Source: Limnomonas spitsbergensis (taxonomy: Eukaryota > Chlorophyta > Chlorophyceae > Chlamydomonadales). Taken from it: a DNA stretch of 64,000 bases. Positions 1 to 64,000 of the stretch are shown here, piece by piece; position 1 is the first letter of the stretch, and the number at the start of each line of letters is the position of its first letter. Under the pieces are notes generated by a model. The model had not been told where the DNA came from, ran no database searches, and saw only the letters and a program-made list of their open reading frames with translations. Both the position numbers and the translations under genes were made by a program. The DNA lies in assembly GCA_037349105.1 (NCBI GenBank), contig JAYJMM010000039.1:4949001-5013000 (forward strand), given 5' to 3'.

Positions 1-2787
1 AAAACCTAGGGTCCCTAGGCTTCACCGGCGTCAGTCTGTATTAAGTCCAGGCTGTTTGATTCATATGTGACAGACATTTAAGTGGAGGAATGGGTGTCAG
101 TCAGCAACATACGTCAATTCTAGGGTTTAAGAGTTGACTAGCGTCATGTCTAGGGTTGACAGTTTACTGGCGGCAGGCCAAGGGCCTTCTGCCTGTGATC
201 GGACCGCTTGTCTAGCAAGTTGGGATAACTGCTACGTAAGGATTGTGGGTATCGGACATGGATTCAAGCGGCTGATTGGGATGATCGCGACGCCGCCAGC
301 ACCTTTCATGGCGGCAGCAGTTTGGTCCCCAGGTTGTTAAGTTTCCGGAAATGCCCCGCACTGCTGTTTTTCATTTTCAGTCATGGGCTCATGTTTTTTT
401 GTGTCAGTTTCCTTTTACGGTTATTCAAGCACTTTCATCTCGATTCTAGCGCGCCTTCCTCCACTCTCACCCGCTCTCACCATTTTGGCGCCAGGTCATC
501 GGTGCGCACCCAGTTTTGCCGGAAAACACTTCACACCTGTCAAGTAGTTTGTCGAGTATATGTAGTACGTGTGTGAATTGAGATGTCAGGGTTGTGTATG
601 TAACTGCTCTCACCCTGTTTATGCGCATGACATATCGACGCCTTGTTGTTGTAGTTGTTGTAGTTGTATATTTCTGCCGGGCACTGCTGATTTCTTTTTT
701 TGCAGCCTTTTCAGCGTTCCGTTCCCATGGCTTACATCCGTATCATTTGTCCTGTCCCTTCCTTGGCATTTTTACTCTGGCATGGTTCTGCCAGCCGGCT
801 TTCCTCTTCACAGTCGAATTCACCCATCCAGGTTAGTCAGGGTTTATTTTTGTGTTCGAGTTCGTTCACCCCGGAGAAAAGAAAACGTCTATTCCAAGTG
901 GGCTCAAATGTTTTTTCACTTCCCCCTCAAGACAAACAAATCTACATGATTTACTTTTCCTCAAGTACCTTTGGTTTCTGCGCCAATCAATCGCAGTTAT
1001 TCTCTGCGCGCCCACGCCAAGTTCTTTGGCTGGGTGTTATCTACAGCATAACAGGGTTCTACTAAAGCATGGTCGTCTGGTAGGAAGTCTGTGAGGGTAG
1101 GCTCAGCATTTTCACTTGGTTCTGGGATATCCGTGTTCGAACCGGTTTGAGGGCATTTGTTCCATTCGTCAAATGTGATGCTGCATTTAGCAGGTTTGGT
1201 ACTTTAAGATGTACGATTCTCTGAAGCAACAAAGCATCTGACTTGATTTACTCGAGTGAGAGCAAGTGGGCCCACCTGAGCGACCAGGCTGGGTGGCTCA
1301 TAATAACAGCTCCTCCTCATGTAAGCCAGGTGCCACCTCTGCAGCCCTGCTACCCCTCCGAAGCCTGCCACAACATCTCGTTGGACACAGCTTGAATTGG
1401 GCACCACTCAGTGGACCTGCTCCCGCTTTTGCCCTCGCCCTCTGGGCCCATGATAGGCTTCTAGCCACACCAGCTGCTCTGGTCACTTGCCTCCGCGATC
1501 CAGAGAGCTGGTGTGTTGTCAACATCAGCCGCAATAGGGAGGGTAGGCTTCTTAGCTGAACGGTCATTGCAATTACACTATGGGCCCTGCCACAAAAGTC
1601 TAGTGTGGGTGTCTAACAGTCTGGTTGAGAGGAAATCAAATTGGGGAAAAGGAAAGAGGAGCTGTCAACTGAAGGGTAGCATTTGTTTGATGTCTGCGAG
1701 ACGGGCAAAACCGAAAGTGGGCCCAAGCATGCTCAGGCTCAACTGGCCGTGGGCTTTCATGTACTTGGATTGCAGCTGAAGCATGGATGGATGAACATAT
1801 AAATTTCGGTACTGGAGTGAGAAATCTGCCAATCCAGGAGTCCCCTGGTGACTGGTGTGAGTTCTCTCGTCCTAACGCATCTATCCTATGCAAAAGTGAC
1901 TTGTATTCATTGGGCTTACACTAGTGCCCTTGAGGTGAATAATTCTCCCTGCCCTGCAAAAGCACGATACGAAGTCTGTGCATCTCTCTCAGGCTGCTCC
2001 CCGGCTTTATACCTTCGCTCAGACGCATCCCCCATGTGGCCTGAACACTCCCTCTTACGAGTCTTACCTGCCTTGTTCTTCATGCTCCTCTTGGACGTCT
2101 TCACACCTGGTCTGTGGCTGAGATGCTTTCAGATTCTTTGGCTAAGTCCATTTCAAATCGTCGAATGGAGCCTCTCCACAGCCTGCCAGTGTCTGCTTCA
2201 TGGCGGCATCCATGGCGGCCCTTGGACAGGCTGAGCACCTGTCCGGCCAGGAGAAACTTGGATGCCCACGCGATCGGGCCTTTTTAAACAGGGCCCAGAG
2301 GTTTAATGCCCTGGACCTATTGTGCCTGGCTGCAGCTTCAGCGTGGCACTTGCTGTGGGTAGCCGCTGTTGGCCTGGCTCAGACTCTCGTGGTCAGAGGT
2401 TATTCCTCTCCAAGGAAAGGAACAGCATCCACTGATGCCATGCCAACGATCAGGTTAAGATCCGGGGGGGAAGTATACCATAAGTGCACTGAACGCCCAT
2501 TCGCCCTGGCTTGATCTGTAGAGGGTGGGGGGGGGGAACAGCAGGCAGACTAGGATTTTCCCTGAGTACCCACAGGAGCCCAACCTCCCTATTTGAAAAC
2601 ATGCATGTTGGTAGCAGTCGTAATGCCTTGGCCACGACGTTCGCATTTGCGCCACCATATACACTTCCATGGCGCAGCTCGTGACCCGGCAGTGCGGTCG
2701 TTTTGCGAAAATGTGAACAGTGTGAATTTGCCCAGCTGTGCCCTCTCTCTCCACTAACAGCGCCACCTCGCGCACTGTCCGACACGT
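1..2787. other. Upstream region without a recognised gene
   Basis: Several overlapping short open frames exist on both strands, but none resembles a known family and none shows coding-like composition. The segment ends at the ATG of the ABCF3-like gene, so its last few hundred bases should hold that gene's 5' UTR and promoter. No TATA box or other element could be identified with confidence. Confidence 0.5.
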
Positions 2788-5700
2788 ATGGACTCCAGCC
2801 GGGTACGCGATGCGGTCCATAGCGTTTTTTGCAAGGGAGACGAGACGATTTTGGATTACGTCATCGGCATTCTCGAGGATGAGTACTTTGAGTTTGGAGA
2901 CGATGGAGAAGGGGCTTTCGAATCCATAGGGCCGTTCCTGGTGAGAGGGCGGCGCATCATTATAAGCTGCAGGACGCCAGGTTGCTCGCCGCACCACAGT
3001 TAGTTTGCGCATGACATCTCTAGCACACATGGTGATCTCATGAGCCATGCATGCATGCATGCAAAAGTAGTGAATTGCACCCCTCAAAAGCTTGTCGCCA
3101 CAGTGTCAGTATCCACTCCAGGGATCTCTCATGCACAAGGCGATGTAACGTGCCATGCGCACATACCTGCATGCATCTCATGCGCCTTGCGCGCCTTACT
3201 GCCTGCATGCCATGCCATGCAGCTGGACGGTGGCTGCTGCGACAGTGAGGAGGAAGCCAAGCAGGGATGCAGGATACTAGCCTCGCAGCTTTCAGGTGAG
3301 ACGTATTTTTATTTCTTATCACTCATCGTGCACGAGCAGCTCTAGGGGGCAGCTCAAGGGCACAGATGCAAGCACGCATGTATGCTTGCATGGTCTCTCT
3401 GGGGCATATCTGGGGCACGCACGCATCAACACATGCACGCATTTTTCACCGGACACCTATCGCCTAACACCCCATGGGCTTAATCAGCTCTGGGGCAGCT
3501 CTGACATGAGCAGCTCTGGGGCCCATACATGAGAATTCCTGATTGAACCACGCTTCCCCACGTGCCATGCCATGTGCCACGCCATGCGCGATGCCATGCG
3601 CCACGCCTTGCCACATCATGCCATATTTTTGGAACTGTCTCATGGACGTGCCAGCGTGCCGCTACCTCTTCGCAGTTCGCCTGGTTGCGGGAATCACAGA
3701 GTATCATGCACGCATGCTCGCTTCCTGGTTTTCGATGTGGCCGATGTCTACTTTTGTGTGCTCTAGACCACTACTTTAGGCAGTCCGCCTGGGCGGCTAC
3801 TTACAGGCGGTTGTAGACAGAATCTCAGCCGACCTCTGGCCACAGCCCCATGCACCAAGCACCTTGTTGCACCAGGCACCCATGGCCGTAGGCCATGATG
3901 TAGCTGAATTGTAGCTGTTGTATCCTTAAATGGACGGTGGTGCTTCATCTCTGAGTATGAAATCACAGCACCCTCTCTCTACACTTGAAGGCGTCATCAC
4001 AACAATCATTTAAATAATATAACGGTGCCAAAACTTTATCTGAGAACTCGCATGGAGAGGGTAACAGTGTCTGCTGTTGCACATGGTTTAGTTCAAGCCA
4101 GCAGCGCAACGCAGGTCCTGCTGGACATTTGCCCGGTCTGCCAGGCCAAAATTTGAATACAAAATCTGAATCACCTATTGCGCACGATTGAGGAGCCGCC
4201 AGCAGTGCAATGCTGGTGTCTCTGATCAGCAACACGGTCCAGCTGGCAAAGTTTGAAAGCAAACTTCGATTCGCTGTGTAGCCATCATCGATGCATGCAT
4301 GCTGCTGCATACGACCAGGTTTTTTCCGCGCACGGTCATGCTACTGTCACACATTACCATGCTTCTGTTGTGCACAGTGATGCATCTGTTGAACACAGTG
4401 ATGCATCTGTTGCGCACAGTCATGCATCTGTTGCACACAGTCATGCATCTGTTGCGCACAGTCATACATCTGTTGAACACAGCCATGCATCTGTTGCGCA
4501 CAGTTATGCATCTGTTGCGCACAGTCATGCATCTGTTGAACACAGCCATGCATCTGTTGCGCACAGTCATGCATCTGTTGCGCACAGTCATGCATCTGTT
4601 GAACACAGTCGTGCATCTGTTGCGCACAGTCATGCATCTGTTGAACACAGCCATGCATCTGTTGAACACAGTGATGCTTCTGCCGCACACAGTCATGCTG
4701 CTGTCACACACGATGCAAGTGCTGCCAGGAGATCCGCTCCGGCCACGCGTGCACCAGGCAGCGGCCTGGTCTACTTGGCACGCTCAAAATTATTCAGAGT
4801 CTAAATTGCTGCCCAGCCATCCATGCTGCTTGCATGCTGCCGCACGCCGTCATGCCTCTGCCGCACACGTTCATGCTACTGCCGCGCACGGTCATGCTGC
4901 TGCCGCACAGGATCCAAGTGCTGCCACGCGTGCGACGGATGGCGGCCTGGCCTACCTAGCATATGCAAAATAAAACGAATACAATGTCTGAACCGCTGTC
5001 CAGCCATCAACGAGGCCCGCCTGTTGCTGCTGCTCACGATCCAGGTGCCGCATGCCGTTGCGCTGGCCATGCGTGTGATTGACAGCAGCCCGGTCCACCT
5101 GACATGTCCAAACTTTTGAAAGCCTGAATCGTTGTCCTGCCGTCAATGCTGTCTGCATGCTGCTGCTCGTGACCCAGGTGCTGCAAGCACCGCCGCGCCG
5201 TCCATGCGAGCACTGGATAGCGGTCCGGTCCACCTGGCCAGTGCGGACACGAAGCAGCTGCTGTATAAGGAGGTTTCCTCCAAACACCTGATAACGGTAA
5301 GGCAGAGGAGGGTGAACCCTAAACCCTTAGCCCTCAACCCTTAATAAGGAAGTTTCCTCCAAGCACCTGATCATGGTCAGTTTTGGCGGGGAAGGGGTAG
5401 ACCCTCAACCCTCAACCCTCAAACCTCAACCCTTTACAATGTGTCCTTCAAGCACCTGATAACCGCGAGGCGGTCTGTTGTTCTGATCAGACAGTACAAT
5501 TGCCGATCAGCGATTCTTCGGTTTTCCGCTAGGCGCCAGGAACACCTCCCTGATTTCAGGTACTTGATGTCAGACTGGCTCACACCCCGACTTGTTGCCT
5601 GACCCTTCGCCCTCAAGCCTAAACCCTAAATACCGTAAAACCACTTTAACTCCGCGCACCCCCCAAAAAAAGAATTTAATTTTCGGCCGCGCACCCCAAA

Positions 5701-8700
5701 AAGAATTTAAAAAACGGTCGCGCAGCGACGAAATTTTAATTTAATTTAACGCCGCGCAGCACGAAATTTAATTAAACATCGCGCATCACTGGAAATAATT
5801 AAAATTTTCGTCCGCGCAGCACTTTCAGCCAGTACAGTCAAACTCAGTTACACCTTCGTTTGATGCTAGCAGGACCCGCATACCGTGGTCGTCATCCCCC
5901 TCCTCCGCCGATTCCTGGCCTCAGGAAACGTGTGGCTATTTGGGCCCGGGGGCTCAGTGGTACTACGTAACTTAGCAGTCCACCCTGAGGTCTGCAGTTC
6001 GAATCCTGTCAATGTTCAGCACTGTCAGCCAGTACACCAATACTTGGTTAACACCCTCACAGTCAGCAAAAGTCATCATACGGTAGTCAAAATTGCCGAC
6101 AAGGATGCCTGAACGGATGTCGAATCAAACAGTCGCGCGCTAGCGCGCAAAATTTTGTAAAAAATGCTGTTTTTAATTCATACCGCGCACCCCCAAAATA
6201 ATTGTTTGGGCACCTGACTGACGCTCCGCGCAGCGGCAATTTTTGAATTAATATTAGCGCGCAGCCATGTCCGCGCACCCCAATAATTATTTAATTACGA
6301 GCGGAGCTAAAGTGGTTCTACGGTACCCTCGAACGGGTATTAGCGCTGCCCGGGGCATGTTGGACATCCCTTGGCACATGCAGGCTGTCGATCTGTGCCG
6401 ACGGCGGCAGCGCTAAAAAAAACAAAGAGATTGCAGCTGAGCGAGCATAAGGGGTGCGACACTGGCCATCTGACTCCTATTTGTATTCCATTTTATTCCT
6501 GTTATCCCCCCAAGGTATATTAATTTCCTCTCTCTTGTCCTGTCCTTCCCAATCATATCCCACTTTCAGTCCCTCCTTAATGATCCCATTCATTCCTTAC
6601 GAGCCTTTTTGGCGCCAAGCTGCTCCTGTTACTGATTCTGATCGCGAAACCTCTGCCTGAAGTTTTGAACATGCGCAACAGCCGCTGCGACCACTAACCC
6701 CGATGAAAATAAAGGAGGGAGCCAACTCACTCCCCCGCATGCTCCAACTTGTTACTTCCCCCTGTTGTTAAGTGCTGTGCAGCAATCCCTGCTGCCACTA
6801 CCCTTGATGCCTAAACAGGTCGGACACAACTCGCTCCCCTGCTTAGCCCTTGCGCCCCCCTATCCCCCCTGGTTTTGTAACGTGCAACAAGTGCTGCTGT
6901 CGCCGCCGCCCTCGATAACTGAACAGGAATGAGCCAACTCGTTCCCCTGCATCTTGTATTCCCCCCCCCCCCTGTTTTTGTGAAGTGCAGCTATTGCTGC
7001 CGCCGCTGCCCTAGTGCCCTGGAGGATGAAGCAGGACACAAGCCAAGTCACTCCCCTGCATCCCCCTTTCCCTCTTATCCGCCTTTTTTTTGTAGCGTGC
7101 AGCAATCGCTGCTGCCACTGCCCTCGTTGACAGAGCATGACGGAGACAACTCGCTGCCTTGCATATCGGGATATTATCAGAATTCCGTCTTTATCTCTCC
7201 CCCCCTAATTTCTTTTTTTTTGTCTTGCGCAGCAACCGTTGCCGCCGCTCCCCTCGGTGACTGACAAGGACAGAGCCAAGATTGAAAAGAAATATGCGCG
7301 TGATGAGGCCACCAGCAGGGCTGCCTTCGAGTCACACAAAGTAAGAAAATGGGTCTGTAGCAGCTGGTCTGGGGTACAGGTAGGGTTCAGGGCTGGTTAC
7401 TTGGTTAGGGTCCAGGGCCTTGCCTCTGGGCTTGGAATTTTGTTTGAAGTCCAGGACTAAGATTGATGCGACATTTGAGCGTGATGAGGCCACCAAAAGG
7501 CCAGAGCCTTTTACAGCCACTAGGTGAGAGCATGATCTTTCAGATGCGGATTCAGGGCTTATGTATTGGGGATTATGTTTGGGGCTTGGGCCAAGAGTGG
7601 AAGCACCAGAGCTGGCTGGCGTGACGAGGCCACCAACAGAGAGGCCTTTGAATTACATAAAGTTAGAGGATGGGTTTGCAGCTGCTGGTCCAGGGCATAG
7701 GGTTCAAGGCTGGTTTGGGTTCAGGGCTTGAGGATCAGGGTCAATGTAAGGTTCAAGGTTAGGTGGGAGGTTCCGGCCAAGGTTGAGGTCCAGGGCTAAA
7801 TTTAAGGTTAGGTTCAAGGATAGGTTCAAGGATAGGTTCAAGGATAGGTTCAAGTATAGGTTAAAGGATAGGTTAAAGGTTAAGTTCAAGGTTAAGTTCA
7901 AGGTTAACTTCAGGGTTCAGGTCAAGGTTGAGGTTCAGGGTTAGGGACAGAGCCAAGATGGAAGAGATGTTTGTGCGTAATGAGGGTTGGTCCAGGGCTG
8001 AAGATTAAGGGTTACGGCATCAGCTCAAGTATGCATTTGACGAGGCCGCCAACAGGGCAGCCTTCACCTTGCATCAGGCAAGTGCATGGTCATACAGCAT
8101 CTGGTCCAGGGCTCGGGGCTCAGAGTTACGTCACCAGCCCAAGTAGGCGCGTGATGAGCTGTGCTGTGCCAATTACGCTCAATACCGGGGCTGAATTACA
8201 TAGCTGAGCTTCAGTTGCTTGCCCAGGGGGGGTCTCTGGTTTTTGCTTATTGTCCTAGTGTATCAATTGCCTGTACGGTTTACGAGCACATGTCCCATGT
8301 ATCAAATATGATGCTACAATGGACTGCAAAAACTTCACAGTCACCGTAATGTCAAGGCAAAATCAGCTACTCTTACCCGTAGGACGCCGTGATTACGTAC
8401 ACGCAAGGGTCTATGGCAGCAGGTGCAGGGCGCAGGGTTCAGGGTTATGGGTTATGGGCACCGAGCTGACACCTTGAAGGCGGGCCATGTAGGAATGTGC
8501 CCCCCCATGCTGCATTATGTGATCCCTCTTGAGGGTGCTCAGAAATTTGTTCCCTGCCTCTCCTCACTTTCACAACACAACTTATTTGAACGCACATCAG
8601 CCGCAATTCAGCTGCACCATTTATTTGAACGCAATTCAGCTACAATTTAGCTACACCAATTATTTGGACGCACTGAAGCTACAATTCAGCTATATCTAGG

Positions 8701-11700
8701 CCCACTGCGGGTTGGGCCTGGTGCAGCAGGTCCTGCTACTTGCTTCATGAGCCGGTCAAGGTGCGGTCCTAACCGAACCTTTTGTCTCTCTCTTTGTTGC
8801 TCCCCTCACTCTTCTCATTCACATCAAGCCTTTACTCTTCCCATTGTTCTCATCTGTTTCCACTCTTCTCCGCCCCCCACTCACTCCCCTCCATCTTTCT
8901 CACCCCCATCCACACATATGACCCTTCCCTGACCTCCATGCCTGGACAGACCTCACTCTTCCCTGACCTCCATGCTCTTCTACATCCATTTACTCCTAAT
9001 CACACTTCCTCCCCGCCTTCAGGTCCAGGCAGATGCTGCAGACCTCGGTAACCTGCCTTTCTAACTGGTTCCCACCCTTCTCACCGCTCCGCATTTTTCT
9101 TACTCACCTTCACACTTCCACCCCACCTGCAGGTAGACGCCACTGCTCGCAGGGACCTGCCATTCTCACTCGTTCCCCCTCGACTCACACTTTCCCACCC
9201 TTCTGACTCCTCTGCACACTTCCACCCCACCTTCTGTTCCAGGCAGACGCTGCAGCCTGTGGGAATCAGCCTTCTCACTCTTCCTCACCCTTCTGACTCC
9301 TCTACACACTTTCCTCCCACTTTCAGTTCCAGGCAGATGCTGCAGCCCGCGGGAACCTGCCGGAGATCATCCGCAACGCAGGCGCCGCAGGCTGTCGAGA
9401 CATTCATCTGGACGATTTCAACCTTTCAAACGGTGCGCTGAACTTCTGTGAGCATGCACGTCGATGCAAAGCGTGTGGCAAGCCGCGCTGCATGCAAGCG
9501 TGTCGTGTAGGGCATGCAGCTTTTTCTCCGCTTACCATTCTAGCATATCGTGTGCCATTAGCATACCCTAGATTTCTTTCGCCACCCCTTGGGTGCGGCA
9601 TGCACCCAAGGGGTGGCGATCCCCCCCCCTCATAAAATGATTTATTTCTCATCTGCCTCCCCTCAGTGCGCTGCGACCCTAATCACGACTGGATGGTGCA
9701 AGAAAAAAAGAAAGCTACGCCCTATAAGGGCGGCGAGGTTAAGGAAACAGCGCAGCTTGGGGCCGTAGCCACGTCCGCGCCGTGGTCATTGGATGGTGCA
9801 TGCACTATCTCCACTCACCATGCTTGCTTCAGGACTGGCGCCCGCTCCCACACCCCTCAGGCAGTTACCATCCATACACGATGGAGGGACCGACTAACTG
9901 AGTGTCTGACTGTCACCCTGCCTGCCTGCAGGTGGGATCTGTCTCTGCCTGCCTCCCTGCCTGACGGACAAATTGCCTGCCTAACGGACAAACGGCCTGC
10001 CTACCTGTCTGCCTGCCTCCCTGCCTGACGGACAAATTGCCTGCCTAACGGACAAACGGCCTGCCTACCTGTCTGCCTGTCTCCCTGCCTGTTTGCAGGT
10101 GGGAATGATTTGATCGCCGCCTGCCTGCCTGCCTGACTGTCTCCCTGCCTGTTTGCAGGTGGGAATGATTTGATCGCCGCCTGCCTGCCTGACTGACTGT
10201 CTCCCTGCCTGTTTGCAGGTGGGAATGATTTGATCGCCGCCTGCCTGCCTGACTGACTGTCTCCCTGCCTGTTTGCAGGTGGGAATGATTTGATCGCCGC
10301 CTGCCTGACTGACTGACTGTCTCCCTGCCTGTTTGCAGGTGGGAATGATTTGATCGCCGCCTGCCTGCCTGACTGACTGTCTCCCTGCCTGTTTGCAGGT
10401 GGGAATGATTTGATCGCCGCCTGCCTGCCTGACTGACTGTCTCCCTGCCTGTTTGCAGGTGGGAATGATTTGATCGCCGCCTGCCTGACTGACTGACTGT
10501 CTCCCTGCCTGTTTGCAGGTGGGAATGATTTGATCGCCGCCTGCCTGCCTGACTGACTGTCTCCCTGCCTGTTTGCAGGTGGGAATGATTTGATCGCCGC
10601 CTGCCTGACTGACTGACTGTCTCCCTGCCTGTTTGCAGGTGGGAATGATTTGATCGCCGCCTGCCTGACTGACTGTCTCCCTGCCTGTTTGCAGGTGGGA
10701 AAGATTTGATCTCGGACGCCACCATGATGCTCGCCTTCGGTCGGCGCTACGGCCTTATCGGCCGGAACGGGACAGGTAGGGCACGGCTGGCTGCACCGCA
10801 CATTGGATGAGGAGGCCAGGCATCCATTTGCGAATTGAAAAGGAAAAGGCACGCTCCACAGGAAAGGGTCCGCTGGGTCTGGGCTGCCTCTGCAGGCAAT
10901 GAGCACTGCAGCAATGCAATACTGCAACACTGCAACAATGCAACACCAGTGTGACACACACACACACATGTCAGTTTATCAGTGTATCAGTACATCCCCA
11001 GTATGTACGTACATCAGCATAACTGTACATGTACAGCAGTACATCAGAATCCGTACCTATGCATGCAAGAAATAAGCACATGATGGTACGCACACATGCA
11101 TAATGAGATGATGACATGCACTCACACACATCCACACACTTGCATGGACCCCCACCCCCACCCCCACCTCCACCCCCACCCACCCACGCACGCACACATA
11201 CACACTGATACAGCTATCTTTCCATTAATTTGTTGTCTTGTACCGCTGCAGACGCCACCCAGTCCTGCCCCCGGTGCGCCGCTTGGTTTCGGAACCACGG
11301 CGTCTCAAAACACACACACATCCTTTCGGCCAACTTGCCTTTCCGCAGCATCTCAAAACACACCCACTCCTGTCTTGCCTTCCCAAGATATTCTGCTGCT
11401 TTCCTCGCCGTACACAGGAAAGACGACGTTGCTGCGGGCGCTGGCTCTTCACGACATCAAAGGGATCCCGGGCAACTGCCAGGTCAGCCCTCAACCCTGA
11501 AAACTGAAAACTGAGCCCCTAACTGGTCACAAATCACGTCGTGAAGGGATGCGTCAAAGGATCGGCGTATTAGCTCCCACAAGCCTGAATAAGCTTATTT
11601 GACTCATGTGGGGTAGGCTTAAATGGGCTTTTGCAGGCGGCCAATGGAAAGCCGTCAATGGAAGGCTGTCAGAGAGCATCTTCCATGGCACAAGATGAAC

Positions 11701-14700
11701 ATGGCGCTATTGCCAGGCAGACACCCAAACTCCTCACGAACCTGGGGGGATATCGCGCAGCTGCCAGGTCAGCTCTCAGCCCTGAACCCTATTCCTTCAC
11801 CCTAAACGGCGCTAGGGGTGTACCGCACATACTTAAGGTGAAGCACCATGATGGGCTGTAGGTTGGGACAGTGGGGCACCATGCAGTGTCTCTTCGCCAG
11901 GTGGCTTTCAGATCTGTGAAAACCACATCCCTCTACATCTCTACTGTGATGGCTAGCTGGTAACGCATATGGTATGAACTTCACTGAGAATCGCATGAAG
12001 ACCTTTAGGCCATCCATGCCGTCTAGCTAGGTGCACCCTCCCCCCTTTCCTACACGAGGGTGTTTATGCTGCCACATGAAGGGTTGCATGGGGTCATCCA
12101 TGCTGCCGGTGGTCAAGTGCATCACTTCCCCCTGCAGATCCTGCATGTGGAGCAAGAGGTGGTCGGCGATGACACGCCTGTGATCCAGGCAAGTGCCGCT
12201 CCCCTGTTTTTTCCGGTATACCTCGGCTCCAATTCAGCCGCATCATGGCCTGTCCCATGGTCGGGGAGGTTTGGTGCAGCAAGCCCTGCTGTTGGTGTCA
12301 CCAGCTGCACCGGCCTACCGCCGGTACAGGGTTGGGTCCCCATCGGCCCAGTGGTGACTGCCCAGGGGCCAGAAAAAATGTTTGGTTTCAGGGTTTGGTT
12401 TCAGGGTTTGGTTTCAGGGTTTGGTTTCAGGGTTTGGTGCACACTATGATGAAGCAGGCCCTGCTGCCCCAGTCACTGTGTTCAGGTTCAGGTCTGGTAC
12501 TCAAAGTTTGGCACGCACTAAACCCTGGACCCTGGACCCTGCGCACTAAACCCTAAAACCTACTCAAAGTCTGGCATGCACTAAACCCTAAACCCTATAC
12601 CCTATGCACTAAACCCTATACCCTAAAACCTGCTAAAAGTCTGGCACACACTAAAAATGAGCTATAGTGCTGTCTTGTTGTGAGGCGCTCGGTTCAGGTT
12701 GGCGTTTGCCAGGTATGGGGTCAGGCTAGCAGCTAACACCAGATGTATAAATGAATGAGCCCCTGGCGAACGCTGCTCTGTTTTTTTGTTGAGTTGAGGC
12801 TTTGGGTTCTAGGCTTGGGCATTTGGGGCGCTCTGAGGCCTGTTGCCCCAACTTGAGGTGGGCTAGCAGCTGCAGCAGCAACAGCAACAACAGAGACATC
12901 ACCAGGTTGTGAACCTCTGCCTCTCCTGTTTGGTTTGCCCCCTCGTTCTCAGATCAGAAGACATTGGACGAAGGCTTGAAACCCTCTAATCCCATCCCAC
13001 CCCCCCACACCATCGTGCCGTGAAATACGTTGTGCAGTGAACTTATCATATGCCCCTAAATCCTTGACCCCGAACAAGGAACCTTTGCTCCCAGAGTAAG
13101 GTGCAATGAACTGGACCCTTCACCCTAAACCCTCGCTCCCAGGTCGTTAGGCAGTGAACATAATCAACAGCGCTTAACCCTTTCACCTAGACCCTCGCCC
13201 CGGAACATAATGCCATGAACCTTATCTGTTAATCCCTTGCTCCTGGATGAGCAGGCAAAAATGCACCCTAAACCCTTGCTCCTGGATCAGCAGGCAAAAC
13301 ACCTTAAAACTTGACCTCTAAACCCTCCCTCCTGGATCACCAGGCAAAACGAGCCCTAAACCCTAAACCCTGAACCCTTGCCTCTGGATCACCAGGCGGT
13401 AAACTAAGAAAAATCCCAGACCCTGAACTTTCGCTCCTGGATCACCAGGCAAACAAATAAATTAACCCTAAATGCTGTATCCCTAAACCCTGTATCCCTA
13501 AACCCTGTATCCCCAGGCCGTCCTGGAGTGCGACACTGAACGCACGGCGCTGCTGGCGGAGGAGCAGGAGATCCTTGCCAAGCTACACAAGGTATGAGGA
13601 CCCAATTTCGAACGTTGGAAGCTAACGTTCTGAGATCGATGCCATGCTGCGTATCCTGGCAGAGTCTGGCAGATCCTGGCAGCTCCTTGCAGCTCCTGGC
13701 AGATCCTGGCAGATCCTGGACAACCTGCACACAATGCACTCACCTCTTGAGTCCTGCTAGCCTAAGACGTCGTCAAGCCTTCGGGGCCAGCATGCCTGGG
13801 CCTTGTTGCGCGACATAGCTTGGGTGGGGGGGGGGCAGCTGCTTGGGCTGGGGGGGGGCAAGGGAGGGGGCAACGGAGGCACTTCTCTGTTCTGTTGCAT
13901 GGAGGAGGTCAGAGTGTCTGTTGGTGCACCTGAGGTTGCAGCCATCGGAACATGGGCAATCGATTAAGCAGACTCAGAGCTCGAAAGGGGTTAATAACCC
14001 CGGGTTTTCATTAAAGATTGTACACGTAATATCGCCCTCAACCCTGAAATCCTGAGGTTGATATCATGGCAGGTGGTTAGCGGGTAGCGGAGAGGGCTTC
14101 ATCTCTGTAATGTCTGTATGCTTACTGGAGCAGAGTAGCGGCAAGAGATTCGGGATAGCGTTAGCGGGTAGCGGACAGGGCTTCATCTCTGTATGCTTTG
14201 TGGAGCAGAGAAGCGACAAGAGACTAAGGATAACGTGTGTGAAGGATTTAGGTTTGAAGCCGCTGGACCAAAGGGATAAGGTCCCAAGGTTAAGGGTTAA
14301 GGCCGCTCGACAAAAGAGTTGAAGGATTTAGGGTTCAGCCGCTGGACCAAAGGGTTTAAGGGTTTAGGGTTTAGGCCACCGGACCAAAGGGGGTTTAGCC
14401 GCTGGAACAAAACCACCAAAGGACCTGGAAAGATCATCTTGGGGCGTTGAGGCACAAACATTATAGCAGCTGTCAATCCATGTTGCATGAAAAAGAGTTG
14501 AAGAGCTTTGCGCAGTGCAGGTAGCGGAGTTGCCCATCCATATCGCGTTGTACCGACCTCAATAGGTTCCCTGCTGATGATCTGCTTCCACCCCCCCTAG
14601 GGTTTAGGGTAAGGGTTAAGGTAGGTTCCCTGCTGATGATCTGCTTCCACCTCCCTAGGGTTTAGGGTTTAGGGTTGGCTCTCTGCTGATGATCTGCTTC

Positions 14701-17700
14701 CACTCCCCCTAGGCTTTAGGGTTAGGGTTGAGTGTTAGGGTGGGCTCCCTGCTGATGATCTGCTTCCACCTCCCTAGGGTTGAGGATAAAGTGCTAGGGT
14801 TGGCTCTCTGCTGATGATCTGCTTCCGCTCCCGCTGCCCAATCAGGATAACCAGGGGGGACCGACAGCCTCAAGCGGCTCCCAGCCGCCGCCGGCTGGCG
14901 TTGCGGCCGCCGCAGAGGATGCCGCCGTGAGCGTGGCGGACGCGGCTCTGGCCGCACGGCTCATAAAGGTGTATGAGCAGCTGCAGCAGATCGACGCGTT
15001 CGGTGAGCAGGGCTGGGTGCGGCGGGCATGCTGAGCGTTTGGGCATGCGGAAGATACTGTGGACTGTTCCGTGCACTTTCCCATTTCCCGTGCAGCTCAA
15101 TTATACGGTATACCGTTATACATGTAGTTATATAGATATATAATATACCGTTTGTGACGTACCGGTATTGCCAGGGGAAAACTCTTATATACTGACTGTA
15201 GCTTTGACTTCCCCCCCCCGCCCCTACAGCCGGGTATGGATAATGTGATTTGAAGCTCCGCCCTCTTGACAGCATTTAGACCCAAACTATTGATTTCTGA
15301 CCGAAGTCGTGATCATTCATGAGCGATACCCAGTATTTTTGTGTATCTCTCACCCCTGAACCGTGTCCAGTACAAGGGCAGGCAAACCACCTTAATGTGT
15401 GATGTATGTTTGGCACATCTGAACAATTGTACATACCTCATAGGCACCCATAATATTCTCACACCGGTACCGGCTTGTCTTGTTCCTGCAGGCACCGAGC
15501 TGCAGGTTGCGACCCTTCTGGCCAGGCTATACCTTCAGCATCCTTCTTCAAACTTAGATCCCTGTTCTTTGTCACGCACCTATTCATGCAGGCGCCGAGG
15601 CGCGAGCTGCCACAATTCTAGCCGGGCTATCGTTTGACGACGCCATGATGAGAAGGGCCACCAAGACTTTCTCAGGAGGTGCGCCGCACTGCCTCCCTCC
15701 ACTTGCTGGGCGGGTGTGCTGCCTCCTATCTCCGAACCACCACGATTCCAGTGCCCTAAACCCTTGACCCTAAGCTTCCCCCACGACCTTGTCAGGTGGT
15801 GCGCACTGCCTCTCTCCACTTGCTGTGCAGATATGCTGCCTCCTAACCCTAAACCATCACGATTCTAGGGCCCTTAACCTGAAGCCCTAAACCCAAATCC
15901 CTCCCCTAAACCACGACAATGGCAGTGCTCTTAATCGGTAGCCCTTTGGCTGAACCTGAAGTCCTCCTCCCTAGACCGCCGTAATTACAGTCTTCTTTAC
16001 CCTGCACCCAAAGTTTCTCCCAAGACTTGCCCAGGAGTTGCGCCTTCCCTCCTTCCTTCTTGGGTGCGCGTGCCCCCTCCTCCCGCCTCTTTGAGCTTGA
16101 TCACTGCGACCTCCCACATTGAGCCACGACACGCGCCCCTCATCAGTTGCTTTCTGTTCACCTGAACAGCGGAACCCTGGGGCTACGAGGGGCTGCGAGA
16201 CCCATTTAAGAAACACAAAGCAACAATACCCTTATTTTGCACCTCTGTGATGCGTTTAGGGTTCAGGATTAAAGAAATCCGGGACGAGGGAGCCCACTTC
16301 CCCCCCTTCCCCCCCCTCTGCCCCCTATGAACTCCTTCTCGGCAAGAGGTTGGAGTAGAAATTTGCCAACCTTGTTGTTCGGGGTGCTGGGTTAGGTTTT
16401 AGGGCCTGGTCATGACTCATGAGAAAAAGGTTCAGGTTTCAGGCAATCCCTGAACCCCATAAGCCTATTTTGCTGACAGGGGCAGCGCGCTGGATTTGGG
16501 GGGTATAGCTTGTTTGACACTGACAGGCTAGCACAGTTGCCCGAACCCTCATCCCTTAAACCCCAACGGCTGTTGCGGTTGATTTCGGTTGGCTGCTGAT
16601 CCAGATCCCTGAGCACGCCTGCCCCTTGTTGCATCGTGGAGGATGCACTAATGGTGGTCAAACAAACCCTCCTTTAACCCGTAACCCTTCACTCTAAGCC
16701 TTAAACCCTGAACCCGCCATTTACCTGTAACCCGTAACTCTAAACCCTTAACCCCAAACCCGCCATCAAGCCGTAACTCTTGACCCTAAATCCTCACACA
16801 TCTCCCTTGCTTTGCAGGTTGGAGGATGCGCGTCGCGCTGGCACGTGCTTTGTTCGTTGAGCCGGTGCGTTGGGCCTGGTGCACAGGTTGTTTCTGGTTT
16901 GCCTAGCACCCAACATACTACTCGATTTCGTACTTTCCACGCCAAGTTTGGTGGGCCGCAGGGTGGCCACGACTGGGCCCATGGGGATCAAAGCTTGCAC
17001 GCCTATGTTATCTGATCGCCAGACTAACTTTGGATGGCAGCCAGGCGCGGCCTCCCCTGGGTCGATGGGGGCCAGACTTGGACAAACCTGCGTCCAGAGA
17101 TCCAGGTAGCAGGGCTGGCCTCGCAATGGGCCTCCAGTCAGAGGCCTTAAGGGGGCTGAAGTGTAGCTGGACAGTAGCTGAATGGGCCTCAAGGTGGCTG
17201 AAATGAAGCTGAATGCTCGTAGCCCTCTCAGTACTTGGGTCTGGCAGGTGCCCCCCTTAATCCATGCATCAGGGTGTGTAATCTGTTTATTCATACATAG
17301 CAGAAGTGTAGCTTAACTGTAGCAGTACTGTAGCTGAATGACGAGAAAGGGACACTAAGAGGGGGTATACTTGGCATCCGATGGGCCGCTGATGTGGCTA
17401 GGGTGGATTTGGGTCGGACCTGGAGTGGCAGAACCGGAGCGGGAGATTCGTGAGATGTACCTCCATATAGAGGAAATTAATGAAGTAAACCCGACATATA
17501 AAACCCTAAAACCCCAAATATAGGAAATTAGTCAAGTAAGTGCCCCCTTCCCCCCCCACACACACACCTCCCAGGATCTGCTTCTGCTCGACGAGCCGAC
17601 CAACCATCTGGACTTGCACGCCGTCCTGTGGCTGGAGGAGTACCTGCTCAAGTGGCCCAAGACGCTTCTGGTGGTCAGCCACGCGCGCGAGTTCCTCAAC

Positions 17701-20700
17701 TCGGTGTGCACGGACATCATGCACCTGCACTCGCGCAAGCTGACCACGTACAAGGGGGACTACAACTCCTTCGTCGCCACGATCGCGGAGCGCATGCGGA
17801 ACGCGAAGAAGGCGGCGGAGGCCCAGGACGTCAAGCGCAAGCACGTGCAAGCTTTCATCGACAGGTTCAGGTGGGGTGGGGAGAACCCAAGTTTGTAACC
17901 TTCAACCCAAACTCCAAAGCATGACCTAGGGTGCCAGGCGGTGGAGAGGAGGAGTGGGCGGGCTGGCGGCATCTGAGACACTGTTGTGTGGCTAAATGTT
18001 GAGGCTGATGGAATGTTCAGAAGCCTCTGAGTATATGGGGCCTGCAAAAAGCTATGGGGGAGGCGCCGTGTGCGGGGGAGGCGCCTTGTGCCTGTTCTGG
18101 GGTAGAGGGCATTCAAGGGCGGGGGAGTTGCTGCATCAACATGCTGCCTTGATCGTGAGCACTCTGGCACGCACCCAGGGACCTAAAGCCCGGCATTCGT
18201 CTTCACTACTAAGACTGCAGTGCCCTATACCCTAACATCTCCCCCCTAACCCCTGAGATCTCCCCTTAACCCTAAGATCTCCCCCTAAACCCCAAGATCT
18301 CCCCTAAACTCTAAGATCCCCCCTATACCCCAAGATCTCCCCTTAACCCGAAGATCTCCCCTAAATCATCACAATTACAATATAAGAGAACCTCAACCCT
18401 AAACCATAATCGTTGTAGTGCAATCACTAAGCCAGTTACATGAACCCTAAACCCTAACCACCATGATTTCGGTGCCCTAAACCCTGAACCTTTAGCCCTA
18501 CCCCCTTCACCAACACGATGGCAGTGAGTCACGTCGGAGCCCGCATGTCATAAGTGTGACTGCATGCCGAAGTGTGACTCAGGAAATTAAAACAGGTGAT
18601 TAAAAGGGAAATAAAATACTTGCGTGCTGCCATACCGTATTCCTGAGCCTTGTGGTGCATTAAAATTGTGTATGAAACCGCATTTGTTTTGTTCTTCCGA
18701 CACGATTGTTTCTATTCTCCGTTCCCAGCCTGAGGGTACAATGCCGGTCGTGTTTTTAGTGAATTGAATTCTGATTACGGTATCAAACAATTGCATTCGT
18801 TGCCTGCCCATCCCACCTGCCAGGTACAATGTCCACCTTGATTGGTCAATTGAAATCCGCTGATACAGTGACACAATGATATTTATTTCCTGCCATTTCC
18901 ACGCGGCACCTGGTACCATGCCAATGGGGCGTTGTAAATTGAAATCCGTTAATAAAACGATTGCATTTGTTTCCTACCAAGTCCGCCCATCCCATCTGCC
19001 AGGTTCAATGCCAAAAGGGCTTAGTTCATTGAAATCCACATGTCAACAAATGAATTCATTAAACAAACGATTCTGCTTGTTTCCTGCCCATCCCACCTGC
19101 CAGGTACAACGCCAATCATGAACAGTAAATTGAATTCTGCTACCGGTAATGAAACGATGATGCTTGTTATTATTATATTATTATGCAAACGATAATGCTA
19201 TTATTATATTATTAAATTGTTTGTTTCCTTCTTTCAATCCCACCTGCCAGGTACAACGCCAATCGGGCCGCGCTGGTGCAGTCTCGAATCAAGGCTTTGG
19301 AACGCATGGCAGAGGTTGAGCAGGTATGTGTGTGCGTGTGTGTGGGGGGAGGGGGGTCAGCACGGCAGCAGCAATAGCTGCAACAGCAGCAACAGCTGCA
19401 ACAGCCAATGTTGATTCGAGTTTGTACCAGACCACCTTTGGGGGGTTGCCGGGCGGCCCTTAACCCTTAAACCCTAAGCCCTTAACCGTAAACCCCAAAC
19501 TAGGCGGCAAACGCTGGGCGGATGGGACCAAACCTTTAACAACCCACAGCCGGAGGTCCAAGCAGGAGGCACCCTGCACAACATGTCCCCTTGGCCGTAG
19601 GCTGTAATGCGTAGCTGAAATTGTGTGCTGAGATGAATTGTAGCTGAAATTGTAGCTGAAATTGTGTGCTGAAATTGTAGCTGAAATCGTGGCTGAAATT
19701 GAGTGCTGAGATGAATAGAGAGCCCTTCAGCAGCCTTTATCGAATCCATGAGATTCTATAGCATGAGATTCTAGCATGCCCCGCCCCTACCCTCGTTCCG
19801 TCCAGTCCCATCAGGGCTCGCTAGCACAAAACAAACCTGGGGCAAACCCTGATGCAAACACACGCCTTACTCTAGATCCCTCATAATTGACGTTTGGGGA
19901 GTTTAGGGGTGAATGCAGCCAGGGTGCGCCACAAATTCTTGAACGTCGCCGCCAGTTTCCTGTCGGAACTCGAGACTTTTGATCGCAGACATGAGGGCCG
20001 CATTGAAGGAATCATGAATTTGTACCCAAGGAGAGGTAAAGGAAATCCACCGTAGGGCGTAGGGTGTAGGTCCTTGACCCTAGCCCCTTCCCCTATAACC
20101 CTAGGTCCTTGACCCTAGCCCCTTCCCCTATAACCCTAGGTCCTTGACCCTAGCCCCTTCCCCTATAACCCTAGGTCCTTGACCCTAGCCCCTTCCCCTA
20201 TAACCCTAGGTCCTTGACCCTAGCCCCTTCCCCTAAAACCCTAGGTCCTTGACCCTAGCCCCTTCCCCTAAAACCCTAGGTCCTTGACCCTAACCCCATA
20301 ACCCTTAACCCTAGATCCTTGACCCTAACCCCTTAACCCTTGGTCCTTCACCCTAACCCCATAATCCTTAACCCTTGGTCCTTCAACCTAACCCCATAAC
20401 CCTTAACCCTAGGTTCATGACCCAACCCCATAAACCTAAACCCTAGGTCCCTGATTCACCACGTCGCAGATGGAGGAGAACCCCGAGTACGTGTTCCGCT
20501 TCCCGGATCCCGAGGATGGCGTTGGGCCGCCCATCATCAGCTTTAACGACGTCTCGTTCAATTACCCAGGCAAGGCTATACCCCTGTACTGCACTGTACC
20601 GCCAGGTACCGCACTGTCCCACACTGTACCGCACTGTCCTGCAATGAATCGCCCTGCCCCGCCCCTCAATCTCTGAACCTATCATCGGCTTCATGGACGG

Positions 20701-23700
20701 CTCCTCCAAGGAAGTGTCTTTCAGTTACCCAGGCTAGGCTATACCCCTGTTCCGCCACCGTACCGCAATGTACCGCAATGCAAAGCTCTATACCGCTCTG
20801 TCCTGCAATGTACCGCCCTGCCCCGCTCTTCAACCTCTGAACCTATCAGCCTATCCTATCAGCCCACCAACAGTTCCACCGACGCCTCCTTGCACTACCT
20901 AGGCCGGGCCAAACCCGTCCAGCACAGTCCCGCCCTGTTCCGCCCGTCAACCCATCAACCCCTCAACCCATCATCAGCTTCAAGGATGTCTCCTTCAGTT
21001 ATCTATGCTAGGCTATATCCGTGTTCCGCACTGTCCAGCTCTGTACCGCACTGTCCAGCTCTGTACCGCACTGTCCCGCACTGTCCAGCTCTGTACTGCA
21101 CTGTACCGCACTGTGCCATAAGCCTTGAACCCTAAACCCTGTCAACATACCATCCGCGCTTTTAAGTCTTAGCTCCTAAACCCTTAGGGCAACCCTATCC
21201 CTGCCGACACCATGTCTGGTCCCCTTCAGCCTGCAGGCGCCAGTGATGGTGTTCATCTGGCATGCGCTCCGCCCTTCCCTACTCACCTCTGCCCCCAAGT
21301 GGCCCTCTGCCCCCAAGTTGAGCTGGCTTACGCTTCTTTACCCTAAACCCTAAGCTTTACCCTTGACCCTCTGTCCCCAGTTGGCCCCACGTCATGCTGA
21401 CTTCCAGGTCTTCACCCTGAACCCTACCTTCTTACCACTCTGCCCCTAGGTGGCCCTCTGCCCCCAAGTTGAGCTGGCTTACGCTTCTTCACCTTGAACC
21501 TTACTCACCCTCCCCTCTGCCCCCAGGTGGCCCCACGTTGTTCAAGAACCTCAACTTCGGTCTGGACTTGCAGAGCCGCTTTGCCATCGTGGGGCCAAAC
21601 GGCATTGGGAAGTGAGTTCCAAACCTTGCAGAAAATGGAAAGTAAACAAAAGCATACCGTAAGAGTTTGAATGCAAATTAAGAAAATTATGTGCATCGTA
21701 ATTGCTGTTCCTAAAGGCAAGTGAGTTCCAAATTTAGCTCCGGATCTCCCGTGCGCATGCCTCCGCATCCGCCTCCACTCTTCATCGTGCTATTCGGAGG
21801 CAGAGTGCCCCGGCAACTCTTGCCAAGGTACCGCCGGATACCTCTGCATCCGCACTCCCTCTCCACCCTATCCTTCCGCAATCGACTCGTGCCCGGCTCT
21901 ACTTTCCCGATGATGAACTCGGCCGCGCCCCACCCCCACCCAACCCACCCCCCCTCCATCGGCTTCAGCCCCGGCAGCAGCATTGCCCCTTAGCGATGAG
22001 GATGCCGATGAGGGTGTTGCTGAGATGGATCATGATGATCTTGATGATGAGCAGCAGACAGCCATGGAGGTGGCCATTATCCGCGTCAATCCCGTCATGA
22101 AGGGCCCTAAGCTGGGCGCCGCTCCAAACTGGAAGCACAAGCTGTCGATCATAAGCCACACCGAGGCAGCCATGGTGATCTCCAGCCAAATCAACCACCG
22201 CCTGTTTGAAAAATACAACCCGCACCTGACCCCGGAGCAAGGAGGCGGAGGCATGCGCACGGGAGATCGTGGAAGCGCCATGCGGCCTGAAAAGACGGGT
22301 ACTTCCGGTAGCCAACTAAGTAGAGCGGATGCCTCCAAAGGGTGGGGATTGCAAGTCGTCCATGATATGAGGATGTTGCTAGACGTAGAGAGAGAGAGAG
22401 AGAGAGACGATGGGGGAAGAGGGAGAGGAGTTGTGTAGGTAGATGGATGTTGGAGTAAGGAGGAGGTTCTTGTGACCTACGGCAACGAGAAGAAACAAAA
22501 CATGTTAAGAGAAAGCCGCATAGAGAGAGAGAGTGCAAGCTTGAGAGAGAGAGCAAGATTGAGAAAGCGCAAGATTGAGAGTAAGAGATTGGTAGAGAGC
22601 TATTGAGTTAGAGAGCTAGAGAGCTATGAGGTAAAGAGCTAGAGCGATGAACGGTAATGGATGAGTACCAATCCGGGTCTTCTTCTCACCTCGAGGCGCA
22701 AGGGGTGCGTTGCTCTTGGAGGTAGATGGAGGTTGGGGGTGGAGGTTGGGGGTGGATGAAGCTGATTCCAAGATTGACCTACAATGCAAATGAGAAACGC
22801 AGAAATAAATTATCAAGGCAAGCATGAGAGGAACATCGTTGCATGGGAGCAAAATGATGCAAATATTTGAATCAAGGTCACATGGAGTGCACATGTCCGA
22901 TCAGAGTCATTCAAACGTTCACATTGGGGTATTCGGACATGCTGAATCCGATTCCGGCCTCAGATGGTCGAATCTATGGCTCACCTTGAAGCGCAGCGCG
23001 CACTGGTCCGTCGGCGAGGGTGGGTGTGAGGGTTTATGGCTCAAGGGAGGAACGACAGAGGGCAGGGTGGTAGCTACGTTGCTCTGAGGGTTGAATGGAC
23101 TTTTGAAATCGACGCTGAGTTAGTCAAGAACGAATTAAGAATGACTCTGATGTGACAACTGGAGGCAAACGAACGCCCAAGTGCAAAGTGTGGCAAATTC
23201 AAACTTGGCTTGGGGGTGGGGTTGTCTCCCAACTTGCCCACTATGGGGAGCTACCCTAAGCTTCACAAATCTGGACCATCCAGGGGTGTAGAAGGGGGTG
23301 TTCGGACCTTCCCGAATTCATTTTCGAGGTCTCAGGTCCATCAAAATTCATCTTGAACCGATCTGGAGGGCAGCGGTGTCCCTCCCTGGTGCCCCGGGCC
23401 AAGGGGGGAGATTCAAATATTAGCTACCCTAGACTTGGCCGATCTGGACCATCCAAATGTTGAAAAGGGGGTAATTGGACCCCCTGATCACGAACCTGTC
23501 GGTCTCAGGTCCAGAAAAAAATTATTAAGACCGGATCATTTGGACAGCCGTAACCCTCCCGGGTGCCCCTGCGGCCCAAGGGGAAGATCCAACTTTTAGC
23601 TACCCTAGAATTCGCCGATCTGGACCAACCAAATATGTATTAGGGGGTATTCGGACCCCCTGAACACGATGCTGTCGGTGTCAGGTCCAGCAAAATTCAT

Positions 23701-26700
23701 TACAACCGGATCTTTGAGACAGCCGTAACACTCCCGGGTGCCCCCGCGGCCCGCGGCCAAGGGAGCCCTACTTTAGAACGAGTACCACGAAGAGAGGAGA
23801 AGTGAAGTACCACGAATAGAGAGAAGAAGCAGTTACCGAGGGAGTCAAGGTCGTGACTAGAGTGGTGCCGCGAGTAGTACCGCGAGTAGTACGAAGTAGT
23901 ACCAAAGTAGTGGGCAACTACGGCACCTAGTACCAAAGTAGTGGGAAATTTACGCCAATAAATTACACACTTCCTAGAGAGACAAAAACACTTCTGAGAC
24001 TAACCGGGCCGAGAGTTTTTTTTTAATTGGAGAAAATTGCACTTCCCTAAAGAACGAAGTTCTCTTCTCTTAGTCTGTAACACTTAGACTCACTATTTCC
24101 AACTACTTTGAGTAAATTAGAGTGTTCAAAGCAGGCGATCGTCTCTCGCCTAAATTTCGGAAAATTAAAAAAAATGCATTTTAATCTAAATTTAATCTAA
24201 AACCTTATCTTGCGATACTGGAGGGGGCTGGTCACTTAGGGGGTCGGACGAGTCCCCGGACAACCATAGTCGAACCTTGGGATGGAGTCTTTCCACCCGA
24301 AAAGTTTTACTGGCTTCCAGGACTTCAGCTTAATACGGTAGGAAAGTTCGATTTTTCCTGCCGAAGCTTTTGTGTGGAAAGGCTCCGTCCCGGCTGAACC
24401 CCCTTGTTTAAGGGGACTCATCTGACTCCCTAAGTGGCAGGCCCCTAGATACCGGATTGATACCGGTACAGAGAAGGAACAATTGTTTTTGTCATATTTG
24501 TTTAGTTTCGGAGCCATGTGCCTACTCTTCACCTCCTCACTCCCCTGTGATACACTTTTCATCTGTGCCACCCCTAGTGAACGTTACTCCCCTGTGACAC
24601 ACCCCGTTAAGCTCCTGTGTTTATTTCAGTGCACACCAGACCCCCTTCGGCAGGCTGGAGTGTAGCTGAAGCGTAGCTGAACACACACACGCTAATCAAA
24701 AGCGGTGAGCACCCTGTTGACGATAAGCTTGGGGTGGACAGCTCCACCATGACACCCTCCATGGTCCGTGGACCTTTTCATGAAATTTTGAGTGCCCCCC
24801 TCAGCTCGCCAGGTCCACCTTTTGAGGCCTCATCTCTGCCTCGCCCCCCCCCCCTACTCTGCATGGTCCGTGGACCTCTGCGTGAACTTTTTGTGAACCC
24901 ATCTGCTCGCCAGGTCCACCCTTATTAGCCTCATCTCCGCCCTCCCCCCCTCCCTACACTTTCCATGATAACATGCTTGGGGATTTGTGTGAAGCTGCAT
25001 GCCCGCTGGTCCGACCATTTTGGCCTCATCTACCACCCTGCCCTACCTGCATGCCCGCTGGTCCGACCATTTTGGCCTCATCTACCACCCTGCCCTACCT
25101 GCGTCACGTTCCCTGATCACCTGTGTGTGAATTTGTGTGGACCCCTCTGCTCGCCAGGTCCACCCTGCTGGGCCTCATCTCCGGCCACTTGGAACCCACC
25201 ACGGGGCACATCACACGCAACCCAAAGGTGAACATAAAGAAAAAAGTGGGCTGTCGTGGGTAGTTGGGCACAGACACATGCACTTCAACAAAAAGTGGGC
25301 TGTCGTGGGTAGTTGGGCACAGACACATGCACTTCAACAGAAAGTGGGCTGTCGTGGGTAGTTGGGCACAGACACATGCACTTCAACAAAAAGTGGGCTG
25401 TCGTGGTCAGTTGGGCATAGGCATATGAACCATGTCAAAAAGAAGAAGCGCCCAATGTGTTCCGCCCGGACTAGAGTATCGTGCCGCCCGTTCTGCTTAT
25501 CCCTACGTGGACGGAGTTTTTTGGGCGATCCTACACTACGTAAGGGGACCCCACCTGCTTGCTCAGGTCCGCCTCGCCACCTTCAGCCAGCACCATGTGG
25601 ATGGCCTGGATCTGGCTCTTACGCCGCTGGCCATCATGATCCGCTCCTACCCCGGGCTGAAGGAGCATGAGGCGCGGGCGCACCTCGGCTCGTTCGGGAT
25701 CAGTGCAGAGCTCGCCACGCAGACGATGTACACGTTGTCGGGAGGGCAGAAGAACAGGGTGGCGTTCGCAAAAGTGGGTTTGGTTGTTTCGGGGGGTGGA
25801 GGGTGGGTGTGGCATTGAGCTCGTGTTGGTTCAGCTGACAGTTTGCTGATGCTACCAAGCCGCGCATCATGCTCATACAGCCAAGCTCGCGCACGCAACC
25901 GCACCTACACTATTGTTTGCCTGTGAGGGGGGGGGTTGGTGCGACATTGAGCTTGTGTTGGTTCCAGCTGGCAGGTTGCTCACCAAGCCGCGCATTATGC
26001 TCATACAGCCAAGCCCATGCGCCCGCACCCGCATCTGCACTGTTTTTATCTTGAGCCCCACAAGTGCTGTGCATTCATTTCGGCTGCTCGCACTTCAGCA
26101 CTTGTTATCACACTTGCAAATGTACTGACACAGTGACACTTACACTTGTACTCTCACCTGCAGTCTTGCACATACGCACTCGCACATGTACTGGCACTCA
26201 CACATGTCCTCACACTAGCAAATATACTGACACTCACACATGTGCTCGCACTTGCAGTCTTGCACTGGCATTTGTACTGGCACTCACACACATACACCAA
26301 CATGTACTCGACTCCTCGCACTGGCACATGCACTCACGCATGTGCTTGCACTTGCAATTGCCCTCCTCATTCCCTGATGTCCCATGCCCCATGCGGCCAT
26401 GCCCCATGCCCCATGCGCTCCTTGCTCCCTCACAGCTGACGTTCACCCAGCCTCACATCATGCTCCTGGACGAGCCTAGCAACCACTTGGACATTGATGC
26501 GGTCAACGCGCTCATCCAGGGCCTGGCCACCTTCAAGGGGGGCGTCCTAATGGTGAGAGACGGGGGCATCATGTCGGGGAGGGGGCAGCGGTAATAATTG
26601 CGGCAATGGTACCGGATCCTCAGGGCAGAATGAGCTTACGTGTTTATTTCACCCGGCTATGTTTCAGGGGCCGCTGGGCGACCACATTTAAGGGGGTGAA

Positions 26701-27957
26701 GACAAAATCTAGACCGGCCTATGGCCGGTGGCTTGAGCAGCAGGGCTTTCTGTGACGGGCCTCCGCAGCTGCAGGCCTGGATGTACCTCAGCTGTAGCTG
26801 TAGCAGTGCAGTAGCTGTAGCTGTGCAGTAGCTGTAGCTGTACAGTAGCTGTAACTGTGCCGGCTGCAGGCTTGGATGTACCTCAGTTGTAGCTGAAAGC
26901 ACTGAAAGGAATAGGTGATTAGTTTGGCATGGGTGACGTACACTGACGTTTGGCAGCAGGAGTTTGGGCAACCCTGGGGCTCCTGGCACGTTCATGACAA
27001 GGTACCGGTGATGGATTTAGCCCAGTGGTTTCAAATCCATTGAGCTGGATCCTGAGATCTACTTTGCAGATAGTAGGTTCTCCACACTGAGAAGCCATGA
27101 AACCCGAGCGGAACTGCGGGATTTGAAGGCACGCTTGCCAGCCACCCACCGCATGCTGCCAGAGGTCTTTTATTTGGCGGGTGCCCGCCCCGCGTCATGG
27201 GCGGGAATGGGTACCGGTAACGCTTGCTGTTTTAAAAACGAGGAAGGGCGGGTTTTTTAAAACGGAATTGAGCTGTACAGCGGAGGCGTTAAGGAGCAGG
27301 AGGCAGTTCGCAAAGGCAACAATTTAGGAGCAGGAGTTGGGGGATATCTAGGGATGCCTAGCGCGTTACTTCGCAAAGTATAATCAATTTAGCCTGCTCC
27401 GTCGTTTCACCTTCGATGAGGAGCAATGGGTGTATCCCAGGCTCCCAGCACAGGTAAGAGTTGACTGTTGTGAGAAGATGGGTTGGCTGGTGCGGTTGTA
27501 ACGCCTGTGTGTCAAAACAAGGCCCCAATGTGTGTCAAATCCATGTCCCAATGTCTGTGATCTAGCTCTGGCTGTGAAGGAGTTTAGGCGGGTGCAACAC
27601 ACGGTGCCAGGCCGTCGTCCCCCCTCCTCTTCCCATCATACACCCTGCCCTGGCTGCCTCCGACATCCCCCTCCCCCTACGGTGGGTGGTAGGTGAATGT
27701 ATGTGTGCCTGCCGCCCACTGCCCTCCTCAACCATTACATACCAGATGACGGATCGTTCCAAGTCACTCTCGACCCTGATGGATAGACTGACCGATTCTG
27801 ATGACCCTCCTCTTTTGATTCACAGGTGTCGCACGACCAGTTCCTAATTGAGGCCACAGTGGATGAGTTGTGGATGTGCGAGAATGGACACGTGTCACCC
27901 TTCCACGGGACGTTTGCTGAATATAAGCAACGGCTCAAGCTGCTCAGCAAGAGCTGA
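2788..27957 (+). CDS. ABCF3: ABCF3/GCN20-type ATP-binding protein, 20 exons
   Basis: Soluble twin-cassette ABC ATPase of the ABCF (GCN20) class. Family members bind GCN1/ribosomes in translation control and carry no membrane domain. Exons: 2788-2940, 3223-3295, 5178-5296, 7233-7340, 9333-9432 (or from 9327), 10695-10775, 11418-11482, 12138-12188, 13517-13591, 14846-15002, 15592-15678, 16818-16864, 17575-17870, 19251-19323, 20470-20569, 21527-21611, 25158-25227, 25567-25773, 26436-26552, 27826-27957. All phases agree and give 731 aa, near the plant length of about 715. Walker A GRNGTGKTT (207-215) is split across exons 6/7; signature FSGGW is 354-358; Walker B LLLLDEP is 374-380. Second cassette: GPNGIGKST (551-559), LSGGQ (637-641), LLDEP (659-663), SHD (690-692). 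The N-terminus (FDFGEEGEGAF-like region in exon 1) also matches the family. Introns after exons 8 and 15 use GC donors. Exons 2, 3 and 5 are the least certain. Confidence 0.93.
3020..3615. repeat. ATGC-rich simple sequence around exon 2
   Basis: Runs of ATGCATGC and of GCCATGC/CCACGC units occur in introns 1 and 2 on both sides of exon 2. They generate several short overlapping open frames rich in Met-His-Ala-Cys that I treat as non-coding. Confidence 0.6.
4350..4690. repeat. 21-bp minisatellite in ABCF3 intron 2
   Basis: About 16 tandem copies of a 21-bp unit (CATGCATCTGTTGCGCACAGT, with GCG/GAA and other substitutions). Because 21 is a multiple of three, the array is open in several frames on both strands, which explains spurious ORFs encoding repeats such as ASVAHSH or MHDCAQQ. 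Confidence 0.85.
4695..5125 (+). repeat. Degenerate copies of the exon 3 acceptor and 5' half
   Basis: Three diverged copies, near 4695-4800, 4880-4975 and 5028-5120, of the segment that holds the exon 3 acceptor and first ~80 exon bases (true copy 5165-5260). They share the CCAGGTGCTGC-like junction and the later GGTCCACCTG-like stretch. They lie upstream of the real exon. Confidence 0.6.
5340..5480 (+). repeat. Copies of the exon 3 donor region
   Basis: Two copies (about 5343-5385 and 5438-5475) of the end of exon 3, seen as TTTCCTCCAAGCACCTGAT and a shorter variant. They follow the true exon end at 5296, each with telomere-like CCCTCAACCC sequence between. Confidence 0.65.
5631..6325. mobile_element. 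Inverted-repeat (MITE-like) element in intron 3
   Basis: The ends are inverted repeats of about 25 bp: TACCGTAAAACCACTTTA at 5631 and the complement of TAAAGTGGTTCTACGGTA ending at 6325. The interior is rich in a recurring motif of the type CGCGCACCCC followed by AATTTAA, from both sides, and has no transposase. A TA dinucleotide is found at each edge, which may be the target duplication. Likely a non-autonomous DNA transposon. Confidence 0.6.
5942..6015 (+). pseudogene. tRNA-like sequence with pol III A and B boxes
   Basis: GGCTCAGTGGT at 5951-5961 fits an A box, and GCAGTTCGAATCC at 5994-6006 fits a B box with TTCGAAT loop, at tRNA-like spacing. A possible anticodon stem (CTTAG/CTGAG) encloses a 9-nt instead of 7-nt loop. 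The acceptor stem is poor. I read this as a tRNA pseudogene or SINE-type head inside the inverted-repeat element rather than a working tRNA. Confidence 0.35.
6665..7150 (+). repeat. Tandem copies of the exon 4 acceptor region
   Basis: Four to five diverged copies with ~100-130 bp spacing (near 6670, 6775, 6885, 6985, 7100) of the sequence around the true acceptor at 7232. Each has a pyrimidine tract, GTGCAGCAA-like junction, CGCTGCCGC-like stretch and a later GACA.AGCCAA core. Confidence 0.65.
7341..8165 (+). repeat. Copies of exon 4 and its donor flank in intron 4
   Basis: Diverged copies of exon 4 (CGTGATGAGGCCACCA core) with the following intron start (GCTGGTCCAGGGC) occur near 7455-7530, 7585-7730, 7945-8000, 8035-8120 and 8150. 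Between 7730 and 7940 lies a run of GGTTCAAGGATA-type telomere-like units. Stops and frame breaks show that most copies are not exons. Confidence 0.65.
8205..8350. repeat. Interspersed repeat, inverted partner at 60170-60315
   Basis: This ~145-bp segment (TTGCTTGCCCAGGGGGG ... AACTTCACA) matches the reverse complement of 60170-60315. A shorter related piece lies at 55055-55140. No coding capacity was seen. Confidence 0.7.
9015..9295 (+). repeat. Copies of the exon 5 acceptor and 5' end
   Basis: Three copies, at about 9021, 9128 and 9240, of the junction AG plus exon start (GCAGATGCTGCAGCC-like), each followed by a pyrimidine-rich spacer with TTCTCAC and CTTCCACCCC. They stand upstream of the true exon at 9333 and keep usable AGs. 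Confidence 0.75.
10081..10676 (+). repeat. 60-bp array of ten decoy 3' splice sites
   Basis: Ten nearly identical 60-bp units (the last 56 bp) each hold CTGCCTGTTTGCAG followed by GTGGGAATGATTTGATC. That is the acceptor and first ~17 bases of exon 6, whose true copy follows at 10677-10711 with one base changed in the exon part. A further degenerate copy sits at 9925-9945. In the exon 6 frame every decoy runs into TGA within about 13 codons. A 322-codon antisense frame across the array is a by-product. Confidence 0.92.
10970..11215. repeat. CA-rich and C-rich simple sequence
   Basis: ACACACAC runs, GTACATCAG repeats and a (CCCCCA) tract lie in intron 6. No gene was seen. Confidence 0.6.
11741..11795 (+). 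repeat. Copy of the exon 7 donor junction
   Basis: CAGCTGCCAGGTCAGCTCTCAGCCCTGAA at this site mirrors the true exon 7 end and intron start at 11468-11510, including the GT donor context. Confidence 0.7.
12215..12375 (+). repeat. Dispersed short repeat (GGTCCCCATCGGCCCAGTGG family)
   Basis: One of at least ten diverged copies of a 100-200 bp interspersed family in this window. Features are TTCAGC near one end, GTGCAGCAAGCCC, and GTCCCCATCGGCCCAGTGG followed by GCCC. It is in intron 8. Confidence 0.6.
12380..12655 (+). repeat. 14-bp repeats and telomere-like units
   Basis: Four copies of GGTTTCAGGGTTTG (12384-12440) are followed by CCCTAAACCCTA-type units mixed with GCACTAAACCCT and GTCTGGCA motifs to 12655. 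Confidence 0.7.
13080..13516 (+). repeat. Degenerate acceptor/telomere-like repeats before exon 9
   Basis: At least seven units of roughly 60 bp combine CTCCTGGATCACCAGG or CTCCCAG with ACCCTAAACCCT. The last unit runs into the true acceptor at 13516. Some AGGC/AGGT sites resemble the exon 9 junction, so this is probably another acceptor-derived array, but divergence makes that weaker than in other introns. Confidence 0.5.
14565..14845 (+). repeat. ~70-bp repeats ending in the exon 10 acceptor
   Basis: Five units contain CTGCTGATGATCTGCTTCC (14572, 14630, 14681, 14748, 14808), four followed by TAGGGTTTAGGG-like sequence. The fifth continues into the true acceptor at 14845. The conserved part is the branch-point/pyrimidine zone of the intron. 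Confidence 0.8.
15488..15530 (+). repeat. Degenerate copy of the exon 11 start
   Basis: CTGCAGGCACCGAG and the following CTTCTGGCCAGGCTAT mirror the true acceptor and exon start at 15588-15632 (CAGGCGCCGAG ... TCTAGCCGGGCTAT). It is 100 bp upstream of exon 11. Confidence 0.65.
15775..16085 (+). repeat. Copies of the exon 11 donor region
   Basis: Segments at 15778-15842 and 16020-16082 repeat the end of exon 11 and the first ~55 intron bases (true copy 15660-15727): CTTGTCAGGTGGTGCGC and CTTGCCCAGGAGTTGCGC, then CTGCCTC..TCCACTTGCTG-like sequence. Confidence 0.7.
18195..18500 (+). repeat. AGATCTCCCC/CCCTAA array in intron 13
   Basis: About eight ~20-bp units alternate CCCTAA-type telomere-like sequence with AAGATCTCCCC (18232-18365), then looser CCCTAAACC units to 18500. 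Confidence 0.75.
18720..19125 (+). repeat. Copies of the exon 14 acceptor and 5' end
   Basis: Five diverged units of ~90-100 bp carry CCCACCTGCCAGGTACAA-like junctions (near 18735, 18821, 18908, 19001, 19101), AATTGAAATCC and ACGATT..TTGTTTCC. The true acceptor is at 19250. The exon part (TACAACGCCAATC) is retained. Confidence 0.82.
20060..20455 (+). repeat. 35-bp telomere-like tandem repeat in intron 14
   Basis: Six close copies of a 35-bp unit (TCCTTGACCCTAGCCCCTTC plus CCTATAACCCTAGG), then six looser CCTTAACCCTTGGTCCTT units that end just before exon 15. Confidence 0.88.
20672..21040 (+). repeat. Copies of the exon 15 end and GC donor
   Basis: Three diverged copies (20672-20765, 20848-20940, 20965-21030) of the last ~40 bases of exon 15 plus the intron start (true copy 20530-20590). 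The core is CATCAGCTTCAAGGATGTCTC-like and AGGCTATA, and between them are CTGTACCGCACTG repeats. Confidence 0.75.
21285..21482 (+). repeat. Copies of the exon 16 acceptor
   Basis: CTCTGCCCCCAAGTGGCCC, GTCCCCAGTTGGCCCCACGT and CTCTGCCCCTAGGTGGCCC recur at about 21290, 21370 and 21440 before the true junction at 21526. They resemble the acceptor plus the first exon bases. Confidence 0.75.
21715..22320 (+). other. Donor copy and inverted repeat enclosing an ORF fragment
   Basis: GGCAAGTGAGTTCCAAA at 21717 copies the exon 16 donor. A perfect 24-bp inverted repeat (21743-21766 and 22245-22268, core TCTCCCGTGCGCATGCCT) encloses an open frame from 21983 whose first ~85 codons are acidic then mixed and look more coding-like than their surroundings. 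I do not recognise the product. It may be a captured gene fragment in a small transposon inside intron 16. Confidence 0.4.
22385..22625. repeat. GA-rich tract
   Basis: Repeated GAGAGAGA, AAGATTGAGA and GAGCTAGAGAG runs in intron 16. No gene was seen. Confidence 0.6.
23245..23770 (+). repeat. Three ~175-bp tandem repeats
   Basis: Units beginning TAGCTACCCTA at 23251, 23421 and 23599 each contain GATCTGGACCA, GGACCCCCTGA, TCTCAGGTCCA and CCGGGTGCCCC. Together with flanking unrecognised DNA (22630-24230) they form a ~2-kb insertion-like block in intron 16. Confidence 0.75.
24235..24436. mobile_element. ~200-bp foldback (MITE-like) element
   Basis: The two halves are inverted copies of each other. 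Termini are CACTTAGGGGGTCGGACGAG and, at the other end, CTGACTCCCTAAGTG. The inner arms (GATGGAGTCTTTCCACCCG and its complement-like GTGTGGAAAGGCTCCGTCC) also pair. A transcript would form one long hairpin. No ORF; no clear target duplication. Confidence 0.65.
24800..25100 (+). repeat. Copies of the exon 17 acceptor and 5' end
   Basis: GCTCGCCAGGTCCACC followed by GCCTCATCTC recurs at about 24806 and 24910, and CGCTGGTCCGACCATTTTGG at 25008 and 25062. The true junction (25157) reads GCTCGCCAGGTCCACCCTG. The last two decoys are an exact 54-bp duplication that has lost the AG. Confidence 0.8.
25240..25435 (+). repeat. ~49-bp tandem repeat in intron 17
   Basis: Four near-identical copies containing AGTGGGCTGTCGTGG and GTTGGGCACAGACACATG. 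Confidence 0.9.
25830..26020 (+). repeat. Two degenerate copies of the exon 19 start
   Basis: CAGCTGACAG...CCGCGCATCATGCTCATAC at 25830-25885 and CAGCTGGCAG...CCGCGCATTATGCTCATAC at 25967-26015 mirror the true acceptor and exon start (26433-26475, CAGCTGACG...CCTCACATCATGCTCCTGG). Each is followed by CGCACCCGCA-type sequence and GTGCGACATTGAGC-like flank. Confidence 0.72.
26650..26910. repeat. GTAGCTG-rich dispersed repeat in intron 19
   Basis: AGCTGTAGCTGTGCAGTAGCTG runs next to GGCCTATGGCCGGTGGCTTGAG. This is a member of the same dispersed family as 12215-12375. The rest of intron 19 (to 27825) shows nothing recognisable. Confidence 0.5.
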
Positions 27958-30049
27958 GGTTTGCTATGATAGCATGGGACTCCTGCTGGATTCGAACAAC
28001 GGCACTTTTCGCAAACCAGAGTTGTATTTTTGTTCCAGAGGAAATAAGTTGTCTAGGTCAGGGGATGATTTATTTCGGTTTATTTTGAAAGAGGATTGTG
28101 GGAGCGCCTCTACTGGGTGTATTGCTACTTTCAATGACGGCACACCTCTGGGCCATTGCTAGCAAAGGCCTAAGTTGGGAGAAGGAAACATAATTTAAGA
28201 GGGGGGGGAAGGAAAGAGGGGAACACGAAGAGTGAAAATACCCCTCCCCCCCCTTTTCAGAAAGGCCGTGACTACCGGTTGGGCCAGGCAGTTGCCACCC
28301 ACCAACTTCTGAGATTGCTTTGCCTGGCAGCCTGGCAGGCCTCGCGGTGATAGCGATCGCGATTGCTGCTTCTAATAATTATTATTCATATCGTATTTAG
28401 GCTAGAAGTGATCGGTGTGGACTGCTCCCTGTGCCTTAGAACGGTTTCGCCCCCTACCTCAGGTGGAGATGCTGCCCGGCAGGTGAAAAGTAACCATAGG
28501 ACGAATTTAGGTTACCAGAATGACAGGTGTGATTTACAGACTGTACACCGCACTATACACGAGCTTAACCTCAGAGACGCGTGAACACAATGATTAATTA
28601 TTATCGGTTTGCAAAGGACTTAATGCGAAAATTTTGTAGACCTCACCTCCATCTTGTGGACACCAACTTTAATTCCACTTTCACCGAAAATCCCACTTTC
28701 AATTTTCATCCCAATGCACTAAGTTTTCGCATAAGCTTTGTTTATTTATGACATGAGCAAGAGGAGACCGGGGAGCAGGGAAACCGTTACGTGGCCAACA
28801 TTAGGAAGCCTTGGTCCACAGTTTCCTGTTCAACATGCTGTCAAGCAGACTCATGGTCATTGGAATAATAATTGGTCGGGGGCGTTGATAACAAAACACC
28901 GGAACAAGTACTTGCCATTGCCAGTAGTCAGTTTGTGGTTTCAGCATAAGAACTTAAGGCGAAGCCCCTCACAGCCCGAGATGATCACATGAAGCACTCA
29001 GGTGTTGGACTTGGTCTTCTTTGCCTTCCCGGCCTCTCCTTTAGTTCCTTTCCCCTCTCTTCCTTTTAGTCCCTTCTTTACTCCCTTCTGAACAATTTTG
29101 CGCCCACGTGGCCGAGCTTTGAGCGGGCCCAGAGGTGTAACGTTATTGACATAAAGCACAGCAGGTTTATGGAAATACATTGCGGTCAAACGGTACAGTA
29201 CGGATAAATGGCCAATACCGTGTTTTCACACGGTACAGTATTGCAATATGGTCATACAGTGCGGTAGACGGTAAGGGATTTGGGCCCTAACGGCCATACT
29301 GGGTAACCCTGAAGCGTACATGTGAAGGAAATGAAACTGTGTACCCTTTTATAGTATCACTAACTACCGGTATTAAATTATGCCTCATCTCTGAGAAACC
29401 GCCGGATGCTGCGGGGCAGCGGAATAGTGGCTGAAGCGTTCGGTGTTCAAGGAAAGCAAGGAAATAACCCGCGTGCTCCCGCTGCTATGAAGCTGCGATC
29501 CGAACATGTGAAAATTTCTGCAAGGAGTTTATCGCTAAAATAAACATGCCAGCGCAAAACGCTTGCCAAGCCATGAGGTGCATTATGATCCACGCACTCC
29601 AAAGTTGTAGTGCTCAATGAGGGGGGCTGAATCATCCTCATCATTACCGACATGATCAAAATTATGAGCCCCCCCAACTCAGGTCAGATGATACAACATG
29701 CAGTACAAGATAGCCTATCGAACCAGGCTTTAGGGTTACTTGCCTTGAAGATGCAACACCACCTTCAGGATGCAAGTTCAACCAAACGCATACTTGAATT
29801 TCCACCACAAAGCCTACCACAGGGCGAACATAACATACCCATAAGAGAAAACCGCCATGAGGGAGTTGCGTCTTTCTTGTTGCCTCATGCTAACGGCGCG
29901 GATGTGGCTACAGCCCCAAGCTGCGTGCGTTGTTTCCTTAACCTCCACGCCCTAGTAGGGCGAAGCTTTCTCTCTTTGCAAGTATACAACAACAACATAA
30001 AATTTCACACAGTGTCCCTAAAGGGCCTAGCTAGTTGCTGCTCCTCCTC
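27958..30049. other. Convergent intergenic region with dispersed repeats
   Basis: Lies between the 3' ends of the ABCF3-like and armadillo genes. It holds a repeat at 28257-28600 related to 34555-34910, and a GCGCCC...GGCCGAGC...GAGGTGTAACGTTATTGAC motif at 29098-29150 that recurs elsewhere. A lysine-rich 63-codon frame (29189-28998, -) overlaps this motif and is not convincing as a gene. Confidence 0.5.
28257..28605. repeat. Dispersed repeat, second copy at 34555-34910
   Basis: ~340 bp share order and sequence with the later copy: GGCAGTTGCCAC, AGCGATCGCGATTGCTGC, ATATCGTATTTAGGCT, GGAACGGTTTCG, GCGTGAACACAATGATTAATT. The two copies flank the armadillo gene. No coding capacity. Confidence 0.75.
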
Positions 30050-32806
30050 CTAAGCCCTTGGGACCCCTGCTTCCATGCTGGCTACGGCCTCCCTGAGAGC
30101 TTCAAGAGCCCCCTCAGCTTGCCCCCTCACGACGTCCGAGCTTGTCTTTTTCAGCAACACCTCCAGACTAGGTTCAGCTCCCGCAGACGCAATTGCGGCG
30201 GCAAAACTGCCACTCGCCAGCGACCAAAGCGCGCCTGCGGCATGCTCCTGCTCCTCCTCAGAGCTCACCACGCCCAACATCTTGACGAGCACATGAGCGG
30301 CACCCCCGGCGATGGCGTCGGCCCTGATTTCTGGCGTCAGCAGTAACACGTTTCGCAACACGCCCACTACCTCCTGTCGCACCGGCTGCGACGCAGACTG
30401 CATGAGGGCAACAAGCAACTGCACCATCAGTCGAAACCATATGTGTGCCTCGTCTTCCGTGCCCTCCTCCTTCCAGTCCAAAGGAAACGCCGTCAAGTTC
30501 TTCAGAGCTCCTGCCGCCTGCTCCTGCACGAGGGGCGAGGTCGAGCGCATGAGATCAAGGAGTTGGTTTCTGATCGGTCGACCCCCTTTGCCGCTGAGGA
30601 CTGCAGCGATGATCGAGGGCTTCGTTTGACTGTGAGAGTCAGTGTCAAGCAGGATGTTCCGAAGCGCGCCGAGGACCTGGGCCTGCATTTTCATCACCGC
30701 ATCCGCGGTGGCATCCGCTTTCTCTCCTTCGAGCAGCGCGAACAGAATCTGGACAACACCCTCCTCCTTGGCCCTCAGCCGGTCAGGTGCATGCAGCAGT
30801 AGGTTACGGAGGCAGCCTGCCGCATGGTCCGCCATCTGGAGCGCCAAACATCCCAGGGTCTTGCCCAAGCTCAGTTCAAGCAGCTGAACGACCGCCGGCA
30901 GAACCCCCGAAGCGACCGCCCTGACCTCCGCACTCTCGACATTGGACGCAAGGTTCCTCATTACGCCCACGCAAATGAAAATCGTGTCGATGTTGTGCGC
31001 GCTTAAAGGCACCAACTGCGGGCGGGCAACGTCCTTAAAGACCCGCACCAGCGGCCCCGCACCCTTGTGGGCCACCAGCCTGGCCTGGCACTGCGGGTGC
31101 ATTGTCAGGAAGTACAGGGCCTTCACAGCCAGCAGCTGAGATTGCAGGCTTGTTGCCCTTTGCAAAGTATTGATGGACGGCTCTGATGCAAACAGCCGCG
31201 AGAGGGCCCTGCAAGTAGATGCCATCCCTGCCCGATTTGACTCCTGGACAGCGAGGGAGGCAATCATGTTCACCGCAGCGTACTGCAAGTCGGGACTCTG
31301 GCCTCTGTCCAGCATCTGCACGAGGCGCGTCATGAAGGCAGGAGTCAGCACCAGCCGCCGCTTCCCCCCACTGCCGCTGCTGTTGTTGCTAAGGTTGATG
31401 ATGCTGCTGCCACTACCGTCAATGACGCACATATCAAGGCGAAGGGCGCACAGCGCTCTCACAGCCAACAAAGACACGCGGTCGTCGGCAGAGGCGTCCA
31501 GCATCAGCGGCGTCAGGCAAGGGATGGCGCCAGCCGAAACGATCTTTGCCGCGTTGCGGCTGCCCCTCTCGGCCATGCTGCACAAAAACATCAATGCCGG
31601 TTCGATCACGACCCTGGCGGACTGCCGCGCGGTGAGCAGGTGGACAAGAGCTGGCAGGACCCCTCCCGCGATCAGCTCCGTGTCTACTAAGCCGCATAGT
31701 GCGGCTAGGTAGAGCAAGCCTGCCGATGTACGCTGGATATCTTGCCTGCACTCTTGGTCCACATCTTGGCACATTCCGCGGGTGAGCAGGCGGACGACTG
31801 ATGCGACGGCGCCGCTGGCTGAAAACACTTTGCTTACGACAACGTCACTGCTGCCGTGAAGCATGTTATGCAGCACCGCGCCCGCATGACGGCGAAGGTC
31901 GTCACTTTCCATCTGATAAGCTGAACAAGGGCGGCGGATGCAGCCGTCAAGCAGGCAGATCAGGGGTGTGGCGGCGCCCGCCGTGAACAAGAGGGCCAAG
32001 TTACCCTCGCTTGCCATCGTCAAGGCGTGGAGGGCCTTGACAGCCCCATCAACAACAACGATGTTGTCAGAGTCCAAAAGCTTGACGAGCAGCTTGATAG
32101 CACCGCAAGCTCCGGCTTGCTCCCGCAGATCCCCGTTCTGCGCCAAGCTCGCCAGCGCAAACGACGCCTTCCTCTGCAACACTGGCAACTTAGACTTGAG
32201 TAGTCGCACCAGCGGCTCAATGAGGCCGCACTCATAAGCCATGCCCTCAAGGTTTTCCACCCGTGAAGCAAGGCTGGCGATCACTGAAGCTGCTTTAGAA
32301 TGCATATCCTCCGAGCAATTCTCCCCGAGCAAGGCAGCCAAGAGTGGGACCGCGCCGGCGGCGCAAACTAACGCGTGGGTGGCCGGGCATCTATCCAGCA
32401 GGTTCTGCAAGTCCACCAGCACCTCTTCTCGCTCTTCGTCCGAACCTGCAGAGGCTATGCGCTGGAGTAGCTTCGCAATGTCCCCAAGAGGACTAACCTC
32501 CTTGGTGCCGCTGCTGCTGCCACTCACGCTGGTCCCGCTGCCACTAAGGCCTCCCATTGGCAAAGTGGCGTCAGCCAGGCTGGGCGGTGCGCCATGGATC
32601 GATTGCGAGCCGCCAAGGACCCTCCTGCGGCCACCCTTGCCGCCATTGCCGCCCCTGCCGCTGCTGCTTGACATGTCACCGTCGCCGCAGCCACCTTCCC
32701 TGCCGCCGCCGCTTTTGTCCCTGGTCGTGACGCTGGATCCCTGGTCACCCTCGGCTGCTCGCCAGCCCTCCTCGACGATTTGAAGAGATGTCAGCTGGCT
32801 GGGCAA
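30050..32806 (-). CDS. Armadillo-repeat protein, uninterrupted ORF
   Basis: A 918-codon frame whose residues ~100-910 are successive helical ARM-type repeats, recognised by recurring patterns such as GAVPLLAALL, RKASFALASLA, GAIKLLVKLL, AAVNMIASLA and GVLPAVVQLL. ARM arrays form superhelical protein-binding scaffolds; the partner here is unknown. A Gly/Ser/Arg-rich low-complexity N-terminus (residues ~25-100) precedes them. The frame opens upstream of 32806 with no in-frame ATG there, so translation may start at Met45 (32674) or come from an unseen upstream exon. A complete 2.7-kb ORF without introns contrasts with the finely split neighbours. No signal peptide or membrane segment was seen. 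The ARM call is firm; the N-terminus is not. Confidence 0.88.
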   Translation of the reverse strand: MPSQLTSLQIVEEGWRAAEGDQGSSVTTRDKSGGGREGGCGDGDMSSSSGRGGNGGKGGRRRVLGGSQSIHGAPPSLADATLPMGGLSGSGTSVSGSSSGTKEVSPLGDIAKLLQRIASAGSDEEREEVLVDLQNLLDRCPATHALVCAAGAVPLLAALLGENCSEDMHSKAASVIASLASRVENLEGMAYECGLIEPLVRLLKSKLPVLQRKASFALASLAQNGDLREQAGACGAIKLLVKLLDSDNIVVVDGAVKALHALTMASEGNLALLFTAGAATPLICLLDGCIRRPCSAYQMESDDLRRHAGAVLHNMLHGSSDVVVSKVFSASGAVASVVRLLTRGMCQDVDQECRQDIQRTSAGLLYLAALCGLVDTELIAGGVLPALVHLLTARQSARVVIEPALMFLCSMAERGSRNAAKIVSAGAIPCLTPLMLDASADDRVSLLAVRALCALRLDMCVIDGSGSSIINLSNNSSGSGGKRRLVLTPAFMTRLVQMLDRGQSPDLQYAAVNMIASLAVQESNRAGMASTCRALSRLFASEPSINTLQRATSLQSQLLAVKALYFLTMHPQCQARLVAHKGAGPLVRVFKDVARPQLVPLSAHNIDTIFICVGVMRNLASNVESAEVRAVASGVLPAVVQLLELSLGKTLGCLALQMADHAAGCLRNLLLHAPDRLRAKEEGVVQILFALLEGEKADATADAVMKMQAQVLGALRNILLDTDSHSQTKPSIIAAVLSGKGGRPIRNQLLDLMRSTSPLVQEQAAGALKNLTAFPLDWKEEGTEDEAHIWFRLMVQLLVALMQSASQPVRQEVVGVLRNVLLLTPEIRADAIAGGAAHVLVKMLGVVSSEEEQEHAAGALWSLASGSFAAAIASAGAEPSLEVLLKKTSSDVVRGQAEGALEALREAVASMEAGVPRA

Positions 32807-33804
32807 GTCACTCTGGGCTCTTTTTATTTGACGCCCGGATGGCCTCTGTCGTCCTAGGGGGATGCATGGGTTTAGGGTTTAAAGTTAGGGTTAAGATGAC
32901 GGCAGCAGTGTTGATTGAGATACTAAGCTGCCAATGGCTGACATGGTAGGTATGCCATGATTGGCTTCCGATAATTGAGATGGTTGGGATGATTGGCTTC
33001 CATTGGTGGACATGATTGGGACGACTGGCTGCCAGGATTGAGAGGATTGAGAGGATTGAGAGGATTGAGACTCTGCTGGCTGCGTGGGATATCATGACAG
33101 CAGTTCTGAATCAGTGCTCGGCGCCCACCCCGCCCACAACCCCACCGAGGCTTCGCCTCGAGTCCATGGCAAAGCTGAGCTTTTAGATAGTCCCTGAAAT
33201 GGGGTCGAGATAGAATGAAGGTTCCTATAAAACCCTAACTCAAACACTGCTGCTCCAGGAAAGAATAGTTGAAAAAGCATGACAGCATGAGGCTGCAGGT
33301 AGGCAAGGCTCCTATCACAAGGTTTATAGGTTGCTTCAGCTGCAATTTGAAAACATCATGGTCTGTGGCTGGTAAGGGAGGTCCCAGTTCAGTACACGTT
33401 TGCTGAGACCTCCAGCCGCAGCCCGGTCAAATTTTTTGAGTTGAAGTCAGCCCCTTGGCTTCTCAATCGCCTGGCAAAGGTAGAAGGTGTACCAGACCAA
33501 ACTCCGGTCTGCAGCTGCAAACTAATTCATGACACCTCAGACATCCAGGGGCAGGGATGTATTTAGTGGTTACTGGTTACGAGTCGTAACCAACGTGGTA
33601 ACCAAACAATTTATTCGGCGAAGCCTAGTTCAGAAGCGCGGTAACGAAAATCGAAGTAATCAATTCGGGTCGGGAAGTTTTTGGCGGCGAGCGCTTCATA
33701 AAAAAATCCGTCAGAACTGGTTGCTTCTGCTACCAAAAATAATTCTGAATGCCCCAAAAAAACTTCCTGTCCATGAGCCTAGGCCCTTAGTGGCTGGCTG
33801 CTGC

Positions 33805-34015
33805 TCTCATGGGTGGCCATAACGTGCATGGGTGGCTGTTACATGTATGGGTAGCTGTTGCATGCATGGGTGGCTGTTGTACGCATGGGTAGCTGTTACA
33901 TGTTTGGGTAGCTGTTGCGAGCATGGGTGGCTATTACAGGCATAAGTGGCTGCTGGACGCATGGGTAGCTGTTGCATGCATGGGTGGCTGCTACACGCAT
34001 GGGTGCCTGATCTCT
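33805..34015. repeat. ~24-bp minisatellite
   Basis: About nine copies of GCATGGGTGGCTGTTGCAT-type units with point changes. Confidence 0.85.
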
Positions 34016-34134
34016 GCACGCATGGTCTTTAATGAGATGGACAGGAGAGTGGTCCGAAATAAATCCCTGATATGGCACATGAATCCTGCATGAATGCCAG
34101 TGCAGTGCAATGCAATACATCTTGCAGCAAGCCC

Positions 34135-34246
34135 AGCTGCCTAGGTCACCCTCCCAACAGCCCGGACTTGAGTCCGATCGATAACTTTTGGGGATACATG
34201 AAGGCCAAGATGGACGCTAAGGGTCACCGCCTTACCGGCCGTTGAG
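34135..34246 (+). pseudogene. Tc1/mariner-type transposase C-terminal remnant
   Basis: Reads PPNSPDLSPIDNFWGYMK in one frame. This corresponds to the NSPDLNPIENxW block around the last catalytic acidic residue of Tc1/mariner-IS630 DDE transposases. The frame continues to a stop at about 34246. Nothing matching the N-terminal part was found, so this is a fragment. The motif is distinctive, so the family call is fairly safe despite the short length. Confidence 0.7.
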
Positions 34247-34554
34247 GTTTGGTCCCGATCGGCCCAGAGGTGGCCGACCGGCAGCCCTCTTGAAGTTTGG
34301 TGCACATTCTAAAACATTTTGAATACATCTACGAATAACAGCATGCGGGAGGATCGAGTGCGTACCTTACAGACAACGACGTCAAAATTCACAACGTGTC
34401 GAAAGTATCATGTTGAACGAAGGTCGCGCCACGCAGATATATGTCGTTGGTATAGCATCGTGGCAGCCACTCAGTAGCATGTTTCGATGGGTGTGAGGTG
34501 AAACAAAATAAGTATACAACGGGTCAGAGAGCAACGGGTCCACCCTGCCGCTAA

Positions 34555-35010
34555 ATCTCGGTTGTGCCAGGCAGTTGCCACTAACGAACTTCTGAGATAT
34601 GCTTGGGCGCGCCTCGCAGCTATAGCGATCGCGATTGCTGCGTCTAATACTTACTACAAATATCGTATTTAGGCTCGAAGCGATGGGTGTGGACTCCCAC
34701 CTGTGCCTTGGAACGGTTTCGTCCCCTAGCTCTGGTGGAGACTGGAGATGCCCTAAGTGTGACACATGAAATAAATTATGTACCGGTAACCATTGATTGG
34801 ACGAATTCAGGTTGACAGGTGTAATTTGCAGGTACACCGTGATGTAAACGCGCTAAACATCAGAGATGCGTGAACACAATGATTAATTGATATCGGTGTG
34901 CAAATGACTCGCTGAGAGGCCGAACTGCAAAGCCGAACAGCAAAATATTTGATAAGTCGGTTGGTGGCAACCGCCTAGCTCAACTGGGAACTAGGTCACG
35001 GCTTTCGGAA
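34555..35010. mobile_element. Inverted-repeat element, relative of 28257-28605
   Basis: The left end (GCCAGGCAGTTGCCACTAACGAAC) pairs with the right end at 34956-35007 (GTTGGTGGCAACCGCC, then CTAGGTCACGGCTTTC, whose complement matches the start of the 28257 copy). Length ~455 bp, no ORF. Likely a MITE family; the 28257 copy has lost its right end. Confidence 0.55.
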
Positions 35011-35094
35011 AAGGATTAGGCATCATTGCTTTCGTAAATGGTACAGAGAGTCCATAATCAGCTTGTAACAATGAGACCTGTCATCATCTCTTGG

Positions 35095-35345
35095 ACCTTG
35101 TGCAACCAGCCCATTATCATGCCCCATCTGAGGAGACAACTTGCTTTTGTATCCCGCTCATCAGAATTCCCTGCCAAGCCTGCTTGTGCAGCCAGCCCAT
35201 CAGAATGCCCCGACTGAGAAAGCAGCTGGCTTGTGCAGCCAGCCCATCAGAATGCCCCGGATGCGCTTGCAGTTTGCTCGAGTAGCCAGCTCATTGGAAG
35301 TCAGCTTGCATGTTGCAACCAGCTCCTCAGAAAGTACTGCCTGAG
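35095..35345. repeat. Degenerate minisatellite
   Basis: Five to six ~45-bp units carrying CAGCCCATCAGAATGCCCC and TGTGCAGCCAGC. Confidence 0.7.
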
Positions 35346-35931
35346 GATCCAGACTTCAGTGGCTGCTTCTCCTCTCTCTCCAAGTCCACCCTGAAGTTGA
35401 AAATGGCAGGACAGACAGAGCAGCGATGAACATGTCAGCTGAGTATAGGAGGGTGGATACCCGCTGGGCCCTGCTAATCACTGGGCCGCGTAGGGGATGA
35501 GCAAGCTCAATTCCAGCTACCATGCACAGCAAGGACCATGGTGACGCTAGTGCTAATTTCCTGTGAGGGACAGGGACTTGGAACCCAGGAACCCGATTTA
35601 AGGTACAGCCATACCCACATCCTATGTGATGGGGCAGGAACCCGGAACTCCATGCCCTACACAAAGTCTGAGAACAGAGGGGGGGGAAATACATCTCAAA
35701 TGCAAATGCTTTATGAACAGCACAACATATAACCTTGTAAGGCAGCATGAGACCAACTGGGATTATCTTGACGGATGCATGCTTTGGTAGTTTGGTAGAA
35801 CCTCCATCGGTGCACGGGTCTGAGCCCCAGGCGCCTGCTTGGCATCCAATCGACTGAATGCAAATCTGATGCCTAACCAATCGACTGAACGAAAATCTGA
35901 TGCCTAACAGGCGCATGCAGAAAAAGATTCC

Positions 35932-38900
35932 TCACTCAGATCGGTCTGCTGATGATGAAGACGCTTGCTTGGCCGGGTACATGAACGTCAAGGCCAGCTG
36001 GGCCACTGACAGCAGCGCTCCAATGCCGTTAGGGATCATGACGTAGGCATCCATGATAGCCTGCACATGTATCAGGCATCAGGTGGGTGCCAGAGAGCCA
36101 AGGGCCAGCCAGCGCAAGCAGGGCACCGATGCCGATAGGGATCATGTCATCATGACGTAAAACATCCATGATGGCCTGCGCAGGTGAGGGAGGCAACAGG
36201 CGTACGCAGGCAGGCATTTGTAGGCAGGCATCAGAACAGGCGGGCAAGAATAGGGAGGGGGGGGGACATGGCTGGCAGGCACGGGTAGCCATGCATAGGG
36301 AGGCAGGCAGGAAGGCAGGCAGACAGGGGCAGATAGCCTAGGGAGGCAGGCAGGTAGGTATTCATAGGGAGGGAAAAAACTGGCGGTAGGAAAAAGTACC
36401 AGCAACACAACTGTCAAATGAATAGGGAGGAGGAACATGGCAGGCAGGCATGGGCAGGCGTGCATAGGGAGGCAGGCAGGCAGGTGTCCGTAGGAAGGGG
36501 GGATATTGGCAGTAGGAAAAAGTAGCGGCTGCAGAACCCTCAAATCAACTCTCAGCAGCGATTGGCTTCATCTTTAATCACTGGGAATAGGAGAAGGGCC
36601 ATGTGCAAGGCTCGTGGACTCAATGGAATCAGATTACAGATTGGCTTCATCTTTAATCACTGGGAATAGGAGAAGGGCCATGTGCAAGGCTCGTGGACTC
36701 AATGGAGGCAGATTACAGATTGGCTTCATCTTTAATCACTGGGAATAGGAGAAGGGCCATGTGCAAGGCTCGTGGACTCAATGGAGGCAGATTACAGATT
36801 GGCTTCATCTTTAATCACTGGGAATAGGAGAAGGGCCATGTGCAAGGCTCGTGGACTCAATGGAATCAGATTACAGATTGGCTTCATCTTTAATCACTGG
36901 GAATAGGAGAAGGGCCATGTGCAAGGCTCGTGGACTCAATGGAGGCAGATTACAGATTGGCTTCATCTTTAATCACTGGGAATAGGAGAAGGGCCATGTG
37001 CAAGGCTCGTGGACTCAATGGAGGCAGATTACAGATTGGCTTCATCTTTAATCACTGGGAATAGGAGAAGGGCCATGTGCAAGGCTCGTGGACTCAATGG
37101 AGGCAGATTACAGATTGGCTTCATCTTTAATCACTGGGAATAGGAGAAGGGCCATGTGCAAGGCTCGTGGACTCAATGGAGGCAGATTACAGATTGGCTT
37201 CATCTTTAATCACTGGGAATAGGAGAAGGGCCATGTGCAAGGCTCGTGGACTCAATGGAGGCAGATTACAGATTTTGCGGTCATCGGCAAAGGTCCAAAC
37301 CATCAAGGCAACAGGCATCGGCAATCAGCGCACGTAGGAGATGGATTGAATTCTTATATCGTCAAGTCCACCTAGTGCTAAGGCCGAACGGGTGGCTTCC
37401 TTAATCCACGCCCCAGGGTGAACTGATTTATTTGATTAAAATTATTCATTGATTCTTATATTGTCCAGTACTTACCACGCCATACGTTGTCCTTCGGATG
37501 AAACATGTTGTGGAAAGTGAGAAGCGTGCCGAGGAAGGGGAGAGCAGCACCGGCAGGCAGCATTGCAGGAGTTCATTGTCAGATGTGTTTTCTGACAAAA
37601 ACGAAAGCAGTGGTAAAGCAATGACCAATAAATATAAACAAATCAAGTTCGAATTCAAATGTGTATTTGGCGAACACAGCAGCAGCAGCAGGCAAAGCAG
37701 TGGTCATCGAAACACACGTACAATTCAAATTAAAGTGCTCACCTGAGCAGCAGGCGAAAGAGTGGTAAATGAAACGTACAACCATCACATTCAAATTCAA
37801 ATGTGCACTTCATCACTCACCAAAGCGGGCATGCAAAAGCAAACACATCAAATCCATACATATGTGCATAACAATGTGCACCACATCAGCACGCAGAAAC
37901 AAACAATTCAAGTTCAAACGTGTCTGTAATCACGCACCACAGCAGCGCGTTGAGGAGGTTCATTAATGTGAGGGGCAGCAGGATGGACGCAGAGTTGCGC
38001 GTTTTGATGACGTCGGCCATGGTGCTGAGAGGGGCGCTGTAGTAGATGAGTGTGACGATATTGCCGGCAATGCCCCTGAAGCAACACGTGGGGCAAAGGA
38101 ACTTCGTTGTTGACCTTTCTTCACACTTTTCCGGTACCTCTGATTCGCTCTGCGTGGCCCTTACAAAGATTCTTAGGTGGCTGACCTAGCGCTGCAACAA
38201 AAACAGCCGATGCATTTGTCGCACCCCAGCTCAAAAGCAGTGACAAGGACTCGGCTTGGCTGCAGAGCAGACAGTGTGACGTCGCTGGCAGCAAGTGCAG
38301 TGCGTGCAAGCGCAGAGGAGCTGGACAGTTTATTCAAACAATGCAAATCGTGGAGGCTAAAAGAAGTGTTGGCTCGGAGAGCGCGGTGGAATCTCACCAC
38401 AGGGATATTTGCGCTTTCAGGCTGCTGCATGCAAAAACAGTGAAAACGCCTAGGAAGGGCAGAAGCAGCGCCTCCACACAAAGGAGCAGGGCGATTTTGG
38501 AGCGGACCTGGAGACAGAGGAGAGAGAGCAGGGGCGGAGCTGTATCATGCACAGCAGCATCAAGCAGAGCGGAGGAATTGAATGGCAGGGGAGGCAGGAA
38601 GGAAAAGGGAGGGGGGGAGCATAGGGATCTTTGGGGGGCAGGCGAGGCAGGAAGGATAAGGGAGAGGGGGTATGGGGGAGCATAGGGGTCTTCGGGGGGC
38701 AGGGGTGGCGGAAGGGGGAGAGTGAGGGGAGAGTGCTGGAAATGGCTTCTGCCCTTCAACGCTCATCTACTGACTGCACTGAACGGCACACCATGACTTT
38801 CCTCCAGGGCTGTGCTTGTCTTCTCAGCTTACAGCATAAAAAGAGGAGCCACCCATGTTTCAGTGGTATGACAGCTGGTTTGAATGGAAGCGGTTGAACA

Positions 38901-39687
38901 CTGCTTGTTCTAGTGTGCATTTGTTTGGCAGGCGGCTAGGCAGGTCACAACAGGGCCGATGGAGACCAAACATTGACTGGCCGACGGCCATGAGATAGCT
39001 GCAGTGTAGCTAGGACAACGTAAATGAACGCTGTGTTTTATGCATGCGGACCTCGCACCTTGTCATCAGCTAGACCATATGTGGTCAGGCAGCAGTAGAC
39101 AGCCAGGCAAACCCCCGGTGCATTTGGTGCCGTGATGAAGGGATCTTGTTTAATCAAGCCTGAGCAGTCAGGATAGATGCCACCTCAGCATGGCCAATTA
39201 ATTGTTACGATCTTGGCATGGACATTTTGATGGTCCTCGGCGCAAGATCGTAATAATCACATGCACTTTCTTTGATTCACCGGTTCTTACCTCCAGGCTT
39301 TTATAAAAAGGGCACTAGGTTGCTTGTACTTGCACTGTACATATATCATGCAAGATAGCGATCAATATCACATGCAACAGCACTTGCAACAGCCAACAGC
39401 ACATGCAAGAGCACACCCAAGCCCCGTGGTTCCCTAGACCCACTGTAGGAAAGCCAGATGACCGTGTTTGCAACAGTGATTGCAAAAGGGATGGCGTTCA
39501 AGTCCTGCAATTGGTACACGCGGTTGTGGAGGGCGCCCGGATAAGTAGGTCCACGAATACGTTTACTCGCCCCTAGAGATTTGTTGGATGCAGCTTTCAT
39601 GACAGCTCTCAATGGAGATCCGTACATGAGCAAAGACACCAACGCTCCCAGACCAGGGACCACAGTCTCGAGCAAAACGTTCGCCAT
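35932..39687 (-). CDS. SWEET: SWEET (MtN3/saliva) sugar transporter, copy 1
   Basis: Seven-helix sugar uniporter of the SWEET family (two MtN3 triple-helix units around a linker helix), expected in plasma or organelle membrane. Exons on the minus strand: 39687-39571, 39504-39444, 39159-39059, 38507-38398, 38075-37938, 37491-37476, 36060-35932, giving 223 aa with consistent phases. Recognisable parts are VVPGLGALVSLLMYGSPL (TM1), DLNAIPFAITVANTVIW (TM2), FITAPNAPG (TM3), LPFLGVFTVF (TM4), NIVTLIYYSAPLSTM (TM5), LPLTLMNLLNALLW (TM6) and VMIPNGIGALLSVAQL (TM7). Exons 1-6 match SWEET copy 2 in length exactly. Exon 6 is only 16 nt. Intron 1 (66 bp) would use a GC donor; if unspliced it adds 22 residues in frame. 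The last intron holds a 79-bp array and a duplicated exon 7 start. Confidence 0.9.
36068..36190 (-). repeat. Degenerate copy of SWEET copy 1 exon 7 start
   Basis: On the minus strand, GCGCAGGCCATCATGGATG and GGCATCGGTGCCCTGCTT copy the true acceptor and exon 7 start (GTGCAGGCTATCATGGATG ... GGCATTGGAGCGCTGCTG at 36065-36010). The copy is directly adjacent, upstream in transcription, ~120 bp away. Confidence 0.8.
36230..36540. repeat. GGCAGGCAGG-rich repeats
   Basis: Runs of AGGCAGGCAGG with GGGAGGGGGGGACATGGC-type spacers recur with ~120-bp spacing inside the last intron of SWEET copy 1. Confidence 0.7.
36561..37271. repeat. 79-bp tandem array, nine near-identical copies
   Basis: Nine head-to-tail copies start every 79 bp from 36561. 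They differ mainly at one site (GGAATC versus GGAGGC). The array lies in the last intron of SWEET copy 1. There are no unique spacers, so it is not a CRISPR array. Confidence 0.97.
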
Positions 39688-40678
39688 GCTTCCAACTTTG
39701 AACGAGCAAAAGGGGAGTGCTTATATTTCGGCGTCAGCCAGTTTCAACAGGTGAACGGCACAATTGTAAAGATCTCTGACTATGCAAGGCTGAAATCACG
39801 ATCAGAATCTTCTTAGGGAGCTGTAGCTAAAAGTAGCTGAAGAAGTTGCAGGGCAGTCGAGGTTGGATCTACATCCCGCCGGTAGGTGAAAGTGTGTCGC
39901 CGGACCTTGCTTGATGCGGTCTTCGCCAGACCGCACCGAGTTAGAAGATAAATATTGCTGATGTATTCACCGCCGGTATGGTTCGCCAAGTCTGACCAGA
40001 GAGTCCCCCTACTTTGGGGTCCGACCGAAGGCACACAACTGTACCGCACCTAAGATCGACTTCATCAGTAGCAGTGCCTATTTCTGTGCTCACCAGACAT
40101 CGCATGAAAAGCTGATGGTTAGCAGCCATCACTGGGCTGATGACCATCCTCGACTGACCAACGGCCTGTACAGCCCAAACAGAAGGCTTCATGAACAAGG
40201 CCCTCACGGCAGAGTGAACTCTGTAAACGGCGTCAGGGAACCTCTTGATGGCAGGTTGGGGGCTGGAGCTGGAGCTGGAGCCGCCGAATCATGGCCGATG
40301 GTACAATTTACAGAGCTCTGTAGCTTGGGTGTCTGGAAGGCAGTTATCCTGGGATGGAGATGCTCCGGAAAGGCCTGATTGGTGTAAAAGAAGAAATACC
40401 CAAGGCCATGGTTGCAGTCAGCTTTGTACAACTCCAGCTGTGCAGAGATGCATGGCGGCCTCTGGCCGATGTCAACCCTGCCCTGGACCCTGGTGCCTAC
40501 TGCTGGTAAACTGTGGGTTTCTCTCTATATCCCCCATGAACATATGAGGTCGGAGCAGAGGACCGCAAAATCAAACCTCAACCTACAGCCTCTTGGTAGG
40601 TAAAAACTGCTGATTATAAAGGCTTGCCGCCCATCTACAGATATGGGCAGACAATCTAGGATGGAACAGATTATGGTC
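39688..40678. other. 5' flank of SWEET copy 1
   Basis: About 1 kb between the SWEET start codon and the retroelement's outer edge. Short frames only. It presumably includes the SWEET promoter. No specific element identified. Confidence 0.4.
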
Positions 40679-40924
40679 GCTGTCGCACCATAAAGCAGTA
40701 AACGTGCCAATATGGTAAACTCCGGAATCTCCGGTAAAGGCGCCTTAGAGAAGTGTCCTTCTACTCATAAACACGGTACATTACCGTACACACAGACTCC
40801 TTGTACTTCAGACAAGAGCTGTTAACTGGCTACTGTAAGGTTCGGCCCTAGCAGGAAGTCTCTCTGCCTAGGGGTTATGTCTGGGTGTCCCTGTCTTGTG
40901 GGTACCGCCCCTACTACTTCACTC
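40679..40924 (-). repeat. Split direct repeat B2
   Basis: 246 bp matching 41611-41856 (B1), differing at one base (GGGGTTATG versus GGGGTAATG). It forms the outer 3' end of the element. Confidence 0.93.
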
Positions 40925-40971
40925 TGAGAGCGGGGATGCTCGGGGTCCCATGATGCCTGCCTCAATCACTC
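40925..40971. repeat. Spacer with partial duplication of the A2 edge
   Basis: TGAGAGCGGGGATGCTCGGG occurs at 40925 and again at 40972, separated by 25 bp ending in CACTC, so the inner end of A2 is partly duplicated. Confidence 0.85.
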
Positions 40972-41610
40972 TGAGAGCGGGGATGCTCGGGGTTGCGAAG
41001 GAACGGCGACGGAGGTGACTTTGTCCGTGGGTTTTGTCGCCGGGCGGACTCAGCTGGAAGCTGGTACGCCGAGAGCTCCTGGTCGGCTTTGCGCCTCCTG
41101 GTCTATTTAGGTGAATATCTGCTTGGGACTGCTTGCCTGATTAGTCGTCTCCGATGGACGAGTAGTCAGGGATCGGCACCGTAGGTCGCGTGCTCTTCAG
41201 GGCGAGCTCCGTCGATCGCGTCGGCTGGGGATGACCAGTGATCTGGATGGGGCTCGCTTGTCACTTGCTTATGCTATCACCACTTTCCGTGGTGCTAGAC
41301 TTGACTGAAGTGTAAGGTACTGACTTAGTGGCGAGCAAGGGCTAGTATCCGTGAGAGCTAGGCCTATACTCTTTACACCACTAGAGGCCTGTCCTTCAAA
41401 AGGGACAAAAGTAGTAGCTTAGGCAATTGCCGGGATACAGGGACCCGGCAGGCCCAATTCAGAGTACAGATTATGCTAAATCACCCTGCGTAAGCGGGTT
41501 TCTAGGTCTCAGTTCAAATCCGGAGACTCCGCAGATAAGCTGCGGAGGCTCCGCGGCCGCTAACTGCGGCCTAAACGGTTCTGTCACGTATACGGTAATA
41601 TACTGTGACA
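40972..41610 (-). repeat. Split direct repeat A2
   Basis: 639 bp matching A1 at 49291-49926. It abuts B1 with no gap at 41610/41611, as expected for a copied circle junction. Confidence 0.93.
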
Positions 41611-41856
41611 GCTGTCGCACCATAAAGCAGTAAACGTGCCAATATGGTAAACTCCGGAATCTCCGGTAAAGGCGCCTTAGAGAAGTGTCCTTCTACTCAT
41701 AAACACGGTACATTACCGTACACACAGACTCCTTGTACTTCAGACAAGAGCTGTTAACTGGCTACTGTAAGGTTCGGCCCTAGCAGGAAGTCTCTCTGCC
41801 TAGGGGTAATGTCTGGGTGTCCCTGTCTTGTGGGTACCGCCCCTACTACTTCACTC
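41611..41856 (-). repeat. Split direct repeat B1
   Basis: 246 bp matching B2 at 40679-40924. It lies between A2 and the element interior. Confidence 0.93.
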
Positions 41857-42975
41857 GCCCCCCGCTCCTAAGCGTTAAGCCTAAAGGGCATGCGCTGGGA
41901 GCCGGAAAAAGGGGTCGGTACTGAAAGAATTCTGGAAAAATCTGTACGCCCAGAACTTGTCAGTTCCCTAACACTGAAGCCTCCTAAACATCTGACTGCA
42001 ATCCAGCCAGTCGGAAAAAAAAATCCCCTGAAGAAAATCCACTGCAGGAAATGTGCTGCAGGACATCCACACAAGGAAATTCACCAAAGAAAAAATTCAC
42101 TGAAACCCGTGGCGGACCCTAGGTCCACCCAAGGTTCTGCACACTTGACAAAGGCCTCTGGGACCCTGATCTCTCTCCGGCCTGATCGGGGCACACAGAA
42201 TCCGGTACCGTCACCAGTGTCATGCTTGGTTGCAGGCAATAAAGGGTCAGAACCCATCAGAAACCCTCAGCAACCATCAGAAACCATCAGAAATCATCAT
42301 AAACCATCAGAAATCATCAGAAACCAGAATCTTTAAACTTCTGGAAAATATGTACGTAGAAGCTCAAATCGTCTTAGCAAATCTGCCTGGTTCAGGCCTT
42401 CTTCAAAAGAAAAAATCCACAGAGTCTCAGCTGATGCGCAATGCGCAGAATCCTACAAATCCAGGCTGTTCAGCCCACTACTGGCTAGCAAACAGAGAAA
42501 TTTTCAAAGTTATCAGGTTAAGCTAAGAACAACCGCTGCTCTCGCCCCACTGCGCCATAGCCGCCTGGTCTTCAATGGCCACAAGAAATGTGCGCCGTAG
42601 CAGCGTGATCCGCCCCCTGCTGTGTTATCATCGCCCGAGTTCACTAATTCTCCTCGCTCATCATCTTCATAACATATGTACTACCGTAGCCTTGCTGCTA
42701 CGGTGTTTGAGAAACAAATTTTCACTATGTTGCTGCGATAGCTTTAACTCCAATCCTGCATCTTCCGTCTTCGGTCCGCTGGCTGCCGGCCCACTGCCTG
42801 CCGGGTACTAGGACAAGCCGCGCTGCGTCTGCATTTTCTGCTCTGTAGGCGCCTGCCCGCTCCTTGCCAGTTACGGCGTGGGTAACGTCACGTGCTCAGT
42901 GGCCTTGCCGCTCTGGGCTCGGCCTCAGGTCTCGGTAAGCTCCGCAAGGGCTGACTCCTCCTCTTTGTTGGAAGC
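41857..42975. other. Element interior 3' of the gag-like ORF, non-coding
   Basis: In an autonomous relative this position would be occupied by reverse transcriptase and recombinase genes. Here only short frames, ACCATCAGAAA repeats (42245-42330) and a small stem-loop (CTACCGTAGCC/GCTACGGTG, 42681-42705) are seen. Confidence 0.6.
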
Positions 42976-45900
42976 CTAACGCCACCTTGGCCCATCTATG
43001 GACCGCTCGCTGGGTGACATTGGCTTCTCTTCATCCAAGGAATATCTTTCTCCAAAAAGTCTCTCCCTCCAAGAAGCCTCTCGCGCCTCCTCCTCCTCAT
43101 CCGCCTCTTCCTCCTCTTCCATCTCATTCTCCTCTTCTGCCTCTTCCATCTCATTCTCCTCTTCTGCCGCATGCCTGTGATCTGTGACAAACAGGTCCCC
43201 CATTTCCAGGGCGAACTTCTCCCACAGCACCACCTGCTGCGTCAGCACAGTGATCTGCTCCTCATCGGTCATGCACAAGTACCCTGGCACAGTGATCACG
43301 AACTTGCTCAGCTTGACCCTGGTGGCCACTGGCAGCCCTTCAGAGAACATGTGCGAGACCGAGTGCCTTCTGCCAAAGTAGTCCACTGCATCCCTGGAGA
43401 TATGTAGCAACTCTGCTGTGGACAGGACTCTGTGCGCAAACGCCTCTACTGTCTCCTCTGGCTTGACCTCTGGATCCTTAGTGGTCTTGACTCCCAGCTT
43501 GATGTTGGTGATCGCGGATCTCTCATCCGAGGTCGGCTTTCCCACTTCCGCCTGAACCACCTTGATCCACAAAGTGAGCAGCGAGGCCTCGCAACACTGC
43601 TCCTCTGCTGGGGCGATCCACTGCTGCCTGATCCGTTCCACTTCTCTGGCAATTCTGTTTCCTGCATGGGGCGCCGCCCTGATGGCTGCCATCAGCGGCC
43701 CCACGCTAGCTGGCTTGCTGTCCCAAAGCTTGACCAGCGACTTGATCAGCAGTGTCATAGCTGACGGCGACTGGCACGATCCAGCTATTTCTCCGGCCAC
43801 CACAGCCAGCGCTGGCTGGTCATCTGACATTACCAGCCTGTTGTGCGATCCCCAGTATCCACTATCCACACGCCTGGCAATATTTCCTGGCTGCAACTGC
43901 GCCTGGGTGCGACATATCCAGGACTGTACGTTGCCTTGGATGGCTGGGATCTTGGTGACCTTGGCCACCCCTGTCAGCTGCAGGACCATCTGTTGCTGCA
44001 GCTGCAGGGTCACTCTCGCCTGCTCCCTGTCGATTCTCTTCATTTCTTGGTCGCTGGACTCCTGCCTGGTTCTTGGCCTGCGCCTGTCCGCTCCCCTTGG
44101 CTCTGAATCCGCTGATTCTGAGCGCGATCCATATCCACCTCCTCTGCCTCCTGATGGACTGCGACCTGGATAGTATCTGTCGAATCTGTTGTCATCGTCC
44201 TCCCGATCTTCCCGTGATGGCTGTCTGCCTGCTCTTCCTGCGGAGCTTCTACTCCCGTCGCGCGGCTGCCTCCCGGTCTCACTTCTGCCTGGTCTGTCAC
44301 CCGGCCCGGGCCTCCAAGGATGTGCTCTGCCCGGTCCTGCCTGCCCTCTGGGCGGCTCCTGGCTTTGCCGATCCTGCTGTGCTCCCCTGCTGCATTCATC
44401 TGTTCCCCTGGGTGGCTCCTGGCTTTGCTGCCTTGGCTGTTCCCAGCTGTCTGCCTGCCCCCTGGGCGGCTCCTGGCCTTGCCGATTTGGCTGTTCCCAG
44501 CTGTCTGCCTGCCCTCTGGGCGGCTCCTGGCTTTGCCGATTTGGCTGTTCCCTGCTGTCTGCCTGCCCCCTGGGCGGCTCCTGGCTTTGCCGGTACTGCT
44601 GTTCTTCACCGCTTGCTTGCCCCCTGGGCTGCCCTTGATTCTGCCTTCCTGGCTGCGTCCCTCCTGTGTAATTCCTGGCGTAGGAATCAGATTGCGTTTC
44701 CCCTCTGGTTTCCTGCCTTCTTGGTCCACTACTGCGCACACTGCCTGCAGGCTCGTCCTGTTGTGTTCCTCTTGCTGCGCCCTCTTGCCTTTTCCTCAGG
44801 AACTCCTCGATGTAATCCACCTGGGTTTCCTGGCATGTGTTCTCTTTGTCCTCGATTATGCGCAGGAGTGCATAAGACTCTTGCCTGTTTGCTCTGCGCG
44901 TTGCTACGCCTTGCTCAGCCATCCTGGCCAGCGATCGGCTAGTCAACTCCGCCCTTTCGCTGGCGGCTGGGCTACTGGCCCTGGGCTCTTCCCTGCCCCT
45001 TGGCCGCCCCCTGAGGCTTGGCTCGCTGCTGACCTCAAAAACCTCAGATCTGAGTGTTGGGGTTGGCGCGGTTCTTGCTTGCTGCTGCCACCTTTGGACT
45101 TCCCTGAGCTCCTCAGGCCGCTGCACCGCTGTTTCAAATCCTTCCCATACCTGGTCCTCCTCATCTTCTGGCTCAGATGCAGGTTCCACCTGATGTCCTG
45201 TTACCCCGTCGCACCATTCATCTGCGAAGGCCTTAACAGCAAGGGCTGCTTCGCGTCCTGCCCCTCCCTTGGACATCTGTCCAAGGGCGGCCAACAGCAT
45301 TGCCCTGTCCTGCCCGGTGTGGGAAATACCCATCATGGCTTTTGTTGCCCATCCTTGCAGATGATGGGCCCTGAACTCTTCGATGGCTGTGACTTGATCC
45401 TGGAGCTGCGCGAATGTCCTGGAGCACACTTCCTTCCACAGGTTTGTTGCCCACTGCAAAAGTCCTGCCCAACCGAATGGCTGCATCTGCTTCTCTGGCT
45501 CCCCTTCGCCGCTCACCACATCCACGGCCCTGGAGCGCTCTGGCTCTCTAGGTCTGGTATCCTGCGCCTGTGCTGTACCTTGATAAAATCCGCGCAGGAT
45601 TTCCTTGTGGCTGCCGCCTGCTCGCATCTGGCTGCTAGATCCCTCCTTGGGTGTCTGCACAGGTCTGCCCACACTGGGCGTAAACTTGGACAGCGGCGTC
45701 CCGTAGACTGTGGATCCCGCCCCTCTTTTAACCGGCACCCTGCGTGGTCGCATTGGCTGCCTTGGGCGCAGCCCTGTCACTGGCTGCCGCCCCTTCTCTT
45801 CTTGTATCGGATCAGGCAGCTCTTCCTCAGATATTAGGTCAGCCCACGGCTTTCCCACCGGTACACTAGCTGACTTTTCCTGTGGTTCTTTGCTGCTCTG

Positions 45901-48411
45901 CGGGGCCTGCCTGGTCACAGCAGGCTTGATCTCAGCTCCCTCGCGCTTGATCTCTGCATCACTGGCCTCAGCCGGGTCCTCACCCGGCTCCAGCCCCCTC
46001 TGGATGTTGGCATCCATGAGGTGCTCACATGCCCTGTCGCTGTGCTCGCACTTGCACCCGCAGAACATACATACTCCTCCGGTGTTACGCCTCATGGCCT
46101 GACGCATGGCATTGCGGATGTCCATCGGCTGCTGACGGGCACCTGTTGCGCGATTCTCCCAAATCCTGGCCAGCTCCACATCTGCAGGCACCGCAGCGTG
46201 GATTGCTACCAGGCACACATTCCTGCTGCTGCTGTCGTCCACGTGTGCTGGCACCGGAGACCTGCTGCTCCTAGCTGCTTCCACGTCACTGTCAGCTGCC
46301 TTGCCTGCCATTGCCTGGCTGGACTTGCTGCAGCCGTCAGGGCCCAGACTCAGGCTAGGGCTGGCTTGACCCACTGGCCCACACGGCTCTGCTGAGCGGA
46401 AGCCCTCCTGCCTGGGCAATCTGGGCATGCACTCCTGGTGCTGCGGCGGCTGTGCCTCTTTTTTCGCCTCATGGCTGGCCTGCTCAGCCCCGTGCCCCCC
46501 GGGTAGTGCCACGTGCCATGTAACCATGGCTGTCTGCTGCAGCTGCTGCTCTTCCTCTTCCTCACCTGTAGGCAGCCGCGCCTGTAGGTTCTGTTTGGCA
46601 TGTTCCAAGCGATGCTTCACCATCCTCAGCTGTCTGGTCATCCTCATCTTCAATGCTATTATTGGCTGCCTGGCCACCCACAGCTGCCTGGCCATTCCTT
46701 TAAGCTTCTGCCGGTGCCAATTAACCTTTTCCCTCAGCATGGGTATGGAGATTCCCTGCTCCTCTGACCCCTCAGGATTCTCTGCCGCCTCCAGCTGTTT
46801 GCTGGCCTGCTGGGCCGCCCCTGGTTCTGATATTGGCACCTGGACCCCTCCTGGAGCTGCTGCCACTGGTGCTGTGACAGGCCCATCCTCTTCTGGCTGG
46901 TGCATCTGCACCAGCACCGGCGCCTGCCTGTGCTCGTGGTCCTCAACCTCACTTGGGCCAACTGGTTCCTCAGCCACCTTTTGGTTCAGCTTCTGCTCCC
47001 ACGGATGCAGTTGGTCCGGCTCGCAGCCGCCGGCCACCACAGGTGTCACATGGGCTGCCTCCCTCGACAAACACAAACGTGACGCCTGCACCTGCAGTTG
47101 GCCTGGCTCACAGCCACCGATCCCTACAGGTGTCACATGAATTGCCTCCCTCTGCAAGCACCGTCGTGGCGCCTGCAACTGCAGTTGGCCTGGCTCACAG
47201 CCACCGGCCACCCCAGGTGTCACAGGAACGTCCTCCATCTGAAAACACAGCCGTGACGCCTGCACCTGCAGTTGGCACGGCTCGTGGCCATCGGTCACCA
47301 CAGGTGTCACAGGAACTGCCTCTCTCTGCAAACACAGCCGTGACGCATGCACCTGCAGTTGGCCTGGCTCACAGCCAGCGGCCGCCACAGGTGTCACATG
47401 GGCTGCCTCCCTCGGCAAACACAGCCGTGACGCATGCACCTGCAGTTGACCTGGCTCACAGCCACCGATCCCTACAGGTGTCACAGGAACTGCCTCTCTC
47501 TACAAACCCAGCCGTGACGCCTGCACCTGCAGTTGGCATGGCTCGCAGCCACCGATCCCTACAGGTGTCACAGGAACCGCCTCTCTCTGCAAACCCGGCC
47601 GTGACGCCTGCACCTGCAGTTGGCCTGGCTCACAGCCACCGGCCACCACAGTTTTCACAGGAACTGCCTCCTTCTGCAAACACAGCCGTGATGCCTGCAC
47701 CTGCAGTTGGTCTGGCTCACAGCCACCGATCCCTACAGGTGTCACAGGAACTGCCTTTCTCTGCAAACACAGCCGTGACGCCTGCACCTGCAGTTGGCTT
47801 GGCTCGGAGCCACCGATCCCTACATGTGTCACAGGAACCGCCTCTCTCTGCAAACCCAGCCGTGACGCCTGCACCTGCAGTTGGCTTGGCTCGCAGCCAC
47901 CGGTCACTGGTTTGGGTGAAAAAGCATTCCCTATCGGAACACAGTTGATCAGGTGCAGCTGCTCGCTAGCTACCGGGCTATCCTGCCTGGGTGGGCCGGC
48001 ACTCTCTGCCGTAATACAGTTGATCAGGTGCCTGGGACTTGGCTCACTGTCACTGCTGAGGATATCAAACATGGACCAGCCGTTGGGGGACACCTGATTA
48101 CCTGGCTGCTCCATACACCTGGTCAATGCCTCCAAGGGTGCGCGCTGCTGGGGCACAGCCAGACTGCTTAACCCCGCCTGCTCTGCGTCACACACACTTT
48201 TCCACACTCCAGTGGCCCACTGCCCTAGCCTGTTCCACCCTATTGGCTGAGCCAGATCCTCCTTCCTTTTTACTGGGGGCCATTCCGCAGTGGCGGCTTT
48301 TGCTTCACCCACCGCCTGCAGATCTGCAGGTTTCCTGATCACCTGACTTCCACCACGGGGCATCGTCCCGTTCTCCTTTTGAACGCACTGCGCAGCACTT
48401 GCCACTCTCAT
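42976..48411 (-). pseudogene. Gag-like retroelement protein with one in-frame TAG
   Basis: From ATG at 48411 the frame runs 303 codons to TAG at 47500-47502 and then stays open to 42976, ~1,811 codon positions in all. The TAG lies where sister repeats have CAG, so a single C-to-T change explains it. Parts, N to C: 29-residue Cys-containing repeats (GCEPGQLQVQASRLCLQREA type), a Cys/His cluster (CMFCGCKCEHSDRAC), a Gln/Pro/Arg-rich zone with QSQEPPRGQADSWEQP repeats, an Arg/Ser-rich basic zone, a helical part with gag/capsid-like character, and an acidic Glu-rich tail. The gag assignment rests on position and composition, not a clear domain match. If the downstream ORF uses its own start it would still give ~1,500 aa. 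Confidence 0.6.
47025..47905 (-). repeat. 87-bp coding repeats at the N-terminus of the gag-like ORF
   Basis: Ten full and one partial 87-bp units encode 29-residue modules with GCEP, QLQVQASRLC and REAVPVTPV. Period divisible by three preserves the frame. Confidence 0.92.
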
Positions 48412-48504
48412 CAGCCTCTTCTGCGTCGCGTATTCTGGCCCACTGCCTAGGTCTCTGCGTCCCTTTCTATTGGCTCATGGGATTAAGCTGGGTAGGCCTC
48501 GCCT

Positions 48505-48795
48505 TTCTGCTTTTCTGCTCACTAATTTTAATCTGGCGGAATCCTCCTTCGCCCTCTTTTCTACTCGCTAATTTTAATCTGGCGGAATCCTCCTTCGCCC
48601 TCTTTTCTGCTCGCTAATTTTAATCTGGCGGAATCCTCCTTCGCCCTCTTTTCTGCTCGCTAATTTTAATCTGGCGGAATCCTCCTTCGCCCTTTTTTCT
48701 GCTTGCTAATTTCTAATCTGGCGGAATCCTCCTTCGCCCTTTTTTCTGCTTGCTGATTTTTAATCTGGCGGAATCCTCCTTTGCCCTTTTTAGTA
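48505..48795. repeat. 46-bp tandem repeats in the element 5' leader
   Basis: Six copies of a 46-bp unit containing TAATTTTAATCTGGCGGAAT and CCTCCTTCGCCCT, between A1 and the gag-like start codon. Confidence 0.93.
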
Positions 48796-49223
48796 CTTCC
48801 CACCTTTGCTCGCTGGGCTGCTTCTAGATGGCACACGTCCCGCGTGGATGTCTCGCGTCCTACGCGGAGGTATCCTCTTGCGTAGTGTCCGTTCAGCTCT
48901 GCGGTCCTGCGGGGATCCTTTGGTACACCCACAAAATTTCAAACCTGGATGTTCTATCCACAAGTTCACTTCTGTCAATGATGAAAGATTGGATCCACCT
49001 GATCTCAATCTGCAGTCATACAGGTAATTATCCGCTGGATAAATCCCCAGCCAGATCTTCAAGCCTCTCCTGGACTCAACACTAAGCTGCCACGCTCAAT
49101 GCACAGGGAATCAAGCTGGGTTTATAACTCCACAACTGGATCTTCGAGCTTCTCCCCAAGGCTCTTCACATCTGGAGTTTGCAAGATCTAATTTGGCACG
49201 AAAAGCCCAAGGGAAAAGCCCAA

Positions 49224-49288
49224 GGGCCTGCCGGGTCCCTGTATCCCGGCAATTGCCTAAGCTACTACTTTTGTCCCTTTTGAAGGAC
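49224..49288 (+). repeat. 65-bp inverted copy of an internal A-repeat segment
   Basis: Perfect reverse complement of 49707-49771 (in A1) and 41391-41455 (in A2). It ends 2 bp from the inner edge of A1, so the 5' end of the transcript could fold into a stem with a ~420-nt loop. Confidence 0.9.
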
Positions 49289-49290
49289 AC

Positions 49291-49926
49291 TGAGAGCGGG
49301 GATGCTCGGGGTTGCGAAGGAACGGCGACGGAGGTGACTTTGTCCGTGGGTTTTGTCGCCGGGCGGACTCAGCTGGAAGCTGGTACGCCGAGAGCTCCTG
49401 GTCGGCTTTGCGCCTCCTGGTCTATTTAGGTGAATATCTGCTTGGAACTGCTTGCCTGATTAGTCGTCTCCGATGGACGAGTAGTCAGGGATCGGCACCG
49501 TAGGTCGCGTGCTCTTCAGGGCGAGCTCCGTCGATCGCGTCGGCTGGGGATGACCAGTGATCTGGATGGGGCTCGCTTGTCACTTGCTTATGCTATCACC
49601 ACTTTCCGTGGTGCTAGACTTGACTGAAGTGTAAGGTACTGACTTAGTGGCGAGCAAGGGCTAGTATCCGTGAGAGCTAGGCCTATACTCTTTACACCAG
49701 AGGCCTGTCCTTCAAAAGGGACAAAAGTAGTAGCTTAGGCAATTGCCGGGATACAGGGACCCGGCAGGCCCAATTCAGAGTACAGATTATGCTAAATCAC
49801 CCTGCGTAAGCGGGTTTCTAGGTCTCAGTTCAAATCCGGAGACTCCGCAGATAAGCTGCGGAGGCTCCGCGGCCGCTAACTGCGGCCTAAACGGTTCTGT
49901 CACGTATACGGTAATATACTGTGACA
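49291..49926 (-). repeat. Split direct repeat A1
   Basis: 636 bp matching A2. It forms the outer 5' end of the element; host DNA begins at 49927. Confidence 0.93.
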
Positions 49927-50912
49927 TCGCAAATAAGAAATCTGTTGTCCTTAATTGTTTTAGCGTAGCAACATCCATATTTGATATGGTTACGTCATGT
50001 ACTAATGTATGGCATTGTCCAACTGTTGTGCAAGGATGATGACTATCCCCTAACTCTTTATTTCCAGTTGAGCAATTGAGCACACGGTACTAAGCCTTTT
50101 TGGGCAGAGACCAGAGGGGTGACGTCATTGACCAAGCCATTCATCTGACAGCTGATGACATGCTGCATACAATGCACATTGGTATTGGATAAATAAGGGC
50201 AATGGCCTTGCGTAGAAATGTCTGAAGAATTCCATGTCAGATATTAAAAATGAGATAATTGCCGGATTTATTATTACATATTGCGGTTGTTGCTTTCGCC
50301 GAGCCCTTCAAAATTGACTGATCAGTACTTCATTCATTCAGTTGTTTTACTGTATAAACCAGGTACAAACCATACCTGTACATAAATCAATCACATGGTC
50401 CATATTAGAACAAATAAGAGGTGGGCCCGGGCGCCAACTCCTGATCGTTAACATGTTTGGTTTAATAGAAATTCTTTATTCAGGAGGCCCATTATGTTCA
50501 TGGCCTACATGTAAAGCGGCGTGAAAGACAGCTAAGGTTCCTATGACAAGACTGATTAAGCTTCAAAACAATTCAAAAACGCGCAAAGGAACTAAACTTG
50601 CCCATCCTTGAGATTCGGAGCAGGTGAATATGCACATACATGGCAGGGCCATCCTGAAGCAATGCGCACGCATACCATCGCATGATCATTGCCTCGAGGG
50701 TGCAAAACTCTTGCCATCCACACTCATAAAATCACAAGATAGACCTGGAAACAATTTCTTAGTAATAAATATTTTCGAGATTCCGATATTCCTGTTTTTG
50801 CTGCGAGGTGAAAACCAGAAGTGGAGTAAACAAACCACCTGCAGCAAAACAGACTTCAGGCGCCACTGTTTTGTATTAGAACGCCACCACGCACATCTGA
50901 AGACATTCTCAC
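49927..50912. other. 3' flank of SWEET copy 2
   Basis: Short frames only. A GACCAGAGGGGTGACGTCATTGACC sequence at 50107-50131 belongs to a dispersed motif also seen near 29130, 58787, 59200 and 59900. No gene recognised. Confidence 0.4.
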
Positions 50913-53724
50913 TCATTCTTTCAAGCGATCCTCGGGGAGTGCTAGCGGTGCTGGAAACATGGCAGCCAGTCCCAGTTGTGCCGCCGATAGCAGCACTCCG
51001 GCACCATTCTGGATTGAAAGGAATGGATCCAACATAGCCTGCACAGTCGTTCATGGGCGGGGAAGTGTGAGGGAAGAGCAAACGATCATGAAACAAAATA
51101 GGGTATCAGGCATAACACAGTGGCAAATAGTAAGGCATCAGGCATGGCACCATCGCAAGGAAAGTGGAAGTAAGCAAGCATTCTGCGAGGGGACACAAAT
51201 CTCACCACTCCATACGACGTCCTTTGGGTGTGCAGCATTCGTGCACGCAGGGAGGAAAATCTTATGTCAGTAAACGATTTAAAAAGAGGAACGGCATTCA
51301 CCAGCTAACCCACTGGTCACATGATAATCATAGATGATAATAGATCAGCGGTAGGAAAAGAGTGATCATCAAAGATGATTCAAATTTTAATGTGCCTCAA
51401 AACTGACCAAAAGAGAGCATTCAGGAGGTTTATGAAAGTGAGTGGCAGCAGGATGGATGCATAGTCATGCGACCTGGTCACGTTGAGCTAATTCAAATTC
51501 AAATATGTCTTATAAACTCACCACAATAGTGCGTTCAGGAGGTTCATGAACGTGAGTGGCAGCAGGATGGATGCAGAGTTTCGCGTCCTGATCACGTCCC
51601 CCATCGTGCTCAGTGGAGCTCCATAATAAACAAGGGAGATGATATTGCCAGAGAGGCCCCTGCGTGAAGAAATACAAGGCGAGCTCGACGTCAGCGTCCA
51701 TTGGATCAGCGAGATAGAAATGTCTAACAGAGCTGTTCCAATGCCTACACAAGCACTCATCTCTGGTCGGTCAAAAGTGGGCCGATGAGGACCAAACCTT
51801 GGGGACCAGCATGTGGCCGGTGGACTTAGCAGCAGCGTCTGTTGCACCAGGCCACCTGGCCTTACACCGTAATGCAGATGAAGCTTAGCTACAGCACCCT
51901 AAAATAAAGTGGTATCCCATCCAGGCATACGCTTGGATGGAGGTTCTCGTGCTCTGGGATAGATGGATAAAAGGCTTTTGCATGTCACAATCCAATGCTG
52001 GGGATGTTTGGACCAGCATTTATTTTTGAAGGTGCTTTCAGCTGCAACCTGGCCTAGAGCCAGCAGGGCTTGGTGCAGCAAGCTCTGTTGCTTGGACCAC
52101 CCATCATCGTCCAGTGAATGCTTGGCCCCCCATCGGCCCAGTGGTGGCCGCCCGGCCACCCCTCAAGGTCATCTAGTGCACACTAAAATAAAAACTAGTT
52201 AACCATCCAGTCTCTGTTCATTGTCCAGCCGTGGCCGCCCGGTCCCCACATCGGGTGATCTGAGAGCACTTAAATAAACACTAGCTTGGTAACCCACCAC
52301 AGGGATGACTGCTCCGTTGAGTTGTTGCAAGCAAACACAGTCAATACGCCCAGAAGTGGGAGCACGATTGCCATTCCGCAGAGTATGTTGCGCAGTTGGG
52401 ACTTGACCTGCTTAATCAAGGTGGAAAGACAGGTGGGAAGACAGCAGACGCATACATTTGAAAAATTTGTGCGAAATGAAAGCACCTGTCAACAGTTACT
52501 GAGCAGGGGCAGAGCAGGCCGGGCCAGTGTGCTGGAAAGTGGCCCATGCACACATATATTGTATGGATGTAGTCAGCTGGCTTCTTGACTAGTTACAACA
52601 GGACATCACAGCTCCTCTCACTCTGCCCGAGTTGACATGAGCACTCATGGTGTTTGCTCGAAAGCAGCCCATGCAAACTGGCAAGATGCATTCAGCTTGC
52701 TTCCGGATTCTGGTGGCAGAGCATGGCAGCTTCTCTCACCTTCTCATCTGCAATGCCGTAAGCAGTCATGGTGCAAAAGACTGCAACGCCTATACCCGGT
52801 GCGGTAGGGGCTGTAATGAAGACATCATGCTTCAGCAGGCCTGGAAAGCATGACACAGTTTATTTTAGCACACTGCAGCTTCACACCAGCTTCATATCAC
52901 TGCCTACAGCCAGGGGGGCCTGGTGCAGCAGGCCAAGCTCCTTAGGCCTCTTAAGCCTACGACTGCTCGAGGTTTGGACGCTATCAGCCTAGTGATGGCA
53001 GCCTGGTGGCCCCAGTGGGCGGCTTGGCGTGCACTACAAAAGAACAAGTACATGAAATACCGGATCAGCCTACCATCAGCATTTATTTCGAAACCTGACT
53101 GCTGTTGTGCTATGCTACCAGTACTTGCTAGGTGCTCTGTGCCGGGTCCATACAGACTGCACAAATCAGCATGCATGTACAGCGTTATGCATTGACCTCT
53201 GGACCTATGCGAACTAACACCCATATTTATATAGCATTACCGGTAAGCGGGATCATGAGGCCAAGTCTCACCATAGAGCAGCATGATGATGCAGTTTGCT
53301 ACGGTGATGGAGAATGGGATGGGGTTCAAATCCTGCGAGGGCGGTGCAGTTTGAGATCAGGCCTACGAGGAGCGAAACCAAAAGCTGCCATAGGGGGAGT
53401 GTCACCACACTGAGGAGCAACAGGCTTGCACTGAAGGCAGCCTGGAGGGACACACTTCAACATTTGTGACTTGAGTGAAGCCAAGGCTCATGGCCTTGAG
53501 GCTGCGCAGAGATAATGCTAGCTGGAGGTCCATGCCCGACCTTCTTCTTCGGCTTACATCTAACCCTAGCCCTGTTTGCATCTATAAGCTTTGGAGGCCC
53601 GACGTACCCGAAGAGACTTGCGCGACGATGCCTGCAGAACGGCCCCGAGAGGTACGGAGTACATAACCAAGGACACGATGGCACCCAGGCCTGGGACGAC
53701 GGTCTCGAGGAAGTACTCCCTCAT
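50913..53724 (-). CDS. SWEET: SWEET (MtN3/saliva) sugar transporter, copy 2
   Basis: Paralogue of the gene at 35932-39687. Exons on the minus strand: 53724-53608, 53332-53272, 52840-52740, 52407-52298, 51659-51522, 51221-51206, 51038-50913; 222 aa with consistent phases. Exons 1-6 (117, 61, 101, 110, 138, 16 nt) have the same lengths as in copy 1. Matching parts include VVPGLGAIVSLVMYSVPL, DLNPIPFSITVANCI, FITAPTAPG, LPLLGVLTVF, NIISLVYYGAPLSTM, LPLTFMNLLNALLW and FLSIQNGAGVLLSAAQL. Here intron 1 has an ordinary GT donor, which supports the GC-donor intron at the same position in copy 1. The frame is open for 62 codons upstream of the chosen ATG, but homology starts there. Introns contain members of the dispersed GGCCCAGTGG repeat family. 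Confidence 0.9.
52035..52200 (+). repeat. Dispersed short repeat in SWEET copy 2 intron 4
   Basis: Contains GGCTTGGTGCAGCAAG, CCCCATCGGCCCAGTGGTGG and GTGCACACTAAAATAAA. Related copies in the same gene are at 51770-51880 (opposite strand) and 52905-53045. Confidence 0.7.
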
Positions 53725-54575
53725 TCCTGGATCTACCTCCTGGATCTGAGAGAGCAGGGAGCCTGTGCGTGTCACAAAGCAAAATAATGGTCTAGTCAGG
53801 TGCAGTAGGCCCTTGATCGGCGTTGTTCGAAGATCGATGAGTCCAGGACTGAACCCTATCTCAAACCCTCGCAGATAGATGAGCGTGTGCGCCAAGGCCA
53901 ACGTGGGCACGTTGCCCTCAAGACACGCTCCGGCATTTCATTTTCCCAGTGTAGTAGCATGGCATGGATACATGTGTCTACAGCTACTAATCAAGGCCAC
54001 TGTCACGTATTGTGGAGCGTCGATTCCCAGGAGGAGTCCACTCACCTATCGCAACGCTGCCTGCTACGAGAGCCTCTGCTGGCAAGGACTCAAATGCCAT
54101 GGCCAAACTGGACTGCACTTTCACCACTGGTTGCCGATGAAACGTGGAGCGTGCGTGGGCATGGCGTGGGCGACATTGGGGAATGCAGACGCCGCGGACG
54201 CCCGTTGGCTTCTTCGTCGCATGGCTGCATTTGGATCTTAGTGCAGCATTCATTTCCGCTGCCACTCTCTCTCTCTCCCCTGATTCCCCGCTGTCTTGGA
54301 AATGTTGATGTGAATATGTGGCGAAATGGTCGTTGGTTGGCCATTGCACGCTCCGTACCCTTATGGGTTCTCACTCTGATGATGACGTGGCATGACAGGT
54401 GGCAGATATGTCCGACAGCCAAACCCAGCCCTACGTTCCAGCCCGAGACTCTGCCACCACTGCTCTGCCCTGTGCTTACCAGAACTCTCAGATAGCTCTT
54501 ACAGCCATACTACCACATACGTGACCCTTCGTGTACCACATCTCTATCCATCTCGAATTCGAGGTCTGCAGCGAC
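53725..54575. promoter_or_regulatory. Divergent intergenic region
   Basis: 850 bp between the start codons of SWEET copy 2 (-) and the C39-like gene (+), so both promoters should lie here or one is bidirectional. No TATA box was identified with confidence. Short antisense frames through this region look non-coding. Confidence 0.4.
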
Positions 54576-57500
54576 ATGGATCCGAACCCCGTCCGACCGT
54601 TTCGAAATCCGTCCGGTGGCATCCAGTGGTGGACGACCGAGGAAGCCAAAGCCAAATTTATGCGACAGGTTTCACCATCCGGCTGCGGTCCTACTGCTGC
54701 CATCGACGTCTTACGAATCCTTGGCATCCAAGCCGACCCGCAAGAAGTGCAGCAGGCAGCCCCCGCCAGGCTGCGAGATTATGACGCACCTCTCATGTGC
54801 GCAAGCACTCATGCACATGCACACACATATGCCCACACCCTACCACACATACGCACACATGCATGCATTGATGCACGCATGCATGATCACATGCTCGCAT
54901 ACATGCAGTCATGCACAAACACATGCGGGTGCCATGCGGGCGCACACAAGCATGCAAGCGTGTTCAATTCCGATTCCACATACCGTATTCCGATGTTGTT
55001 ATTAAAGGCCTCTTGACCCATACACGTCTTGAGTCACAGATCTCAGTGTGACGCAGCCACGAAGCTGCTGTGATGTGAAGTTGTGTGCAGTTTTTACAGT
55101 CCACATGAGCATCACGATTAATGCATGGGACCAGCCCCCGCAAATAGGCCATGATGCTGTAGTGATGCTGCCAGTTTTGATGTCAATGATACGGCCCGGC
55201 AGTGATGCAGCCACAACAGTGATGCTGCCAGTGTTGACGTCAATAATACAGCTTGGCAGTGATGCAGCCACAGCAGTGATGCTGCCAGTGTTGACGTAGT
55301 TTCACTTTGGCCACCATAGACCTACACCAAGTCCCACAGTGTATCTATCCCTGCTGCTTGTGCCGCTGCCCACAGTCCGGTCAAAGTTTGGTCCCCATCA
55401 GCCCAGATGCCGCTGCACCCCGCCCCCCTCTCCACCGCTGGCCTGACGCGTACTTAAGTAAACACCGACCGTGATACTTCACAGGAAATACCTAACATCG
55501 AGGGCCCTGGCAGGCACCACCCACCTAGACCTGATCGAGGCGGTGGCTCAGCTCTCCGGCGCGCAAGTCCGTGGCACATTCTTCGCCCCTCATCACCTCA
55601 CTGTCGGCTCACAGCTAGGTGACTGGCTGGCACAGTGGGTGGAAGCTGGCGCCGTGCCTGTGCTCACCCTGAACCTGTTTCTGCAAGGGAATGATGCGTG
55701 GCACCACCAGGTAATGGCGATTAACCCTGTAATCTGAACCCGTACCCCTTCATCCTTAACGATGTGGCCCTAAATTTCAAATCAGAATCCCTGAAAACTG
55801 CTCCAGTGGCCCTTAACTGCACCTTGAACCCTAAACGAATAATCTACAATTGCCCTTTAGTCCTATACAATGCGACCATCCTATACAATGCCACCATGTT
55901 ACGTCAAAAATACAGACAAGCACGCTTATCATCCTGAAAGTCAGACATTCTGATGATTCCCTCACATAGTCCTCAACCCCTGTGCCAATTTGCAAGTTGA
56001 GCTGATGATTGTTTCACTCGTTTTTGGCTCTGCGCCGTTTGGCCCCCTTACAGAAGAGCCATGCACACTTAGCTTGGCAGCTCCGACTCCTTGCTTATTT
56101 CAGGCATCTTTGGTTTCAGCTTGTAGCTGAATTACACCCTGAATTTCAGGGTGCAATCTCCCGCCACAATTAAGCTACATCATGGCTGACAGACGTGGGG
56201 GTCTGGTCCAGCAAGCCCAGCCGCTTAGACCACCGACCGTAGGCCACTAGGTCATAGGCCTGTGCTGGCTGCCCAGACTCCTGCCTAAGGTGGTATTGTC
56301 TGCACTGAAACAGCCAATGCTGTAACTGCTGTAACTGCTGCAACTAATGTAAATGCTTTAAGTGCTCTAACTGATGTAACTGCTGTAACTGCTGCATCTA
56401 ACATGCGTTGCAGGTGGTATACGGGGTGGAGCCTCCATCTAGTCCATCGCCTGCGATGGGGAACATCTCTCAAGGCGGTGCATTGTGTGCCAAGGGCTGG
56501 CGGCTGCTGCTGCTCAACCCTTTGTGTGAAGAGCCAGCAGAGCGTGTGATGCAGACCCTGGCGACGCCTCCGTTCATGATCATCCCCAGGTGGGCAGCTG
56601 TGTTTCTTTCTCGTCAGACCCCCTTTGGGGGGCTGTCGGGCAGCCACCAGCCCACCACTGGGCGAATTGGGACCAAACCTTCACTGGCGTACGGCCGGCA
56701 GTCTGAGCAGTATATTTGTTGTACCAGCCTGATGTAGCTGAATTGTAGCTGAAGCGCACTCAAAGTTTTACTGGTTTAGTGGTGGGTAGGCCTCTTAATG
56801 ATGCCCCAGCGAAAACGTATGAGCATTGCCCTCAATCACAAACTTCCGCTCATATCCCAGAGAATTTGGCGTGATGTCTTGGTCGTGCGGCAGGCAGCAA
56901 AAAAACGCCTTGATTTGGTCCGCCATGCTGTGGCCTAGTTTGATCCCGTTCGTCCAATGTGTGCCGCTATTCACTGTCTTCAGAGGCTGCATTGAAGCGA
57001 GACACCTTGCTTGTTTCCAGTGTGGCCTGGCTCGCTTGTTTCCAGTGCAGCCTGGTTCGATGATTCGATCCACTCTGTACAGTCGGTGTTGCTGTTCACT
57101 CTCCTCGCCTCGCTTTGGACACCAAAATGAAGCAAAGCTAGCATCTTGGTTCTTGCTGCCGAGCCGTGGCCTCTTTGTGTCCAATGTTTGCTGCTGTTGA
57201 CTCCACTCGCTTGGCTTAAGGGACTTCATTGAATCAAATCTAGCATTTTGGATATCGGGCTGGACCATTTGGGCTGCTGTTGAGTCCCTTTTCGACCACA
57301 TTGAAGCAAAGTTAGCATCTTGGTTGTCGGTCTCACAGGACTGGCATGTTCAGGGTTCAGGTTAGGCCTTAAATGCTTCACCCTAAACCCTTAACCCTGC
57401 AGGGAACTTAATTAAGTGAAGCCAGCGTCTTGGATGCCGGGCTCGCCAGGCAGGCGTGTTTAGGGTTAAGTATAGGCCATTAATGCTTTACCCTGAACCT

Positions 57501-58051
57501 TGCAGAGACCATGTTGAAGCGAAGCTAGCGTCCTGGATGTCAGGTTCACGGGACAGGCGTGTTCAGGGTTTAGTTTAGGCCCTGAACCCTGAACCCTGAA
57601 GAAACCACGTTGAAGCGAAGCTAGCGTCTTGAAAGCCGGGCCCACAGTCATGTTCAGAGCTAAGTGTAGGCCCTGACCCCTTGGCGCTTGACCCTTAACC
57701 TTGCAGGGACCACATTGAAGTGAAGCTAGCGTCTTGGATGTCAGACTCGCCGAACAGGCGTGTTCAGGGTTAAGGTTAGGCCCTATTACTCAAAACCTGA
57801 AACCTGCAGGGACCACATTGAAGCAAAGCTAGCGTCCTGGATGTCAGGCTTGCCAGACAGTCATGTTCAGGGTTTTAGGCCCTAAATTCTGAACCTGAAA
57901 TCTGCAGGGACCACGTTGAAGCGAAGTTAGCGTCCTGGATATCGGGCTCGCCGGACGCCCAGGGCCACAGCATGGAGCCTGGGATATCATCAGCAGGTAA
58001 AGATTATCATGTCCTATCATCACCATCATCATTATTATCATCATCAACAGC

Positions 58052-58084
<33 letters not shown>

Positions 58085-58751
58085 TGGAGCAGTGGTAGGC
58101 AGAAATTCGGATGCCCAATTAGCAGCAGCAGTAGGAGCAGCAGATGCCAAGCTTTCATCATCATCAGCAGCAGCAGCTGCATGGCCGACAACATCAGGCA
58201 GCAGCGGCCTGGATGACGTAATGCTGCTATGCAGCTCTCTTCAGACGACACCTCCATGGAGTGATTTTTCCGTTGGGGAACAGATCATGGGTGTCCTGCA
58301 CGGCATGCTCAGCGGCGGCAGCAACGGCCTGCTCAGAGAGATTGACAAAGGTGCCTCGGCAGGGGGGAGAACAAGCCCTGCTTCCGCAAGCAGGGGAAAA
58401 AATCCTGAGCACGGCGTGCTCGAGGGAGGCGGCAAGGGCGCCTCGGCTCCGCGTACAGGGCTGCAGCGCCCGGCAGCAGCTGCGGGCCGGTTCTCTAGGT
58501 TCGGCGACGTCGTCATCCCGTGGGGTGGCTTGAGCGGGGTTACGCTCTTTGCTTGCGAGGGCAGTGTGGCCCACGCGTGGCTGCGAGCCAAAGAGGCTGG
58601 CCCGGGTGTGAGGGTTGAGGGCGGACCGCAGCCAAGCGTTGGGCCAGGAGCAGCCGGCATCACTGTGGCCCTGCCCCTGTACCGAGGGAAAGTGGCCCGG
58701 GTTTTGCTCGACCTCTCCCCACCCACGAGCGGGCTGAGCCACAGTGCATGA
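54576..58751 (+). CDS. C39-like cysteine-peptidase-fold protein
   Basis: Exons 54576-54796, 55485-55710, 56414-56589 and 57908-58751 join in phase to 488 aa. The first three form a domain with the order expected of the C39-like papain fold: Cys37 in SGCGPTAA, His147/148 in WHHQVVYGVE, and Asn184 in LLLNP at the Asp/Asn position. Active or inactive peptidase cannot be decided. The last exon adds a Ser/Ala homopolymer linker (residues ~220-285) encoded by TCA/CAG triplet repeats, then a globular-looking C-terminus with DVVIPWGGLSGVTLF. No signal peptide or membrane helix was seen. An alternative start lies 15 codons upstream (54531). A donor-like GTAAAG at 57997 could splice out part of the linker. 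I do not recognise the specific family. Confidence 0.72.
55140..55300. repeat. ~57-bp repeats in C39-like intron 1
   Basis: Three copies with GTGATGCTGCCAGTGTTGACG and GGCAGTGATGCAGCCACA. Confidence 0.85.
56160..56780 (+). repeat. Dispersed short repeats flanking C39-like exon 3
   Basis: Copies of the GGTCCCCATCGGCCCAG/GTAGCTGAATTGTAGCTGAA family at 56165-56280 (+) and 56600-56775 (largely inverted, CACTGGGCGAATTGGGACCAAACC) bracket exon 3. Confidence 0.6.
56985..57906 (+). repeat. Tandem copies of the last C39-like exon's 5' end
   Basis: Seven copies start near 57227, 57294, 57404, 57506, 57600, 57707 and 57809, with weaker ones near 56985 and 57125. Each carries GACCACATTGAAGCGAAGCT and TCTTGGATGTCAGG-like sequence, most after a GCAG, and most are followed by GTTCAGGGTT and CCCTAAACCCT-like spacers. 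The functional copy is 57908. Several encode DHxExKLASW in frame before a stop. Confidence 0.9.
58015..58200 (+). repeat. In-frame TCA/CAG triplet repeats
   Basis: ATCATCATC and CAGCAGCAGCAG runs inside the last C39-like exon, translated as Ser and Ala tracts. Confidence 0.9.
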
Positions 58752-60423
58752 CACTGTTTATATGCGTCAGTGCCTTTTCAGCTTGGCCCAGAGGTGTAAT
58801 GTCATTGACTGTTTCCGGTATATGAGGTTACTTCAGCAATTCAGCTGCATTTCGGCTACCTCGCGGCCCAAGGAACCTGGTGTACCTGAATCTGCTGCAT
58901 TTTGGCTGCCTAACGGTGGAAGGCTCAAGGAGCCTAGTGGCGTTGGACCTGCTGCTTGGCCCACCGGTCGTCGGTCGGTCCTGGTTTGGTCCCCATCGGT
59001 CCGGTGGTGGCTGCCCAGTGGCCCAGTGGCTTGCCCAATGTGGTCTGGGGCGCACTGAAATATACACAGGTGCAGGACCATTGATGAATGATGATGCTTA
59101 CTATTGTCGCATTTTCCTCCCCATTTCCCCTTATTTTCTGGGATGCGTTTACACTCTTAACCAAATAATTGGGCGCCCATGCGGCCGAGTTTTTTAGCAG
59201 AGGTGAAATGTCACGGATTCTTTTAGCAGCGGAAAAGGCATGCCCTTGATTTTGTGACCCCTCAATTTCTATGGGTTGGTGCTGGCTAAACATCGATTGA
59301 AGTGGACCGGTGATAGAGGGGTGCCATAGAGGAATGTTTTTTTAATAATGCAGAATGTATTGAGGGAAGACAGGTACACACAACGTTAACACCCTTTCAT
59401 TCCGTGTTACGAATGTCACACTCTACAAGGTCACTTATTCTAACCTGTATACGATGATATGAACTTCTGAAAAAGAAACGGCGCAGAGATGGCTGCCGCT
59501 GGACTTACTTATAGGCATACAAGCAGGGTGTGACAGGTTCTGAAACATTTCCAGCTGAATACCGATTATCTCTATCGGTACGGTATCTCGGTACAGTTTT
59601 TATCCAGTTCAAACAAAAACTGACTACCATAGCCCCAGTTACTTTTGGCAGAGAGCCCAAGGTTTCGCTTGGAGGGCAGTTTCCGGCAGTTTCCCAATTT
59701 ATCTTGCTTCTTGGGGATCTAGACGTTTGAGGCATGGGCTTTCTTTGACCGACATTTTTTTTCAGCCTTTAGTGTCCCTACTTGACTTTAGTTCCCCCCT
59801 TTCCTTGTTTTTCCTGACCAACTGACCAGTCTGCTTGTTTCTTCCCTCTCAACCAATTAGTTTGGCTCCCATGCGGCCAAGCCTGTTGAGCAGGGCGCTG
59901 AGGTGTAACGTCATTGACATGTTCGGGGATGAGGATTTCGTACACAGCACGAAAGTTCAGCACCACTGCTGATTTTCAACTCCCACTCCTCGAATTGGCC
60001 TGCGTGCACCGGTCCCATGCGATCCTATACGTACAGTACTATGTGCACACAGAGCAGGCGGGAGCAGGAGAGGGCAGCCTCCGTCGATTTACATACCGGT
60101 GCTGGTACCAGTATCTTCAAGTTTTAAAATTTATTACTGACTCGCTTCGAATCACGGGTTGGTTGACTTCCCATGTGAAGTTTTGTGAAGTTTTTACAGT
60201 CCAACAGAGCATCACACTTGATGCATGGGACATGTGCCTGTAAACCGGTACAGGCACTTGATACACTAGGACAGATTGCGAAAACCAGTGACCCCCCTGG
60301 GCAAGCAACTAGCACACAACCACGACAGTGGCGTGGGAATGAACCCCATAGTGCAGAAGATAAGCCCCAGCCATAAAACATGACGTGGGTGCAAAAGAGT
60401 TCGATTGAGCACCGCCTAGAGAG
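58752..60423. other. Intergenic, dispersed repeats
   Basis: Holds the GAGGTGTAATGTCATTGAC motif at 58790 and relatives at 59160-59215 and 59850-59925, a GGTTTGGTCCCCATCGGTCC repeat at 58920-59065, and the inverted partner (60170-60315) of 8205-8350. No gene recognised. Confidence 0.5.
60170..60315. repeat. Interspersed repeat, inverted relative to 8205-8350
   Basis: AAGTTTTTACAGTCCAACAG, GCATCACACTTGATGCATGG, ACTAGGACA and GACCCCCCTGGGCAAGCAAC match the complement of the earlier copy. Confidence 0.75.
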
Positions 60424-62214
60424 TTAGGGGGGAGACAGGAATTTTGGCAGAGTTTTGAGATGATTATCTCTTTTCAACATACACTGAAAGATAAAGCAAC
60501 CAAATTTCTTCCAGAACACATATGCAGAATCCGCTGCATTTAGTTTGCCCCACACTCCATTTGCGTACCGTTTCATGGCCTCATCCTCGTCCTCTAGGAA
60601 ATTATGGAAAGTAAGGTTAAACTGAAAACGAAGGTCTGTATAGAACGGGCAGTAAATCATGTGAAGCTCATCCTCCCGACATTTAAGATTGCAACATCTA
60701 CAAATCCTCTCGCTACGAGGCACACAGGGTTTCTCAAAGCGCCCCGTCTCAACATTCAGCCAATGCGACCCCATCCGATACCGGGCTACAGCAAAAATAA
60801 TATTAGGCTTACTCAAATTGTACCAGAAAGTCTCCTTCACATCACGCTTAATATGGAACCACTTAGAGAACGTAAACAATTTGAACCCCGAGCGTTCTGA
60901 GTCAGGAGTAGCATGTACTGACAGGGCCGTACGTGGCATGTCCCTGGAAATTTTGGAAAGCCACTGATCCCTAGCTGAATTCACAACTTTGACCTCAATA
61001 TCCAAAGAGGTATTGGCTGATGCAGTTAGTAAATCAATACCCAGAGTCATCAATATCGTAGACAGAAAACCAGCCCAACAAAGTGAGGTGCCAGCCTTCG
61101 CCAAATCACAACTTTCCTGCATAGCCATTTTCACAAGGTCATTGTCAGGCCTCTGATTAATTATATTCCAAAAACTCAGTGTCTGCTGAAAAAGACTTAA
61201 GATAAGGGGTTCACGGTGCAGTTCACTCATGAGAACATACTCGGCCACAGACTTGCGAAGACCCAGACACTGCCTAAGGAAACCCTTGTGAATTACCTCC
61301 AAATCTCTAGAGAAACCAGTATCTGTCAAGCCGACTCCTTTCGCAAGGAGACCTGGTCCCCACATTTCACACCCATAAAACAGAATAGGCTTCACTAAAG
61401 AGTCAAAAAGATGACATTTAATGTGAACATTGTGTATGTCAAGCTCATGACATCTCCGGACCATGGCATACAAAGCTGCCCTCCCTTTGTTGACACAACG
61501 TCTACCTGCTCCCTTCATACCCTCTGCCTCATCAAATAACATACCCAAGTAGATGAAAAAGGGCTTAATATCAAGAACGCTTCCGTCATAAGACAGAGAT
61601 GCCAAATGACTGCAATATTTCTGGTTAAAAACAACTGCTTCAGATTTTTTTATATTGACTGTCAAGGCATTGTGGCGACAAAAAATATGGAGAGCATCAA
61701 GAAGTTTTTGCAGATCATCCGACGATTCAGCGAATAACACCAGATCATCAGCATAAAGTAAAACTCTGACCAAAGCATGTGAAAGACGGGCGCCAATATC
61801 AGGGCACTCACTAGGGACAAACTTCTCGAAACGGTCGATAAACAGGCCAAACAATAGAGGGGACAGCGGGTCTCCTTGTTTAACACCCATAAAGGAGGAG
61901 AAACTATCTCCCAGTTTACCACCAACCCGTACACGGATTTGTACATCCTGATACATCTCCTTCAAACTTTCTAAAATCCGGCCGTGCACACCCATGCTCT
62001 GTAAACTCCGCCACAATAAATCTCTGTCAATGCAGTCATATGCCTTCCTAAAATCAATGAAAGCAGCAAAAATCGTTTTATTCTCCGAATGGTATTTTTC
62101 AATAATGTGGTTTAGAATGAAAGCATTATCAGGTGTTCCCCGTCCATGCCAAAAACCTGCCTGGCCATCGGCTCTGAAACCCTGACTTTCTGCCCAAGAA
62201 TCAAGACGTTGCAA
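60424..62214 (-). pseudogene. 5'-truncated non-LTR (LINE) retrotransposon reverse transcriptase
   Basis: Open frame of 596 codons covering most of a LINE-type reverse transcriptase and its C-terminal part. Seen: FIDFRKAYD (catalytic Asp ~54), QGDPLSPLLFG (113-123), the YADD catalytic box (154-157), and a C-terminal Cys/His knuckle (CRCCNLKC ... ELHMIYCPF) typical of LINE ORF2. The endonuclease and the start of the RT domain are missing. The frame has no ATG at its start and is cut at ~62217, where CCCTAAA repeats begin. No poly(A) or tail repeat was noticed at the 3' side. The RT core itself is intact, so decay since truncation is slight. Confidence 0.88.
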
Positions 62215-62226
62215 TAAGACGAGGGA

Positions 62227-62252
62227 ACCCTAAACCCTAAACCCTAAACCCA
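62227..62252. repeat. Telomere-type CCCTAAA units at the LINE 5' junction
   Basis: Three perfect CCCTAAA units in tandem (CCCTAAACCCTAAACCC), immediately next to the truncated 5' end of the LINE. Confidence 0.9.
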
Positions 62253-63130
62253 TACTCTTGTGAAATACACAGGTCCCATTTTCTAGGCGAAGAAGACACG
62301 CACTACATATATTTTGTTACTATCATCGGTGCTGGATGCAATTGCAATCCATAGGATACATATACACTACCGGGGTATGACCAGGGGGGTATAACAATAT
62401 GTCGTGAAATAACTACCGGTATGACAAAACCTCTTGCGGCAATTACCGGTACTTCGTAAGGTTCATTTTTATACCCACTGTAATATCCGCGGTGCCATAA
62501 GATAAGACAGGATTAACAGTTAAATAGGCATATCCGACCCCCCACCGTCCATCCACCCGCATACAGCCTGCTTATGATCAACATCTATATACATTTGGAA
62601 TCCCAAACACAATGTAAAGCCACACTGCATTTATCAGCATAACCGTTTGAGTCGTAAAAATGTGCCACCTGCGTACGTTGTTAGTTGTGAGACCAAAATA
62701 CATTAGACACAACGCCACTCCTGCTATATAAACATCCATGCTACTGGTTTCATTTATCATTCGGTTCCGGATTGAATCCTGCCTGGGTTGCCATCGGACA
62801 GGCGTTTCAGCCACTCTTCCTCAAATCAACCGAGTGCCCACTAGCCACATCCTATCACGGCAATCGGGGTAGAGTAGGCAGGCAGGCAGCAGCAGCAGCA
62901 GCAGCTTGAAGAGGCTTAGGCAACTGCGGTGAAGATGAGAGTTCCGCTGGGATAACCAACATCAGCAGTCTGGGCTGCGACGGCTGCTGCGGACGCTCCG
63001 TCAGCTGAGCAAACCAGCTTAAAAGAAAGTAACAATCCAGCTTAGCCTTAAGTAGAATTCCAACTAAACCCAAAGCAGCATTCCAGCAACCCCAAAGTAG
63101 TAATCCAGCTACCCCACGGCAGCACTCCAG
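62253..63130. other. Intergenic; possible small membrane-protein exon
   Basis: Mostly unrecognised. One minus-strand frame (62814-62578) of 78 codons has two hydrophobic stretches (VYIAGVALCLMYFGL and TVMLINAVWLYIVFGI), which could be an exon of an unknown membrane protein or chance. CAGCAG repeats lie at 62887-62905, and CCAGC..CCCCAA units at 63070-63150. Confidence 0.25.
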
Positions 63131-64000
63131 CTAACCCCAAGTGCTACACGGGGTTCCGCTCTTATAGCATGTGAAACCACCGCACCAGACGGGAAAGGCG
63201 GCGGAGCAGCAGGTATACCGGAGAAAGCAGAACAAACCGTCCCGGGAGGGCATGCTGCCAGTGCCTGCAGGTGCTGGTGGCACTGGCGGCAACAGCTTTG
63301 GTGGAGACGGCAGCAGCTGCACTGGGGGTGATGGGGGCCGCAGCTGCAATGGTGAGTTTACTGGTGGCACGGTGGCCGGTGGAGACCGCGGCGGCGGCCT
63401 CGGCGCTGGGGACGGTCCTGGTGGCATCCGCACTGGGGTAGGCACTGGTGGCTGCATTGATGGTGGTGGCATCCGCACTGGGGATCCAGTGTTGCAGGTG
63501 GTGCCTGCAGCATAGCAGCTGGTTCCTCCACACCAAACAGGGCTTGACGAGGGGCAGCACACGTCCTGGCTGCCGAAGCGAGAGCACACGTTGGGGGAGG
63601 AGCAGGTGCCGCCACCGATACAGGTTTGCGAGCCGGAGGTGGGGCAGGTGTAGCCAGACTGGTAGCACTGGCCATCACCGCACCAGACTGGGCTGGTGGC
63701 GGGGTAGCACATGTCTTGGGTGCTATAGTTGGCACAAGCAGTGGAAGGGGTTGGGCAAGCGCCGCCACCCATGCAGGTTTGACTACCGCTGCCAGTGTTG
63801 TTGCCGCTGCTACCGGTAGTGCTGTTGCCGCTGGAGTTGTTTCCACCACTACTGTTGAAGTTCATGTAGGCAGCTACGCCCCGTGCATTCAAGTTGATCT
63901 TGGCGGCGCAGTTGGCGATGTCGACATCCCTGGTGGGGTAGCTACCAGTGCTGCGCTGGACTGACACGGAGGGGTTGGAGTGGAAGAAAAGACGAGCCGG
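63131..64000 (-). CDS. Cys-rich/Pro-rich secreted-type protein, 3' part
   Basis: The frame is open from the window edge to TAG at 63131, so the 5' part lies outside. It has a leading segment (NCAAKINLNARGVAAYMNF), a Ser/Asn/Gly linker, then two Cys-rich modules of ~45 residues (TCxGGGxCxxP ... SPVWCGxxxCYxxGxTC), a Pro/Ser-rich stretch (SPxPxPPP type) and a third Cys module at the C-terminus (CCSAAFPVWCGGFTC). This build, disulfide-rich modules joined by a hydroxyproline-type linker, is common in extracellular matrix and cell-wall proteins of green algae. The catalytic or binding domain, if any, would be upstream. I cannot assign a specific family. Confidence 0.65.
   Translation of the reverse strand, partial: PARLFFHSNPSVSVQRSTGSYPTRDVDIANCAAKINLNARGVAAYMNFNSSGGNNSSGNSTTGSSGNNTGSGSQTCMGGGACPTPSTACANYSTQDMCYPATSPVWCGDGQCYQSGYTCPTSGSQTCIGGGTCSSPNVCSRFGSQDVCCPSSSPVWCGGTSCYAAGTTCNTGSPVRMPPPSMQPPVPTPVRMPPGPSPAPRPPPRSPPATVPPVNSPLQLRPPSPPVQLLPSPPKLLPPVPPAPAGTGSMPSRDGLFCFLRYTCCSAAFPVWCGGFTCYKSGTPCSTWG

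Follow-up and report, generated by a model that had tools for sequence, protein, structure and literature searches.

Introns filled with local copies of their own sequence have been described on the chicken dot chromosomes as sequence or exon stuttering (Hron et al. 2026; PMC12954441). There the introns are packed with local direct repeats, imperfect and tens to hundreds of base pairs long, some of which reproduce the lateral part of the neighbouring exon together with its splice site, leaving the exon itself unaltered. The chicken screen listed 236 introns of 115 genes, with 190 introns on dot chromosomes, and extensive within-species variation in intron length is one of the three main features of stuttering. 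In the Rogers model of intron gain, as outlined in the available part of PMC3443670, tandem genomic duplication occurs near AG|GT within genes, and splicing keeps the protein unchanged. GC-rich avian genes (PMC6792250) carry tandem-repeat introns that are sometimes longer than in relatives; the available text stresses G-quadruplex motifs and makes no mention of exon-edge copies.

The window analyzed here, a 64,000-nucleotide stretch, is nuclear DNA of the green snow alga Limnomonas spitsbergensis, and its introns share with chicken stuttering the local imperfect direct repeats and the exon-edge copies that include the splice site. The host differs: it is a green alga, its genome has an ordinary GC content of 54% (54.15%; PMC11228838), and the copies lie on several of its contigs instead of in a single GC-rich class of chromosomes. 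The alga resembles the Rogers model in combining tandem duplication near AG|GT with an unchanged protein, and the GC-rich avian genes in having tandem-repeat introns; unlike in the Rogers model, existing introns are lengthened here, and the signature of intron birth was tested and is absent. Apart from cases accounted for by mobile elements, the length differences between introns of related genes largely lack an explanation; in the alga, exon sequence serves as a proof of local duplication by which the events can be dated and counted. Splice sites are also repeated in tandem in NAGNAG acceptors, with 3-nt spacing, and in human genes in which new introns reportedly came from tandem arrays (Zhuo et al. 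2007), whereas the edge copies of the alga decay and are spaced by tens to about 150 bp. The first-pass annotation of this DNA knew of no genome with such a pattern at so many introns of one gene, a claim overtaken by the chicken report: the anatomy was published in 2026 and the kingdom is new. Our search of open-licence papers found no green-alga or other protist case, and "sequence stuttering" occurred together with "intron" in PMC12954441 only.

Exon-edge copies in the ABCF3-like gene

The gene model rests on the open frame, splice sites, and homologues.

2788-27957, + strand: ABCF3-like gene, 20 exons
Exons 1-10, + strand: 2788-2940, 3223-3295, 5211-5296, 7233-7340, 9333-9432, 10695-10775, 11418-11482, 12138-12188, 13517-13591, 14846-15002
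Exons 11-20, + strand: 15592-15678, 16818-16864, 17575-17870, 19251-19323, 20470-20569, 21527-21611, 25158-25227, 25567-25773, 26436-26552, 27826-27957

The coding sequence spans 2163 nt with a single, terminal stop. Donors are GC after exons 8 and 15 and GT at all others, and 7 of the 19 acceptors are directly followed by GT. Exon 3 was revealed by alignment, and the homologue search used a query lacking it; the top homologue among the best 120 of 7995 matches is from Chlamydomonas eustigma (76% identity). Exon numbers in the first-pass annotation are those of this 20-exon model.

Each exon edge (60 nt of exon plus 30 nt of intron) was compared with the remainder of the same intron and with 100 dinucleotide shuffles of that intron, and passed at z ≥ 4 with 0/100 shuffles. 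The copies at these edges, all on the + strand, are as follows.

4716-5112, +: exon 3 acceptor and exon start, three copies starting at 4716, 4901, and 5038 (end approximate, read from the sequence)
5344-5475, +: exon 3 end and donor, two copies starting at 5344 and 5441 (end approximate)
6663-7149, +: exon 4 acceptor and exon start, five copies (6663-6725, 6762-6829, 6855-6937, 6975-7012, 7070-7149)
7462-8111, +: exon 4 end and donor (7462-7534, 7619-7701, 8027-8111), with the exon part only at 7958-8000
8992-9271, +: exon 5 acceptor and exon start, three copies (8992-9057, 9099-9161, 9203-9271)
9898-10694, +: exon 6 acceptor and exon start, eleven copies, mostly in a 60-bp array (also by TRF)
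11730-11786, +: exon 7 end and donor, one copy
13115-13174, +: exon 9 acceptor and exon start, weak copy (z 4.1)
14571-14774, +: exon 10 acceptor, intron side only, four copies
15483-15530, +: exon 11 acceptor and exon start, one copy
15778-16072, +: exon 11 end and donor (15778-15835, and 16020-16072 with TT instead of GT)
16614-16646, +: exon 12 acceptor and exon start, weak copy (z 5.8; below the score cut of the junction-spanning copy count)
18705-19117, +: exon 14 acceptor and exon start (18789-18835, 18882-18930, 18960-19020, 19074-19117, these four also in the copy count; weaker at 18705-18750)
20708-21046, +: exon 15 end and GC donor, three copies (20708-20773, 20862-20934, 20967-21046)
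21282-21456, +: exon 16 acceptor and exon start, three copies (21282-21305, 21336-21392, 21410-21456)
21716-21732, +: exon 16 donor, short possible copy, not significant (z 2.6)
24772-25083, +: exon 17 acceptor and exon start (24772-24836, 24874-24942, 24971-25031; weaker at 25052-25083)
25279-25414, +: first bases of intron 17, a 49-bp array, intron side only (tandem repeat search and edge test)
25845-26014, +: exon 19 start, exon side, two copies in the 5' part of intron 18 (25845-25886, 25980-26014)

Eighteen of the 38 edges pass, spread over 14 of the 19 introns: the acceptors of exons 3, 4, 5, 6, 9, 10, 11, 12, 14, 16, 17, and 19 and the donors of exons 3, 4, 7, 11, 15, and 17. The earlier proposal that introns here grow through repeated tandem duplication of segments spanning exon/intron borders is supported. 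Of 16 edges that the first-pass annotation had listed as copied, 15 pass and the exon 16 donor fails (3/100 shuffles); the passing exon 9 and exon 12 acceptors and exon 17 donor were absent from that list. The best match crosses the junction at 15 of the 18 passing edges and stays on the intron side at the exon 10 acceptor and exon 17 donor and on the exon side at the exon 19 acceptor. The stated decay of the copies with distance from the exon holds only roughly.

The copies are direct and local. Exon-only queries of 45 nt pass at 10/38 edges. In an earlier, 19-exon model, none of 36 reverse-complemented edges reached z ≥ 3, and edges matched non-adjacent introns of the gene at z ≥ 4 in 4 of 544 comparisons. 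A 90-bp consensus unit of the exon 5 copies matched its own locus alone in the 260-Mb genome, in a search that skips very common words. No full-length exon copy occurs among the BLAST matches in ABCF3 or in six paralogue loci.

Decoy splice sites within the copies

The strings of decoy splice sites noted earlier are confirmed, with an intact AG or GT/GC in 36 of 45 junction-spanning copies. AG is kept in 26 of 34 acceptor copies (23.8 expected), and the donor dinucleotide in 10 of 11 (6.6 expected), somewhat above expectation. Selection against decoys was rejected as an explanation, as splice dinucleotides are not purged. Seventeen of the 36 intact decoys, or 7 of 25 when the exon 6 array is set aside, match or exceed the real site in score. 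The exon 6 array itself (TRF, 10059-10711) repeats a 60-bp unit 10.9 times with 97% matches and places ten decoy acceptors upstream of the exon, each with a score equal to that of the real acceptor and with 16 of the exon's first 17 bases behind it.

None of the 36 intact decoys would extend its exon in frame without a stop, so the useful alternative splicing envisaged in the first-pass annotation is unlikely. Whole-exon duplication generating mutually exclusive exons was likewise rejected, as no copy is full length and the decoys are never open in frame. Mismatches in the exon part of the copies amount to 0.215, 0.201, and 0.319 at the three codon positions, highest at the third (p 0.0002), an excess that we read as selection on the real exon. 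Three of 184 changed codons are stops, and a coding past is possible for some copies. The aligned exon part is free of frame-shifting gaps in 30 of 31 copies, which counts for little in our reading, since gaps are seldom opened in short alignments.

Edge copying in other genes and paralogues

Edge copying is not peculiar to ABCF3, contrary to the initial impression of one exceptional gene. In other genes, whose splice sites are score-based guesses, junction-spanning copies pass at 19/66 putative edges (CCT 9/41, ABC 10/25) and exon-only queries at 10/66. Reverse-complement controls pass at 0/66 (exon-only) and 2/66 edges (junction-spanning), and edges tested against foreign introns at 2/198. 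Passing edges are absent at 2 of 6 CCT loci (L027, L028) and 6 of 13 ABC loci (L011-L016). They occur on ten contigs beyond that of the window, a spread with no restriction like that to dot chromosomes, and we read the preference for such chromosomes as a bird property and not as a defining feature of stuttering. At the threshold given in the available part of the chicken report (blastn-short, at least 42.1 bits and at least 20 nt, adjacent intron; PMC12954441), 7/66 edges of other genes pass and 0/19 ABCF3 introns do, because the ABCF3 copies are old and decayed; ABCF3 yields one at 36 bits and two at 32 bits.

In three paralogue pairs, BLAST finds 43 copies of block starts or ends, all in direct orientation and each on its own junction's side; none is a whole-block copy, and one shuffle per edge gives none. 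The copies differ between paralogues, being present at both members for 10 edges, at one only for 13, and at neither for 23. The spacing of conserved blocks, a proxy for length variation within the species, differs between paralogues by a factor of 1.5 or more in 15 of 23 cases. Of the 17 informative gaps, 13 have the greater number of copies in the longer member (sign test p 0.049) and 4 show the reverse.

Exon edges and the intronic background

Copying is common throughout the introns. At z ≥ 4, 43% of ordinary 45-nt ABCF3 intron windows have a direct copy in their own intron, as do 30% of high-complexity windows, and 10% have an inverted copy. Random positions are copied in 48 of 288 cases, against the exon-only edge rates of 10/38 (p 0.17) and 10/66 (p 0.86), with shuffle numbers and cut-offs slightly unequal between runs. 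The edge rate is thus about that of the background, and exon edges are not special; the first-pass annotation had named repeats equally common at random intronic positions as a refutation, which applies here to the idea that edges are special. Copies are found for 60% of acceptor-adjacent, 41% of deep-intron, and 33% of donor-side windows, and because acceptor-adjacent windows are more often copied, duplication may not be fully position-blind. An early result in ABCF3, with copies of exon interiors in 0 of 16 windows, did not hold at other loci: at L031, L033, and L018, 9 of 45 interior windows of conserved blocks have copies, as do 12 of 36 edges, so copying is not confined to edges.

Alternative origins of the copies

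The acceptor-proximal excess is what one might see if edges were specific duplication hot spots, for instance through slippage favoured by R-loops or pyrimidine tracts at the splice sites, yet exon-only edges are copied no more often than random positions and donor-proximal windows show no excess, which makes this explanation unlikely. A function for the copies, as decoys or alternative exons retained to adjust splicing, is highly improbable: the many intact dinucleotides and high-scoring decoys would suit such a role, but no intact decoy yields an open in-frame extension, acceptor retention is near the neutral expectation, and the copies are not all alike between paralogues.

The copies might instead be relics of intron birth, in which a coding segment with AG|GT is tandemly duplicated and the stretch between the AGGTs becomes the intron. 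This model is established elsewhere, according to the available part of PMC3443670, and the GT after 7 of 19 acceptors means that copies there carry AG|GT. It predicts that the upstream exon end resembles the intron end and the intron start the downstream exon start, whereas the donor and acceptor contexts of an intron resemble each other no more than contexts taken from separate introns (local score 7.29 versus 7.64), 1 of 19 introns exceeds the 95th percentile, the chance level, and intron-side sequence is part of most copies. An origin of the introns by AGGT duplication, also raised by the first-pass annotation, is very unlikely, and we rejected it for want of a donor/acceptor similarity signal in the 19 introns. 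Introners, which exist in other algae, or another dispersed mobile element carrying splice sites have next to no chance of being the source; the copies hold the host exon's own sequence, non-adjacent introns are rarely matched, and the one unit searched genome-wide stayed at its own locus. Mobile elements were accordingly rejected on the locality of the copies.

Tandem duplication as the probable route of intron growth

We consider it probable that tandem duplication at short homologies, blind to splice junctions, acts genome-wide and is hidden by splicing while introns lengthen. Non-coding DNA of the alga would undergo recurrent local duplication, probably at short flanking homologies, that disregards splice junctions. 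When a unit covers an acceptor, new upstream copies of the intron end and exon start would join the intron while the exon-proximal acceptor is used, and a unit covering a donor would act as the mirror image. Boundary-crossing duplications would survive because the protein is unchanged; the intron would grow, and its copies would decay neutrally, leaving decoy splice sites behind. The process probably reaches beyond the sampled loci. Judging from homology, the exon-proximal site is presumably the one used, and because the ten acceptors upstream of exon 6 score the same as the real one, we infer that the real acceptor is recognized jointly with the exon behind it (exon definition).

More tentatively, boundary-crossing tandem duplication may be a genome-wide engine of intron growth and turnover in Limnomonas, unrelated to GC-rich small chromosomes, with junctions made transparent by exon definition, and exon stuttering may be a general way for introns to lengthen, with independent origins in birds and in green algae. 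The spliceosome would then ignore the ten equal-scoring acceptors because splicing proceeds by exon definition, and the arrays would form a natural experiment on splice-site choice. The exon 6 array is a ready test of acceptor choice by the spliceosome, and a second, distant lineage indicates that the bird phenomenon needs neither dot chromosomes nor extreme GC.

Visible duplication units measure 25-185 bp within a searched range of 25 to 400 bp, and 323 kb contain 92 distinct tandem loci. Among 31 two-copy repeats whose copies are at least 95% identical, the overhang has a median of 10 bp, compared with 0 in 1239 simulated duplications; this overhang may partly represent partial third copies instead of microhomology.

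Exon-edge copies in the ABCF3-like gene

We searched a 260,226,709-base assembly (124 contigs), in which the window spans C39 (JAYJMM010000039.1) 4949001–5013000; the published Limnomonas spitsbergensis assembly is reported as 260.248 Mb, 124 contigs and 54.15% GC, with introns averaging 788 bp in its merged annotation (PMC11228838). The introns of the ABCF3-like gene average 1211 bp (n = 19). The gene and two regions within it are:

2788–27957 (+): ABCF3-like gene, 20 exons, from a manual model plus homology
20067–20454: telomere-type CCCTAA/TTTAGGG-like runs, also dispersed over many other intron places
21960–22310: coding-like open stretch, possibly a nested element or gene remnant, within intron 16, the longest (3546 bp)

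Joining the exons yields a 2163-nt CDS with one stop, which is terminal. Alignment to homologues, the closest of which among the matches listed is from Chlamydomonas eustigma (76% identity), revealed exon 3, raising the initial 19-exon model to 20 exons; the exon numbering of the first-pass annotation agrees with the 20-exon model, exon 3 included. The introns after exons 8 and 15 (window 12189 and 20570) are GC–AG, and the exon 15 donor likewise reads GC in all three of its copies.

For each edge, 60 nt of exon plus 30 nt of intron were aligned to the remainder of the same intron and to 100 dinucleotide shuffles, a pass requiring z ≥ 4 and 0/100 shuffles. Eighteen of 38 edges pass, spread over 14 of 19 introns. 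At 15 of these 18 edges the matching stretch runs through the junction; for the acceptor of exon 10 and the donor of exon 17 it is confined to the intron, and for the acceptor of exon 19 to the exon. With queries of 45 nt of exon alone, 10 of 38 edges pass. Two controls were run on the 19-exon model, the main edge test and later tests on the 20-exon model: reverse-complemented edges gave 0/36 at z ≥ 3, and edges against non-adjacent introns 4/544 at z ≥ 4. The first-pass annotation had named 16 copied edges, of which 15 pass and the exon 16 donor fails (z 2.6, 3/100 shuffles).

Edge copies in other genes

Other genes were sampled through Pfam matches to ABC_tran (13 of 19 rows, those with open frames of ≤214 codons) and to the chaperonin family PF00118 (six of ~16 places with matches). 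Splice-site scores set 75 putative edges, of which nine with short targets were left out and 66 tested. Spanning copies occur at 19/66 putative edges (chaperonin 9/41, ABC 10/25) and exon-only copies at 10/66, versus 2/66 and 0/66, respectively, for reverse complements and 2/198 for foreign introns. Passing edges lie on ten contigs in addition to C39. No edge passes at two of six chaperonin loci (L027, L028) or at six of 13 ABC loci (L011–L016). The ABC loci are incompletely independent because L018/L019 are paralogues and L008/L009 and L010/L011 each lie close together on one contig. The ABC locus L019 is a clear example: one exon has its end repeated four times downstream (identities of 93, 93, 79 and 77%), and the donor is intact in the first of these copies.

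Copying at edges does not exceed the background

Among ordinary windows of ABCF3-like introns, 43% have a direct copy in their own intron (30% of high-complexity windows; 10% inverted). Pseudo-introns elsewhere in the window pass at 25/114 flanks and 12/57 interiors, and random positions in 26 other loci, unscreened for exons, at 48/288, with seven inverted. Against these random positions, exon-only edges are not enriched in the ABCF3-like gene (10/38, p 0.17) or in other genes (10/66, p 0.86), the three counts differing slightly in shuffle numbers and cut-offs. Edge copying is thus not above background, which changed our reading of the edge copies: the duplication process neither favours nor shuns junctions. 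The one exception to this junction-blindness is on the acceptor side, where adjacent intron windows are richer in copies (60% versus 41% deep in the intron; donor side 33%).

A search for units of 25–400 bp found 92 distinct tandem loci in 323 kb, with units of 25–185 bp. Among two-copy repeats of ≥95% identity (n = 31), the overhang has a median of 10 bp, or 7 bp after dropping four overhangs of ≥25 bp, versus 0 for duplications simulated at random places (n = 1239); incomplete third copies could have raised this figure. The overhang excess suggests that duplications arise via short-homology slippage or end joining.

Decay of the copies and their splice sites

In the 45 spanning ABCF3 copies, AG is retained in 26/34 acceptor copies (23.8 expected, given identity elsewhere in the copies) and GT or GC in 10/11 donor copies (6.6 expected). 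Splice dinucleotides are therefore kept at or above expectation, and decoys are not purged. Across 31 copies, the exon 6 array excluded, exon-part mismatch is highest at third codon positions (0.215, 0.201 and 0.319), as expected if the real exon is under selection while its copies drift. Formerly coding copies would also fit the scarcity of frame-shifting gaps (none in the aligned exon part of 30/31 copies, although short alignments seldom open gaps) and of stops (3/184 changed codons). None of 36 intact ABCF3 decoys would give an in-frame, stop-free extension. Scored with a matrix derived from the genuine sites, 17/36 decoys match or exceed their real counterpart, or 7/25 when the exon 6 array is excluded. 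Upstream of exon 6, ten decoy acceptors equal the real one in score, so a feature other than the splice site must determine the choice of the last one; we suggest that the exon may be recognised as a unit.

Paralogue pairs

We compared L031/L032 and L033/L034 (chaperonins) and L018/L019, picked for similar-looking matches, with block ends as proxies for exon ends that may include a little intron. These are old paralogue pairs on different contigs, a possible hint of segmental or whole-genome duplication. Their blocks are ~77–94% identical, with gaps quite unequal in length (≥1.5-fold difference in 15/23). Both paralogues carry edge copies at 10 edges, only one at 13 and neither at 23. Where copy totals differ between the paralogues (17 gaps), copies are more numerous in the longer version at 13 (sign test p 0.049).

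BLAST (E ≤ 1e-4; excluding one L018/L019 block and the long block that opens L033/L034) found start or end copies at 21/84 block edges, and all 43 are direct and on their own junction's side. It detected no whole-block copies in the three pairs and no copy with one shuffle per edge; block interiors gave 16 further direct matches and one inverted. The same search finds copies at only 4/38 ABCF3 edges; we take the ABCF3 copies to be older.

Comparison with exon stuttering

Chicken dot chromosome introns were described in February 2026 as packed with local repeats (PMC12954441). In that paper, exon stuttering affects 236 introns in 115 genes (190 introns on dot chromosomes): a lateral part of the adjacent exon is copied with its splice site, >90% of copies begin ≤1 base from the exon border, and within-species length variation is one of three main features. 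Stuttering is reported there in birds, other vertebrates being negative except for GC-rich gerbil genes (data not shown; PMC12954441). The algal copies have the same anatomy and are therefore classed with exon stuttering, but they occur in a green alga of ordinary GC, on many contigs, and those of ABCF3 appear mostly older. At the strict threshold of the chicken screen, 0/19 ABCF3 introns and 7/66 edges of other genes qualify. Our searches of an open-licence library showed no further cases outside vertebrates; the first-pass view that the phenomenon was undescribed has been overtaken by this one recent paper.

Other features of the window

36560–37274: 79-bp satellite (9.1 copies, 99% matches), outside the ABCF3-like gene; the array is very recent
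42982–47499 (−): 1506-codon open frame, no Pfam match at E 0.001
47006–47902: 87-bp repeat (10.3 copies, 85%), partly overlapped by the 1506-codon frame
60427–62229 (−): open frame of 601 codons that carries a reverse transcriptase domain (PF00078, E 1.2e-24), probably a LINE-like element
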